Below are positions 1 to 39,991 of a stretch of DNA of 39,991 nucleotides, in pieces. Source of the stretch: Chloroflexota bacterium (GTDB lineage Bacteria > Chloroflexota > Dehalococcoidia > UBA2247 > RBG-13-53-26); NCBI GenBank assembly GCA_016876035.1, contig VGOE01000017.1, positions 1 to 39,991 on the forward strand. The letters run 5' to 3'. Under the pieces are notes generated by a model. The model saw only the letters and a program-made list of their open reading frames with translations, searched no databases and was not told where the DNA came from. Numbering within the stretch: position 1 is the stretch's first letter; each line of letters begins with the position of its first letter. The translations under genes and the position numbers were made by a program.

Positions 1-120
1 AGGCCTATGAGCTGTTTCCAGAACCCTGAGAGTGTTGATCGGATCATCTATGGCATTACCAATCACCTTAACTCAACCTGGAAGGAGAAGCCTATCCCTC
101 AATTTACACACTTCTCTTGA
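1..120 (+). CDS. C-terminal fragment, possibly a UbiX-like flavoprotein
   Basis: Frame 1 is open from the window edge to a TGA at 118-120, giving 39 residues. It carries the pattern PMSCFQNPESVDRII. The stretch 'PM..F..P.S.D.II....N' resembles the C-terminal tail of UbiX/Pad1-type flavin prenyltransferases (typically 'PMPAFY..PQT..D'). That is a family recollection on a very short piece, so the function is tentative. Only the 3' end is present; the rest lies upstream of the window. Confidence 0.45.
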   Translation, partial: RPMSCFQNPESVDRIIYGITNHLNSTWKEKPIPQFTHFS

Positions 121-142
121 CACTACCTCTATTCCCACCAGG

Positions 143-171
143 TTGACAGGTGGAGCCTAGCCGCCTAAGAT
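143..171 (+). promoter_or_regulatory. Candidate sigma70-type promoter for the substrate-binding protein gene
   Basis: A perfect -35 box TTGACA (143-148) is followed after exactly 17 bases by TAAGAT (166-171), which matches 4 of 6 positions of the -10 consensus. It would give a leader of about 120 nt before the ATG at 300. Visual call only. Confidence 0.45.
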
Positions 172-299
172 ATTTTTGCTCACTTCGGCTAAAATGGTGA
201 ATGCAGTGCGTATCCTGGTGAAAACTGATCATGTTTGGAAAGGGATGAGCCCACATTGACTATGGCATACCGCGCGTCATAGGTAAAAGGAGGCAGGTT

Positions 300-1523
300 A
301 TGAGACGCAGTTGGAAGATGGGAATAGCTTGTTTCCTGAGCCTGGTGCTGGTGGCTGTGTTCGTCCTGGGCTGTGGTGGTGGCGGTGAGAAAAGGGTGAC
401 TATCACCATAGGCGAACTGACGGATTTCACAGGACCAGGCGCACCAGCGGTTAAAACTATCGCTTACATAACGCAGGACATAGCCAGGCACTACAACGAT
501 GAAAATCTTATCCCTGGGGTGAAGGTGAAGATTGCTGCCTACGACACTCAGTTCAATTCTTCCAGGATAATACCTGGCTATGAGTGGTGTAAGGACCAGG
601 GGGCGAAGGTAGTTATCACTCTTTTTCCTGGAGATCCAGAGGTATTGAAACCTTTTGCGGAGAGGGACAAGGTGGTCGTAGCTGCTATGGGTGCCACCCC
701 TCTTCTGTTTGAGCCTCCGGGATGGGTATTTGGCTTTTCGAACACCAACCCATGGGCGATGAAGACCCTCTTGCAATGGGTCAGCGCTAACGTCTGGGAT
801 TATGGCCAGGGAATTCCTAAGCTTGGCCTGGCAAGCTGGAGCGAACCCGGTGCCGTGAACACGGACAAGGCGATAAAGGAATATATGCAGAACTATCCGG
901 GCAAGTTTGACTACTTGGGTGCTTACCTTGCTCCCGTGGGTACAATGGCCTTCAAGGGTGAAGTGGAGAGGTTGAAAGACTGCGATTATGTGACTTCCTA
1001 CGGCATGCCGGCAGGCTATTTCTTAAGGGACCTTCGAGCCACGGGCTCTAAGGCAAGGATGATTGATTCGAGTGGCATCGGTTCTTACAGAGGCTTCTAC
1101 GTGGATCTGCTTGGCTGGGAAGCCCTTGACGGAACCTTGACTACTAACCAATCTATACTATGGAATGAATCGACCCCTATTGTCGATCTGGTTACAAACC
1201 TCCTTTACCGATACCGCCCATCGCAAGCTGATGAAATCATTTATGCTGGTCTAGGTTATGTAGGTGCGGCTCATCAGGTGATCGCCATTCTCGAAGTCCT
1301 GCAACAGGGAGTAAAGAATGTGGGTGCGGAGAATTTCAATGGTCAAGCCTTCTTCGACGCGGCCATGAATTACAAGACCACAAGTCCTATGTGGGAAGGC
1401 TACCCGCAATGGGGCTTCAGCCAAACTAAACGCTATCTAGTAGACCACCATGTGATCTATGAATTTAGTGCCAATGCGAAGGACCTAGTAAGGATTACCG
1501 ATTGGCTGCCCATGGTAAAGTAG
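300..1523 (+). CDS. Lipoprotein substrate-binding protein, branched-chain amino acid transporter type (periplasmic-binding fold I)
   Basis: Predicted lipid-anchored receptor that binds a small ligand outside the membrane for an ABC importer of the LivJ/HAAT class. The 407-residue product starts with a lipoprotein signal: basic RRSWK, a hydrophobic core to about residue 22, then lipobox VLGC with the acylated Cys at 25 and a Gly-rich linker. The mature part opens with 'VTITIGELTDFTGPGAP', the usual first strand of Peripla_BP_6 proteins. The ATG at 300 has a strong ribosome-binding site (AAAAGGAGG, 286-294). No permease or ATPase gene lies next to it, so it is an orphan receptor within this window. 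The ligand cannot be read from sequence; the nearby CoA-transferase/acyl-CoA dehydrogenase cluster makes an organic acid as plausible as an amino acid. Confidence 0.85.
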   Translation: MRRSWKMGIACFLSLVLVAVFVLGCGGGGEKRVTITIGELTDFTGPGAPAVKTIAYITQDIARHYNDENLIPGVKVKIAAYDTQFNSSRIIPGYEWCKDQGAKVVITLFPGDPEVLKPFAERDKVVVAAMGATPLLFEPPGWVFGFSNTNPWAMKTLLQWVSANVWDYGQGIPKLGLASWSEPGAVNTDKAIKEYMQNYPGKFDYLGAYLAPVGTMAFKGEVERLKDCDYVTSYGMPAGYFLRDLRATGSKARMIDSSGIGSYRGFYVDLLGWEALDGTLTTNQSILWNESTPIVDLVTNLLYRYRPSQADEIIYAGLGYVGAAHQVIAILEVLQQGVKNVGAENFNGQAFFDAAMNYKTTSPMWEGYPQWGFSQTKRYLVDHHVIYEFSANAKDLVRITDWLPMVK

Positions 1524-1819
1524 TAAAGAGGATCTGGCAGCAATCCATCAAGCCTGGATGTCACTGAATACTCCTAGCTCTTTGCCATGTGGCAAGGAGT
1601 TGGAGCGGCAAAGGTGAATTCAGTTTCGAAACTGAGGCAAGACTAAACGCTGTCTCTGGAGAAAGGAGGTGATGGATCAAACATTGGCGGAGCAAGACTT
1701 GCAGTTTACAGCAGCTATCCTTCTGCTATGCCCTCGTTCTCCGCGAATGTGAGCCATCGATGCCGTCTTGTATTAGCACTGAAATCAGAAACGCGATTTA
1801 CTGAAAAGGAGGGTTAGAC
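1524..1819. other. Intergenic stretch with a perfect Shine-Dalgarno-like run
   Basis: Besides the hairpin, this 296-base gap holds a complete anti-16S match (GAAAGGAGGTGAT, 1661-1673). The first ATG at 1672 overlaps that run and opens only a 26-codon frame (1672-1752), too close for normal initiation. I see no conserved product. A second, normally spaced ribosome-binding site (AAAAGGAGGG, 1803-1812) serves the next gene. Confidence 0.35.
1574..1603 (+). other. Long imperfect hairpin downstream of the substrate-binding protein gene
   Basis: Bases 1574-1587 pair with 1590-1603 (about 13 bp, three G-T wobbles, tip ATGT). It lies 50 bases after the stop codon. No T-run follows, so it is not a classical intrinsic terminator; it may instead protect the mRNA 3' end. 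Confidence 0.4.
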
Positions 1820-2836
1820 ATGATCAGAAATCCGGATTTTTACAAGCCTGCCCCCAAGGACAACGCCTGGCACAGCGCACCCTGGGAGTGGTGGTATTTT
1901 GACGCTGTTTTCGAAAATGGCTACTCGATATGGACCTTCTGGGCCTGTGGTTATCCGGGGACGACGAAGGACCCGGAGATGCGGTATGTCGACGTCTGTA
2001 TTAACACGCCTGATGGGATGACGATACAGATGCAGCCTATTTTCCCTCTTCACGAGACATCGGCCTCCACCCAGACTTGCGATGCAAAGTGGGGCGAAAA
2101 CTATGCACGGGGTGGATACCCCAAGTGGGAGATTCACTTCCGCGGTGCGCAAGGCGGCTTAGACCTGGTCTATGAGAACGTGACCCAGGGGGTAAGGGAG
2201 CCTCCAGACGGCTGTTTCATTGGCCGCATCCAGGAGCCGCGCACGGATACCTATTGGACGCACGTGATTCATCCTCGATCCAGGGTTAGCGGCAAGTTGA
2301 TTGTCGGCGGCAAAGAGATCCCGGTTAAGGGTGAGGGCTATACTGATCACCAGTGGGGCAACGTCAGCCTTTTCGATACCTTCCAGTGGTGGTACTGGGG
2401 GCACATTTATCTACCCAATCACACGATACAATTCTTTGATGGAGACTTTGCGGAGAAGTGGGGTTATCAAAGATTCAAGAGGATTTGGCTTCTCAAAGGG
2501 GAGAAGGCGATCGATTACGTGAAGGATGGTATCTATACTGAGGCCAGCGAGGTTGAAATGGAGCCCTTGATGAGGATCACCTACGCTCGCAAGCTAGTGC
2601 AGACGTTTGACACCCCCATGATTCTTGGCACGGTGACTCATCGGATGAAGCACTTCGTACGGTATCCGGCACCCAACTGCCTTGGGCCTCAGGGCACCCG
2701 ACCCCGCGCCTATATGACTTGGGTATGCGAGTGTGATGCCAAACTGGAGATCGACGGTCAGAAAGTGGAGTCTGTATCGCTGAACATGCATGAAAGAAGC
2801 GAGTTCTACCATGAACGGAGGTTAGCTCTGATCTAG
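1820..2836 (+). CDS. Lipocalin-like protein of the CrtC/AttH (hydroxyneurosporene hydratase-like) superfamily
   Basis: 338 residues with no signal peptide. The N-terminus carries 'WEWWYFDAVFENGY' (about 22-35), the hallmark opening of CrtC/AttH-like tandem lipocalin proteins, and the middle has 'GEGYTDHQWGN' (about 173-183), the second conserved block, in which the Asp/His pair is typical. The family includes carotenoid 1,2-hydratase (CrtC), but most members have no known function, and no carotenoid genes are near, so a carotenoid role is not claimed. The ATG at 1820 is preceded by AAAAGGAGGG. It lies between the substrate-binding protein and the PAC2 gene on the same strand. A role with a hydrophobic ligand is a family-level inference. 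Confidence 0.7.
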   Translation: MIRNPDFYKPAPKDNAWHSAPWEWWYFDAVFENGYSIWTFWACGYPGTTKDPEMRYVDVCINTPDGMTIQMQPIFPLHETSASTQTCDAKWGENYARGGYPKWEIHFRGAQGGLDLVYENVTQGVREPPDGCFIGRIQEPRTDTYWTHVIHPRSRVSGKLIVGGKEIPVKGEGYTDHQWGNVSLFDTFQWWYWGHIYLPNHTIQFFDGDFAEKWGYQRFKRIWLLKGEKAIDYVKDGIYTEASEVEMEPLMRITYARKLVQTFDTPMILGTVTHRMKHFVRYPAPNCLGPQGTRPRAYMTWVCECDAKLEIDGQKVESVSLNMHERSEFYHERRLALI

Positions 2837-2979
2837 GATCCGAGCAGTTTAGTGCAAGCTGAAGAATAGAGGATGGTGACAAAGGTTGTGTGCGCGGGAC
2901 CTGGGCTGGTTGGCGTTCTTGAATTCCTGCACTGAGCATCGCTAAATTCCCCCAGTAAAGAATCTGAGGAAGACTGAAA

Positions 2980-3813
2980 TTGCTTGAAAAGCAGCCGTTC
3001 AGAATCTACGGGAAACCAGAGTTACTAAGCTCATCCCTGGTAGTGGGTTGGAGCGAAGATGCTGGCAAACTGGGGCCAAAGGTCATTGGCTACCTTAGAG
3101 AGAAACTGGGAGGCAAGGGGTTTGGAGAAATTGAGCCCCCGGACTTCTTCCCATTAGGGGGAGTGTCCGTTGAAGAAGATGTAGTTCAATTCCCAGAGAG
3201 CAAATTCTACTGCTGCGAAGGAGAGAATTTGGTGCTCTTCTTGAGTAACTCGCCTCGATCGGAGTGGTATAGGTTCCTGAACTCTGTGTTGGACGTAGCG
3301 GAGCACTATTGCCAGGCCAAAGAGGTCTACACGGTTGGCAGCATTGTTTCCTTAAGTGCTCACACAGTCCCACGGAGGTTGCTCGGCATAGCGAGTTCCC
3401 TAGAGATGAAGAAGGTTCTAAGGCAGTATGATATGGCCGTAGACATGGATTACGAAACTCCTCCTGGCCAAAGGCCAACCTTGGGTTCTTTTCTATTATG
3501 GCTGGCTAACATGAGAAATATCGCTGCGGCAAGCATCTGGGTGCCAGTGCCTTTCTATTTGGTGTCAACCGATGACCCATGGGCTTGGAGGAAAGTTGTT
3601 GAGTTCTTGGACAACAGGCTTAGCTTAGGGATCGACTTCACAGATCTCGATGAAAAAGTGGCAAGGCAGGACGAAAAGATGGCTGAGGTAAGGAACCGTT
3701 TTCCTGAGCTCAATGAGTATATCCGCAGGTTGGAGAAGAACCTCGGACTAACTATGGAAGAAAGCGAGAAACTGACCAGAAAGATCGAAGAATTGCTTAA
3801 AAAGAGAGACTAA
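2980..3813 (+). CDS. PAC2-family (proteasome assembly chaperone-like) protein
   Basis: 277 residues starting at TTG 2980, the first start codon after a GAGGAAG ribosome-binding site (2966-2972). Features matching the PAC2/COG1938-COG2047 family are the opening 'LVVGWSEDAGKLGPKVIGYL' strand-helix, the central 'YTVGSIVSLSAHTVPRRLLGI' region, and a short C-terminal helical tail rich in charged heptads (about 228-277, 'RRLEKNLGLTMEESEKLTRKI'), probably a coiled coil. In archaea and eukaryotes relatives help proteasome assembly; bacterial members are common in Actinobacteria and Chloroflexota and their role is unknown. Forty-two bases separate it from the ferredoxin-like gene, so co-transcription is likely. 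Confidence 0.7.
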   Translation: MLEKQPFRIYGKPELLSSSLVVGWSEDAGKLGPKVIGYLREKLGGKGFGEIEPPDFFPLGGVSVEEDVVQFPESKFYCCEGENLVLFLSNSPRSEWYRFLNSVLDVAEHYCQAKEVYTVGSIVSLSAHTVPRRLLGIASSLEMKKVLRQYDMAVDMDYETPPGQRPTLGSFLLWLANMRNIAAASIWVPVPFYLVSTDDPWAWRKVVEFLDNRLSLGIDFTDLDEKVARQDEKMAEVRNRFPELNEYIRRLEKNLGLTMEESEKLTRKIEELLKKRD

Positions 3814-3855
3814 CCATAAGCTAGCCTTTCGAGTATTGTGAGGGAGAACAAATCC

Positions 3856-4848
3856 GTGTCAAACAAAGATACCTACGAAGAACTGGCGGAGATGATAGGC
3901 AAAGAGGATACAGTGGGTATGCCGAAAACCCCTGCCTTCTTGAAGCTGTTGCAAATTCAGTTTACGCCCGATGAAGCCAAATTGGCCCTGCAAGTACGCC
4001 TTTCTGGTGGAACGCTGGCTCAGCTCTCCGAGAAGACGGGCATGGATAAGACCAAACTGAAGCAGAGACTCCATGCCATGGCCGATAAGGGTACCATCCT
4101 CTACGACCCTGGTGAAGAAGACCCCGTCTATAAGGCGGTGGGCATGTCAGCGGGCGGCCTCACTGAAACAGGCCTTTGGGGCAATATCAGATTCAACTAC
4201 ACTGTGGAGTTGGGGAAGACATTGCACCAGGTACTGAAGGAGTTCGCTGAAGAAGGACTAGGCAAATTGGGATTCCCCTATACACCGGTGTGGGCTCCTG
4301 TGGGAGCTCTGCCTGGAGATGCCCTTCCCTCCGAGAATTTGGCGGAAGCTCTTAGAGACGCGGGCCACTGGAGCGTCTCCCCTTGCCCGTGCCGTCTCTC
4401 TCAGTGGCTCGTTAATCCAGACAAACCCTGCGATCATATGCTGGAAGCATGTCTCCATACAGGTGCCCTGAGCCGGTGGGCCGTGAAGCATGGCATGGCG
4501 CGCCAACTCACCTATGATGAGACCATAGAACTGCTGAGGAAATGCAATGAGGATGGGCTTGTCCATACCATCAATCTCCTCGGCCAGATCTGCAATTGCT
4601 GTGCGAACTGCTGTGGCATATTCCGCACCTATAAGATGGGCGCACCGACCTTTATTCCATCTCCTTTCATATCAGAGGTAGATGGGGGGAGGTGCAATGC
4701 CTGTGGGATCTGTGCTGACCGGTGCCCGGTGGAGGCAATAAAGGTTAACGAATCGGCTGATGTTGACATAAACCTCTGCATCGGATGTGGTGTATGCGTC
4801 CCGACATGTGACGTCGGAGCGGTAAGTCTGGTGAGACGTCCCGCCTAA
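3856..4848 (+). CDS. Cys-rich 2[4Fe-4S] ferredoxin-like protein with N-terminal helix-turn-helix-like segment (copy 1)
   Basis: I place the start at GTG 3856 rather than at the upstream in-frame GTG 3838. The 3856 start has AGGGAG (3841-3846) nine bases upstream and makes the N-terminus (MSNKDTYEELAEM) line up with the paralogue at 38133. The 330-residue product has three parts: a winged-helix-like N-terminus (about 27-95, including 'TLAQLSEKTGMDKTKLKQRL'); a Cys-rich middle with CPCR (177-180), C192, C199, C230 and CNCCANCC (246-253); and a C-terminal pair of CxxCxxCxxxC motifs (280-290 and 308-318) that should bind two [4Fe-4S] clusters. This architecture is widespread in anaerobes but has no established function; electron transfer, or redox sensing through the helix-turn-helix part, are both possible. 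Confidence 0.8.
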   Translation: MSNKDTYEELAEMIGKEDTVGMPKTPAFLKLLQIQFTPDEAKLALQVRLSGGTLAQLSEKTGMDKTKLKQRLHAMADKGTILYDPGEEDPVYKAVGMSAGGLTETGLWGNIRFNYTVELGKTLHQVLKEFAEEGLGKLGFPYTPVWAPVGALPGDALPSENLAEALRDAGHWSVSPCPCRLSQWLVNPDKPCDHMLEACLHTGALSRWAVKHGMARQLTYDETIELLRKCNEDGLVHTINLLGQICNCCANCCGIFRTYKMGAPTFIPSPFISEVDGGRCNACGICADRCPVEAIKVNESADVDINLCIGCGVCVPTCDVGAVSLVRRPA

Positions 4849-4861
4849 TCAAAGATCGCAA

Positions 4862-4882
4862 CCATCCTGCTTCTGCAGGGAT
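4862..4882. other. Hairpin between convergent genes
   Basis: CATCC-TGC pairs with GCA-GGATG across a TTCT tip, with one bulged G, between the convergent ferredoxin-like and CoA-transferase genes. It could act as a weak bidirectional terminator, but no T-run follows in either direction. Confidence 0.3.
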
Positions 4883-4968
4883 GCCAAGACACAGAGACGA
4901 TTGCGTTATGGGAGCTGTCTGCGCAGTAACTTCAAAATCGATCGCCTGAAGAGCTTTGTTATGAGTGA

Positions 4969-5658
4969 CTAAAGCTCTATTTCTTTCAGGTCAGGCGCTA
5001 TCATAAGCTTGGGTTCAGTCAGTGATTGCACTTCCTCAGCAGTGAGTCCAGGAGCTATCTCCATGAGCAAGAGCCCCTTTGGGGTGACATCAATGACAGC
5101 CAAGTCAGTTATGACAAGCTTGACTACACCTCGCGCCGTAAGAGGATAGGTGCATTCCTTTAGAATCTTAGGCTTTCCGCGGGCGGTAACATGCGTCATG
5201 GTTACGATCACCTTCTTGGCTCCAACGGCGAGGTCCATAGAGCCGCCGATGTTACCAATATGCTCCGGGAATCCCCTCTCCGGGTTGTTCCAACCTGCTA
5301 GGTCTCCCTTCTCGGAGACTTGCAGAGCGCCCAAAATGGCGACGTCCATGTAGCCACCCCGTATCATGGCCAAAGACTCGACACTGGAAAAGTAGCAAGC
5401 CCCTGGCAACTCAGTTACCGGTTGGCAACTGGCATTGATAAGATCTTGATCCACATTCTCTCTGGTAGCCAGTGGCCCGGTGTTGAGCATACCAATCTCA
5501 GCCTGCAACACGATATCCCTACCCTCGATCCAGTCAGAGACCAAAGTCGGTATGCCTATGCCCAAATTGACGTAAGTTCCATCTTCCAGTTCTTTCGCTG
5601 CTCTTAGAGCCATCAATTCCCTGGACAGGCCGCGAGGTATCTTTGTTGCCTTCCCCAC
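4969..5658 (-). CDS. Family I CoA-transferase, beta subunit (3-oxoacid/acetate CoA-transferase type)
   Basis: Catalytic subunit that would transfer CoA between two carboxylic acids through a glutamyl-CoA thioester. 229 residues; 'NLGIGIPTLVSDW' (31-43) is the CoA-binding loop and the catalytic Glu is E54 in 'QAEIGMLNTG' (usual family form 'SENG'). The GTG start at 5658 has a strong ribosome-binding site GAGGAGG seven bases upstream. It follows the alpha subunit by 22 bases, as in atoDA/scoAB operons. Substrate specificity (acetoacetate, butyrate or others) cannot be read from sequence. Confidence 0.88.
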   Translation of the reverse strand: MGKATKIPRGLSRELMALRAAKELEDGTYVNLGIGIPTLVSDWIEGRDIVLQAEIGMLNTGPLATRENVDQDLINASCQPVTELPGACYFSSVESLAMIRGGYMDVAILGALQVSEKGDLAGWNNPERGFPEHIGNIGGSMDLAVGAKKVIVTMTHVTARGKPKILKECTYPLTARGVVKLVITDLAVIDVTPKGLLLMEIAPGLTAEEVQSLTEPKLMIAPDLKEIEL

Positions 5659-5680
5659 TTATTTCCTCCTCAAACGCATG

Positions 5681-6382
5681 TCATTCAATAGTAGGGTAGT
5701 AGCTAGGTCTCTCTACTTTTACTACTCGCTGTACATAGATGCCCGGCACATGAACCACGTCACCGTCTAGCTTCCCTGGTTCTACCAGGTTCTCTACTGC
5801 AGCAATGGTTACCCTTGCTGCTGCGGCCATTTCTGGATTGAAGTTTCTGGCCGTTTTGCGGCAGGTGAGGTTGCCCATCCAGTCTCCCCGATAGGAATAC
5901 ACAAAAGCGTAGTCAGGTTTGAGAGCCAGTTCCAGAAGATACTCCCGCCCCCCGAAGGCCCTCTTTTCCTTCCCGAGCTCAACAGTTGTGCCCACTCCCG
6001 TTGAGGTGTAGAAGCCAGCGATTCCGGCAGCACCAGCCCTCAGTTTTTCAATAAAGGTACCCATAGGATACACCTCCAACTCAATCTCGTCGGCACGAAC
6101 AGCTTGCTCGAAGGGGGAGCTGGCACCTTTGCTAGCTGAGCGGTAGAAAGGGTAGTTGCAGATTGCTTTCTTCACCTGCTTGTTAACGATCAGTTGGGTA
6201 ATGGTATCGTTTCCTGGCCCCATCTGCTGGCAGATTATGGTCAAGTTCTTAGCTCCATGTCTAGCTAGAGCTTGAATAAGTGGGGTGGGAGTGCCTGCTG
6301 TGAAAAACCCCCCGATGGCAATGGAAGCTCCATCAGGAATGTCAGCTACCGCTTCATCTATGTTGGGATAAACCTTGTCCAA
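5681..6382 (-). CDS. Family I CoA-transferase, alpha subunit
   Basis: 233 residues that form the partner of the downstream beta subunit. Recognised by 'GGF' in 'IAIGGFFTAGTPTPL' (about 21-35) and by 'GAAGIAGFYTSTGVGT' (about 117-132), the latter being the usual 'GAGGIPAFYT.TGVGT' signature. The likely start is TTG 6382 with GGAG nine bases before it; no ATG near the N-terminus keeps the conserved opening. The gene begins 16 bases after the PAS-STAS gene stop, so the three genes are probably one transcript. Confidence 0.88.
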   Translation of the reverse strand: MDKVYPNIDEAVADIPDGASIAIGGFFTAGTPTPLIQALARHGAKNLTIICQQMGPGNDTITQLIVNKQVKKAICNYPFYRSASKGASSPFEQAVRADEIELEVYPMGTFIEKLRAGAAGIAGFYTSTGVGTTVELGKEKRAFGGREYLLELALKPDYAFVYSYRGDWMGNLTCRKTARNFNPEMAAAARVTIAAVENLVEPGKLDGDVVHVPGIYVQRVVKVERPSYYPTIE

Positions 6383-6398
6383 ACCCTAATTCTCCAAT

Positions 6399-7226
6399 CT
6401 AGTCCTTCTTGCGGATCTCAAGACCTATGACATTAAGCGCTGCTTGCAGAGCAGCATCTCTGGAGCCGAAGACCCTAACTAAGCTCAGGTCTTCCACCAA
6501 GGGTTCTAGCGCTTCAGCAAGGCACGAATCGATGCCAGTGAGTATGCTCTCTGCGCCTAGCAATCTAGCAATACGAACTGTCTTCAGTAGCTCCCTGGCA
6601 ACACAGGGAGCATCATCTACCAAGGCTGCAGACAGGTCGATGCGAATGACTGCAGTTTTGTGACTCCTCAGATGGCTCAAGAGGTTACTCCTGATGCGCT
6701 CAATACGACTAGCGTCAAGTCGCCCGACTACCACCACTGTTGTGAGCCCCGGATAGAGCTCATATACAGGAGCGCCTAAGTCTTTCCATTCCTCAAGCTT
6801 TGCCTCCAATTCCTCAGCGTATGCCTTGACCTTGGCCTCTTCGGTAGGCCAGGGTCGATATATCTGAAAGTAGCCTACAGCTCCTATGTAGGTACCTGAG
6901 CTATCCTTCAGATGAGCTGCCGAGATACGCACCGGGATTGGCTTTCCCGTTTTTGTCTTCAACGTAGATTCATGGTCATGGATTATCCCGCTGCTGGCAT
7001 AAAGCTTACGGTTTATTTCCTTGGCAGTCTCGAGACTATCATACATATTGACTATAGTCTGGCCAACAAGCTCATGCATCTGATACCCGGTAAGTCTAAC
7101 GGCTTCCTTATTGGCAAATGTAATTACCCCTTCACTACTAATAGCTATGACAGCGTCAGGGCAGCTATTGAGCAAGGCGTCCAAATACCCTCCTCTACCT
7201 GTTTGGGGTGAACATCGCTTCTCCAT
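6399..7226 (-). CDS. PAS-STAS domain protein (RsbR-like sensor)
   Basis: 275 residues from ATG 7226, chosen over ATG 7244 because AAAGGAGG lies six bases upstream of 7226 and nothing resembling a ribosome-binding site precedes 7244. Residues about 14-123 form a PAS domain ('DAVIAISSEGVITFANKEAV', then 'RLTGYQMHELVGQ'), followed by a charged helical linker and a STAS domain (about 150-262: 'VVVVGRLDASRIERI', 'RIARLLGAESILTGI'). The STAS half resembles the stressosome protein RsbR. The usual phosphorylatable Thr after the 'VVD' position appears to be Ala here ('VDDA'), judged by eye. No partner kinase or phosphatase is adjacent. It sits inside a CoA-metabolism operon, so it could sense a substrate or redox state; that is inference. 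Confidence 0.72.
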   Translation of the reverse strand: MEKRCSPQTGRGGYLDALLNSCPDAVIAISSEGVITFANKEAVRLTGYQMHELVGQTIVNMYDSLETAKEINRKLYASSGIIHDHESTLKTKTGKPIPVRISAAHLKDSSGTYIGAVGYFQIYRPWPTEEAKVKAYAEELEAKLEEWKDLGAPVYELYPGLTTVVVVGRLDASRIERIRSNLLSHLRSHKTAVIRIDLSAALVDDAPCVARELLKTVRIARLLGAESILTGIDSCLAEALEPLVEDLSLVRVFGSRDAALQAALNVIGLEIRKKD

Positions 7227-7374
7227 GAATATCCTCCTTTCCATTCTTGATGGAATAGCCTCAGCCCTCTGGCGAACTTTGAGCCGTACCTAAATGGCAA
7301 GTGTACCGCTTTGCTCGTTTTGGGACAAATCGACCCCTCTAGAATGTGCTCGCTCTTGCAGGTGCTGGGATGAC

Positions 7375-8625
7375 TCACGAGACCGTGACTGTTGTTGGAG
7401 CATCGGCATCGGTGGTGATGACACCATTCACCAGCATATCGGCAATCTCGTCATCGGAGAAGCCCAATATATCTTTATATACATACTGGTTGTGCTCTCC
7501 GACACAAGGGGCTGGCTTGTCTATCACACAGGGAGTCTGCGACAGCCGATATGCAGGAGCATGATACGAGTGTGATCCGATAACAGGATGGTTCAACGCA
7601 TGGTAATGCTCGCGGTGCTTGAGTTGAGGATCACCTAGTAAGTCATCACCGGTTTGTACCACTCCTGCGGCGATCCCTGCTCCTTGAAGCATGGCCAACA
7701 CCTGCTCTGGGAGAAAATCTTTCGTCCAGTCGCCGATCAATCGATCCACCTCGTCCTCGTTTTCTTTACGGCCAACGACGGAGTCGTATCTCGGGTCCTT
7801 CGTCCACTCAGGATTACCCATCACGTGGCACAGACGTTGCCAATCCTCGTCGCTGGTCACTGCAAGGGCCACCCAGCGATCGCTGCCACGGCAAGGATAG
7901 ACGCCGTGCGGGGACATATAGCGATCCCTGTTTCCCCTTCGGTTGAGCAGGTTGTGGTTCACCGCATAATCCAGTACGTGAGGCCCCAGGAAGCTGACGG
8001 CTGCCTCTAGCTGTGACTGCTCCATATACATCCCAACCCCTGTCTTCCGACGTCGCAGCAGAGCGCCCATGACAGCAATCAAAGTGTACCATGGCGAGAT
8101 GTAGTCAGAATAGGCAGTGAATATCTGGGTGGGCTCGCTATCAGGCCAACCTGTGACCGCACAAAATCCGCCAAGCGCGTTGACGTGGGTGCCAACCCCC
8201 CTGAAATCACGGTGTGGCCCGTACTGTCCGAGCATGCAAGTGCTGAAGTAAATGATCTGTGGGTTGATCTTGCGGCAGCTCTCATAGTCCAGACCAAGCT
8301 TGGCCATAGCACCAGGGCCCATGCTCTCGCCTACGATGTCAGCCCAGCTTATCAGTCTCCTGGTAACCTCGCGAGCCCGCGGGTTGCCTAAATCCAAGCT
8401 GATCCCATATTTGTTTGCGTTGTACTGGGTGAAAAATGCGCTACGATTGAAAGTCGGGATACTGTCCTTAAAGGGTGGCGATGACCTCAGGATATCCAGA
8501 CGGCGGTGGCTTTCGACACGAATTACCGTTGCTCCGTGCTCTGCTAGCTCACGCCCAACCTGTGGCCCAGCCGCCGCCCAGCAGAAGTCAGCGACACGTA
8601 GCCCTTCAAATATCTGCTTTGTCAT
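7375..8625 (-). CDS. Family III CoA-transferase (CaiB/BaiF type), catalytic Asp replaced by Glu
   Basis: 416 residues from ATG 8625, preferred over ATG 8637 because GGAGG sits seven bases upstream. The N-terminus 'LRVADFCWAAAGPQVGRELAEHGA' is the CoA-binding Rossmann start of CaiB/FRC proteins; 'NPQIIYFSTCMLGQYGP' and the C-terminal 'IDKPAPCVGEHNQYV' are family landmarks. At the position of the catalytic Asp of formyl-CoA transferase (Asp169, 'MQDAV') this protein has E207 in 'MEQSQLEAAV'. Some related family members also carry Glu here, so activity is not excluded. It follows another family III CoA-transferase by 36 bases, which suggests a heteromer or two successive steps. Confidence 0.85.
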   Translation of the reverse strand: MTKQIFEGLRVADFCWAAAGPQVGRELAEHGATVIRVESHRRLDILRSSPPFKDSIPTFNRSAFFTQYNANKYGISLDLGNPRAREVTRRLISWADIVGESMGPGAMAKLGLDYESCRKINPQIIYFSTCMLGQYGPHRDFRGVGTHVNALGGFCAVTGWPDSEPTQIFTAYSDYISPWYTLIAVMGALLRRRKTGVGMYMEQSQLEAAVSFLGPHVLDYAVNHNLLNRRGNRDRYMSPHGVYPCRGSDRWVALAVTSDEDWQRLCHVMGNPEWTKDPRYDSVVGRKENEDEVDRLIGDWTKDFLPEQVLAMLQGAGIAAGVVQTGDDLLGDPQLKHREHYHALNHPVIGSHSYHAPAYRLSQTPCVIDKPAPCVGEHNQYVYKDILGFSDDEIADMLVNGVITTDADAPTTVTVS

Positions 8626-8661
8626 CTTCGCCTCCATCTGTGATTTCGGTTGCTAATAGAA

Positions 8662-9933
8662 TCAGATAACCCCATTGGCCTTCAGAACTCCCATTTGCTC
8701 CAGAGAAAGTCCTAGCTCGCTCTCAAATATCTCCCGGTTGTGCTCGCCAATGAGCGGCGCACGGCGGCTGATCCTCCAGGGTGCGTCTGATATTTTGATC
8801 GGCGCGCCATGGTAGGTAATAGACTCGCCCAGCTCGGGGTGTTCTACGGCCTCCCAGTAATTCCGCTCATGCAGATGGGGGCTGTTGATCAAGTCATCGA
8901 TTGTATTGCAGGGGGCAAGCATGATGCCTCTCTGAACCGCGCCCTCCATCAGCTCGGCCTTAGTTTTCGTTTTGATAAACTCCCCAATTGTCCGATCCTT
9001 CCGATCTGTTTCGTCCTGAGTTATCTTTGACATGTCCCACTGAGAGAAATCGAAATCCTTGAATTCCAGACACATCCCCTCCTCGTTGGCCCATCGTACC
9101 AGGATGGCCGAGGACTTAGCCATGCCTACAAAAGCCCCACCGCCGACCGTAACAATGGCATAGCCGTCTTTACATGGAAACACAACACGTCCCATGAGGA
9201 TGCCGAGGGGCGGCGGCCTGACGCTTATCGAAACCTGCCCGGTGCCAATGACGTTGACCTTCATAAGTTCGGCTATCTCTAGCGCGTTCATTAGCGTCAG
9301 TTCCACTGAATCCTGCATTGAAACGTCTACATGCTGTCCCTCTCCGGTAAGCTGCTGGTGGTAGTATGCCATCACAGAGCCCAGTGCGCCATGAAGGGCC
9401 GCATGGAAGTAAGCTTGAGGGTCGCAGCTCATGCGGACGGGAGGGCGACCGAGTTCACCCAGTATCCTCACCATGCCACCCATGGCCGCGCCGATCAGGT
9501 CCGTGGCACGATAATGAGCGTAGGGTCCTGTCTGGCCGAAAGGGGTAATGGAGGTCATGATGATCTCCGGCTTAACTGCCTTCAGATCAGAGTAACCGAT
9601 GCCCAAGTTGTTCAGGTAGCCAGGTTCGAAGGATTCCAGCACTATATCAGCCGTCTTGACTAAGCGCCTGAAAAGTTCCCTTCCTTCATGATTCTCTATG
9701 TTCAGAGTGATGCCCCTCTTACTGGTATTCGTAGCAAACCAGAACAGGCTCTTCTCCGGGTCAGGGATATCTTTATAGAAAGGCCCGATGTTCCGTGAAG
9801 GGTCTCCTCCTGGTTTCTCAATCTTAATGACATCGGCCCCAAAGTCACCCAGAACCTTGCCCGCCAAGAGTCCCAGTTCGTTGGTCAGATCCAGAACTCG
9901 ACAGCCACCCAGCAATGTTTCCTTCTTTTCCAC
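8662..9933 (-). CDS. Family III CoA-transferase (CaiB/BaiF type), canonical catalytic Asp
   Basis: 423 residues from GTG 9933, with GAGGAGGG just upstream. 'CRVLDLTNELGLLAGKVLGD' opens the fold and 'KIEKPGGDPSRNIGPFYKD' is the conserved CoA-contact segment. 'HVDVSMQDSV' (201-210) contains the expected catalytic Asp, D208, equivalent to Asp169 of formyl-CoA transferase. The enzyme should move CoA between two organic acids through mixed anhydride and thioester intermediates. It is the first gene after a likely promoter and palindrome (9984-10052) and pairs with the Glu-variant downstream. Known two-subunit examples such as BbsEF act on benzylsuccinate; the substrate here is unknown. Confidence 0.88.
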   Translation of the reverse strand: MEKKETLLGGCRVLDLTNELGLLAGKVLGDFGADVIKIEKPGGDPSRNIGPFYKDIPDPEKSLFWFATNTSKRGITLNIENHEGRELFRRLVKTADIVLESFEPGYLNNLGIGYSDLKAVKPEIIMTSITPFGQTGPYAHYRATDLIGAAMGGMVRILGELGRPPVRMSCDPQAYFHAALHGALGSVMAYYHQQLTGEGQHVDVSMQDSVELTLMNALEIAELMKVNVIGTGQVSISVRPPPLGILMGRVVFPCKDGYAIVTVGGGAFVGMAKSSAILVRWANEEGMCLEFKDFDFSQWDMSKITQDETDRKDRTIGEFIKTKTKAELMEGAVQRGIMLAPCNTIDDLINSPHLHERNYWEAVEHPELGESITYHGAPIKISDAPWRISRRAPLIGEHNREIFESELGLSLEQMGVLKANGVI

Positions 9934-9983
9934 TCAATTCCCTCCTCGCTTCAGGATATTCTCGCGGACTTGAGACATATTTC

Positions 9984-9999
9984 CTCAAGCCGTCTTGAG
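9984..9999. promoter_or_regulatory. Palindrome with a third half-site: candidate operator
   Basis: CTCAAG (9984-9989) and CTTGAG (9994-9999) form a perfect 6-bp inverted repeat with a 4-base spacer, and a third half-site CTTGAG lies at 9969-9974. They fall just downstream of the -10 box at 10023-10028, the place where a repressor would block transcription of the CoA-transferase gene ending at 9933. The binding protein is unknown. Confidence 0.4.
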
Positions 10000-10022
10000 T
10001 GATAACGATACCAGCCGAGAAC

Positions 10023-10052
10023 ATTCTATGATGTCGGCTACCACGTGGGCAA
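10023..10052 (-). promoter_or_regulatory. Candidate promoter for the two family III CoA-transferase genes
   Basis: Read on the minus strand: -35 TTGCCC (10047-10052), 18-base spacer, -10 TAGAAT (10023-10028, 5 of 6 match). It lies in the 185-base gap after the acyl-CoA dehydrogenase pair, suggesting that the CoA-transferases can be expressed separately from them. Confidence 0.4.
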
Positions 10053-10118
10053 CACCCACTGGTAAGTGGCGTGTGAGCAAACACAACGCCCTTCAGCCAA
10101 TTGTACCAAAGGCAGCTC

Positions 10119-11255
10119 TCATTTGCTGCGGATTGCCGGCTCGATGGAGGCTAGATGATAGGGTGTCGGGCCGAGGCTCAACTGCCGCGCCTTCGCCCAT
10201 TCGAAATAGAAATGCAGGTCGTAATCCAGGTCCATCCCGATTCCTCCGTGCAGATGCTGGGCCGAGTACGCCACTCTCTGACAGGCATCGCTGACCCATG
10301 CCTTGGCGATAGCTACCTCCCTTTGGGCCGGCAGGCCCTCGCTCAAGAGGGATAGCGCTCTGTAGGACAGCCACCGGGCCCCTTCCACATCCGTCAGCAT
10401 GTCAGCCAGCCGATGCTGCACTGCCTGAAAGCTGCCGATGGGCCGCCCAAACTGCACACGGTTTGAGGTATACTCAGCCGTTATCGACAGCTCTTGTTGC
10501 ATCACCCCTACTGTCTCCACGCATTGGAGGGCTGTCGCCTTTTGCAGGGTTTTCTCCACCACTGCCCAGCCACCATCCACCGCTCCCAACATATCGGACG
10601 GTGGCACCTGTACGCGGTTGAATGTCACTTCAAACTGCTTGTCTTGGCCAACGGTCCTTAACGGAACCAGTTCGATCCCCTGCGCTTCCTTCGACACCAG
10701 AAACACGGTGATCCCTTTGCCGGCATCGTCAACAGAACCGGTAGCAGCCACTGCCAGGATGATGTCTGCCACATGAGCGTAAGGCACAAATAGCTTAGTG
10801 CCAGTAACAGTGAAGTGGCCATTCCTATGCTGGGCTCGTGCGGTCATGAACTTGGGTTGATAGTCTGCCTCCGGCTCGGATAGTGCCATGGTCAGAATCA
10901 GGTCGCCGCTGGCCACTCTGGGCAGAAGTCGCTGCTTTTGCTCCTCATTCCCTTCGTCCAACAAGGGAAGCACCCCAAGGGCCATCGTGGCGAACAGTGG
11001 ACTGGGGCAAGCTGTCTTGCCGACCTCCTCGAACAGGACGCCCAAATCAAGCAGCGTACCGCCGGCGCCACCATATTCCTCCGGGATCACCAGCCCCAGC
11101 CATCCCAAGTCGGCTATCTTCTTCCAGATTTCCGGGGAATATCCCAACTCGCTCTCTTGTAGCTGGCGAACCAGTTTCTTGGGAAACTCGCTGTCGAGGA
11201 AGCGGCGAGCCTCCTTCTTCAGAAGCTCCTGTTGATCATTCAATGCGAAATCCAC
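10119..11255 (-). CDS. Acyl-CoA dehydrogenase family protein lacking the usual catalytic Glu
   Basis: 378 residues from GTG 11255 with AAAGGAG eight bases upstream. The fold is clear: 'FALNDQQELLKKEARRFL' start, 'GLVIPEEYGGAGG' (about 55-66), and 'RVQFGRPIGSFQAVQHRLADM' (266-286). Neither known location of the active-site base has Glu: the medium-chain position ('YEGT' in MCAD) reads 'LGPT', and the isovaleryl-type position falls on A240/T241 in 'QKATALQ'. The 'SEPEAD' segment (126-131) also departs from the 'TEP.AG.D' consensus. The gene lies 13 bases after a second acyl-CoA dehydrogenase that has the Glu. A non-catalytic partner subunit, as in the alpha2-beta2 steroid enzymes of Actinobacteria, is the simplest reading. 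Confidence 0.85.
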   Translation of the reverse strand: MDFALNDQQELLKKEARRFLDSEFPKKLVRQLQESELGYSPEIWKKIADLGWLGLVIPEEYGGAGGTLLDLGVLFEEVGKTACPSPLFATMALGVLPLLDEGNEEQKQRLLPRVASGDLILTMALSEPEADYQPKFMTARAQHRNGHFTVTGTKLFVPYAHVADIILAVAATGSVDDAGKGITVFLVSKEAQGIELVPLRTVGQDKQFEVTFNRVQVPPSDMLGAVDGGWAVVEKTLQKATALQCVETVGVMQQELSITAEYTSNRVQFGRPIGSFQAVQHRLADMLTDVEGARWLSYRALSLLSEGLPAQREVAIAKAWVSDACQRVAYSAQHLHGGIGMDLDYDLHFYFEWAKARQLSLGPTPYHLASIEPAIRSK

Positions 11256-11268
11256 TTCTCCAACTCCT

Positions 11269-12447
11269 TTATCGAGATTTCATCAATCCAAGACCCATCC
11301 TGGCCATGATATCCCGCATGACCTCGTTGGTGCCACCCCCGAAGGTGATCAATAGGTATATCCGGGCCAGACGTTCAATCCACCCGCTCACCGGAGCCCA
11401 TTTGGAGCCCAACTGTAGCTGCCCAAACTGGCCCATGATCTCCTGGCAAATCCTTACTGTGCGGACGATGTGCTCGCTGCCGAAGACCTTGATCATGGCC
11501 GACTCCACGTGGGGTGTTTCTTCCCTTGCCATCTGCCATGCCACCCGGTAGTTCAGTATTTTGAGTACCTCTGACTCCACCGTGAGTTCAGCCAGCTTGT
11601 TCCGTACCCATGGCTGATCGCCGACGCAAGACCCATTGCGCCTGGCGGACTGGGCCCACAGAGTGGTGTCCTCGATTATCCTTACTCCTGCTGAGTGGGG
11701 GACCAGGCTGATCCGCTCGTGGGCCAGTTGGGTCACCATGTACAGCACTCCCAGATTCTCCTCTCCAACCAGGCACTCCTTGGGCACCCTGACATTGTCG
11801 AAAAACTCCTGAGCGATCGCATACTCGTTCATTAAATGCATGGGCTGGATGTTAATGCCGGGACTCTTTGCGTCCACCAGGAAGATCGAGATCCCCTCGT
11901 GCTGACGTTTGGCTTGCGGGTTGGTGCGCGCTGCCAACCAGAAATAGTCCACAGATGTCCCCATGGAGGTAAATATCTTCTGCCCGTTGATGATGTAGTC
12001 ATCGCCCTTCTTGAGAGCAGTGGTCTTGAGCGAGAAGAGGTCAGTGCCGGCTTCCGGTTCCGTGTAGGCTATCCCGAACTGGATATCGCCGTTCAGAATA
12101 GGGCGCAGAAAACGTTGTTTCTGCTCTTCACTCCCCACTCTCATCAAGGTTGGCCCCACTGTCATCAAGCTCAGTACTGGGATCGGGAGCCGGAAGTATC
12201 CCATAGCCAAGTCGAAGAATATGTACTGCTCAAGCGGCGTGCGCCCCTGACCACCATATTCTTGTGGCCACCCGATCCCCGTCCATCCGTCAGACGCCAT
12301 CTTCTTCATGAAATCGCGAAATATGGGCCCCTCACCCTCAAGATAGGTAATCATCTCGTCATCGAGCTCGGGGGGAATGTTTTTCTTCAGGTAGGTGTAA
12401 ATCTCTTTCTCAAGCTGCTCTTGCTCTGGTGTGAATCTAAAATCCAT
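11269..12447 (-). CDS. Acyl-CoA dehydrogenase with isovaleryl-type catalytic Glu
   Basis: 392 residues from ATG 12447 (AGAGGG ribosome-binding site). It would oxidise an acyl-CoA to the 2,3-enoyl-CoA using FAD and pass electrons to an electron-transfer flavoprotein. 'YTEPEAGTDL' (128-137) is the flavin/substrate signature and 'FGGGTNEVMRDI' (369-380) the C-terminal one. The medium-chain catalytic position is Gly, but E244 in 'LAHERISL' matches the alternative base of isovaleryl/long-chain enzymes. It is followed after 13 bases by the Glu-less paralogue, so the two probably assemble together. No etfAB gene is in the window. Confidence 0.88.
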   Translation of the reverse strand: MDFRFTPEQEQLEKEIYTYLKKNIPPELDDEMITYLEGEGPIFRDFMKKMASDGWTGIGWPQEYGGQGRTPLEQYIFFDLAMGYFRLPIPVLSLMTVGPTLMRVGSEEQKQRFLRPILNGDIQFGIAYTEPEAGTDLFSLKTTALKKGDDYIINGQKIFTSMGTSVDYFWLAARTNPQAKRQHEGISIFLVDAKSPGINIQPMHLMNEYAIAQEFFDNVRVPKECLVGEENLGVLYMVTQLAHERISLVPHSAGVRIIEDTTLWAQSARRNGSCVGDQPWVRNKLAELTVESEVLKILNYRVAWQMAREETPHVESAMIKVFGSEHIVRTVRICQEIMGQFGQLQLGSKWAPVSGWIERLARIYLLITFGGGTNEVMRDIMARMGLGLMKSR

Positions 12448-12630
12448 ACTTGCCCTCTTTCTGACCCTGAAAGTTGCCCCATCACTGCTGTCAGGTTCAG
12501 CAGTAGCGACTGAGAATGTGCACTGATCTCCTTTAGCTGTGCTTTCGGGAGCTTGCTATCCCAGCTTGCTTCTCAATCTCTGTGGTATCACGTTACCTGA
12601 CTACACAGGTTGGATGACCAGTCCCGGACT

Positions 12631-13743
12631 CTATTCAGTGCCTAATATCTCAACCGCCTGGGATACCATATCATACATGATTTGTCTTACTGACTTGCGT
12701 TCCTTGATCAACCCCACAACGTTCCCTGCCGGTGTGCTAATCCAGTCACGTAGGCCGGGTTTGTCAAAGAGTGAGAGTGCGTCTGGGTATTCGGTACTGA
12801 CGGAATGCGGCATCGGTGAGTACAGGTTCTGAAAGGGCATCGGAAGGGTCTTCGGCGCGTCCGGCTCATTCCAGCGATCAATATACTTGTTCTTCAGAGT
12901 ACGGGCATTTTTCCCGGTGTATATCTTGGTAGTGACGGCATCTTCGTCGGTAGCCTCAAGCATCTTGTCCTTTATCCAGTCTGCTACCGGACTTTCATGG
13001 GCGGTCAACCAAATAGTGCCCGTCCATACGCCGACAGCACCTAAAGCTAGAGCGGCTGCCAGACCCCTGCCATCCCCTATGCCGCCAGCAGCCAGCACAG
13101 GGATGGGACTGACAGCATCAACTACCTGAGGAACCAGAACGAAAGTCCCTATCCTTCCGGTATGCCCTCCGGCTTCGGTCCCCTGGGCCACGACAATATC
13201 GACTCCAAGCTCCGCCGCACGGCGAGCGTTTTTCACATTGCCAACCAGTGTGATTACCTTGATGCCTGCCGCGCGGCACTCTTCTACAGCCTCACGGGTT
13301 ATTCCCAGTCCAGCAGCAATGATAGCAGGCTTCACCTTGAGGGTTGCCTCCAGTTGCTTCCTTTGCCACTCATGAGTGCCTCCGATGCCAAGGTCCATGC
13401 CATGGCCGCAATAGGTATCCTCAGGCAGCCCTAGCTCTTGTTTGATTCGATCCATGAAGTCCCTGTATTCCTGGGGGACGAAGCCCAGCAGTTGCTCCCT
13501 GGTAGCTGTTTCGGGGCTGGCCTTTGGAAACACAAGGTCTATCCCGAAGGGCTTGTCCGTATGGGCCTTCAGCCAGTTAACCTCTACAGCAATGTTCTCA
13601 GGCGTCAAGGCAATAGCGCCTAGAACGCCGCTTCCACCGGCATTAGATACTGCTGCCACTACGTCGCGGCAATGGTTGAAGGCCATAATCGGATACTCAA
13701 TCCCCAACATGTCACATAGTTCGGTGTGTAAGCTGATAGCCAT
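12631..13743 (-). CDS. Nitronate monooxygenase-like FMN protein (2-nitropropane dioxygenase / FabK superfamily)
   Basis: 370 residues with a TIM-barrel FMN fold: 'MLGIEYPIMAFNH' (12-24), 'AQGTEAGGHTGRIGT' (186-200, including the conserved His194) and 'PIPVLAAGGIGDGRGLA' (213-229, phosphate binding). The ATG at 13743 has AGGAGG six bases upstream. The residues around 72-130 are longer than in minimal nitronate monooxygenases. The superfamily also contains enoyl-ACP reductase FabK and other flavin enzymes, and members often sit in fatty- or aromatic-acid gene clusters, so the true reaction may be an enoyl or other reduction. A 183-base gap separates it from the acyl-CoA dehydrogenases downstream. 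Confidence 0.8.
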   Translation of the reverse strand: MAISLHTELCDMLGIEYPIMAFNHCRDVVAAVSNAGGSGVLGAIALTPENIAVEVNWLKAHTDKPFGIDLVFPKASPETATREQLLGFVPQEYRDFMDRIKQELGLPEDTYCGHGMDLGIGGTHEWQRKQLEATLKVKPAIIAAGLGITREAVEECRAAGIKVITLVGNVKNARRAAELGVDIVVAQGTEAGGHTGRIGTFVLVPQVVDAVSPIPVLAAGGIGDGRGLAAALALGAVGVWTGTIWLTAHESPVADWIKDKMLEATDEDAVTTKIYTGKNARTLKNKYIDRWNEPDAPKTLPMPFQNLYSPMPHSVSTEYPDALSLFDKPGLRDWISTPAGNVVGLIKERKSVRQIMYDMVSQAVEILGTE

Positions 13744-13904
13744 TTCGTTCCTCCTGTATTCTTATCCTATTTTACCATTGTGACTTCCGAATATTAATAC
13801 CTTGACCACCCTGGTGCCACGTTTAGTCGAGAAATGGTCGACCGCAAAGCGGCCGCCGCTACATCTATCGCCAGTTCCAGCATCGTTACTTATAGCCGTT
13901 TCGC

Positions 13905-14846
13905 TCACTCATGTAGATACCGAAAGGAAGATTTGACTATTTTCAGGTGCGTTAAGGGTTCGATGTCTCTTAATCCCGGAATCCTTCCCAGATCATCGTT
14001 GAGGAAATGGCCTAGATCATTCAGCTTCTTGAAGATGACCCACGCAATGATGTTATATGAGCCTGTGTGAGTTCCTACATAGCGGACATCTGGGTAAGAG
14101 GCAACTGAGTTCGCTACCTCGGCAACCTTACCCAAGTCTGCCTTCATCCAAATTGCTGCAACACCGTCGTATCCCAAAAGGAATGGATTAGTAGCGGCTA
14201 TGATATTGATAACCCTCTTATCCTTTAGCCTCTGCATTCTCCTCATCACCGTAGTTTCGGTTGCCCTGATCTTCTTGGCAATGTGAGTTATCGTTTGGCG
14301 AGGATCCCTCTGCAGTTCCCGAATGAGGCTAAGATCAGTTGAATCCAAATCGGTAGGGTCACACGTCGGAGACGGCAAATTCGCCAATACGCCGGTGGAC
14401 AACTTGACGTCGTGCAACTGTAAAGCTATCTCTATGCTTCGAATTCCAGCAATGGAACCCACGCCGTGGTTCAAGAAGTCCAAGAGATCACTACGGTCTC
14501 GGAACAGGGCTCGTCCGCCGGTGATATCAAAACGGCCAATGCATAAGATGATGGTGTGAACTGCCGACCACGATGCCAGTTGGTTTGCTACATCCTCGAG
14601 TTTGCCGGGCTGGGTATTAATGCCAAAAGAGACGTTGAAACTGTACCCCAGGACTTCGGGAGGGACATAACAAACAGGTCTGATGACATGAGCGGTCTGG
14701 AGTCTCTCGAACCGACTTCGCACAGTGTTTCTGCTGACATGCAGCTTGGTGGCCAGATCAGTATAGGTTTGCGCCGCATCGGTCTCCAATTCTCTGATCA
14801 GTTCGGTGTCCAGGTGATCGATGACGGGCGGGTTCCTGGTGCTCAT
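13905..14846 (-). CDS. Tandem-duplicated Lrp/AsnC-family transcriptional regulator
   Basis: 313 residues, about twice the usual length of Lrp proteins. Two AsnC-type helix-turn-helix segments are visible: residues about 12-60 ('LDTELIRELETDAAQTYTDLA', 'HVSRNTVRSRFERLQ') and about 167-215 ('DLSLIRELQRDPRQTITHIA', 'RATETTVMRRMQRLKD'). Each is followed by an alpha/beta ligand-sensing (RAM) half. The N-terminus is preceded by a modest AGGATTGAG and, 16 bases further upstream, by a palindrome. It is the first gene of the minus-strand catabolic cluster and likely its regulator; ligand and target sites are unknown. Confidence 0.82.
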   Translation of the reverse strand: MSTRNPPVIDHLDTELIRELETDAAQTYTDLATKLHVSRNTVRSRFERLQTAHVIRPVCYVPPEVLGYSFNVSFGINTQPGKLEDVANQLASWSAVHTIILCIGRFDITGGRALFRDRSDLLDFLNHGVGSIAGIRSIEIALQLHDVKLSTGVLANLPSPTCDPTDLDSTDLSLIRELQRDPRQTITHIAKKIRATETTVMRRMQRLKDKRVINIIAATNPFLLGYDGVAAIWMKADLGKVAEVANSVASYPDVRYVGTHTGSYNIIAWVIFKKLNDLGHFLNDDLGRIPGLRDIEPLTHLKIVKSSFRYLHE

Positions 14847-14862
14847 ACAGCGCTCAATCCTG

Positions 14863-14878
14863 TCTGGTAGATACCAGA
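14863..14878. promoter_or_regulatory. Palindrome upstream of the Lrp-family gene: candidate autoregulatory operator
   Basis: TCTGGTA (14863-14869) and TACCAGA (14872-14878) form a perfect 7-bp inverted repeat with a 2-base centre, 16 bases upstream of the regulator's ATG at 14846. Lrp/AsnC proteins commonly repress their own genes from dyad sites of this size. No second copy of this palindrome was seen elsewhere in the cluster. Confidence 0.45.
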
Positions 14879-15133
14879 TTCACCATGAGAAAATCCATGG
14901 GGGCGGATAGCTGTACTGCCGCTTTCTGAGGGGTATAGCGACAATATTGTGCATCTTTTACGTAATGCTATCATATTGATGCCGTAACTTGCAACAATCA
15001 AGATTTTGGGCCTCTTCGACCTCTGTCTTGCAGTAGTCCTCTGCAACCCTTAGACTAAAATGGTTAGAATGTTTGCAGGTATGGCAGGGAGGCGTCTCGG
15101 CCCCTTTGCCTGAAAGCGACGTATCTTCCCGAA
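14879..15133. other. AT-rich divergent intergenic region between the Lrp gene and rlmN
   Basis: Holds a perfect ACAATATTGT palindrome (14941-14950), a TATCAT -10-like box (14969-14974, weak -35 TTGTGC at 14947) pointing toward rlmN, and a TTGCAG/CTGCAA hairpin (15028-15046). No gene is seen. Promoters for both directions are expected here, but only weak matches are visible. Confidence 0.35.
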
Positions 15134-16234
15134 ATGCGCCCGAAAATCACTGACCTGTCTCTTGACCAGCTTAAGTCCCTCGTGCGCTCTTACGGGCAGC
15201 CGGATTACACGGCCCGCCAGATATTCAGGTGGCTGTATCAGGGTTTGGCCAGCTCCTTTGACGAGATGACTGATCTGCCAGCAGCACTAAGAAAGACGCT
15301 TGCCTCACAAACTACGCCATTAAGCCTTCGTCCCATAGAGCAGAGAATCTCCGATAACGGCAAAACAACAAAAGTTCTATTTGAACTGGAGGATGGCCAA
15401 TCCGTTGAAAGCGTACTCATGCTCTATGACGGAAGGGAAAAGGGCCAGAAGCGGAACACCGTCTGTATTTCTACTCAGGTGGGATGCCCCATCGGCTGTC
15501 CTTTCTGTGCTACGGGCCAGCAAGGCTTCGAACGCGATCTCTCCCCTGGAGAAATTGTGGAACAGGTTCTCTACTTCCAGCGTCAGCTTGCGGCGCGCCG
15601 GTACGACAAGGTTGCGGCTGGCCCAACGCCACCTCGTATTACCAACGTGGTCTTCATGGGAATGGGAGAACCTTTGGCCAACTATGAATCCATTCGGCAG
15701 TCTTTGGAGACCTTAGCCTCCAGGCAGGGTCTGGGTTTTGGAGCCAGGAGGGTAACCATCTCTACAGCCGGTCTTGTGCCTCAGATCAGGCGTCTTGCCC
15801 AGGAGAAGGTTCACGCCGAACTGGCTATTTCCCTCCATGCTAGCAGTAATGAGCTTCGAAACATGCTTGTCCCCATTAACCGAAAATATCCCCTGGAGAT
15901 GCTTCTGCCTGCTGCTACGGAATACTTTGAGAGGACTGGCCGCCGTCCTACCTTTGAGTACGTCTTGTTCAGGGGCATAAACGACTCCGTCCGCCATGCT
16001 CGTGACCTCGCCCATCTCCTCCTGGGGCTCAATTGCCATGTAAACCTTATTCCGGCAAGCCCCACCCTCGACAGGAAATTCCTACCCCCCTCGATGAAGC
16101 AGGTTCTTGCGTTTCAACGGGAACTGACACGGTGCGGTGTCTCAAATACGCTACGGGTGTCTAGAGGCCTGGATATAGAGGCTGCCTGTGGACAGTTGCG
16201 CTCCAGGTGTAACCCCTCCTGCCGGGCTGGATGA
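15134..16234 (+). CDS. rlmN: 23S rRNA A2503 / tRNA A37 C2-methyltransferase RlmN
   Basis: Radical-SAM enzyme that methylates C2 of A2503 in 23S rRNA (and A37 of some tRNAs), tuning the ribosomal exit tunnel. 366 residues; the cluster-binding cysteines are C118, C122 and C125 in 'GCPIGCPFCATG'. The paired catalytic cysteines are C111 ('TVCISTQ') and C352 ('IEAACGQL'), equivalent to E. coli Cys118 and Cys355. The opening 'QLKSLVRSYGQPDYTARQIF' and 'TNVVFMGMGEPLANYESI' are diagnostic. A short Cys-containing tail (C359, C363) follows. The ATG at 15134 has no strong ribosome-binding site. It is transcribed away from the Lrp gene. Confidence 0.95.
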   Translation: MRPKITDLSLDQLKSLVRSYGQPDYTARQIFRWLYQGLASSFDEMTDLPAALRKTLASQTTPLSLRPIEQRISDNGKTTKVLFELEDGQSVESVLMLYDGREKGQKRNTVCISTQVGCPIGCPFCATGQQGFERDLSPGEIVEQVLYFQRQLAARRYDKVAAGPTPPRITNVVFMGMGEPLANYESIRQSLETLASRQGLGFGARRVTISTAGLVPQIRRLAQEKVHAELAISLHASSNELRNMLVPINRKYPLEMLLPAATEYFERTGRRPTFEYVLFRGINDSVRHARDLAHLLLGLNCHVNLIPASPTLDRKFLPPSMKQVLAFQRELTRCGVSNTLRVSRGLDIEAACGQLRSRCNPSCRAG

Positions 16235-16551
16235 AGGCTGCCTAGCGTTTTTGTCGGCGCGCTGACATGGACATCGGTCTGGTTTTGTCTCAACACTATC
16301 CTCGTTCCCCGAAATGAGGTTCACTACGAATGCAACTCTGAAGAGTCCGCCTCAGAGTTTGTGAAGAAATGCGGGCCGTAGCTTCGGCAACTCACGATTC
16401 CCAGCTTTGAAGGGGCAATAAATTCACAGCCTCTCAGGCGGACGACGAAAAGTCTCAGAGACCATTTGCTTCGCTTAGGATGACACACATGTATTGATAA
16501 GAAATCTCGAGAAATTGAATTTGACAGTCTGGCCAAGATATACTATCAACA
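16235..16551. other. Intergenic stretch with hairpin and degenerate repeat copy
   Basis: No gene is seen in this roughly 330-base gap. AACTCTGA (16334-16341) pairs perfectly with TCAGAGTT (16352-16359) over a 10-base loop. Bases 16458-16487 (GAGACC..TTCGCTTAGGATGACACA) are a partial, diverged copy of the repeat found at 26777 and 37830. Confidence 0.45.
16515..16544 (+). promoter_or_regulatory. Candidate promoter for rpiB-dxs-prenyl synthase operon
   Basis: TTGAAT (16515-16520), an 18-base spacer and TATACT (16539-16544, 5 of 6) give the best geometry. An overlapping perfect TTGACA at 16521 with TATCAA at 16544 is an alternative, but its start point would fall in the ribosome-binding site. 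Confidence 0.4.
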
Positions 16552-16564
16552 CAAAGGGGGAACC

Positions 16565-17008
16565 ATGAAAATCGCCCTCGGCTGTGATCATCGAGGCCTG
16601 CAACTTAAGCAAATGATCATAAATCTCATTACTGAGATGGGGCATACTCATAAAGACTTCGGTTGCTATTATGACACCACCAGGGTTGACTATCCTGACT
16701 TTGCCCAGAAAGTGGCGCAGGAAGTGGCTAGTGGCGGATTCGACCGTGGCATTCTGGTGTGTGGCACTGGCATTGGCATGTGCATCGCCGCAAACAAGGT
16801 GAAAGGCATAAGGGCAGCGATATGCAATGATCTTTTTTCGGCGCATCGTGCCCGACAACACATTGATATTAACGTACTTTGTCTAGGACAGGACATAGTG
16901 GGACAAGAGTTAGCCAGAATGATTGTGCACGCCTTTCTCGTCACTGAGTTTGAGGGTGGAAGGCACGCTCAGCGTTTGGAGAAGATAAAGATTCTAGAGA
17001 AAAGCTGA
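16565..17008 (+). CDS. rpiB: Ribose-5-phosphate isomerase B
   Basis: Interconverts ribose 5-phosphate and ribulose 5-phosphate in the pentose phosphate pathway. 147 residues, the usual RpiB length. 'MKIALGCDHRGLQLK' is the substrate-phosphate motif and C66 in 'LVCGTGIGMCIAANK' the catalytic Cys of the family, with 'GIRAA.C.D..SA..AR.H..INVL' following. The ATG at 16565 has AAAGGGGG upstream. Dxs follows after 13 bases, so the two are co-transcribed, linking pentose phosphates to the first step of isoprenoid synthesis. Confidence 0.95.
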   Translation: MKIALGCDHRGLQLKQMIINLITEMGHTHKDFGCYYDTTRVDYPDFAQKVAQEVASGGFDRGILVCGTGIGMCIAANKVKGIRAAICNDLFSAHRARQHIDINVLCLGQDIVGQELARMIVHAFLVTEFEGGRHAQRLEKIKILEKS

Positions 17009-17021
17009 GGCAACCTTTAAG

Positions 17022-18929
17022 ATGAGGCAAGAGGCAAGGATCCTCGATGAAGTCAATGATCCCGACGATCTAAGGCGCTTGTCCCGCCGCCAGCTAGAAA
17101 GCCTGGCCACCGAGATCCGGGAGGAACTGATCACCCTGGTCGGGGTCACCGGTGGGCACCTGGCTTCCAACTTGGGAGTGGTGGAGCTTACCATTGCCTT
17201 GCACCGCGTTTTTGATAGTCCGGCAGACAAGATTATCTGGGATGTAGGACACCAGTCCTACGTCCATAAGATGTTGACCGGACGCAAAGAGCGCCTTTCT
17301 ACTATCCGTCAGTGGGGGGGCCTATCTGGATTCCCTAGCCGCGAGGAGAGCCTGCATGATAGTTTCGGAACTGGGCATGCTAGCACATCTGTTTCTGCTG
17401 CCCTGGGCATGGCCGTTGCCCGGGACCTGTCGGGTGATAGTTACCATGTAGTGGCGGTTGTCGGCGACGGCGCTCTATCCGGCGGAATGGCCTTCGAGGG
17501 CCTGAATCAGGCAGGCCAATTAGGCTCCAGACTCATCGTGGTGCTAAACGATAATGGCATGGCAATTTCTCCCAGCGTTGGTGCCCTGTCTAAGGTACTC
17601 AACAGGCTGCGCCTGGACACTCGGCTGCGCTGGCCGGAAAAGGGTGTGGAGCGAGTTATCACCAGGCTGCCCCTTGGCAAACAGATAGGCAGGCGGGCCA
17701 AGATGGGGTTCAAGGGTTTCCTTCTGCCCAGGATAATGTGGGAGGAACTGGGGTTTGCCTACCTGGGACCTGTCGATGGGCACAATATCGCCGACCTGGA
17801 GATGGCTTTGCACCAGGCGCGAAGCTACACTAAAGGCCCCGTTTTCATTCACGTTATCACCACCAAGGGTAAGGGATATGACCCCGCCGAGAAGGATGCC
17901 ATCAGTTTTCATGGCATACCTGCCAGCGGCAGCCACGAAAGTGGCCCCACCTATAGTCAAGTCCTGGGACAAACCGTGCTGCGCATCGCCCGCGAAGACC
18001 CCAGGGTGGTAGTCATCACGGCTGCCATGCTGGATGGCACCGGCCTGGTTAACGTATCCAGGGAACTTCCCAGCCGGGTATTTGATGTGGGCATCTGCGA
18101 ACAGCACGCGGTGACCTTTGCCGCTGGCCTCGCCACTCAGGGATTCGTGCCTATTGTGGCCATCTATTCCACTTTCTTACAGCGTGCCTTCGATCAGATA
18201 CTCCACGATGTTTGCCTCCAGGAATTGCCGGTGGTTTTTGTTATCGACCGCAGCGGCATCGTAGCTGATGATGGCAAGACCCACCAGGGTAGTTTCGATC
18301 TTTCATATCTTGGCTGTGTTCCAAACCTGATAGTCTCTGCTCCCAAGGACGAGAATGAACTTCAGCACCTTGTCTACACTGCCGTAAGGGCGAATCGGCC
18401 CATGGCGATCCGCTACCCCAAAGGCCCGGGGCCAGGAGCGGACTTGGACAAGAGGCTGCGGGAATTTCATATCGGCAAAGGAGAGCTTCTTCAGGATGGA
18501 GAAGATGTAGCCATTCTAGCCCTAGGCGCCATGGTATACCCTGCGCTGGAGGCAGCCAGGGAGCTACAAAAGGTGGGGGTGGGATGCCGGGTCATTAATG
18601 CGCGCTTCGCTAAGCCTTTGGACTCCGACCTCATCCTGGGTGCAGCTAGAGAGACCAAGAGGGTGGTCACTATAGAGGAGAATTCCGTTGTCGGAGGGTT
18701 TGGCAGCGCGGTGTTGCAATTACTGGAAAGCTCCAAGATGCAGGGTGGTACGGTGAAATGCCTGGGGCTTCCTGATGCGTTTATAGAGCATGGCAGCCAG
18801 TCACTCCTTCGTGCCAACTACGGTCTTGATGCTTCGGGGATAGCCCATCAGGTTCTGGCATCTTTCCCTGAGCTTGCCAGAGTCGCTGGAAGGAAAAGCC
18901 TGGTAGTCAGTCCCTCCTCTTCAAAGTGA
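17022..18929 (+). CDS. dxs: 1-deoxy-D-xylulose-5-phosphate synthase
   Basis: Condenses pyruvate and glyceraldehyde 3-phosphate to DXP, the entry step of the MEP isoprenoid pathway (also feeding thiamine and pyridoxal synthesis). 635 residues, full length. The thiamine-diphosphate motif runs from 'GDGALSGG' (148-155) to 'NDN' (176-178); 'GGHLASNLGVVELTIALH' and 'WDVGHQSYVHKMLTGR' (73-88) are typical DXS segments; the transketolase C-domain includes 'IEENSVVGGFGSAV'. It lies between rpiB and a prenyl diphosphate synthase gene on the same strand, an arrangement that fits one isoprenoid operon. Confidence 0.96.
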   Translation: MRQEARILDEVNDPDDLRRLSRRQLESLATEIREELITLVGVTGGHLASNLGVVELTIALHRVFDSPADKIIWDVGHQSYVHKMLTGRKERLSTIRQWGGLSGFPSREESLHDSFGTGHASTSVSAALGMAVARDLSGDSYHVVAVVGDGALSGGMAFEGLNQAGQLGSRLIVVLNDNGMAISPSVGALSKVLNRLRLDTRLRWPEKGVERVITRLPLGKQIGRRAKMGFKGFLLPRIMWEELGFAYLGPVDGHNIADLEMALHQARSYTKGPVFIHVITTKGKGYDPAEKDAISFHGIPASGSHESGPTYSQVLGQTVLRIAREDPRVVVITAAMLDGTGLVNVSRELPSRVFDVGICEQHAVTFAAGLATQGFVPIVAIYSTFLQRAFDQILHDVCLQELPVVFVIDRSGIVADDGKTHQGSFDLSYLGCVPNLIVSAPKDENELQHLVYTAVRANRPMAIRYPKGPGPGADLDKRLREFHIGKGELLQDGEDVAILALGAMVYPALEAARELQKVGVGCRVINARFAKPLDSDLILGAARETKRVVTIEENSVVGGFGSAVLQLLESSKMQGGTVKCLGLPDAFIEHGSQSLLRANYGLDASGIAHQVLASFPELARVAGRKSLVVSPSSSK

Positions 18930-18970
18930 AAACTCCGCACATTTCAAGACCAGGGTTACCGGAGAGTTAG

Positions 18971-20050
18971 ATGTCCTTACCAGACTCATTCTCTCGCTAT
19001 CAGGATGAACTGGAAGCCGAGCTCAGGGCAGTTGTCGATGCAGGTCGGTCACCATTGTATAACATTATGCGCTACCACTTGGGGTGGATCGACGAGAAGG
19101 GTCAGAATCGGCGAGGCGCAGGGAAGATGGCACGCCCTACCCTTTGCCTGTTGGCATGTGAGGTGGTGGGGGGTGACTGGCGTTCTGCACTTCCAGCCGC
19201 CGCCGCGGTCGAGCTTATTCATAATTTCTCGCTGATCCACGATGATATACAGGACAGAAGCCGGGAGCGGCGGAATCGAGTTGCAGTGTGGAAGCTGTGG
19301 GGAGAAGCACAGGGGATAAACGCCGGCGATGCGATGTATGCGCTGGCACAACTCGCCTTGCTCAGGCTAGAAAGAAAGAGCACCCCTCTTGAGAAGATTA
19401 TCCTCCTTTCAAGGGGGTTGGCCCAGGCCAGCGTTGAACTCTGCGAGGGGCAGTACCTGGACGTTGCCTATGAAGGTCGTCTTGACACCGATACTGAGCA
19501 TTATCTGGACATGATTGATAAGAAGACGGCTCGTCTTTTCGAAACCTCCCTGTGCTTTGGCGCTATCCTGGGAACGGACAATCAGGCACAGATTTCGGCT
19601 CTTGGCTCCTTCGGCAGGAATCTGGGCATGGCCTTCCAGGTGCACAATGACCTGCAAGGTATCTGTGGTGGGAAGGGAGCCGGGAGGTCCTTCTACACTG
19701 ACATCAGGAATAGGAAGAAGACGCTGCCTATAATATATGCCTTGCAGAGAGTAGACGCCGGGGAAAAGGAGAGGCTGGTCGAGCTCTATGGCAGACCAAG
19801 AATACCAGCCAAGGATGTCCCTTTTGTGATGGGACTCCTTAGCTCTACGGGTGCCCGAGGATATGCGGAGAAGATCAAGGAGCAGTATCATCTTCAGGCT
19901 CTGAAAGACCTGGCGAGAGCTGTGATTCCTCCGTCATTCCAGCAGCAGCTAAGAGAGGTGGCTGCTTTCTTACTTCAAGAGGATCAATTGATTGAAACCA
20001 TCAGTCACGAAGGGATGCGGAAACCATCTGGCCTGGCGAAAAGAGGATAA
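18971..20050 (+). CDS. Polyprenyl diphosphate synthase-like protein with altered second Asp-rich motif
   Basis: Trans-isoprenyl diphosphate synthase that would extend allylic diphosphates with IPP. 359 residues from ATG 18971 (GGAG seven bases upstream). The first Asp-rich motif is intact: DDIQD at 91-95, followed by 'RSRERRN' and 'INAGDAMYALAQ'. The second motif, normally DDxxD, reads NDLQG (226-230) inside 'AFQVHNDLQG', although the later 'KKTLPIIYAL' is normal. The loss of two acidic residues could change magnesium binding, chain length or activity. Some Chloroflexota synthases share the 'DDIQD..RR...VWK.WG' form, so this may be a lineage subtype rather than decay. Confidence 0.85.
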   Translation: MSLPDSFSRYQDELEAELRAVVDAGRSPLYNIMRYHLGWIDEKGQNRRGAGKMARPTLCLLACEVVGGDWRSALPAAAAVELIHNFSLIHDDIQDRSRERRNRVAVWKLWGEAQGINAGDAMYALAQLALLRLERKSTPLEKIILLSRGLAQASVELCEGQYLDVAYEGRLDTDTEHYLDMIDKKTARLFETSLCFGAILGTDNQAQISALGSFGRNLGMAFQVHNDLQGICGGKGAGRSFYTDIRNRKKTLPIIYALQRVDAGEKERLVELYGRPRIPAKDVPFVMGLLSSTGARGYAEKIKEQYHLQALKDLARAVIPPSFQQQLREVAAFLLQEDQLIETISHEGMRKPSGLAKRG

Positions 20051-20051
20051 T

Positions 20052-20765
20052 ATGGAGGTAATTCCCGCTATTGATCTCAAAGGGGGCAAATGCGTCCGCC
20101 TTTATCAGGGGGACTACAGGCAGGAAACCGTTTTCTCTGATGACCCTGTGGGAATGGCACGACACTGGTCTTCCTTGGGGGCACTGAGGTTGCACTTGGT
20201 TGACCTTGACGGTGCTGCCAAAGGCGAACCATGTCACACGCCCGTCATCAGCGAAATAGCGAAGGCGATCCACATCCCTGTTCAGGTAGGCGGCGGTATC
20301 CGCCGCATGGAGACTATAGAGATATTGGCGGGTGGCGGGGTGGACAGGGTTATTTTGGGCACAGCGGCAGCAGAGGAGCCGGAGCTGGTAAGGGAGGCCT
20401 GCCACCGTTTTGGAGAAGCCATTGTTGTTGGGGTTGACGCCAGAGATGGGTATGTGGCGACCCATGGATGGAAAAAGAAGACTAGGTTTACTGCCGTCGA
20501 ACTCATTCAAGAGATGACGTTGCTCGGAGCAAAACGCTTTATTTACACCGACATCAGTAGAGATGGTACCCTGAGCCAACCCAACTTTGAAGCTATCGCT
20601 GAGTTGCTCAGCATGACGAAGCTCCCTATCATTGCTTCGGGAGGCATTGCCTCGATAAGCCATCTTGTCAGGCTGAAGCAACTGGGAGCAGAAGGCGCTA
20701 TCGTAGGGAGGGCCCTTTACAGTGGAGACATAAGGCTAGAGGAGGCCCTGGCAGTCCTCCGATGA
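20052..20765 (+). CDS. hisA: Phosphoribosylformimino-5-aminoimidazole carboxamide ribotide isomerase
   Basis: Fourth step of histidine synthesis (ProFAR to PRFAR). I use ATG 20052, with GAGGA just upstream, because it gives the standard 'MEVIPAIDLKGGKCVRLYQG' opening; an earlier in-frame ATG at 19992 lies inside the prenyl synthase gene. 237 residues. Asp8 in 'AIDLKGG' and the second acid in 'YTDISRDGTLSQPN' are the catalytic pair; 'QVGGGIR' and 'IASGGIAS' are the two phosphate loops of the duplicated barrel. Its start is one base after the prenyl synthase stop. Confidence 0.95.
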   Translation: MEVIPAIDLKGGKCVRLYQGDYRQETVFSDDPVGMARHWSSLGALRLHLVDLDGAAKGEPCHTPVISEIAKAIHIPVQVGGGIRRMETIEILAGGGVDRVILGTAAAEEPELVREACHRFGEAIVVGVDARDGYVATHGWKKKTRFTAVELIQEMTLLGAKRFIYTDISRDGTLSQPNFEAIAELLSMTKLPIIASGGIASISHLVRLKQLGAEGAIVGRALYSGDIRLEEALAVLR

Positions 20766-20865
20766 GTTCAACAACGTGTGAAAGTATGAAGCGAGGGAAG
20801 GCGTGGATGAGGGAAGGCCTCTACGCCCGTACCCACCACTTGCTGACAGGAAGGATGGTGCATCA

Positions 20866-21174
20866 ATGCTAAAGCTCGACGAGAAGGGGCTGATTCCAGC
20901 CATAATTCAGGACGCCGATTCCGGCGAGGTGCTGATGCTCGGTTACATGAACGAGGAATCTTTACGTAAGACTTTCGAGACACGCCAGGTGTGGTTCTAC
21001 AGCCGCAGCCGGCAAGAGCTGTGGCACAAAGGGGCCACTTCGGGCAACTATCTCAACCTGGAGGAGGTGTGGAAAGATTGCGATGAAGACACCCTGCTGG
21101 TCAAGGCAAGACCCGTTGGCCCCGTATGTCACACTGGGAACAGGACCTGCTTTTTCCAGGAGCTAAAGGCTTAG
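20866..21174 (+). CDS. hisI: Phosphoribosyl-AMP cyclohydrolase
   Basis: Opens the adenine ring of phosphoribosyl-AMP in histidine synthesis. 102 residues from ATG 20866 (AGGAAGGA upstream); the in-frame ATG at 20803 would add 21 unrelated residues and lacks a ribosome-binding site. Signatures are '[19 protein letters not shown]', the zinc/magnesium site '[10 protein letters not shown]' and '[10 protein letters not shown]'. No HisE domain is fused. The TAG stop overlaps the convergent stop codon of the DUF1385 gene. Confidence 0.95.
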
Positions 21175-22085
21175 CCTGCGGGCGGGACGGCCTCCTCAGG
21201 TGGTGAGACGCTCTCCTCAGGCTTGTCGGCCTCAATAACCCCTTTCAAGGCCGCAATGGCGGTTTCCAGTTGTCTATCGTCTGGCTCTCGGGTAACCATC
21301 GCCTGTAGTGCCAGGCCTGGGGCCAGCAGCACTCGTACTGCGCGATTATCGGCATGCCTGGCGCCAAAGTGGGTAATTTCGTAACCAATAGCGGCAATAA
21401 CTGGAATGAGCACAATACGGGACACCAGGCGCAGCCACATTGGCTGGTGTCCCAGGAGAGCGAAAACGATGATAGCGAGGATCAACACGGTGAACACGAA
21501 GGCAGTCCCGCAACGATAGTGGGCCGTAGAGTATCCTCTGGCCGCTACCACCTCCATAGTGGCCTCATGTTCATAGGCATTGACCACCTTATGCTCCGCG
21601 CCGTGGTAGGCAAAGACTCTCCTGACATCGGGTATCAGATTCATGGCGCCAAGGTAAAGCACGAAAATACCGATACGGATGACGCCCTCTACCACGTTGC
21701 TCAGTAAGGCCGAATGGAGATAGGGGTCGGCCGCATGAGCCAGAGCCACCGGAACCAGAAAGAAGAGGGCAACTCCAAAGCTGAAAGAGACCAGCAACAG
21801 TCCCCAGGACTTGATGCCTGTAATCTCCACCTTCTCTTCTTCCAGGGATATGTTGGCGGACTCGAACAGGGCCCGGATGCCTATTACCAAGGTCTTGACC
21901 AGTATGACTATTCCTCGGATCAAAGGGATTTTCCTAATCCCTGAGGAAAAAGTGCCTGGCAGGGGCTTGGTGACAAGTTTCAACTCACCATTGGGGCGGC
22001 GCACGGCCATGGCCATGTTCCTTTGCCCCAGGATCATCACCCCTTCAATGACCGCTTGTCCCCCGTAGTGGAATTCCTTTGACAA
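21171..22085 (-). CDS. DUF1385 (YqhQ-like) integral membrane protein
   Basis: 304 residues starting at TTG 22085 (AGGGGGAAGG upstream), where '[21 protein letters not shown]' matches the diagnostic DUF1385 opening. About four hydrophobic segments follow ('[19 protein letters not shown]', '[17 protein letters not shown]', '[17 protein letters not shown]', '[15 protein letters not shown]'). The central '[14 protein letters not shown]' and 'YRCGTAF' (usually HPRCGTSF) blocks are conserved in the family. Function is unknown; the gene commonly lies next to rpmE and prfA in Firmicutes and Chloroflexota. Its stop overlaps the hisI stop by four bases. Confidence 0.9.
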
Positions 22086-22099
22086 CCTTCCCCCTGATA

Positions 22100-22128
22100 A
22101 TAAGAAGAGCGGAATCTTTTTCCGCTCT
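22100..22128 (-). terminator. Intrinsic terminator after rpmE
   Basis: On the minus strand AGAGCGGAA and TTCCGCTCT form a perfect 9-bp stem (22106-22114 with 22120-22128) around a 5-base loop, followed by a T-rich TCTTATTAT. It lies between rpmE and the DUF1385 gene and likely ends the ribosomal protein transcript. Confidence 0.7.
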
Positions 22129-22190
22129 CCGACTATCTGTTCTCCCTCTAGGATTTTCTTAGAATAAGCCTGTCACAGCAATAGCTGGGA

Positions 22191-22394
22191 CTACTTCTTC
22201 TCGTACCGCCTTCTGAACCGCTCTACTCTTCCTGCCGTATCCACTATCCGCTGCTCGCCAGAGAAGAAGGGGTGGCATTTGCTACATACCTCTACCCTGA
22301 TCTCCTTCTTGGTGGCACCAGTAATGAAGGAATTGCCGCAGGCGCAGTTTATTTTGGCATTCGAATAATACTTGGGATGAATCTTGTCCTTCAC
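22191..22394 (-). CDS. rpmE: 50S ribosomal protein L31 (zinc-binding form)
   Basis: 67 residues from GTG 22394. Four cysteines of the zinc-binding C+ form are present: 'CACG' near residues 18-21 and 'CSKCHPF' near 37-43, plus the usual 'KIHPKYY' start and 'R.VDT.GRVERF..RY' end. It is the last gene of the rplU-rpmA-rpmE run and ends before the intrinsic terminator. Confidence 0.95.
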
Positions 22395-22405
22395 TATCTC
22401 AACCC

Positions 22406-22663
22406 TTAATTACCCGTGTAGACGCTCACCTTTCTCTTGTTCCTGCCTGCTGGCTCGAACTTGACCACACCATCAATCAGAGCAAAGAGGGTGTAGTCCT
22501 TGCCCAGACCGACGTTGTTGCCAGGATGAATGCGGGTGCCCCTTTGACGAATCAATATAGCCCCAGCACGCACCTTCTGCCCAGCGTAGCGTTTCACGCC
22601 CAGTCGCTTCGACTGGCTGTCTCGACCGGCGCGTACACTGCCACCACCTTTCTTATGTGCCAC
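22406..22663 (-). CDS. rpmA: 50S ribosomal protein L27
   Basis: 85 residues. Begins '[16 protein letters not shown]' and contains '[23 protein letters not shown]', the invariant L27 core. The Firmicutes-type cleavable N-terminal extension is absent. It starts 17 bases after the rplU stop and is followed 11 bases later by rpmE, so it is co-transcribed with both. Confidence 0.97.
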
Positions 22664-22680
22664 TCAGCTTTGCCTCCAGT

Positions 22681-23007
22681 TCAGGATGCCTCTCCCGAAG
22701 TTATCTCCTTGATTGTCAGCTTGGTATATTGCTGGCGGTGCCCCGTCTTCCGACGATACCTCACCTTCGGCTTATACTTGAATACGATTACTTTCTTGTC
22801 CCTTCCCTCCCCTACAGCCTCAGCCACTACCTTTGCCCCTTCGATCAGTGGTGTGCCGACTTGTACTTTGTCACCATCTGCAATGAGCAAGACTCTGTCC
22901 AGTTCGACCCGGCCACCCTCATCCACCTGAAGGTGCTCCACCTTGATCACCTGCCCTGGCGATACCTTATATTGCTTGCCACCGGTCTCAATAAGCGCGT
23001 ATACCAT
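22681..23007 (-). CDS. rplU: 50S ribosomal protein L21
   Basis: 108 residues from ATG 23007 (AGGAAG upstream), where the family start 'MVYALIETGGKQYKVSPGQ' begins; the frame stays open further upstream but adds unrelated residues that cross the promoter. 'KVIVFKYKPKVRYRRKTGHRQQYT' is the conserved L21 RNA-binding tail (quoted in part: KYKPKVRYRRKTGHRQ). First gene of the operon. Confidence 0.96.
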   Translation of the reverse strand: MVYALIETGGKQYKVSPGQVIKVEHLQVDEGGRVELDRVLLIADGDKVQVGTPLIEGAKVVAEAVGEGRDKKVIVFKYKPKVRYRRKTGHRQQYTKLTIKEITSGEAS

Positions 23008-23030
23008 TCTCTTCCTATTTCTGTGTGTAG

Positions 23031-23060
23031 ATTGTACTATTCCTTCAGCTTCCCTGTCAA
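23031..23060 (-). promoter_or_regulatory. Strong sigma70-type promoter for rplU-rpmA-rpmE
   Basis: Read on the minus strand: perfect -35 TTGACA (23055-23060), 18-base spacer, -10 TACAAT (23031-23036, 5 of 6). The start point would lie about 20 bases before the L21 ATG. Confidence 0.65.
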
Positions 23061-23312
23061 GCCGCAGGCGAGACTCCACAAACCGGCGATTGGAATTGGG
23101 GCGTTAGCTATGGTGGCCAGGCATAGAAGACTCCACTGGATGTCCCCACGCTTGTTGGGGAGTCATTCTTTGCAATGCTCTGAGCAAGACAAGGATGCCG
23201 GGAATCTCAGAGAACACAGAACACCACCCCATTGAATGGCGAAACTCTACACGGTCAAGACACGGCCTGATTGCCGGGTTGGCCGATATGCCCTTGCAGA
23301 GGCCCGCCAGGA
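23061..23312. other. Intergenic region between mutM and rplU
   Basis: No gene seen. Two hairpins are present: TCCCCA/TGGGGA around 23140-23160 and CTCTGAG/CTCAGAG around 23178-23214. Either may mark the mutM transcript end; neither has a good T-run on the minus strand. Confidence 0.3.
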
Positions 23313-24128
23313 TCAGGGCTTCTGACAGCCCGGACAGAAGTAGGTGCCCCGACCGCGGACGGTGATGCGATCGATAGGGGTATGGCAGACGTAGCATCGA
23401 TCTCCCCGCCGATGAGCCACCTTGAAGAAAAAATGAGCCAGCCCTCGCTGGCCGTCGGGTTGCTGATAAGTGTTTACACTGGCACCGCCATGCCCGATGG
23501 CAGCCGTTAGCACCTGCTGGATGGCCTGGTGCAGACGCTTTGCTTCCTCTGCCGATAGGTCTTTGGCTCTCCTCAACGGGCTGATTCCAGCGGCGAAAAG
23601 GGCTTCGTCAGCATACATGTTGCCGATACCAGCTATGATGTTTTGATCGAAGAGCAACGCCTTTATTGGCATAGCGTGTCGCTGCAGGAGCTTCCCCAGT
23701 GCTTCTGGGGTGAAGTCGTCGCTCAGGGGCTCCACGCCAAGCTTACCTAGCACCGTCATTTCATCTCTTACCAACCATATGGCTCCGAACTTGCGCTGAT
23801 CGCAGAAACGGAGATCGGCGCCATTGTCCAGGTGAAGCATGGCTCTGGTGTGGGGCTCAACAGAAGCGGAGGACGGCTGCAAGAGCAAGACGCCTGTCAT
23901 CTTGAGGTGCAGAATCAACTTTTCCCCTTCTGACAGGTGGAAGAGAAGATACTTGCCCCTGCGGGATACGTCCTTTATCGTCTGCCCAGCAAGCCGCTGG
24001 CGGAACTCTTCCGGTGAAGGCGCTCGAACGAGCCTGGGCCAGAGCAAAGTAACATCAGTGAAGCGGCGACCGGCTACCTGAGGGAGCAGACAGTTCTTTA
24101 TCGTCTCTACTTCTGGCAACTCGGGCAT
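23313..24128 (-). CDS. mutM: Formamidopyrimidine-DNA glycosylase
   Basis: Removes 8-oxoguanine and formamidopyrimidines and nicks the DNA backbone. 271 residues. 'MPELPEVETIKNCL' supplies the catalytic Pro2 and Glu3; the conserved Lys lies in 'SRRGKYLLFHL'; 'NIIAGIGNMYADEALFAAGI' is the helix-two-turn-helix; and the C-terminus has the zinc finger 'CYVCHTPI...FCPGCQKP' with four Cys. Complete and normal length. It is separated from rplU by 305 bases and from the GIY-YIG element by a repeat-bearing gap. Confidence 0.96.
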   Translation of the reverse strand: MPELPEVETIKNCLLPQVAGRRFTDVTLLWPRLVRAPSPEEFRQRLAGQTIKDVSRRGKYLLFHLSEGEKLILHLKMTGVLLLQPSSASVEPHTRAMLHLDNGADLRFCDQRKFGAIWLVRDEMTVLGKLGVEPLSDDFTPEALGKLLQRHAMPIKALLFDQNIIAGIGNMYADEALFAAGISPLRRAKDLSAEEAKRLHQAIQQVLTAAIGHGGASVNTYQQPDGQRGLAHFFFKVAHRRGDRCYVCHTPIDRITVRGRGTYFCPGCQKP

Positions 24129-24233
24129 ATTACTTTGGATTAGTGGCTATTTAGTCTCAGATCCGCAAAGGTCTCGTTCACAAAGACCGATATGGGAGTT
24201 CAAGAACTCACCACCGAGAAGATACACGCGCCA

Positions 24234-24273
24234 CACGTCATTGCGAGCGAAGCGAAGCAATCCAGGGGTGGGG
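24234..24273 (+). repeat. Left inverted-repeat copy beside the GIY-YIG gene
   Basis: Forty bases from CACGTCATTGCGAG to AGGGGTGGGG. It matches, in inverted orientation, 24629-24688 on the other side of the GIY-YIG ORF. The inner 'ATTGC..GCAAT' can form a small stem. The 'CATTGCGAG..GAAGCAATC' core is a recurring intergenic repeat in Dehalococcoidia and many other genomes (recollection, not searched). Confidence 0.7.
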
Positions 24274-24299
24274 AACAAGGATATCGCCAAGCCGATCCC

Positions 24300-24587
24300 T
24301 CATAACTCATCTGCCAAATCTCGCCACTCCCTGTTCATCTGCGTGATCAACTGAACTTTCTTTCGTCTTGAACCACCTTTGATTTGCTTCTCTCTTAAGA
24401 TAGCACTTTCAATGCTATCGGCTACTTCATAGTACACGAGCTTGGTGACATTGTATCTCCTGGTGAATCCTTCAACTGCTTTGTACTTGTGCTCATGAAC
24501 CCCCCTTTTCAGATCGTTGGTGACACCTGTGTAAAATACCGTGTCACCCTTGTTTGTCATTATGTAGATGTAATAGTGTTCACCCAT
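24300..24587 (-). CDS. Stand-alone GIY-YIG nuclease-domain protein (YhbQ/UPF0213-like)
   Basis: 95 residues, a single GIY-YIG domain. 'YYIYIMTNKGDTVFYTGVTNDLKR' contains the two signature strands (YIY and FYTG), the catalytic Arg lies in 'DLKRGVHEHK', and the metal-binding Glu is in 'ILREKQIKG'. Small proteins of this kind (COG2827) are widespread, poorly understood and scattered between repeats. This one is bracketed by inverted copies of one repeat, and its reading frame is intact. No other domain for DNA recognition is present. Confidence 0.88.
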   Translation of the reverse strand: MGEHYYIYIMTNKGDTVFYTGVTNDLKRGVHEHKYKAVEGFTRRYNVTKLVYYEVADSIESAILREKQIKGGSRRKKVQLITQMNREWRDLADEL

Positions 24588-24628
24588 CTATAGTATTCAT
24601 CAGTGATCCTGGGCAGTACAATCGTTCA

Positions 24629-24688
24629 CCCCACCCTGAGATTGCTTCGTCATCCTTCCTCAAGGGAAGGATTCCTCGCAACGACGTG
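24629..24688 (-). repeat. Right inverted-repeat copy beside the GIY-YIG gene
   Basis: On the minus strand it reads CACGTCGTTGCGAG ... CGAAGCAATCTCAGGGTGGGG, like the left copy, but its centre carries extra bases that form a perfect hairpin (ATCCTTCC/GGAAGGAT, 24652-24672). Outer ends are CACGTC-type and inner ends GGGTGGGG-type on both sides. Confidence 0.7.
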
Positions 24689-24774
24689 CCAACATAACTG
24701 CAAGCCTTCAGATGTGGCTGATGGGCTATCTTGTAACACAGGTCGACGATTTGCCATCACACCGGTTTTTCTTC

Positions 24775-26067
24775 CTAGGCCAGCCCCAGCCGTTCGAAGA
24801 TGTCGTCTACATGTTTCAGGTAGTGCTGATAGTCAAACAGCGATTCCAGCTCAGCCGCTGGCAGAGATGAAATGACATCGCCATCAGCCTTGAGAAGCTG
24901 CAAGAAATCGGTCCGCTCCTTCCAGGCTTTCATGGCATTGCGCTGTACCAGTTCATAGGCTTTCTGGCGGCTCAAACCCTTATCTATCAAGGCCAGGAGC
25001 ACGCGCTGGGAGAAGACCAGCCCTTTGGTCAATTCCACGTTCTCCCGCATCCGCTGCGGATAGACCCGCAGCCCCTTCATAACCCTGGTGAATATACTCA
25101 GGATGTAGTCCAGCACCAGACAGGAGTCAGGCAGGGTAATCCGCTCATTGGAGGAATGGCTGATATCCCTCTCGTGCCACAGGGCAACATTCTCCATGGC
25201 AGTAAGGGCATGCCCCCGCACCAGCCGGGCCAGCCCGCAAACGCGCTCGCAAAGCTCTGGGTTGCGCTTATGGGGCATGGCGGAGCTGCCGGTCTGTCCT
25301 TCTTCGAAAGGCTCCTCAGCCTCCAGGGTTTCAGTTCTCTGTAGTCCCCTGATTTCGGTGGCGAATTTCTCCAGGGAACTGGCGATAATGGCCAGGGTGG
25401 TCACAAATTGGGCATGGCGGTCACGCTGCAAGATTTGGTTGGACACCGGTGCCGGAGACAGGCCCAGTCTAGCGCAGGCCTTCTCCTCTACTTCGGGGGG
25501 CACGGTGGCGTAGGTGCCCACTGCCCCCGATATCTTGCCCACCCCGATAACCTTCTTTGCCTCGGACAGCCGCTGGGCATTCCTCTTCATTTCTTCAACC
25601 CAAAGGGCCATCTTCAGTCCGAAAGTTATAGGCTCGGCGTGGACACCGTGGGTGCGCCCCATCATGATGGTATGCTTGTGTTCAATCGCCTTCTCTTTCA
25701 GTACCGCAACGAGATCGGCGACGTCCTGCTCCAGGATATTAGTCGCTTCCAGCATTTGCAGGCTAAGAGCGGTGTCCATCACATCAGAGGAAGTCAGGCC
25801 CAGGTGAATGAAACGGCTTTCCTCACCCAGGCTCTCCGCCACTGATCCCAAAAAGGCGGTGACGTCATGGTGGGTCGTCTTCAGGATTTGCTCAAAGCGC
25901 TTCTGGTCAAAACGAGCTTTCTTGATCTTCCTCAGTTCCTCCTGGGGAATAACCCCCAGTTCTGCCCAGGCCTCACAGACAGCCACCTCTACCTGGAGCC
26001 ATTTGGCGAACTTGTTCTCGTCCGACCAGACTTTCTTCATCGCCGGTCTGGAATAGCGCTCAATCAT
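24775..26067 (-). CDS. purB: Adenylosuccinate lyase
   Basis: Acts twice in purine synthesis: SAICAR to AICAR plus fumarate, and adenylosuccinate to AMP. 430 residues. Fumarase/aspartase superfamily blocks are all present: 'THHDVTAFLGSVAE', 'HLGLTSSDVMDTALSLQ', 'GRTHGVHAEPITFG' (catalytic His) and the signature 'GSSAMPHKRNPELCE' with its mobile catalytic Ser loop. The ATG at 26067 has GGGGGTGAG upstream. It lies downstream of purE with a hairpin-rich gap. Confidence 0.96.
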   Translation of the reverse strand: MIERYSRPAMKKVWSDENKFAKWLQVEVAVCEAWAELGVIPQEELRKIKKARFDQKRFEQILKTTHHDVTAFLGSVAESLGEESRFIHLGLTSSDVMDTALSLQMLEATNILEQDVADLVAVLKEKAIEHKHTIMMGRTHGVHAEPITFGLKMALWVEEMKRNAQRLSEAKKVIGVGKISGAVGTYATVPPEVEEKACARLGLSPAPVSNQILQRDRHAQFVTTLAIIASSLEKFATEIRGLQRTETLEAEEPFEEGQTGSSAMPHKRNPELCERVCGLARLVRGHALTAMENVALWHERDISHSSNERITLPDSCLVLDYILSIFTRVMKGLRVYPQRMRENVELTKGLVFSQRVLLALIDKGLSRQKAYELVQRNAMKAWKERTDFLQLLKADGDVISSLPAAELESLFDYQHYLKHVDDIFERLGLA

Positions 26068-26111
26068 TTCTCACCCCCATCCTAGCCGTCATCCTAGAAC
26101 CTCAGAAACCA

Positions 26112-26213
26112 TGCCAGGAATCAGAACCTGGCAGCTAATCTTCCTCCGTCAGACCGCCTTGAAACAATTGCTACTCTATATATGGGTGCCGGAAGGAAAG
26201 AGTGCCTTCTGGC
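26112..26213. other. Two hairpins between purE and purB
   Basis: TGCCAGG/CCTGGCA (26112-26133) and a 9-bp stem (26188-26196 with 26205-26213, one G-T pair). Neither is followed by a T-run on the minus strand, so they may stabilise or process a purE-purB mRNA rather than terminate it. Confidence 0.35.
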
Positions 26214-26233
26214 GTCGAAACTTGTTCCTGTGA

Positions 26234-26707
26234 TCAACCCATCGCCAGCTTTTTACGATACTCTTCATAGGCCTTCTCAATGCTGTCATACTTCAGCCCT
26301 AGGATTTCAGCCGCCAGAAGAGCAGCGTTTTTAGCTCCATCGATGCCAACGCTGGCTACAGGCACTCCTGATGGCATCTGAGCTATGGAGAGGAGAGCGT
26401 CAATGCCCTTCAGGTCGCTGGTGGGCAGAGGAACGCCGATGATAGGCAAGATTGTCCAGCTTGCCAGGACTCCCGGCAGGTGAGCCGCTGCTCCGGCACC
26501 AGCGATGATGACCTCGATGCCACGCTCTCGGGCACTTAACGCGTACTCGCGCACCTTCTGCGGACTGCGGTGGGCTGACATGACTGAGACCTCATGGGCA
26601 ATGCCTAGCTCTTTGAGCATGTCCAGCGCTGGCTGCATCAGCGCCTCATCTGACTTGCTACCCATTACCACCCCCACCAGGGGGATTGCTTGCTTTGAAT
26701 CTGCCAT
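26234..26707 (-). CDS. purE: N5-carboxyaminoimidazole ribonucleotide mutase (class I PurE)
   Basis: Converts N5-CAIR to CAIR in purine synthesis. 157 residues. 'GVVMGSKSDEALMQPALDML' is the nucleotide-phosphate loop, 'SVMSAHRSPQKVREYA' carries the catalytic His, and 'IIAGAGAAAHLPGVLAS' and 'TILPIIGVPLP' complete the active site. The SAHR form and the short length mark class I, which needs PurK; purK is not in the window. The ATG at 26707 has AAAGGAGG upstream. Confidence 0.95.
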   Translation of the reverse strand: MADSKQAIPLVGVVMGSKSDEALMQPALDMLKELGIAHEVSVMSAHRSPQKVREYALSARERGIEVIIAGAGAAAHLPGVLASWTILPIIGVPLPTSDLKGIDALLSIAQMPSGVPVASVGIDGAKNAALLAAEILGLKYDSIEKAYEEYRKKLAMG

Positions 26708-26776
26708 CTACTATAACCTCCTTTATCTATTTTGTTGGATTGTCTGCTCGGCAGATCAAATAGAGGCCAGATCAAT

Positions 26777-26879
26777 CCTAGTGCTTTGTAACGTGAGACC
26801 ATTCGCTACGCTTAGGGTGACAGTATCTATAAGTGTCATTCTGATCCGCCCGCCTGAGGCGGGAGAAGAATCTCGGTCC
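26777..26879 (+). repeat. Interspersed repeat, about 100 bp, copy 1
   Basis: Runs from CTAGTGCTTTGTAACGTGAG through TTCGCTACGCTTAGGGTGACA to GAAGAATCTCGGTC. The reverse complement of 37830-37925 matches it along almost its whole length. It lies just beyond the 3' end of a decayed reductase gene and upstream of purE. Confidence 0.8.
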
Positions 26880-27368
26880 TTAAGCGGGAATAGCCTCCTC
26901 CTCAGGCTAAGGTAGGACTCTTCGCCACAGAGCAAGCAGCAAGAAGTCCGCCACAGACGCTGGCTGCCCTCGATGGCATCGAAGTATAGCCTCGGAAACC
27001 GAGCGAAAAGCCTGGTGAAGGATCGTGCCGCCTTCAACTCAGGCATCAGTTCCCTGGCTACGGCATCCTGATAACCTTTCAAGTTAATAGTACCATCTTT
27101 TAGGCACTGAGTGATAATGGTGGCAGCAATTTGCAGATAACTCTAACTCCACATACTATCTGCCCTGTTACCGGCCCGATGTCGAGGCCAAGCAGGTCGG
27201 CGGTCTTAGCGGTGATCCCTCCGGCATAGAGCTTATATCTGGGCAGCTTCTCTTTCTCCAGGATGAGAACCTCTATCCCCCTCCTGGCCAGCTCATACCC
27301 ACCGTGGCTCCGGCAGGGCCAGCGCCCACAGTAATCGCATCGCAAGAATGCTTCAGTGGGCCGCTCAT
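26880..27368 (-). pseudogene. Decayed geranylgeranyl reductase-like FAD oxidoreductase (frameshift plus internal deletion)
   Basis: The ATG at 27368 overlaps the tsaC stop (ATGA) and opens a frame reading MSGPLKHSCDAITVGAGPAG, with the FAD-binding GxGxxG motif. After 'ATVG' a one-base slip moves the protein to another frame, which continues 'YELARRGIEVLILEKEK' and 'AGGITAKTADLLGLDIGPV', typical of the geranylgeranyl reductase family. The frame stops at 27100. Downstream, 27082 to about 26880 encodes the family's C-terminal end ('ARELMPELKAARSFTRL', 'GEESYLSLRRRL'). About 200 or more central codons are missing compared with a usual length near 370-400. The remnant still hangs at the end of the t6A operon. 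A sequencing error could explain the slip but not the missing centre. Confidence 0.75.
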
Positions 27369-28381
27369 TTACCAGAGGCCGCCCTCCTGAGACGATCCAT
27401 GATTGCCACCCCTATTCCCTTTTCCTCGACCTCCTCAACTATAATCTCGTCCACCCCTGCTTCGTCCAACTCTCGCAGCGAGGCAAACATCTGCCTGGCA
27501 TATTCTCTGAGGTCCTGAGACATGGCTGCCACCACAACCCCCTGCTTGCCCCGATACAAGTCAGGGCGGAGGGTCATCACCCCGACCTTCCTCCCTGCCG
27601 CAGCCCGTTGCTCTAGCAGCCGAGCCACTTCTGGTTGGCTCTTGCCAGCCACCAGCGTGACCTTTGCCTTGGGGCTATAGTGCCGGTGTCTGGTGCCGGG
27701 AGACCGTTTTAGAAGCTCCGCATGCCCACCAAGAGCCACCTTGCCGAGGATGCTCTCCAAATCCTCCACCGTGACAGCTCCAGGCCTCAATATGGTGGGG
27801 GGTTGAGTGGAAATGTCCAGCACCGTAGATTCGACACCTATCTCCACCGGCCCGGCGTCAAGCACCAGATCGATCCTGCCTGCCAGGTCTTGGAAAACGT
27901 GCCTGCCGGTGGTGCCGCTGGGTCGCTGTGATAGATTGGCGCTGGGGGCAGCAATGGGAACACCGGAGGCTCTTATCAACGCCAGAGCGACATTGCTCCC
28001 GGGCATTCTGACGGCTACTGTATGCTGGCCAGCCGTGACCGTATCGGGAACCCTGGCTGATTTCTTCAGGACTAGCGTCAGGGGGCCGGGCCAGAACCTT
28101 TCCGCCAGGGCAACTGCCTCCGCACTAACGCTGTCGGCCAGAACCTTCAGTTGTCCCGACTCAGCAATGTGGACTATTATCGGGTTATCCAGTGGTCTCC
28201 CCTTGGCAACGAAGATTTTTTTCACCGCCCGGGAATTCAGGGCATCCGCTCCCAGACCGTAGACCGTCTCTGTGGGGAAGGCCACCAACCCACCCGCTCT
28301 GATTATCTCAGCCGCTCTGGAGATAACCTCCCTTTGGGGATTCAGCGGATCGACCTCTATCACCAACGTCTCTGGGCTCAT
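27365..28381 (-). CDS. tsaC: L-threonylcarbamoyladenylate synthase, two-domain Sua5 type
   Basis: Makes threonylcarbamoyl-AMP from threonine, bicarbonate and ATP, the first step of tRNA t6A37 synthesis. 338 residues. The YrdC domain (about 15-200) has 'GLVAFPTETVYGLGADALN', 'KIFVAKGRPLDNPIIVHI' and 'PSANLSQRPSGTT'. The extra C-terminal Sua5 domain (about 235-338) includes 'SPGTRHRHYSPKAKVTLV'. It overlaps the tsaD stop by four bases (ATGA), and its own stop overlaps the start of a decayed reductase gene the same way, so translation is coupled. Confidence 0.94.
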   Translation of the reverse strand: MSPETLVIEVDPLNPQREVISRAAEIIRAGGLVAFPTETVYGLGADALNSRAVKKIFVAKGRPLDNPIIVHIAESGQLKVLADSVSAEAVALAERFWPGPLTLVLKKSARVPDTVTAGQHTVAVRMPGSNVALALIRASGVPIAAPSANLSQRPSGTTGRHVFQDLAGRIDLVLDAGPVEIGVESTVLDISTQPPTILRPGAVTVEDLESILGKVALGGHAELLKRSPGTRHRHYSPKAKVTLVAGKSQPEVARLLEQRAAAGRKVGVMTLRPDLYRGKQGVVVAAMSQDLREYARQMFASLRELDEAGVDEIIVEEVEEKGIGVAIMDRLRRAASGK

Positions 28382-29379
28382 CGCACGCTCTCCAGCGGGG
28401 CATGAGCCACAACGCCAAGGTCAAGGCCATCTACCTCCCTGTATCTGAGCCTGGCGCTGCCAGCAGCCGCCACCATGGCAGCGTTATCGCCACACAGATC
28501 AGGACTGGTGAAAAAGACCTGGTAGCCTTCGCGAGGGCATGTCTCAGCGAAGACCTCCCTCAGGCGTCTATTCATGGCTACCCCTCCGGTGACGCCGATG
28601 GCCGACACATCCTTCTGCGAGGCAGCCTGCAAAGTCTTGGAGACCAGATGGTCTACCACCGCTTCCTGGAAGCTAGCAGCAATATCGGCGAGAGGCAGCT
28701 TTGCTCTGTCCCTGCCCTTAAACATGTTGACCACCGCTGTCTTCAGCCCGCTGAAACTGAAGTCCACCGCCTTGCTCCCCCGCAAGGGCCTGGGGAAATT
28801 GAAGGCTGCTCTGTCGCCTTGCGCCGACAGCCTGTCGATCACCGGGCCTCCAGGGAAACCAAGACCGAGAAACTTGGCCACCTTGTCGAAGGCTTCGCCG
28901 GCGGCATCGTCCAGCGTATTCCCCATCACCTCATACCGGCACAACCCCTTGACATAAACGAGCATACTGTGTCCGCCCGAAACGGTCAAACAAACATGGG
29001 GCAGGGGTAGCTCTGGATGGCTGAGAATGTTGGCGAAGATGTGCCCCTCGATATGGTGTATGCCGACTAAAGGTATTCTGGCCGTGTAGGCCAGGGATTT
29101 GGCAGCAGCCACACCCACCAGAAGAGAGCCCACCAGACCATACTTTGAAGTGACGGCTACGGCTTCTACGTCGGCCAGGCTCTTGCCAGCCGAGTCGATA
29201 GCCTCCTTGATAACATAGCCAATGGCCTCTACATGTTTACGGGCCGCTATTTCAGGAACGATGCCCCCAAATTTGGCATGCAAATCCATCTGTGAGGCGA
29301 CCACGTTGGAAAGAATGGTCCCATCGGCCACCAGGGCGGCGGCTGTCTCATCGCAGGAAGTCTCGATTCCCAGTATCAT
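28378..29379 (-). CDS. tsaD: tRNA N6-adenosine threonylcarbamoyltransferase TsaD
   Basis: Transfers the threonylcarbamoyl group to A37 of ANN-decoding tRNAs, with TsaB and TsaE. 333 residues. 'MILGIETSCDETAAALV' is the ATP-binding opening; the metal site is H109 and H113 in 'HHIEGH'; 'VCLTVSGGHSMLVYV' and 'GGVAMNRRLRE' are conserved. The loop usually written GPGL is 'SKYGL' here (78-82), with Gly-Pro replaced by Lys-Tyr. It starts four bases after tsaB ends. Confidence 0.95.
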   Translation of the reverse strand: MILGIETSCDETAAALVADGTILSNVVASQMDLHAKFGGIVPEIAARKHVEAIGYVIKEAIDSAGKSLADVEAVAVTSKYGLVGSLLVGVAAAKSLAYTARIPLVGIHHIEGHIFANILSHPELPLPHVCLTVSGGHSMLVYVKGLCRYEVMGNTLDDAAGEAFDKVAKFLGLGFPGGPVIDRLSAQGDRAAFNFPRPLRGSKAVDFSFSGLKTAVVNMFKGRDRAKLPLADIAASFQEAVVDHLVSKTLQAASQKDVSAIGVTGGVAMNRRLREVFAETCPREGYQVFFTSPDLCGDNAAMVAAAGSARLRYREVDGLDLGVVAHAPLESVR

Positions 29380-29383
29380 GGCG

Positions 29384-30085
29384 TTATTGGGCTTGCCTTT
29401 TTCTTTGCTGGGCCAGCAGGGCCTCAGCCAAAGGTTCCTTCAGGTATAGGGGCACCAGAGAAAGCGCATCATCACTCTCGCCCCGCTCAAAGCGAGACAA
29501 GGCCAGCATAGCCATCGCCGCGCCTCTGCGACCCTCACCTGAGTCTCTGAACCTGGCCTGGGAGCCAAGCTTCTCGTATATGGCCTGGCGATGCAGATGT
29601 GCTGCCTCTCCCAGAAACAGCACCGGCTCTTTGATTTTCGCCAGCAATCCCTCAATGGGGCCAGCAGAACACTCGCCTTCTTTGGCCAGCGTCTTGCCGT
29701 CGGAACGGTAGAAGCCGCCGTAGACGTTCCCTCTGCCGGCCGCCACCAGGGGACAGATCAGAATAGGTGTGTCTCTTGCCTGGTGCGCCAGGGCATCCAG
29801 AGACGAGATGCCACAAAGGGGCTTGCTGGTGGCATAAGCCAGGATTTTCCCTACGGTTATCCCCACCCTGACCCCCGTCCAGAACCCAGGGCCTATCCCA
29901 ACTGCCAAGCCATCGACGTTTGTGAGGGTAAGGCCCGAATCTGTCAAAACCCGATCAATGTTGAGGATGATGTCTTCCAGTGAGTTGCCTTCGACTTCCG
30001 ACACGAAGTCCGCCAGCACCCGGTGGCCATCGATCAGCCCTACAGCATCAAAGCGTCCCGAGGTATCAAGGGATAGTATTTTCAT
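29384..30085 (-). CDS. tsaB: tRNA threonylcarbamoyladenosine biosynthesis protein TsaB
   Basis: Scaffold partner of TsaD (an inactive paralogue of the same ASKHA fold). 233 residues. 'MKILSLDTSGRFDAVGLID' and 'VDGLAVGIGPGFWTGVRVGI' are the family opening and core; the usual GPGSFTGLR is GPGFWTGVR here. 'LCGISSLDALAHQ' follows. Its ATG overlaps the tsaE stop by four bases. Together tsaE-tsaB-tsaD-tsaC give the complete bacterial t6A set in one operon. Confidence 0.93.
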   Translation of the reverse strand: MKILSLDTSGRFDAVGLIDGHRVLADFVSEVEGNSLEDIILNIDRVLTDSGLTLTNVDGLAVGIGPGFWTGVRVGITVGKILAYATSKPLCGISSLDALAHQARDTPILICPLVAAGRGNVYGGFYRSDGKTLAKEGECSAGPIEGLLAKIKEPVLFLGEAAHLHRQAIYEKLGSQARFRDSGEGRRGAAMAMLALSRFERGESDDALSLVPLYLKEPLAEALLAQQRKRQAQ

Positions 30086-30555
30086 TGGCTTTCCAACTCG
30101 GCAAGCAACTTGTGAAACTGTTCGCCGAAAGCGGAGAGCACAATCTCCCGCTTTCTGGCAGAAAGAACGGTGAAGTCCACGGCAAGATAATTGTCAGAGA
30201 GGAGAGCCGAGATCCTCTCGGCCCACTCTATTATAGCCACCCCGGACTCTGCCTGTCGCAGCAAGTCCAGCACGCCTAACTCCAGGGCCATGTCCACGCC
30301 TTCGATGCGGTACAAGTCCAGATGCAGTACCAGGAGCCTCCCCTGGTACTCGTTCACGAAGGCAAAGCTGGGGCTGGTGACATGCCTTTTGGGTATGTCC
30401 AGCCCGGCGCACAGGCCCTTGGTGAAACACGTCTTGCCAGAGCCCAGTTCCCCCGTCAACGCCACCACGCTTCCTAGCCCCAACCTCTGCCCTATCCTCT
30501 TACCGAGGTCTTGTGTGGCTGAAGGGCTGCCCGTTAAGAATGAGCGCTTCTTCAT
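30082..30555 (-). CDS. tsaE: tRNA threonylcarbamoyladenosine biosynthesis ATPase TsaE
   Basis: P-loop ATPase that drives turnover of the TsaB-TsaD complex. 157 residues. The Walker A loop is 'GELGSGKT' (about 36-43), followed by 'PSFAFVNEYQGRLLVLHLDL' and 'AIIEWAERI', the family's conserved HxDxYR-like and EW blocks ('HLDLYRI'). The ATG at 30555 has AGGAAGG upstream. First gene of the t6A operon. Confidence 0.94.
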   Translation of the reverse strand: MKKRSFLTGSPSATQDLGKRIGQRLGLGSVVALTGELGSGKTCFTKGLCAGLDIPKRHVTSPSFAFVNEYQGRLLVLHLDLYRIEGVDMALELGVLDLLRQAESGVAIIEWAERISALLSDNYLAVDFTVLSARKREIVLSAFGEQFHKLLAELESQ

Positions 30556-30571
30556 ACGGAATGCCTTCCTA

Positions 30572-30620
30572 GGGGTGGGTGTCAGGTCCCTGACCTGACC
30601 CGTATTCCTGGTCCCACCCC
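30572..30620. repeat. Nested palindrome upstream of the t6A operon
   Basis: GGGGTGGG (30572-30579) pairs with CCCACCCC (30613-30620). Inside it GTCAGGTC (30581-30588) pairs with GACCTGAC (30592-30599) over three bases. Both stems are perfect. It sits 17 bases before the tsaE start on the minus strand and could be a repeat insertion, an operator or a leader structure. Confidence 0.5.
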
Positions 30621-30740
30621 AGACCTAGCGCAAAGCGAATAGCCGCGTCAATTTCCCGCAGCTTGTCAGCACTTGCCCCGCCAGCCGAGCACGGAGGTAG
30701 TCTTATAGTCTGTAAGGATAATCAAACCTTGGCTACTCGG

Positions 30741-31295
30741 CTAGTCCACATTTAGGACTGGTCTGTAGCCATGGTGCAGGGCATAGAGCAGAATTAACTT
30801 GCGCTCCATGTACTTGATAAGTAGATCATTGACTTCATTGAGAAGCTCGAGGTTACCAGTTATGGTTACTTTAGCATTACTCACGTATATATCCAATAAG
30901 GAACATGGTGCAAGTTCCAGGAATGCCTTTTGCAACTCTTGACACGGCAGAGTTGAAACATATAGATGCGAGAGATCAGTACCAAATAGCTCCACATATA
31001 TTCTGGCACGATACTTTCCGGTCCTGTTCTTAACAGCTCCTTCAAAGGCATCCCAGCGGCTCTTGAAGCCTCCTTCTCCTTTAGAGCTTTGCCCGATACA
31101 TATTACGCTCTTTTCTAGAGGGTCTGCCGACCCTGGAGACGGCTGATGCTGAAATCTAGCAAACAAGTATACCCCTCCTTGATCTTCCATCCCTTTGCCA
31201 GCCAAGCTATTCCGGCTAATCCAACTAACCCAAGACGAGAAACATATTTCCCGACTCATCTCCATCCCTGTCGGTAATCCTTCTAATATTCTCAA
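30741..31295 (-). CDS. Hypothetical protein with a divergent GIY-YIG-like fold
   Basis: 184 residues if TTG 31295 is used; the true start could be ATG 31265 or 31259, since no good ribosome-binding site decides it. The middle has 'GGVYLFARF' and, after a loop, 'SVICIGQSS', a plausible GIY and YIG pair. They are followed by 'SRWDAFEGAVKNRTGKY' and a late Glu in 'YMERKLILLYALHHGYRPVLN', the position of the metal Glu in that fold. I do not recognise a named family. It stands between the t6A operon and purD on the same strand. Confidence 0.5.
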   Translation of the reverse strand: MRILEGLPTGMEMSREICFSSWVSWISRNSLAGKGMEDQGGVYLFARFQHQPSPGSADPLEKSVICIGQSSKGEGGFKSRWDAFEGAVKNRTGKYRARIYVELFGTDLSHLYVSTLPCQELQKAFLELAPCSLLDIYVSNAKVTITGNLELLNEVNDLLIKYMERKLILLYALHHGYRPVLNVD

Positions 31296-31372
31296 ATTGA
31301 GGTGGATGTCAGTTCTCGACCTGCCCCGAACTCCCCACGCATCCGGGCTGAGCCACCGGCGGTGTCCTACTC

Positions 31373-32629
31373 TTAGTCTCTGCCAGCAGCAATATCCCGC
31401 CGATAGTGGCAGCCTTCAAAGTGGATTCGCGGTAGATTGGAATATACCCTGGCCCGCGCCTCACCTAAAGTGCTACCCCTGGCTGCTACGGTAAGCACCC
31501 TCCCTCCATCAGTCACCACCCCATCCTTTTCCTTGGTCCCGGCGTGGAAGACAAGTATATCGCTTTCCAGCTTATCCAGGCCGGTTATGGGGAAGCCGGT
31601 CTTATAGCTTCCAGGATAGCCTGCCGAGGCCATCACCACACCGACACAGGCTTCGTCGCCCCACTCAATTTTTGCCCCTTCGAGCTTGCCCTGGATCACC
31701 GCTATCATAACATCCATCAAATCCGTCTTCAAGCGAGGCAGGATGACCTGGGTTTCCGGGTCACCAAACCGGGCATTGAACTCCAGGACCTTGACCCCAT
31801 CGGAGGTGACCATCAGTCCGGCATAGAGCACGCCTCTATACGGTGTTCCTTCCTGGGCTATGGCCTGCACTGCTGGTTCCAGGATGGTGCGCTGCACTTC
31901 TTCCACCCTGGACTGATCGAAGAAACCGGGCGGGCTATAGCTGCCCATACCTCCGGTGTTCGGGCCCTGATCGCCATCAAAGGCCCGCTTGTAGTCGCAG
32001 GCTGGCACCATAGGCAAGACGCTCCTACCATCGGTGAAGGCCAGCAGGCTCACCTCCTTGCCGTTGAGGCACTCCTCGATGATGACTCTGTCGCCGGCAG
32101 CACCGAGCGTCTTCTTCTCCATCATGTCAGATATTGCTTCCAGGGCTTTCTCCTGCGAAGCGGCCACGGTGACTCCCTTGCCTGCCGCCAGGCCATCGGC
32201 CTTGATGACTATAGGGGCCAGATGTGACTTGACATAATCCCTGGCCTTTAACACCGAAGAGAACACCTCACCCCTGGCGCAGGGGATGCCGTATTTCTGC
32301 ATTAGCTCTTTGCTGAAAACCTTGCTGGATTCCAGCCGTGTCGCCGCCTGAGTAGGCCCGAAGATGGGCAGGCCCAGGCTTTGAAAGAGGTCAACGATAC
32401 CCAGAGAGAGCGGTACTTCGGGGCCGACCACTGTCAAATCAATACGGTATTCCTGAGCTGCCTCAGCCATAGCTTTGATGCTGGTCGGAACGATGCTCAG
32501 ATTGTGAGCGATAGCCTGGGTGCCGGCGTTTCCTGGTGCAACATAGATTTCATCTACTTTAGGGCTTTGCCTGAGCTTCCACACCAGGGCATGCTCCCGG
32601 GCACCACCCCCGACAACCATCACCTTCAA
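31373..32629 (-). CDS. purD: Phosphoribosylamine-glycine ligase (GAR synthetase)
   Basis: Joins glycine to phosphoribosylamine with ATP in purine synthesis. 418 residues. The start TTG 32629 gives 'MKVMVVGGGAREHALVWKL', the standard opening; it overlaps the upstream stop by four bases (TTGA). ATP-grasp signatures follow: 'KADGLAAGKGVTVA', 'EECLNGKEVSLLAF', 'GPNTGGMGSYSPP' and 'LEFNARFGDPETQVILPRL'. The protein has only the PurD module; no PurM or PurN domain is fused. Confidence 0.95.
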   Translation of the reverse strand: MKVMVVGGGAREHALVWKLRQSPKVDEIYVAPGNAGTQAIAHNLSIVPTSIKAMAEAAQEYRIDLTVVGPEVPLSLGIVDLFQSLGLPIFGPTQAATRLESSKVFSKELMQKYGIPCARGEVFSSVLKARDYVKSHLAPIVIKADGLAAGKGVTVAASQEKALEAISDMMEKKTLGAAGDRVIIEECLNGKEVSLLAFTDGRSVLPMVPACDYKRAFDGDQGPNTGGMGSYSPPGFFDQSRVEEVQRTILEPAVQAIAQEGTPYRGVLYAGLMVTSDGVKVLEFNARFGDPETQVILPRLKTDLMDVMIAVIQGKLEGAKIEWGDEACVGVVMASAGYPGSYKTGFPITGLDKLESDILVFHAGTKEKDGVVTDGGRVLTVAARGSTLGEARARVYSNLPRIHFEGCHYRRDIAAGRD

Positions 32630-34062
32630 GACCCTGCCTCCCCCGACCGACGCATTTTCGACCTGATAGCCGAATACCTGAAAGCAGTAGCCAGTGCCTT
32701 TACAGATGTCTCGCAGTCCGGATAAGCCGGAAATCCCAGAGCCTCCAGGTCGCGAATCATTTCCTCCGCTCCGGACAAGCTAGGATTGGGGACCCAGAAA
32801 GCCATGGTCTTGGAATTCCGTTCTCGAAGAGGCCCAAAGAACTCCGAGACCTCCCCCCGCAACGCCCAGGGGCAGACCCCAGAAACGCAATCGACATTCT
32901 CGTCTTCCAGTACGGCCTCAATCATCCCCCGCAGATACGGGGCCATGCGCCCCATGTAGGCTGGGAGCGCTGGCCCAAGGTCAACGGGATTGCTGGCCAG
33001 CACTGGTGATATCTTGGCCAGCCTGTCCCTGGTCTTGGGGGATAGCCTGGCCAGGGTCAAGCCATGTTGCACTGCGGTATCTATCCCCATCACCCCGGCC
33101 CCGCCAGAAAAAGTAATGATTGCCAAACGGTTACCGGCTGGCAGCGGTTGGGCGGCAAACACCTTAGGAAGATCGATAAGGTCTTTGAAGGTGTCCACGC
33201 GGATCGCCCCCGTCTGCCTGAAAGCGCCCTCGTAGACCTGATCTTCACCGGCTAACGACCCGGTGTGAGAGGTCATGGCCTCTTTGCTCTCTCTGGTCTT
33301 CCCTGGCTTGAGGATGAGCACCGGCTTCTTGGGGACTACCTTTCTCAGCGCGTCCATAAAGGCAGGCCCGTCTCTTATCCCCTCGATATGCATGCCAATG
33401 ACCTTCGTCTGAGAGTCTTCGGCCAGGTATTCCAGGAGGTCAACCTCGTCAATATCGCACTTGTTGCCGAAGTCACAGATCTTGCTAATGCCGTATCTCA
33501 TGTCTTCCAGAGGGAGAGCTTGAGGCCCGATCAGCCCGGTCTGGCTGCAAAGAGCAATGGAACCGCTGAAAATCTTTTCATACAATACCCGATAAGGGGT
33601 GGTCACTACTCCTGTGGCCGGATTGGTTACACCGACTGTATTCGGGCCCAGGAGGCGCACCCCCCCGCCCCGGGCGATCTCCTCCACCCGGTGCTGTAGC
33701 CCAACTCCCTCTTCATTTCTCTCAGAAAACCCGTCCGCTACTATAATGGCCACCTTCACCCTTTTCTGCACGCAGTCTTCGATAATTTCGGGGACCGTCT
33801 GGGCGGAAGTCATTATCACTGCCAGGTCAAGGCTATCAGGAATCTCTTTTACCCTGGGATAAACCTTCAGCCCAAGAACCGTGTCGTACTGGGGATTGAC
33901 GGGATAAACCTTGCCCTGAAACCCGAAACTAAGCAGATTCTTCACCGTCACATAGCCGCCAAACCGCCCCTCCCTGAGCGAGCCAACTACAGCTATACTC
34001 CGGGGATCGAAGAGGGTGGCGATGGCGTCCCCGTGCTTGGAATGTCGCGTAGTTTGCTTCAC
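32626..34062 (-). CDS. Stand-alone CoA-binding/ligase protein, alpha-like part of ADP-forming acyl-CoA synthetase
   Basis: 478 residues corresponding to the CoA-binding, ligase and succinyl-CoA-synthetase-like domains of NDP-forming acyl-CoA synthetases. 'LFDPRSIAVVGSLREGRFGG' begins the Rossmann part; 'GNKCDIDEVDLLEYLAED' and 'SHTGSLAGEDQVYEGAFRQTG' are hallmarks, H266 being the phospho-His position. The ATP-grasp beta part, normally fused or encoded next door, is missing; the next gene is purD, which has the ATP-grasp fold but is a normal PurD. It might use a beta subunit from elsewhere, or act differently. It starts nine bases after guaA. Confidence 0.82.
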   Translation of the reverse strand: MKQTTRHSKHGDAIATLFDPRSIAVVGSLREGRFGGYVTVKNLLSFGFQGKVYPVNPQYDTVLGLKVYPRVKEIPDSLDLAVIMTSAQTVPEIIEDCVQKRVKVAIIVADGFSERNEEGVGLQHRVEEIARGGGVRLLGPNTVGVTNPATGVVTTPYRVLYEKIFSGSIALCSQTGLIGPQALPLEDMRYGISKICDFGNKCDIDEVDLLEYLAEDSQTKVIGMHIEGIRDGPAFMDALRKVVPKKPVLILKPGKTRESKEAMTSHTGSLAGEDQVYEGAFRQTGAIRVDTFKDLIDLPKVFAAQPLPAGNRLAIITFSGGAGVMGIDTAVQHGLTLARLSPKTRDRLAKISPVLASNPVDLGPALPAYMGRMAPYLRGMIEAVLEDENVDCVSGVCPWALRGEVSEFFGPLRERNSKTMAFWVPNPSLSGAEEMIRDLEALGFPAYPDCETSVKALATAFRYSAIRSKMRRSGEAGS

Positions 34063-34071
34063 CGGTCTCTA

Positions 34072-35727
34072 TTATTCCCACTCGATGGTGGCGGGTGGCT
34101 TGGAAGAGATGTCATACACCACGCGATTGACCTGAGGTACTTCGTTGACGATGCGGTTAGAGATTCGAGCCAAAAGGTCGTATGGCAACTGTGCCCAGTC
34201 AGCCGTCATGGCATCCTCGCTAGTCACTGCTCGGACAGCTACCAGATATCCGTAGGTCCTGTAGTCTCCCATTACCCCCACACTCTGGACTCCAGGGAGT
34301 ACAGCGAAGCTTTGCCATAGCTGCCGGTATAACCCCGCATTCTTGATCTCACTCATCAGAATCCAATCGGCTGCTCTCAAAATCTCGAGACGCTCTCTGG
34401 TTACCTCGCCAATGATGCGAACCGAAAGGCCCGGGCCAGGGAAGGGCTGGCGCCATACTACGTCTTCTGGCAGTCCCAAAGCCAGTCCCACTTCCCTCAC
34501 TTCGTCCTTGAACAGGTTGCGCAGAGGCTCCAGCAACGTGAGGGACATCCTGGCTGGCAGCCCGCCCACATTATGATGGGACTTGATTCTGGCCGAAGCC
34601 TTAAGGTCAGGGGTAGTGCTTTCGATAACATCAGGGTAGAGGGTTCCCTGGGCCAGGAGGTCTACTTTGCCTATCTTGGCCGCTTCTTCCTCGAAGACGC
34701 GGATGAATTCTTCTCCGACGATATGGCGTTTCTTCTCCGGATCGGTCACTCCTGCCAGGCGATTTAGGAACCTGTCAGTGGCGTCTACGTAGACGACGTT
34801 CATCTTCAGGTTTCGGCGAAAAGCATCCAGCGTTCGCTCAGGCTCGTTGCGGCGCAACAGCCCGTTATTAACAAAGATACAGGTCAATCGGTCGCCTACT
34901 GCCTGGTGGATCAAGGTCGCTGTCACCGCAGAATCGACGCCTCCAGAAAGGGCGCAGATAACCTTACCCTCCCCCACCTGTCCCTTGATCTTCGCCAGGC
35001 TTTCATTGATGAAGTGGCTCGCTGTCCAGTTGCCCTGACAGCCGCAGATGTTATAGAGGAAGTTCTTCAGGATGGTCTTTCCGTCCGGCGTATGCACTAC
35101 CTCAGGGTGAAATTGCAGCCCGAATAATCCGCGGTCATTGCCCATGACGGCGATGGGGCAATTGCTAGTATAGGCCAGGGTGCTAAAGCCGGGAGGCAGT
35201 TCCACCACCTGGTCGCCGTGGCTCATCCATACTGGCAGAGAAAAGGGAAGATATTCGAAAAGAGGAGAGTCCTGACTTCGATGCAGAGTGGCACGCCCGT
35301 ACTCCCGCTTCTCCCTGGCGGCCACCTGGCCGCCCAACTGGTGGGCGATGAGGTGCATCCCGTAGCAGATGCCCAACACCGGCAAACGCTTCTCATAGAC
35401 ATAGCTCGGGGGGCTGGGACAACCTGGGTCATAGACGCTAGCTGGGCTACCCGAAAGAATGAAGCCTTTCGGGTGCAGAGGGGCAATCTTCTCCCACGGG
35501 GTGTCGTAAGTCACCAGCTCGCAGTATACTTTGCACTCCCGCACCCGCCGGGCAATAAGCATGCTATACTGCGATCCCAGGTCAAAGATAACCACCGCAT
35601 CCCGTTCAGCGCCGGGGGCTGGCCCCTCCTGTGGGACAGGCTGCTGCCCCTCTTTTTGCTTAGCGATTTCGAGGTAAGTGGCTACCTCGACATCATCACT
35701 GGTAGGTACTCGATGATCGTCAACCAT
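34072..35727 (-). CDS. guaA: GMP synthase (glutamine-hydrolysing) with N-terminal extension
   Basis: Converts XMP to GMP with glutamine and ATP. 551 residues. The amidotransferase domain has Cys121 ('LGICYGMHL'), His207 and Glu209 ('LQFHPEV'); the ATP-pyrophosphatase loop 'SGGVDS' is at 261-266; the C-terminal dimer domain ends '[10 protein letters not shown]', as is typical. About 44 residues precede the usual '[11 protein letters not shown]' opening and show no recognisable motif. The ATG at 35727 has no obvious ribosome-binding site, but no better start codon follows before the fold begins. Confidence 0.95.
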
Positions 35728-35792
35728 ACTATTTGCTGCTGGAAGTACCGATGAAGAGGCCTCTCCGGGCGTCTCTCGGGAGTCTTTGGCAA

Positions 35793-35821
35793 ATTATACT
35801 AGAACCCGATTTCTGGTACAA
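35793..35821 (-). promoter_or_regulatory. Promoter of the guaA-purD operon
   Basis: On the minus strand a perfect -10 TATAAT (35793-35798) is preceded at 17 bases by TTGTAC (35816-35821). The predicted leader is about 59 nt. It lies in the divergent gap with archease. Confidence 0.6.
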
Positions 35822-35933
35822 CATTCGTGGTGTCTTCCTTTTTGGCAATTGATGACATAGAATTGAATAAGGGAAGATGGCAGCCCCATTGACCTTCGCT
35901 GCATTCATCGGACAGAAGAGCGGTTAGGAAAAG

Positions 35934-36347
35934 GTGAAAGAATTCGACATCATTGAGCACACGGCTGACATTGGCATTAAAGCCTATGGGGCGAATCTAA
36001 AGGAAGCCTTTGCTAATGCAGCTTACGCCATGTTCAGCTTGATAGCCGGTCTAGAAAATGTGAGGGAGAGCGTCCGCCGTCAGATAACGGTAGAAGCCGA
36101 GGATCGGGAGGGTTTGCTGGTATCCTGGCTAAACGAGCTACTCTACATATTTGATGTCGAGAGGACGATCTTCAAGAGGTTTGAGGTGACAGAGCTTGGT
36201 GAGACCAGTCTCAAAGCCGAGGGCTATGGAGAGCTGCTAGATCAATCGCGCCACACCCTTAAAGGCGCGCTCAAGGCAGCTACTTATCACATGCTGAAGA
36301 TAGAGGAGAACAACGAATACAGCGTTCGAGTGATCTTCGACGCATAG
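35934..36347 (+). CDS. Archease
   Basis: Cofactor that activates RtcB by speeding its guanylylation and allowing multiple turnovers. 137 residues from GTG 35934 (TTAGGAAAAG upstream). 'FDIIEHTADIGIKAYG' (about 3-18) and the C-terminal 'SVRVIFDA' supply the conserved metal-binding Asp residues. It ends 13 bases before rtcB, and the pair is the usual arrangement for RNA repair or splicing. Confidence 0.93.
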   Translation: MKEFDIIEHTADIGIKAYGANLKEAFANAAYAMFSLIAGLENVRESVRRQITVEAEDREGLLVSWLNELLYIFDVERTIFKRFEVTELGETSLKAEGYGELLDQSRHTLKGALKAATYHMLKIEENNEYSVRVIFDA

Positions 36348-36360
36348 AGGAGAGGAAGAC

Positions 36361-37818
36361 ATGGCACGCTGGGACGGCCCGCTGAACAAGATAGACGACT
36401 ACCGATGGGAGATTCCCAAGAACTATAAACCAGGCATGAGAGTCCCCGGACTGATCTATGCCGACGAGAAGATGCTGGAGGGCATTCGGCAAGAACAGGC
36501 CGCAGAGCAGGTGGCCAATGTGGCTTTCCTGCCTGGTATCGTGGGGTATTCCCTGGCTATGCCTGATATCCACTGGGGCTATGGCTTTCCCATAGGTGGT
36601 GTAGCAGCTACCAGGGTGGAAGATGGAGTGGTTTCCCCAGGGGGTGTAGGCTACGATATTAACTGCGGAGTGAGGCTTCTGCGCACCGACCTGCACGAGG
36701 CGGAGGTCAGGGCTAAGCTGGAGAGGCTGCTGACCGAACTTTTCGTCAACGTCCCTTCCGGGGTCGGCTCGACGGGGAAAATAAAGGTTGGCAAGAAGGA
36801 AATGGACGATATTCTAACCGGAGGGGCTCGCTGGGCGGTAAGGCGGGGATACGGCACCGAAGAGGACCTGGAAGCAACCGAAGAGGGGGGCTGCCTCAAG
36901 GGGGCTAACCCCGACAAGGTGAGCTTGAAAGCCAAGGAACGCGGTTCGCCTCAGTCAGGGACCCTGGGCGCTGGCAATCACTTTCTCGAGGTTGAGGTGG
37001 TGGAGGAGATCTTCGAACCAGACATAGCCAGGAGCATGGGGATTGAAGATATCGGCCAGGTGCTGCTCCTCATCCATACTGGGAGCCGTGGCCTGGGGCA
37101 CCAGGTATGCGATGATTACGTGAGATTGCTGCGTCAAGCGTCGCAGAAGTATAACATCAGCCTTCCCGACCAGGAGCTGGCCTGTGCCCCGGTGAAATCT
37201 CCTGAAGGGCAGGACTATCTGGCTGGGATGGCTTGTGCTGCCAACTACGCTTGGGCCAATCGACAGTGCATCGCCCATTGGGCCAGAGAATGCTTCGTTA
37301 AGGTCTTTGGCAAGCCGCTGCCGGAAATAGGACTGCAAATGGTCTATGATGTGGCCCATAACATCGCCAAGATCGAAAGCTACGAAGTGAATGGCAAGAA
37401 GGCCAGCCTTTGCGTCCATCGCAAAGGGGCAACACGGGCTTTCCCGCCCGGCCACCCGGACGTACCTGCCAGGTACAAGAAGATAGGCCAGCCAGTGCTT
37501 ATCCCTGGAGACATGGGGCGTCGCTCCTACCTGGCGGTGGGGACCGAGACGGCCATAAAGGAGTCCTTCGGCTCCGTGTGTCACGGGGCTGGCAGGGTCA
37601 AGAGCCGCCACGCCGCCAGGCGCAGCCTGACGGATGCCGACGTGGCCAGGGAATTAGCTTCAAGAGGAATCCTGGCCAAAGCAGCTAGCCGGGGAAGCCT
37701 ATCTGAGGAGGCCTCCGAGGCCTACAAGGACATAGACGCTGTGGTGGATGTATGCCACAAGGCAGGGCTGTGCCGGAAAGTGGTCAAGGCGAGACCTATA
37801 GGGGTGGTTAAGGGCTAG
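36361..37818 (+). CDS. rtcB: RNA-splicing ligase RtcB
   Basis: Joins 2',3'-cyclic phosphate or 3'-phosphate RNA ends to 5'-OH ends with GTP and manganese. 485 residues. 'GVGYDINCGVRLL' holds the metal-binding Cys102; 'GTLGAGNHFLEVE', 'LLIHTGSRGLGHQV' and 'DVAHNIAKIE' carry metal and GTP ligands; 'VHRKGATRAFPPG' contains the guanylylated His; and 'ARPIGVVKG' ends the protein. No intein is inserted. AGAGGAGAGGAA precedes the ATG. Confidence 0.97.
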   Translation: MARWDGPLNKIDDYRWEIPKNYKPGMRVPGLIYADEKMLEGIRQEQAAEQVANVAFLPGIVGYSLAMPDIHWGYGFPIGGVAATRVEDGVVSPGGVGYDINCGVRLLRTDLHEAEVRAKLERLLTELFVNVPSGVGSTGKIKVGKKEMDDILTGGARWAVRRGYGTEEDLEATEEGGCLKGANPDKVSLKAKERGSPQSGTLGAGNHFLEVEVVEEIFEPDIARSMGIEDIGQVLLLIHTGSRGLGHQVCDDYVRLLRQASQKYNISLPDQELACAPVKSPEGQDYLAGMACAANYAWANRQCIAHWARECFVKVFGKPLPEIGLQMVYDVAHNIAKIESYEVNGKKASLCVHRKGATRAFPPGHPDVPARYKKIGQPVLIPGDMGRRSYLAVGTETAIKESFGSVCHGAGRVKSRHAARRSLTDADVARELASRGILAKAASRGSLSEEASEAYKDIDAVVDVCHKAGLCRKVVKARPIGVVKG

Positions 37819-37829
37819 CACTGCGTAAC

Positions 37830-37925
37830 GACCGAGATTCTTCTCCGCCTGCGGCCGCTCAGAATGACACCTACTGGCGCTGTCACCCTGAGCGTAGCGA
37901 AGGGTCTCACGTTACGAAGCATTAG
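37830..37925 (-). repeat. Interspersed repeat, about 100 bp, copy 2 (inverted)
   Basis: The reverse complement reads CTAATGCTTCGTAACGTGAG, then CGCTACGCTCAGGGTGACAG, then a variable middle, then TGTCATTCTGAG and GAAGAATCTCGGTC, matching 26777-26879 with scattered changes. It begins 12 bases after the rtcB stop. Confidence 0.8.
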
Positions 37926-37965
37926 TGTAGTGTCTCTGAAAAGACCTTCAGTAGAGCTATCCGTG

Positions 37966-38032
37966 CCATCCCGGCAAAAGCCGGAACCCAGAGGGCATGT
38001 ACGCTGAATTCCGCGTCAAGCACGGGAACGAT
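37966..38032. repeat. REP-like palindromic element
   Basis: CCGGC (37971-37975) pairs with GCCGG (37980-37984) over AAAA, within CATCCCGGCAAAAGCCGGAA. A second arm (38006-38032, TTCCGCG...CACGGGAA) follows. It resembles the common 'CATTCCCGCGAAAGCGGGAA' intergenic repeat. With the preceding repeat it fills most of the 314-base gap between rtcB and the next gene. Confidence 0.5.
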
Positions 38033-38082
38033 GCACTGTATCCTTATACGAGCGCTGCAAACTGCGATTGCCCCTGCTCAGA

Positions 38083-38111
38083 TAGACTACCGTTCTTTGC
38101 TGAGATATAGT
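38083..38111 (+). promoter_or_regulatory. Candidate promoter for ferredoxin-like copy 2
   Basis: TAGACT (38083-38088, 4 of 6), 17-base spacer, TATAGT (38106-38111, 5 of 6), then the ribosome-binding site GGGGGTG (38121-38127). Confidence 0.4.
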
Positions 38112-38132
38112 ATATTTTGAGGGGGTGAATAT

Positions 38133-39131
38133 ATGACAAGTAAGGACGTCTACCTGGAACTGGCAGAGATGGTGAACCAGAACGATGCTGTGGGCCTGCC
38201 GGCCACACCGGCAATGCTAAAGGTTTTGAGATTGCAGTTTACGCCTGAGGAGGCTCGTTTGGCTGTTCAAGTAGGTCTCACCGGCGGAACGCTGGGCGAG
38301 CTATCGGCCAAAACAGGCATAGAGAAAGCTAAACTCCAGGAGATGCTGAAGACCATGGCCTACAAAGGCACCGTCTGGATCGACCCAGAAAAAGAAGACC
38401 CTGTCTACAGGGTCGTAGGCTCTACGGCACCAGGGCTTATTGAAACAGGTATTTGGGGCAACATAAGGTTCCCCTACGATGTTGAACTGGGCAAAGCTTT
38501 GCACGAGGCCATCTTTGATCTGGCCAGGGAGAAGCTGAGCAAGCTTGGCTTCCCTTATGCGCCTGTGTTCGCCAATCCCTGGGCCTTGCCCGAAGACGCC
38601 CTTCCTTCTGAGAACCTCGCCGAGACGCTCCGCCAACAGGACTTTATCAGCGTCTCTTTTTGCCCCTGCCGTCTCTCCCATTGGCTGGCAGACCCCGGCA
38701 ACCACTGCCAGCACCTTTTGGAAACGTGCATTCACTATGGGGATGGTGGCCGATGGTGTGTCGAGCACGGTCAGGCTCGTCGCATTAGTGCCGACGAGGC
38801 TGTAGAGTTGCTCCGCAAATGCAGCTTGGATGGGCTTGTCCACTCCATTGACATGAATGGATTCATTTGCAATTGCTGTGCGGACTGTTGCGTCAACTTC
38901 AGGGCGCATCTTGAGTTGGGCGCTAAGGCACTGATCCCATCTCCCTTCATGCCTCAGATTGACCGTGATGAATGCAACGCCTGTGGGTTCTGTGCTGACG
39001 CCTGCCCGGTAGGCGCTATGAAGGTTGATGATTTCGCTGAGCCCGATAGCGATCTATGCATCGGATGCGGCGTATGCGTTCCCCGTTGCGATGTCCAGGC
39101 CATAAAGTTGATTAGGCGCGTCCCTGCCTGA
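38133..39131 (+). CDS. Cys-rich 2[4Fe-4S] ferredoxin-like protein with helix-turn-helix-like segment (copy 2)
   Basis: 332 residues, collinear with the protein at 3856-4848 from the N-terminus (MTSKDVYLELAEM) to the end, with most positions identical by eye. All Cys blocks are kept: CPCR (177-180), C192, C199, C230, CNCCADCC (247-254) and two CxxCxxCxxxC motifs (281-291 and 309-319). The helix-turn-helix-like part ('TLGELSAKTGIEKAKLQEML') is also kept. There is an extra Cys (C209) and a one-residue gap. Together with its paralogue this suggests two electron carriers or sensors of different specificity. It is followed by an HD-domain gene. Confidence 0.82.
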   Translation: MTSKDVYLELAEMVNQNDAVGLPATPAMLKVLRLQFTPEEARLAVQVGLTGGTLGELSAKTGIEKAKLQEMLKTMAYKGTVWIDPEKEDPVYRVVGSTAPGLIETGIWGNIRFPYDVELGKALHEAIFDLAREKLSKLGFPYAPVFANPWALPEDALPSENLAETLRQQDFISVSFCPCRLSHWLADPGNHCQHLLETCIHYGDGGRWCVEHGQARRISADEAVELLRKCSLDGLVHSIDMNGFICNCCADCCVNFRAHLELGAKALIPSPFMPQIDRDECNACGFCADACPVGAMKVDDFAEPDSDLCIGCGVCVPRCDVQAIKLIRRVPA

Positions 39132-39208
39132 GAAGTCTTGTTGTCCTTTCCTGCCTCAAAGGGAATGAGGCAAAACTAAACGGCCCCGGGGTGGCTGGGG
39201 GTGACCCA

Positions 39209-39760
39209 ATGGACCGAGAAGAGGTCTTGGATTCCATCAAGGCCAATGTGACAAACGATAACTTGATAAAGCACATGCTAGCCACCGAGGCTATCATGAG
39301 AGCGCTGGCGCGGAGGCTCCATGAGGACGAGGAGGAGTGGGGGCTGACGGGTTTGATACATGACATCGATGTGGAATTGACGGAGCGTGACCCGAAGTCT
39401 CACAGCAGGCTTGGGGCTGACCTGGCTAAGGAGCTGGGAGCTTCGGAGGCCATGTGCCACGCCATCCTCTGCCACAACGAAGTCCACGGCGTTCCTTGCG
39501 ACACCCCCATCAGCAAAGCCCTTTTCTGCGCCGATCCCCTCACTGGCCTGATTACGGCCGCTGCCCTGATCCGCCCGGACAAAAGTTTGAGCGGGGTGAC
39601 CACCGAATCTCTCGTGAAGCGTTTCAAGGAAAAGCGGTTTGCCGCTGGGGCCAACAGGCAAGATATCGCTTCCTGCCAGGATCTCGGCATCGGGCTGGAG
39701 GAATTTCTCACCCTGGGGCTGGAATCTATGCAGGGTATTGCCACGGAGCTGGGCCTGTAG
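39209..39760 (+). CDS. HD-domain (predicted phosphohydrolase) protein
   Basis: 183 residues from ATG 39209, chosen over GTG 39191 because GGGGGTG lies about seven bases before 39209. 'NLIKHMLATEAIMRALARRL' and 'GLTGLIHDIDVE' give the first metal-binding His and the HD pair; 'CHAILCHNEVHG' and 'ALFCADPLTGLITAAAL' complete the site. Single-domain HD proteins of this form (HDIG-like) are widespread in anaerobes; their substrate, usually a phosphate ester or nucleotide, is not predictable. It lies 77 bases after the ferredoxin-like gene. Confidence 0.8.
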   Translation: MDREEVLDSIKANVTNDNLIKHMLATEAIMRALARRLHEDEEEWGLTGLIHDIDVELTERDPKSHSRLGADLAKELGASEAMCHAILCHNEVHGVPCDTPISKALFCADPLTGLITAAALIRPDKSLSGVTTESLVKRFKEKRFAAGANRQDIASCQDLGIGLEEFLTLGLESMQGIATELGL

Positions 39761-39862
39761 GCTTCAAGTTCCGGCTTTGACGTCTTTTCGCGGGGGCCTT
39801 GCGTTCGAATCCCATCTGGTGAGCCGTACGTGTCAATAGATAGAACTCCAAACACGATTTTC

Positions 39863-39879
39863 AAGGCGAAGTTCGCCTT
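39863..39879. other. Short perfect hairpin near the window end
   Basis: AAGGCGAA and TTCGCCTT flank a single G in the 231 bases after the HD gene. Only short T-runs are near, so terminator activity is uncertain. The rest of this end shows no gene. Confidence 0.35.
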
Positions 39880-39991
39880 TGCATAGAGATCATCCCTAGC
39901 TGCCTTGCACAGAATGACGAAGCGTTCACTTGCATCAGCCGGCCTCTATATCAACCGGACGTGATGCTCCAAAACGGGGATGCTAGCCTTA

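Follow-up and report, generated by a model that had tools for sequence, protein, structure and literature searches.

Closest described systems

Little is known about what uncultured Dehalococcoidia use as sources of carbon. Several described enzyme systems resemble parts of the locus analyzed here. Benzylsuccinate CoA-transferase (BbsEF), which reportedly uses succinyl-CoA, is composed of two family III (CaiB-type) subunits, and ChsE4-ChsE5 is an alpha2beta2 acyl-CoA dehydrogenase (ACAD). From steroid degradation, ScdA, ScdC1C2, and ScdK are further precedents, and IpdC is a dehydrogenase of steroid CoA esters from the nitronate monooxygenase (NMO) family, acting in steroid ring degradation; IpdC and ScdK are both of the NMO/FabK family and operate beside ACADs and proteins of the CoA-transferase fold. 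The CaiB expansion in SAR202 genomes was interpreted as reflecting an ability to deal with many acyl compounds (PMC5395668).

A literature search for NMO/2-nitropropane dioxygenase proteins accompanied by CaiB and ACAD returned a single match, i.e., a Clostridiaceae scaffold from a naphthalene enrichment, which in the covered parts of the paper carries CaiB genes, two NMO-type flavoproteins (suggested by its authors to be arylcarboxyl-CoA reductases), ECH, and thiolase (PMC6164631). That scaffold and our locus both combine CaiB with NMO-type flavoproteins, but the flavoproteins of the former are shorter (315 and 321 aa) and no ACAD pair is found in the parts covered (PMC6164631). The enzyme kinds described below are already known, and the literature searches retrieved no description of their combination or of the flavoenzyme subfamily.

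Organization of the locus

The window, i.e., the whole analyzed stretch of 39,991 nucleotides of a Chloroflexota bacterium from the Dehalococcoidia, contains a run of nine genes (14846-4969), all of them on the minus strand (9/9 ORFs in a check of their positions). The co-oriented set proposed in the initial annotation is borne out by ORF positions and family matches. The gaps are 13-24 bp inside modules and 130-185 bp between them, and since they match the module borders, the run is best read as juxtaposed modules, i.e., a mosaic in which a double-Lrp regulator is followed by four exchangeable blocks. In relatives, these modules are found in other combinations.

A single chain of the regulator (double Lrp/AsnC-type; 13905..14846, minus strand) combines a pair of helix-turn-helix domains with a pair of ligand-binding domains, each kind being recognized twice by Pfam and NCBIfam (as HTH_AsnC and AsnC ligand-binding stretches); seven more double-Lrp-like genes are present elsewhere in the window's genome. 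A siroheme decarboxylase (AhbA/AhbB, of Lrp-like fold) was considered and rejected, as the scores of 39.2 and 40 bits lie far below the NCBIfam cut-offs of 140 and 125.

Asymmetric CaiB and ACAD pairs

The two CaiB genes, both on the minus strand, encode an F-type subunit (8662..9933) and an E-type subunit with Asp178 (7375..8637), which match CoA_transf_3 and, as best solved structures, 9fn0_A (E 2.3e-68) and 9fn0_B (E 2e-84), respectively. Each subunit thus matches one particular chain of benzylsuccinate CoA-transferase, to which the pair appears closest, subunit by subunit, as judged from sequence; in contrast to BbsEF, it lacks a surrounding bbs-type cluster in the window. As in BbsEF-type enzymes, the two CoA_transf_3 subunits are encoded side by side and differ in type, with the Asp in one of them. 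This Asp, presumably the catalytic residue of family III CoA-transferases, occupies the aligned site in all 30 E rows and in four of 28 F rows (eight of the 28 being gapped there), some subunits being counted twice where at least three genes stand in a row. The F-then-E order is kept in 26 of 29 adjacent CaiB pairs, and locus L194 contains an unbroken F-E fusion of 791 aa with two CoA_transf_3 stretches. Eight asymmetric F-E pairs are encoded in the window's genome. The CaiB expansion here resolves into such pairs with recurring partners, which makes the enzymes and their partners directly testable.

A comparable asymmetry characterizes the ACAD pair, encoded by the large-subunit gene (11269..12447, minus strand) and, 13 bp behind it, the small-subunit gene (10119..11255, minus strand). 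The large subunit has a catalytic-type Glu244 and is closest, among solved relatives, to 4x28_A (E 3.7e-91); 4x28_A and Tcur3483 score about 1e-90 as against 1e-36 for the next chains. The small subunit is devoid of that Glu, and its best solved relative, Tcur3481 (6wy8_A, E 2.1e-49), is nearly equalled by an ordinary ACAD (5lnx_A, E 9.7e-49). The Glu, whose catalytic role we take as given, was found in 17 of 18 large-subunit rows and 0 of 20 small-subunit rows (again with double counting of some subunits where at least three genes adjoin). ChsE4-ChsE5 (which we take PDB 4x28 to be) and Tcur3481/3483 (6wy8) likewise have neighbouring large and small subunits, of which the large one alone bears a catalytic-type Glu, and the window pair is probably an alpha2beta2 enzyme with the Glu on its large subunit; it differs in that its small subunit is nearly as close to an ordinary ACAD.

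The flavoprotein and its clade

The NMO/FabK-type flavoprotein (12631..13743, minus strand) belongs to the NMO superfamily by its PF03060 score (197.6 bits against a gathering score of 28) and by its fold: the AF2 model (pLDDT 90.4) is closest to FabK and NMO. His194 (in EAGGHTG) is invariant in 34/34 aligned proteins, the protein has the loop AFNHCRD, and the loop bearing AGMGG-like residues in relatives is replaced in it. By sequence, it falls in a distinct clade with an altered, AFNHCRD-like loop. The clade motif occurs in 36/96 rows, a count that leaves out L201 (the same record as L063) and takes in L200 (AFAHT); this and the other later motif counts exclude 25 of 102 rows and include L076 (SFTHC) and the Lentzea rows (GFTPS). 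One clade analysis, which left out 24 of 102 rows, shows two changes because the motif expression missed L076. All trees were quick ones and contain long branches.

Two more specific assignments failed. As a FabK enoyl-ACP reductase, the protein reaches 203.4 bits against the NCBIfam enACPred_II equivalog cut-off of 453.1. Against IpdC orthology stand the 29% identity that it shares with the IpdC-like gene product of Sterolibacterium (L183, the locus on which this comparison rests), its other loop (QTAMGWV in IpdC/ScdK), its position on a long separate branch, and the SCOT-type CoA-transferase of the window's run. With the queries applied, the stretch from Mycolicibacterium gave no IpdA/B/C-like match. 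The Pfam name of the clade is nitronate monooxygenase, yet its neighbours suggest acyl-CoA chemistry. The earlier idea that the flavoprotein may reduce or oxidise an unusual intermediate is supported insofar as the protein plausibly oxidises or reduces a C=C bond in a CoA thioester. Tentatively, the AF[NST]HC[RK]D clade could be a new NMO/FabK catalytic subfamily (flavin-dependent acyl-CoA dehydrogenases, reductases, or isomerases with a remodelled flavin loop), serving with asymmetric CoA-transferases and ACADs in alicyclic/isoprenoid acid oxidation in Dehalococcoidia and bacteria of four other phyla, an oxidation that might proceed anaerobically where the window's lineage is concerned; we consider this possible rather than probable.

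A separable PAS-STAS and SCOT-type block

The last block, on the minus strand, comprises a PAS-STAS protein (6399..7244) and the alpha (5681..6382) and beta (4969..5658) subunits of a SCOT-type CoA-transferase. The former matches Pfam PAS and, marginally, STAS (21.1 bits, cut-off 22.6), with a YtvA-family match below the cut-off. Both transferase subunits exceed the subfamily cut-offs of 3-oxoacid CoA-transferases (alpha: TIGR02429, 238.6 bits against 128.5; beta: TIGR02428, 263.3 against 243.55). The alpha subunit is matched by 3cdk_A (E 1.2e-54), and the beta subunit, aligned to 3rrl_B and 8k9h_A, keeps the Glu in QAEIG. They differ from described SCOT-type enzymes in the position of their genes behind a PAS-STAS gene.

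PAS-STAS homologues (50-53% identical) adjoin the same two transferase genes in three same-family relatives, and in the stretches from these three genomes the block stands apart from CaiB, ACAD, and NMO genes. The view that it forms part of one unit with the rest is therefore contradicted.

Neighbourhoods in relatives

Around 96 NMO loci (of 100, three duplicated other records and one was the paralogue in the window's own genome; these four were left out), CaiB, ACAD, and type I CoA-transferase matches are densest beside the NMO gene. CaiB density falls from 0.80 per 10 kb (up to 1.5 kb away) to 0.03 (7-10 kb) and ACAD density from 0.58 to 0.05 over the same distances, a trend rather than a p-value given the relatedness of many loci. 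ACAD density peaks again at 4-7 kb (0.34), mostly owing to a group of related Acidobacteriota loci. Thiolase, ECH, and SDR matches show no sharp fall-off in these loci. The named loci (80) were obtained with two peptide patterns as the best 80 of 244, close relatives included.

The full nine-gene set was not found in these relatives, including four other NMO orthologues of 71-76% identity. One of their genomes (G007) carries F-E-NMO and ends at a contig edge, another (G004) has a single CaiB-like gene within about 5 kb, and in a third (G151, locus L192) 43 bp separate the NMO orthologue (72%) from the SCOT-type alpha and beta genes. This co-oriented cluster also holds large and small ACAD genes (65% and 72% identical), which flank a 154-aa gene, along with lipoproteins, another ACAD pair, and a Zn-ADH that is 73% identical to the Zn-ADH of the cluster holding the duplicate ACAD pair in the window's genome. 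In three other loci (L050, L051, L095), ACAD large subunit, NMO, F, and E genes are co-oriented, and L194 joins an NMO gene (AFSHC), two MaoC genes, CaiB F-E, both ACAD genes, thiolase, and DUF35 with gaps of at most 17 bp. Within the window's genome, locus L144 comprises F-E, an ACAD pair, two adjacent MaoC genes, and another ACAD pair. In the stretches examined from mycobacteria, neither CaiB nor ACAD matches lie within 5.5 kb of the genes that belong to the NMO clade. Parts of the cluster recur together in relatives, but the set of nine is not conserved as a whole.

Heteromeric ACADs, a MaoC pair, and a lipid-transfer-type thiolase with DUF35 liken such relatives (L194) to steroid clusters of the scd/chs-ltp2 type (we take PRK07855 to be Ltp2), whereas the window's run has activation and dehydrogenation genes only, plus a CaiB pair. 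Profile searches (Pfam/NCBIfam) detected no hydratase, thiolase, or hydroxyacyl-CoA dehydrogenase among the nine genes, as the initial annotation had claimed. Its argument from this absence against plain beta-oxidation says little, because relatives carry the same modules with MaoC/ECH and thiolases and the window's genome encodes such enzymes elsewhere (24 ECH_1 and 13 Thiolase_C_1 matches over cut-off, as well as two adjacent MaoC-type genes).

Proposed pathway and alternative readings

With parts that recur together in relatives, the locus looks like the CoA-dependent acid-degradation cluster initially suggested, there left unassigned and here narrowed by the affinities of its CaiB pair (benzylsuccinate CoA-transferase), large ACAD subunit (4x28_A), and type I transferase (SCOT). 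We propose, with a probability of about 0.6, that this operon-like array activates and dehydrogenates a bulky, branched or alicyclic, perhaps isoprenoid, carboxylic acid, which would be the opening part of a route resembling beta-oxidation. The genes may be co-transcribed under the regulator and its putative signal. The heteromeric CaiB-F/E, with its Asp on E, would shift CoA from a donor acyl-CoA onto the free acid, the ACAD pair would form the 2-enoyl-CoA and pass electrons to ETF, and the flavoprotein may make or remove a further C=C in the CoA-bound skeleton, in parallel to IpdC/ScdK of steroid ring degradation, though from a different subfamily. Hydration, beta-dehydrogenation, and thiolysis would be left to enzymes encoded elsewhere in the genome, and the separable PAS-STAS-transferase block may recycle CoA donors (e.g., succinyl-CoA) or handle a 3-oxo acid.

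Metabolism of short or branched amino-acid-derived acids under Lrp control, by the SCOT-type transferase and ACADs and with no bulky or alicyclic substrate, would agree with the regulator type, the transferase scores, the small ACAD subunit being almost as close to 5lnx_A as to Tcur3481, and a nearby lipoprotein with a Peripla_BP_6 homologue. We find it unlikely, given the far closer relation of the large subunit to 4x28_A and Tcur3483, the benzylsuccinate affinity of the CaiB pair, and the partners joined to the set in relatives (MaoC pairs, lipid-transfer-type thiolase, P450 or FAD_binding_2 proteins). That same CaiB affinity could point to a pathway of the Bbs or Nms type, in which aryl- or alkylsuccinates formed by fumarate addition are degraded, as could relatives with thiolase and DUF35, a combination that we liken to BbsAB (the BbsB model match being below cut-off), and three PFL-like matches in the window's genome. 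These matches lie on other contigs (C8, C42, C128), though, and among the Bbs enzymes named in the available text there is a single dehydrogenase, BbsG, and nothing of the NMO type, which leaves this quite unlikely.

Chance juxtaposition of independent genes would fit the 130-185 bp gaps, the separable last block, and an exact set not seen elsewhere; the CaiB/ACAD association near NMO, the union of NMO, ACAD, and transferase genes in L192, and the three loci with co-oriented ACAD-NMO-F-E genes render it very unlikely. Membership in a true steroid C/D-ring (HIP/Scd/Ipd) pathway has a functional parallel in ScdA, ScdC1C2, ScdK, and IpdC, and is largely refuted: besides the distance and different loop of the L183 protein, the alpha transferase subunit matches SCOT at 1e-54 against about 1e-5 for the 6coj/6co6 chains, presumably IpdA, and an IpdE2 model match is far below cut-off. 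We regard it as extremely improbable.

Flanking and intergenic regions

On one side, the run is flanked by a divergent RlmN gene and, on the other, by a convergent Fe-S protein gene. No 9-mer is common to at least three of its gaps (three 9-mers each occur in two), promoters and terminators are matched about as often as in shuffled sequence (10 found and 7.2 expected; 11 found and 8.1 expected), and an Rfam search gave no match. The caller behind the later gene calls had learned from genes of the window, so that its scores do not independently show these genes to be coding. A substrate-binding lipoprotein (300..1523, plus strand) is a possible, not certain, member of the cluster; its 40% identical homologue in L161 is a PF13458 (Peripla_BP_6) protein, and further homologues are located beside related clusters in L142 and L192.

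Organization of the Gene Run and Its CoA-Transferase Genes

All nine minus-strand genes listed in the initial annotation (14846-4969) were found in their places within the window, which is one entire contig (C17) of a 2.53 Mb assembly comprising 159 contigs. The gaps in the run are uneven, i.e., Lrp regulator-161 bp-NMO-type flavoprotein-183 bp-acyl-CoA dehydrogenase (ACAD) large subunit-13 bp-small subunit-185 bp-family III CoA-transferase subunit F (CaiB_F)-24 bp-subunit E (CaiB_E)-130 bp-PAS-STAS protein-16 bp-CoTa-22 bp-CoTb, and it is the short ones that lie within evolutionary modules and the long ones that separate the modules.

The CoTa and CoTb proteins both scored above the cut-offs of SCOT-type subfamilies. 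Together with the PAS-STAS gene they form a unit found apart in three relatives (G006, G008, and G001; loci L172, L174, and L177), with no CaiB, ACAD, or NMO gene within the fetched stretches, and the unit is therefore separable from the rest of the run. CoTa-CoTb pairs lacking a PAS-STAS neighbor occur in G009, G007, and G002, and in G005 the contig ends upstream of the pair. In G003 and G004 (L046 and L058), an NMO gene is followed by a more distantly related CoTa-CoTb; CoT genes adjoining an NMO are thus a recurrent arrangement.

Searches against solved structures gave benzylsuccinate CoA-transferase 9fn0 as the best match of both CaiB proteins, chain A for CaiB_F (8662-9933) and chain B for CaiB_E (7375-8637). 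The window's genome holds 25 CoA_transf_3 matches above the cut-off and eight adjacent CaiB pairs (including that of the window), in each of which F is upstream of E. The same order was observed in 26 of 29 adjacent pairs across all loci fetched up to L180, the three exceptions being pairs with weakly typed members. Asp aligned to Asp178 is present in 30/30 E rows, and among the 28 F rows this site is Asp in four and a gap in eight. In the distant locus L194, F and E are fused in one uninterrupted reading frame of 791 aa that contains two CoA_transf_3 stretches. This fusion is natural evidence that the two subunits work together.

Acyl-CoA Dehydrogenase Pair and Its Second Copy

The large ACAD subunit is closest to the solved chains 4x28_A (3.7e-91) and Tcur3483, with all others far behind; the closest chain for the small subunit is Tcur3481 (2.1e-49), but 5lnx_A is nearly as close. 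The site of Glu244 is Glu in 17 of 18 large-subunit rows (Asp in the remaining one), and none of the 20 small-subunit rows has Glu at the aligned position.

The ACAD block (10050-12455) has a duplicate elsewhere in the genome, on contig C24 (L161, 2406-4808), with 86.6% nucleotide identity across 2418 bp. Upstream of that copy are genes for a lipoprotein, a DUF7064/7065 protein, an APH-type kinase, a Zn-ADH, and an aldehyde ferredoxin oxidoreductase-type protein. The large-subunit genes of the two copies have diverged (80.0% identity, dS ~0.97), while the small-subunit genes are 93.7% identical and near-identical at both ends (96-100%), a pattern suggestive of gene conversion in the small-subunit gene. 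The same near-identity could be an assembly effect, as a metagenome assembly may mix near copies.

Elsewhere in this genome, L165 (10510-20000) carries two ACAD large-small pairs and two more large-type genes in a row, preceded by a homolog of a DUF35-tailed protein and a thiolase.

The Flavoprotein, Its Clade, and Neighboring Genes

The NMO gene (12631-13743) encodes a full-length NMO-family protein, whose predicted model (pLDDT 90.4) most resembles structures of FabK and NMO. Its AFNHCRD loop aligns to the ILAGMGG-like loop of relatives. In a tree built without the motif stretch, the 36 of 96 rows with AFNHCRD-like motifs form one group, with one change (SH-aLRT 96); in another tree the 28 of 77 rows that carry the motif likewise group together (SH-aLRT 92). 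This clade is distributed over Chloroflexota, Actinomycetota, Myxococcota, Pseudomonadota, and Gemmatimonadota. Its mycobacterial members have no CaiB or ACAD match within 5.5 kb in the sequence stretches covered, so the clade is not bound to one pathway. The window protein was rejected as an IpdC ortholog, as it shares 29% identity with the IpdC-like protein encoded in a HIP-type locus of Sterolibacterium; its identity to an AFTHC protein of that same genome is 43%.

Among 393 genomes of the class, 134 have an NMO match at E <= 1e-60, and four outside the window's genome (G007, G004, G151, and G342) have orthologs at 71-76% identity. G007 shows F-E-NMO reaching the contig end, and G004 a single CaiB-like gene about 3 kb from NMO; in G342 a thiolase-DUF35-ECH cluster faces NMO from the opposite strand. 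The array of G151 (L192) is wholly co-oriented: ACAD large subunit, a 154-aa gene, ACAD small subunit, lipoprotein, second NMO-family gene, Zn-ADH, NMO, CoTa, CoTb, lipoprotein, SDR, and a second ACAD pair. The Zn-ADH of this array shares 73% identity with the C24 enzyme, and L192 hence combines gene sets that are split between C17 and C24 in the window's genome. Directly after the second ACAD pair (14245-16239) lies a BaiCD/FadH-OYE family flavoenzyme scoring below family cut-offs.

More distant clade members show steps absent from the window run. In L194, NMO is joined by a pair of MaoC-type proteins, the fused CaiB protein, both ACAD subunits, a thiolase scoring above the lipid-transfer-protein cut-off of PRK07855, and DUF35; genes for a P450 and a ligase lie upstream of this set. 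L196, L197, and L199 hold NMO, ACADs, ECH, thiolases, and DUF35s. At L077, a Sterolibacterium locus, CaiB genes occur with an FAD_binding_2 protein, a thiolase, and ECH. Loci with the ordinary loop read large ACAD-NMO-F-E on one strand (L050, L051, and L095), large ACAD-NMO-F before a contig end (L052), or NMO-large ACAD-CaiB (L063). In the window's genome, the F-E genes of contig C26 are accompanied by an ACAD pair, two MaoC-type proteins, and another ACAD pair.

At 0-1.5, 1.5-4, 4-7, and 7-10 kb from NMO homologs in 96 loci (274, 412, 443, and 382 kb of sequence), the matches numbered 22, 16, 7, and 1 for CaiB; 16, 7, 15, and 2 for ACAD; 4, 0, 0, and 0 for CoT-I; 5, 11, 5, and 5 for thiolase; 4, 9, 6, and 4 for ECH; 8, 0, 0, and 3 for DUF35; and 2, 15, 6, and 3 for SDR, counts that indicate a trend and carry no p-value because many of these loci are kin.

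Putative Pathway

The run would provide activation of an acid, then dehydrogenation, plus an extra flavin-dependent C=C step. ScdA, ScdC1C2, and ScdK of Comamonas parallel these three proposed steps, IpdC parallels the flavin step, and BbsEF represents the type of acid activation proposed for the CaiB pair. The thiolase, MaoC pair, DUF35, and P450 carried by relatives suggest bulky or isoprenoid acids as the candidate substrate class; Lrp regulation and the SCOT-type CoT would also suit the rival possibility, amino-acid-derived acids. The nearest published cluster found is that of PMC6164631, whose authors likewise doubt the nitropropane-dioxygenase annotation. Searches of open-licence literature gave no account of this gene combination or of the flavoprotein's subfamily.

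Other Genes of the Window and Genome

A substrate-binding lipoprotein (300-1523) has homologs in the window's genome and G151 (L057, L142, L161-L163, L166, and L192), which often share a contig with CaiB, NMO, AOR-type, or ACAD genes. Between it and a PAC2 protein lies a 338-aa protein (1820-2836) that gave no match in a Pfam search (E 0.001). Two paralogous Fe-S proteins (3838-4848 and 38133-39131; 59% identical), with C-terminal ferredoxin-type stretches, are close to opposite contig ends. Beyond the regulator of the window, seven double-Lrp genes occur in this genome (contigs C1, C24, C25, C33, and C43); two of the seven (L162 and L165) precede ECH, ACAD, or thiolase genes on the same strand.
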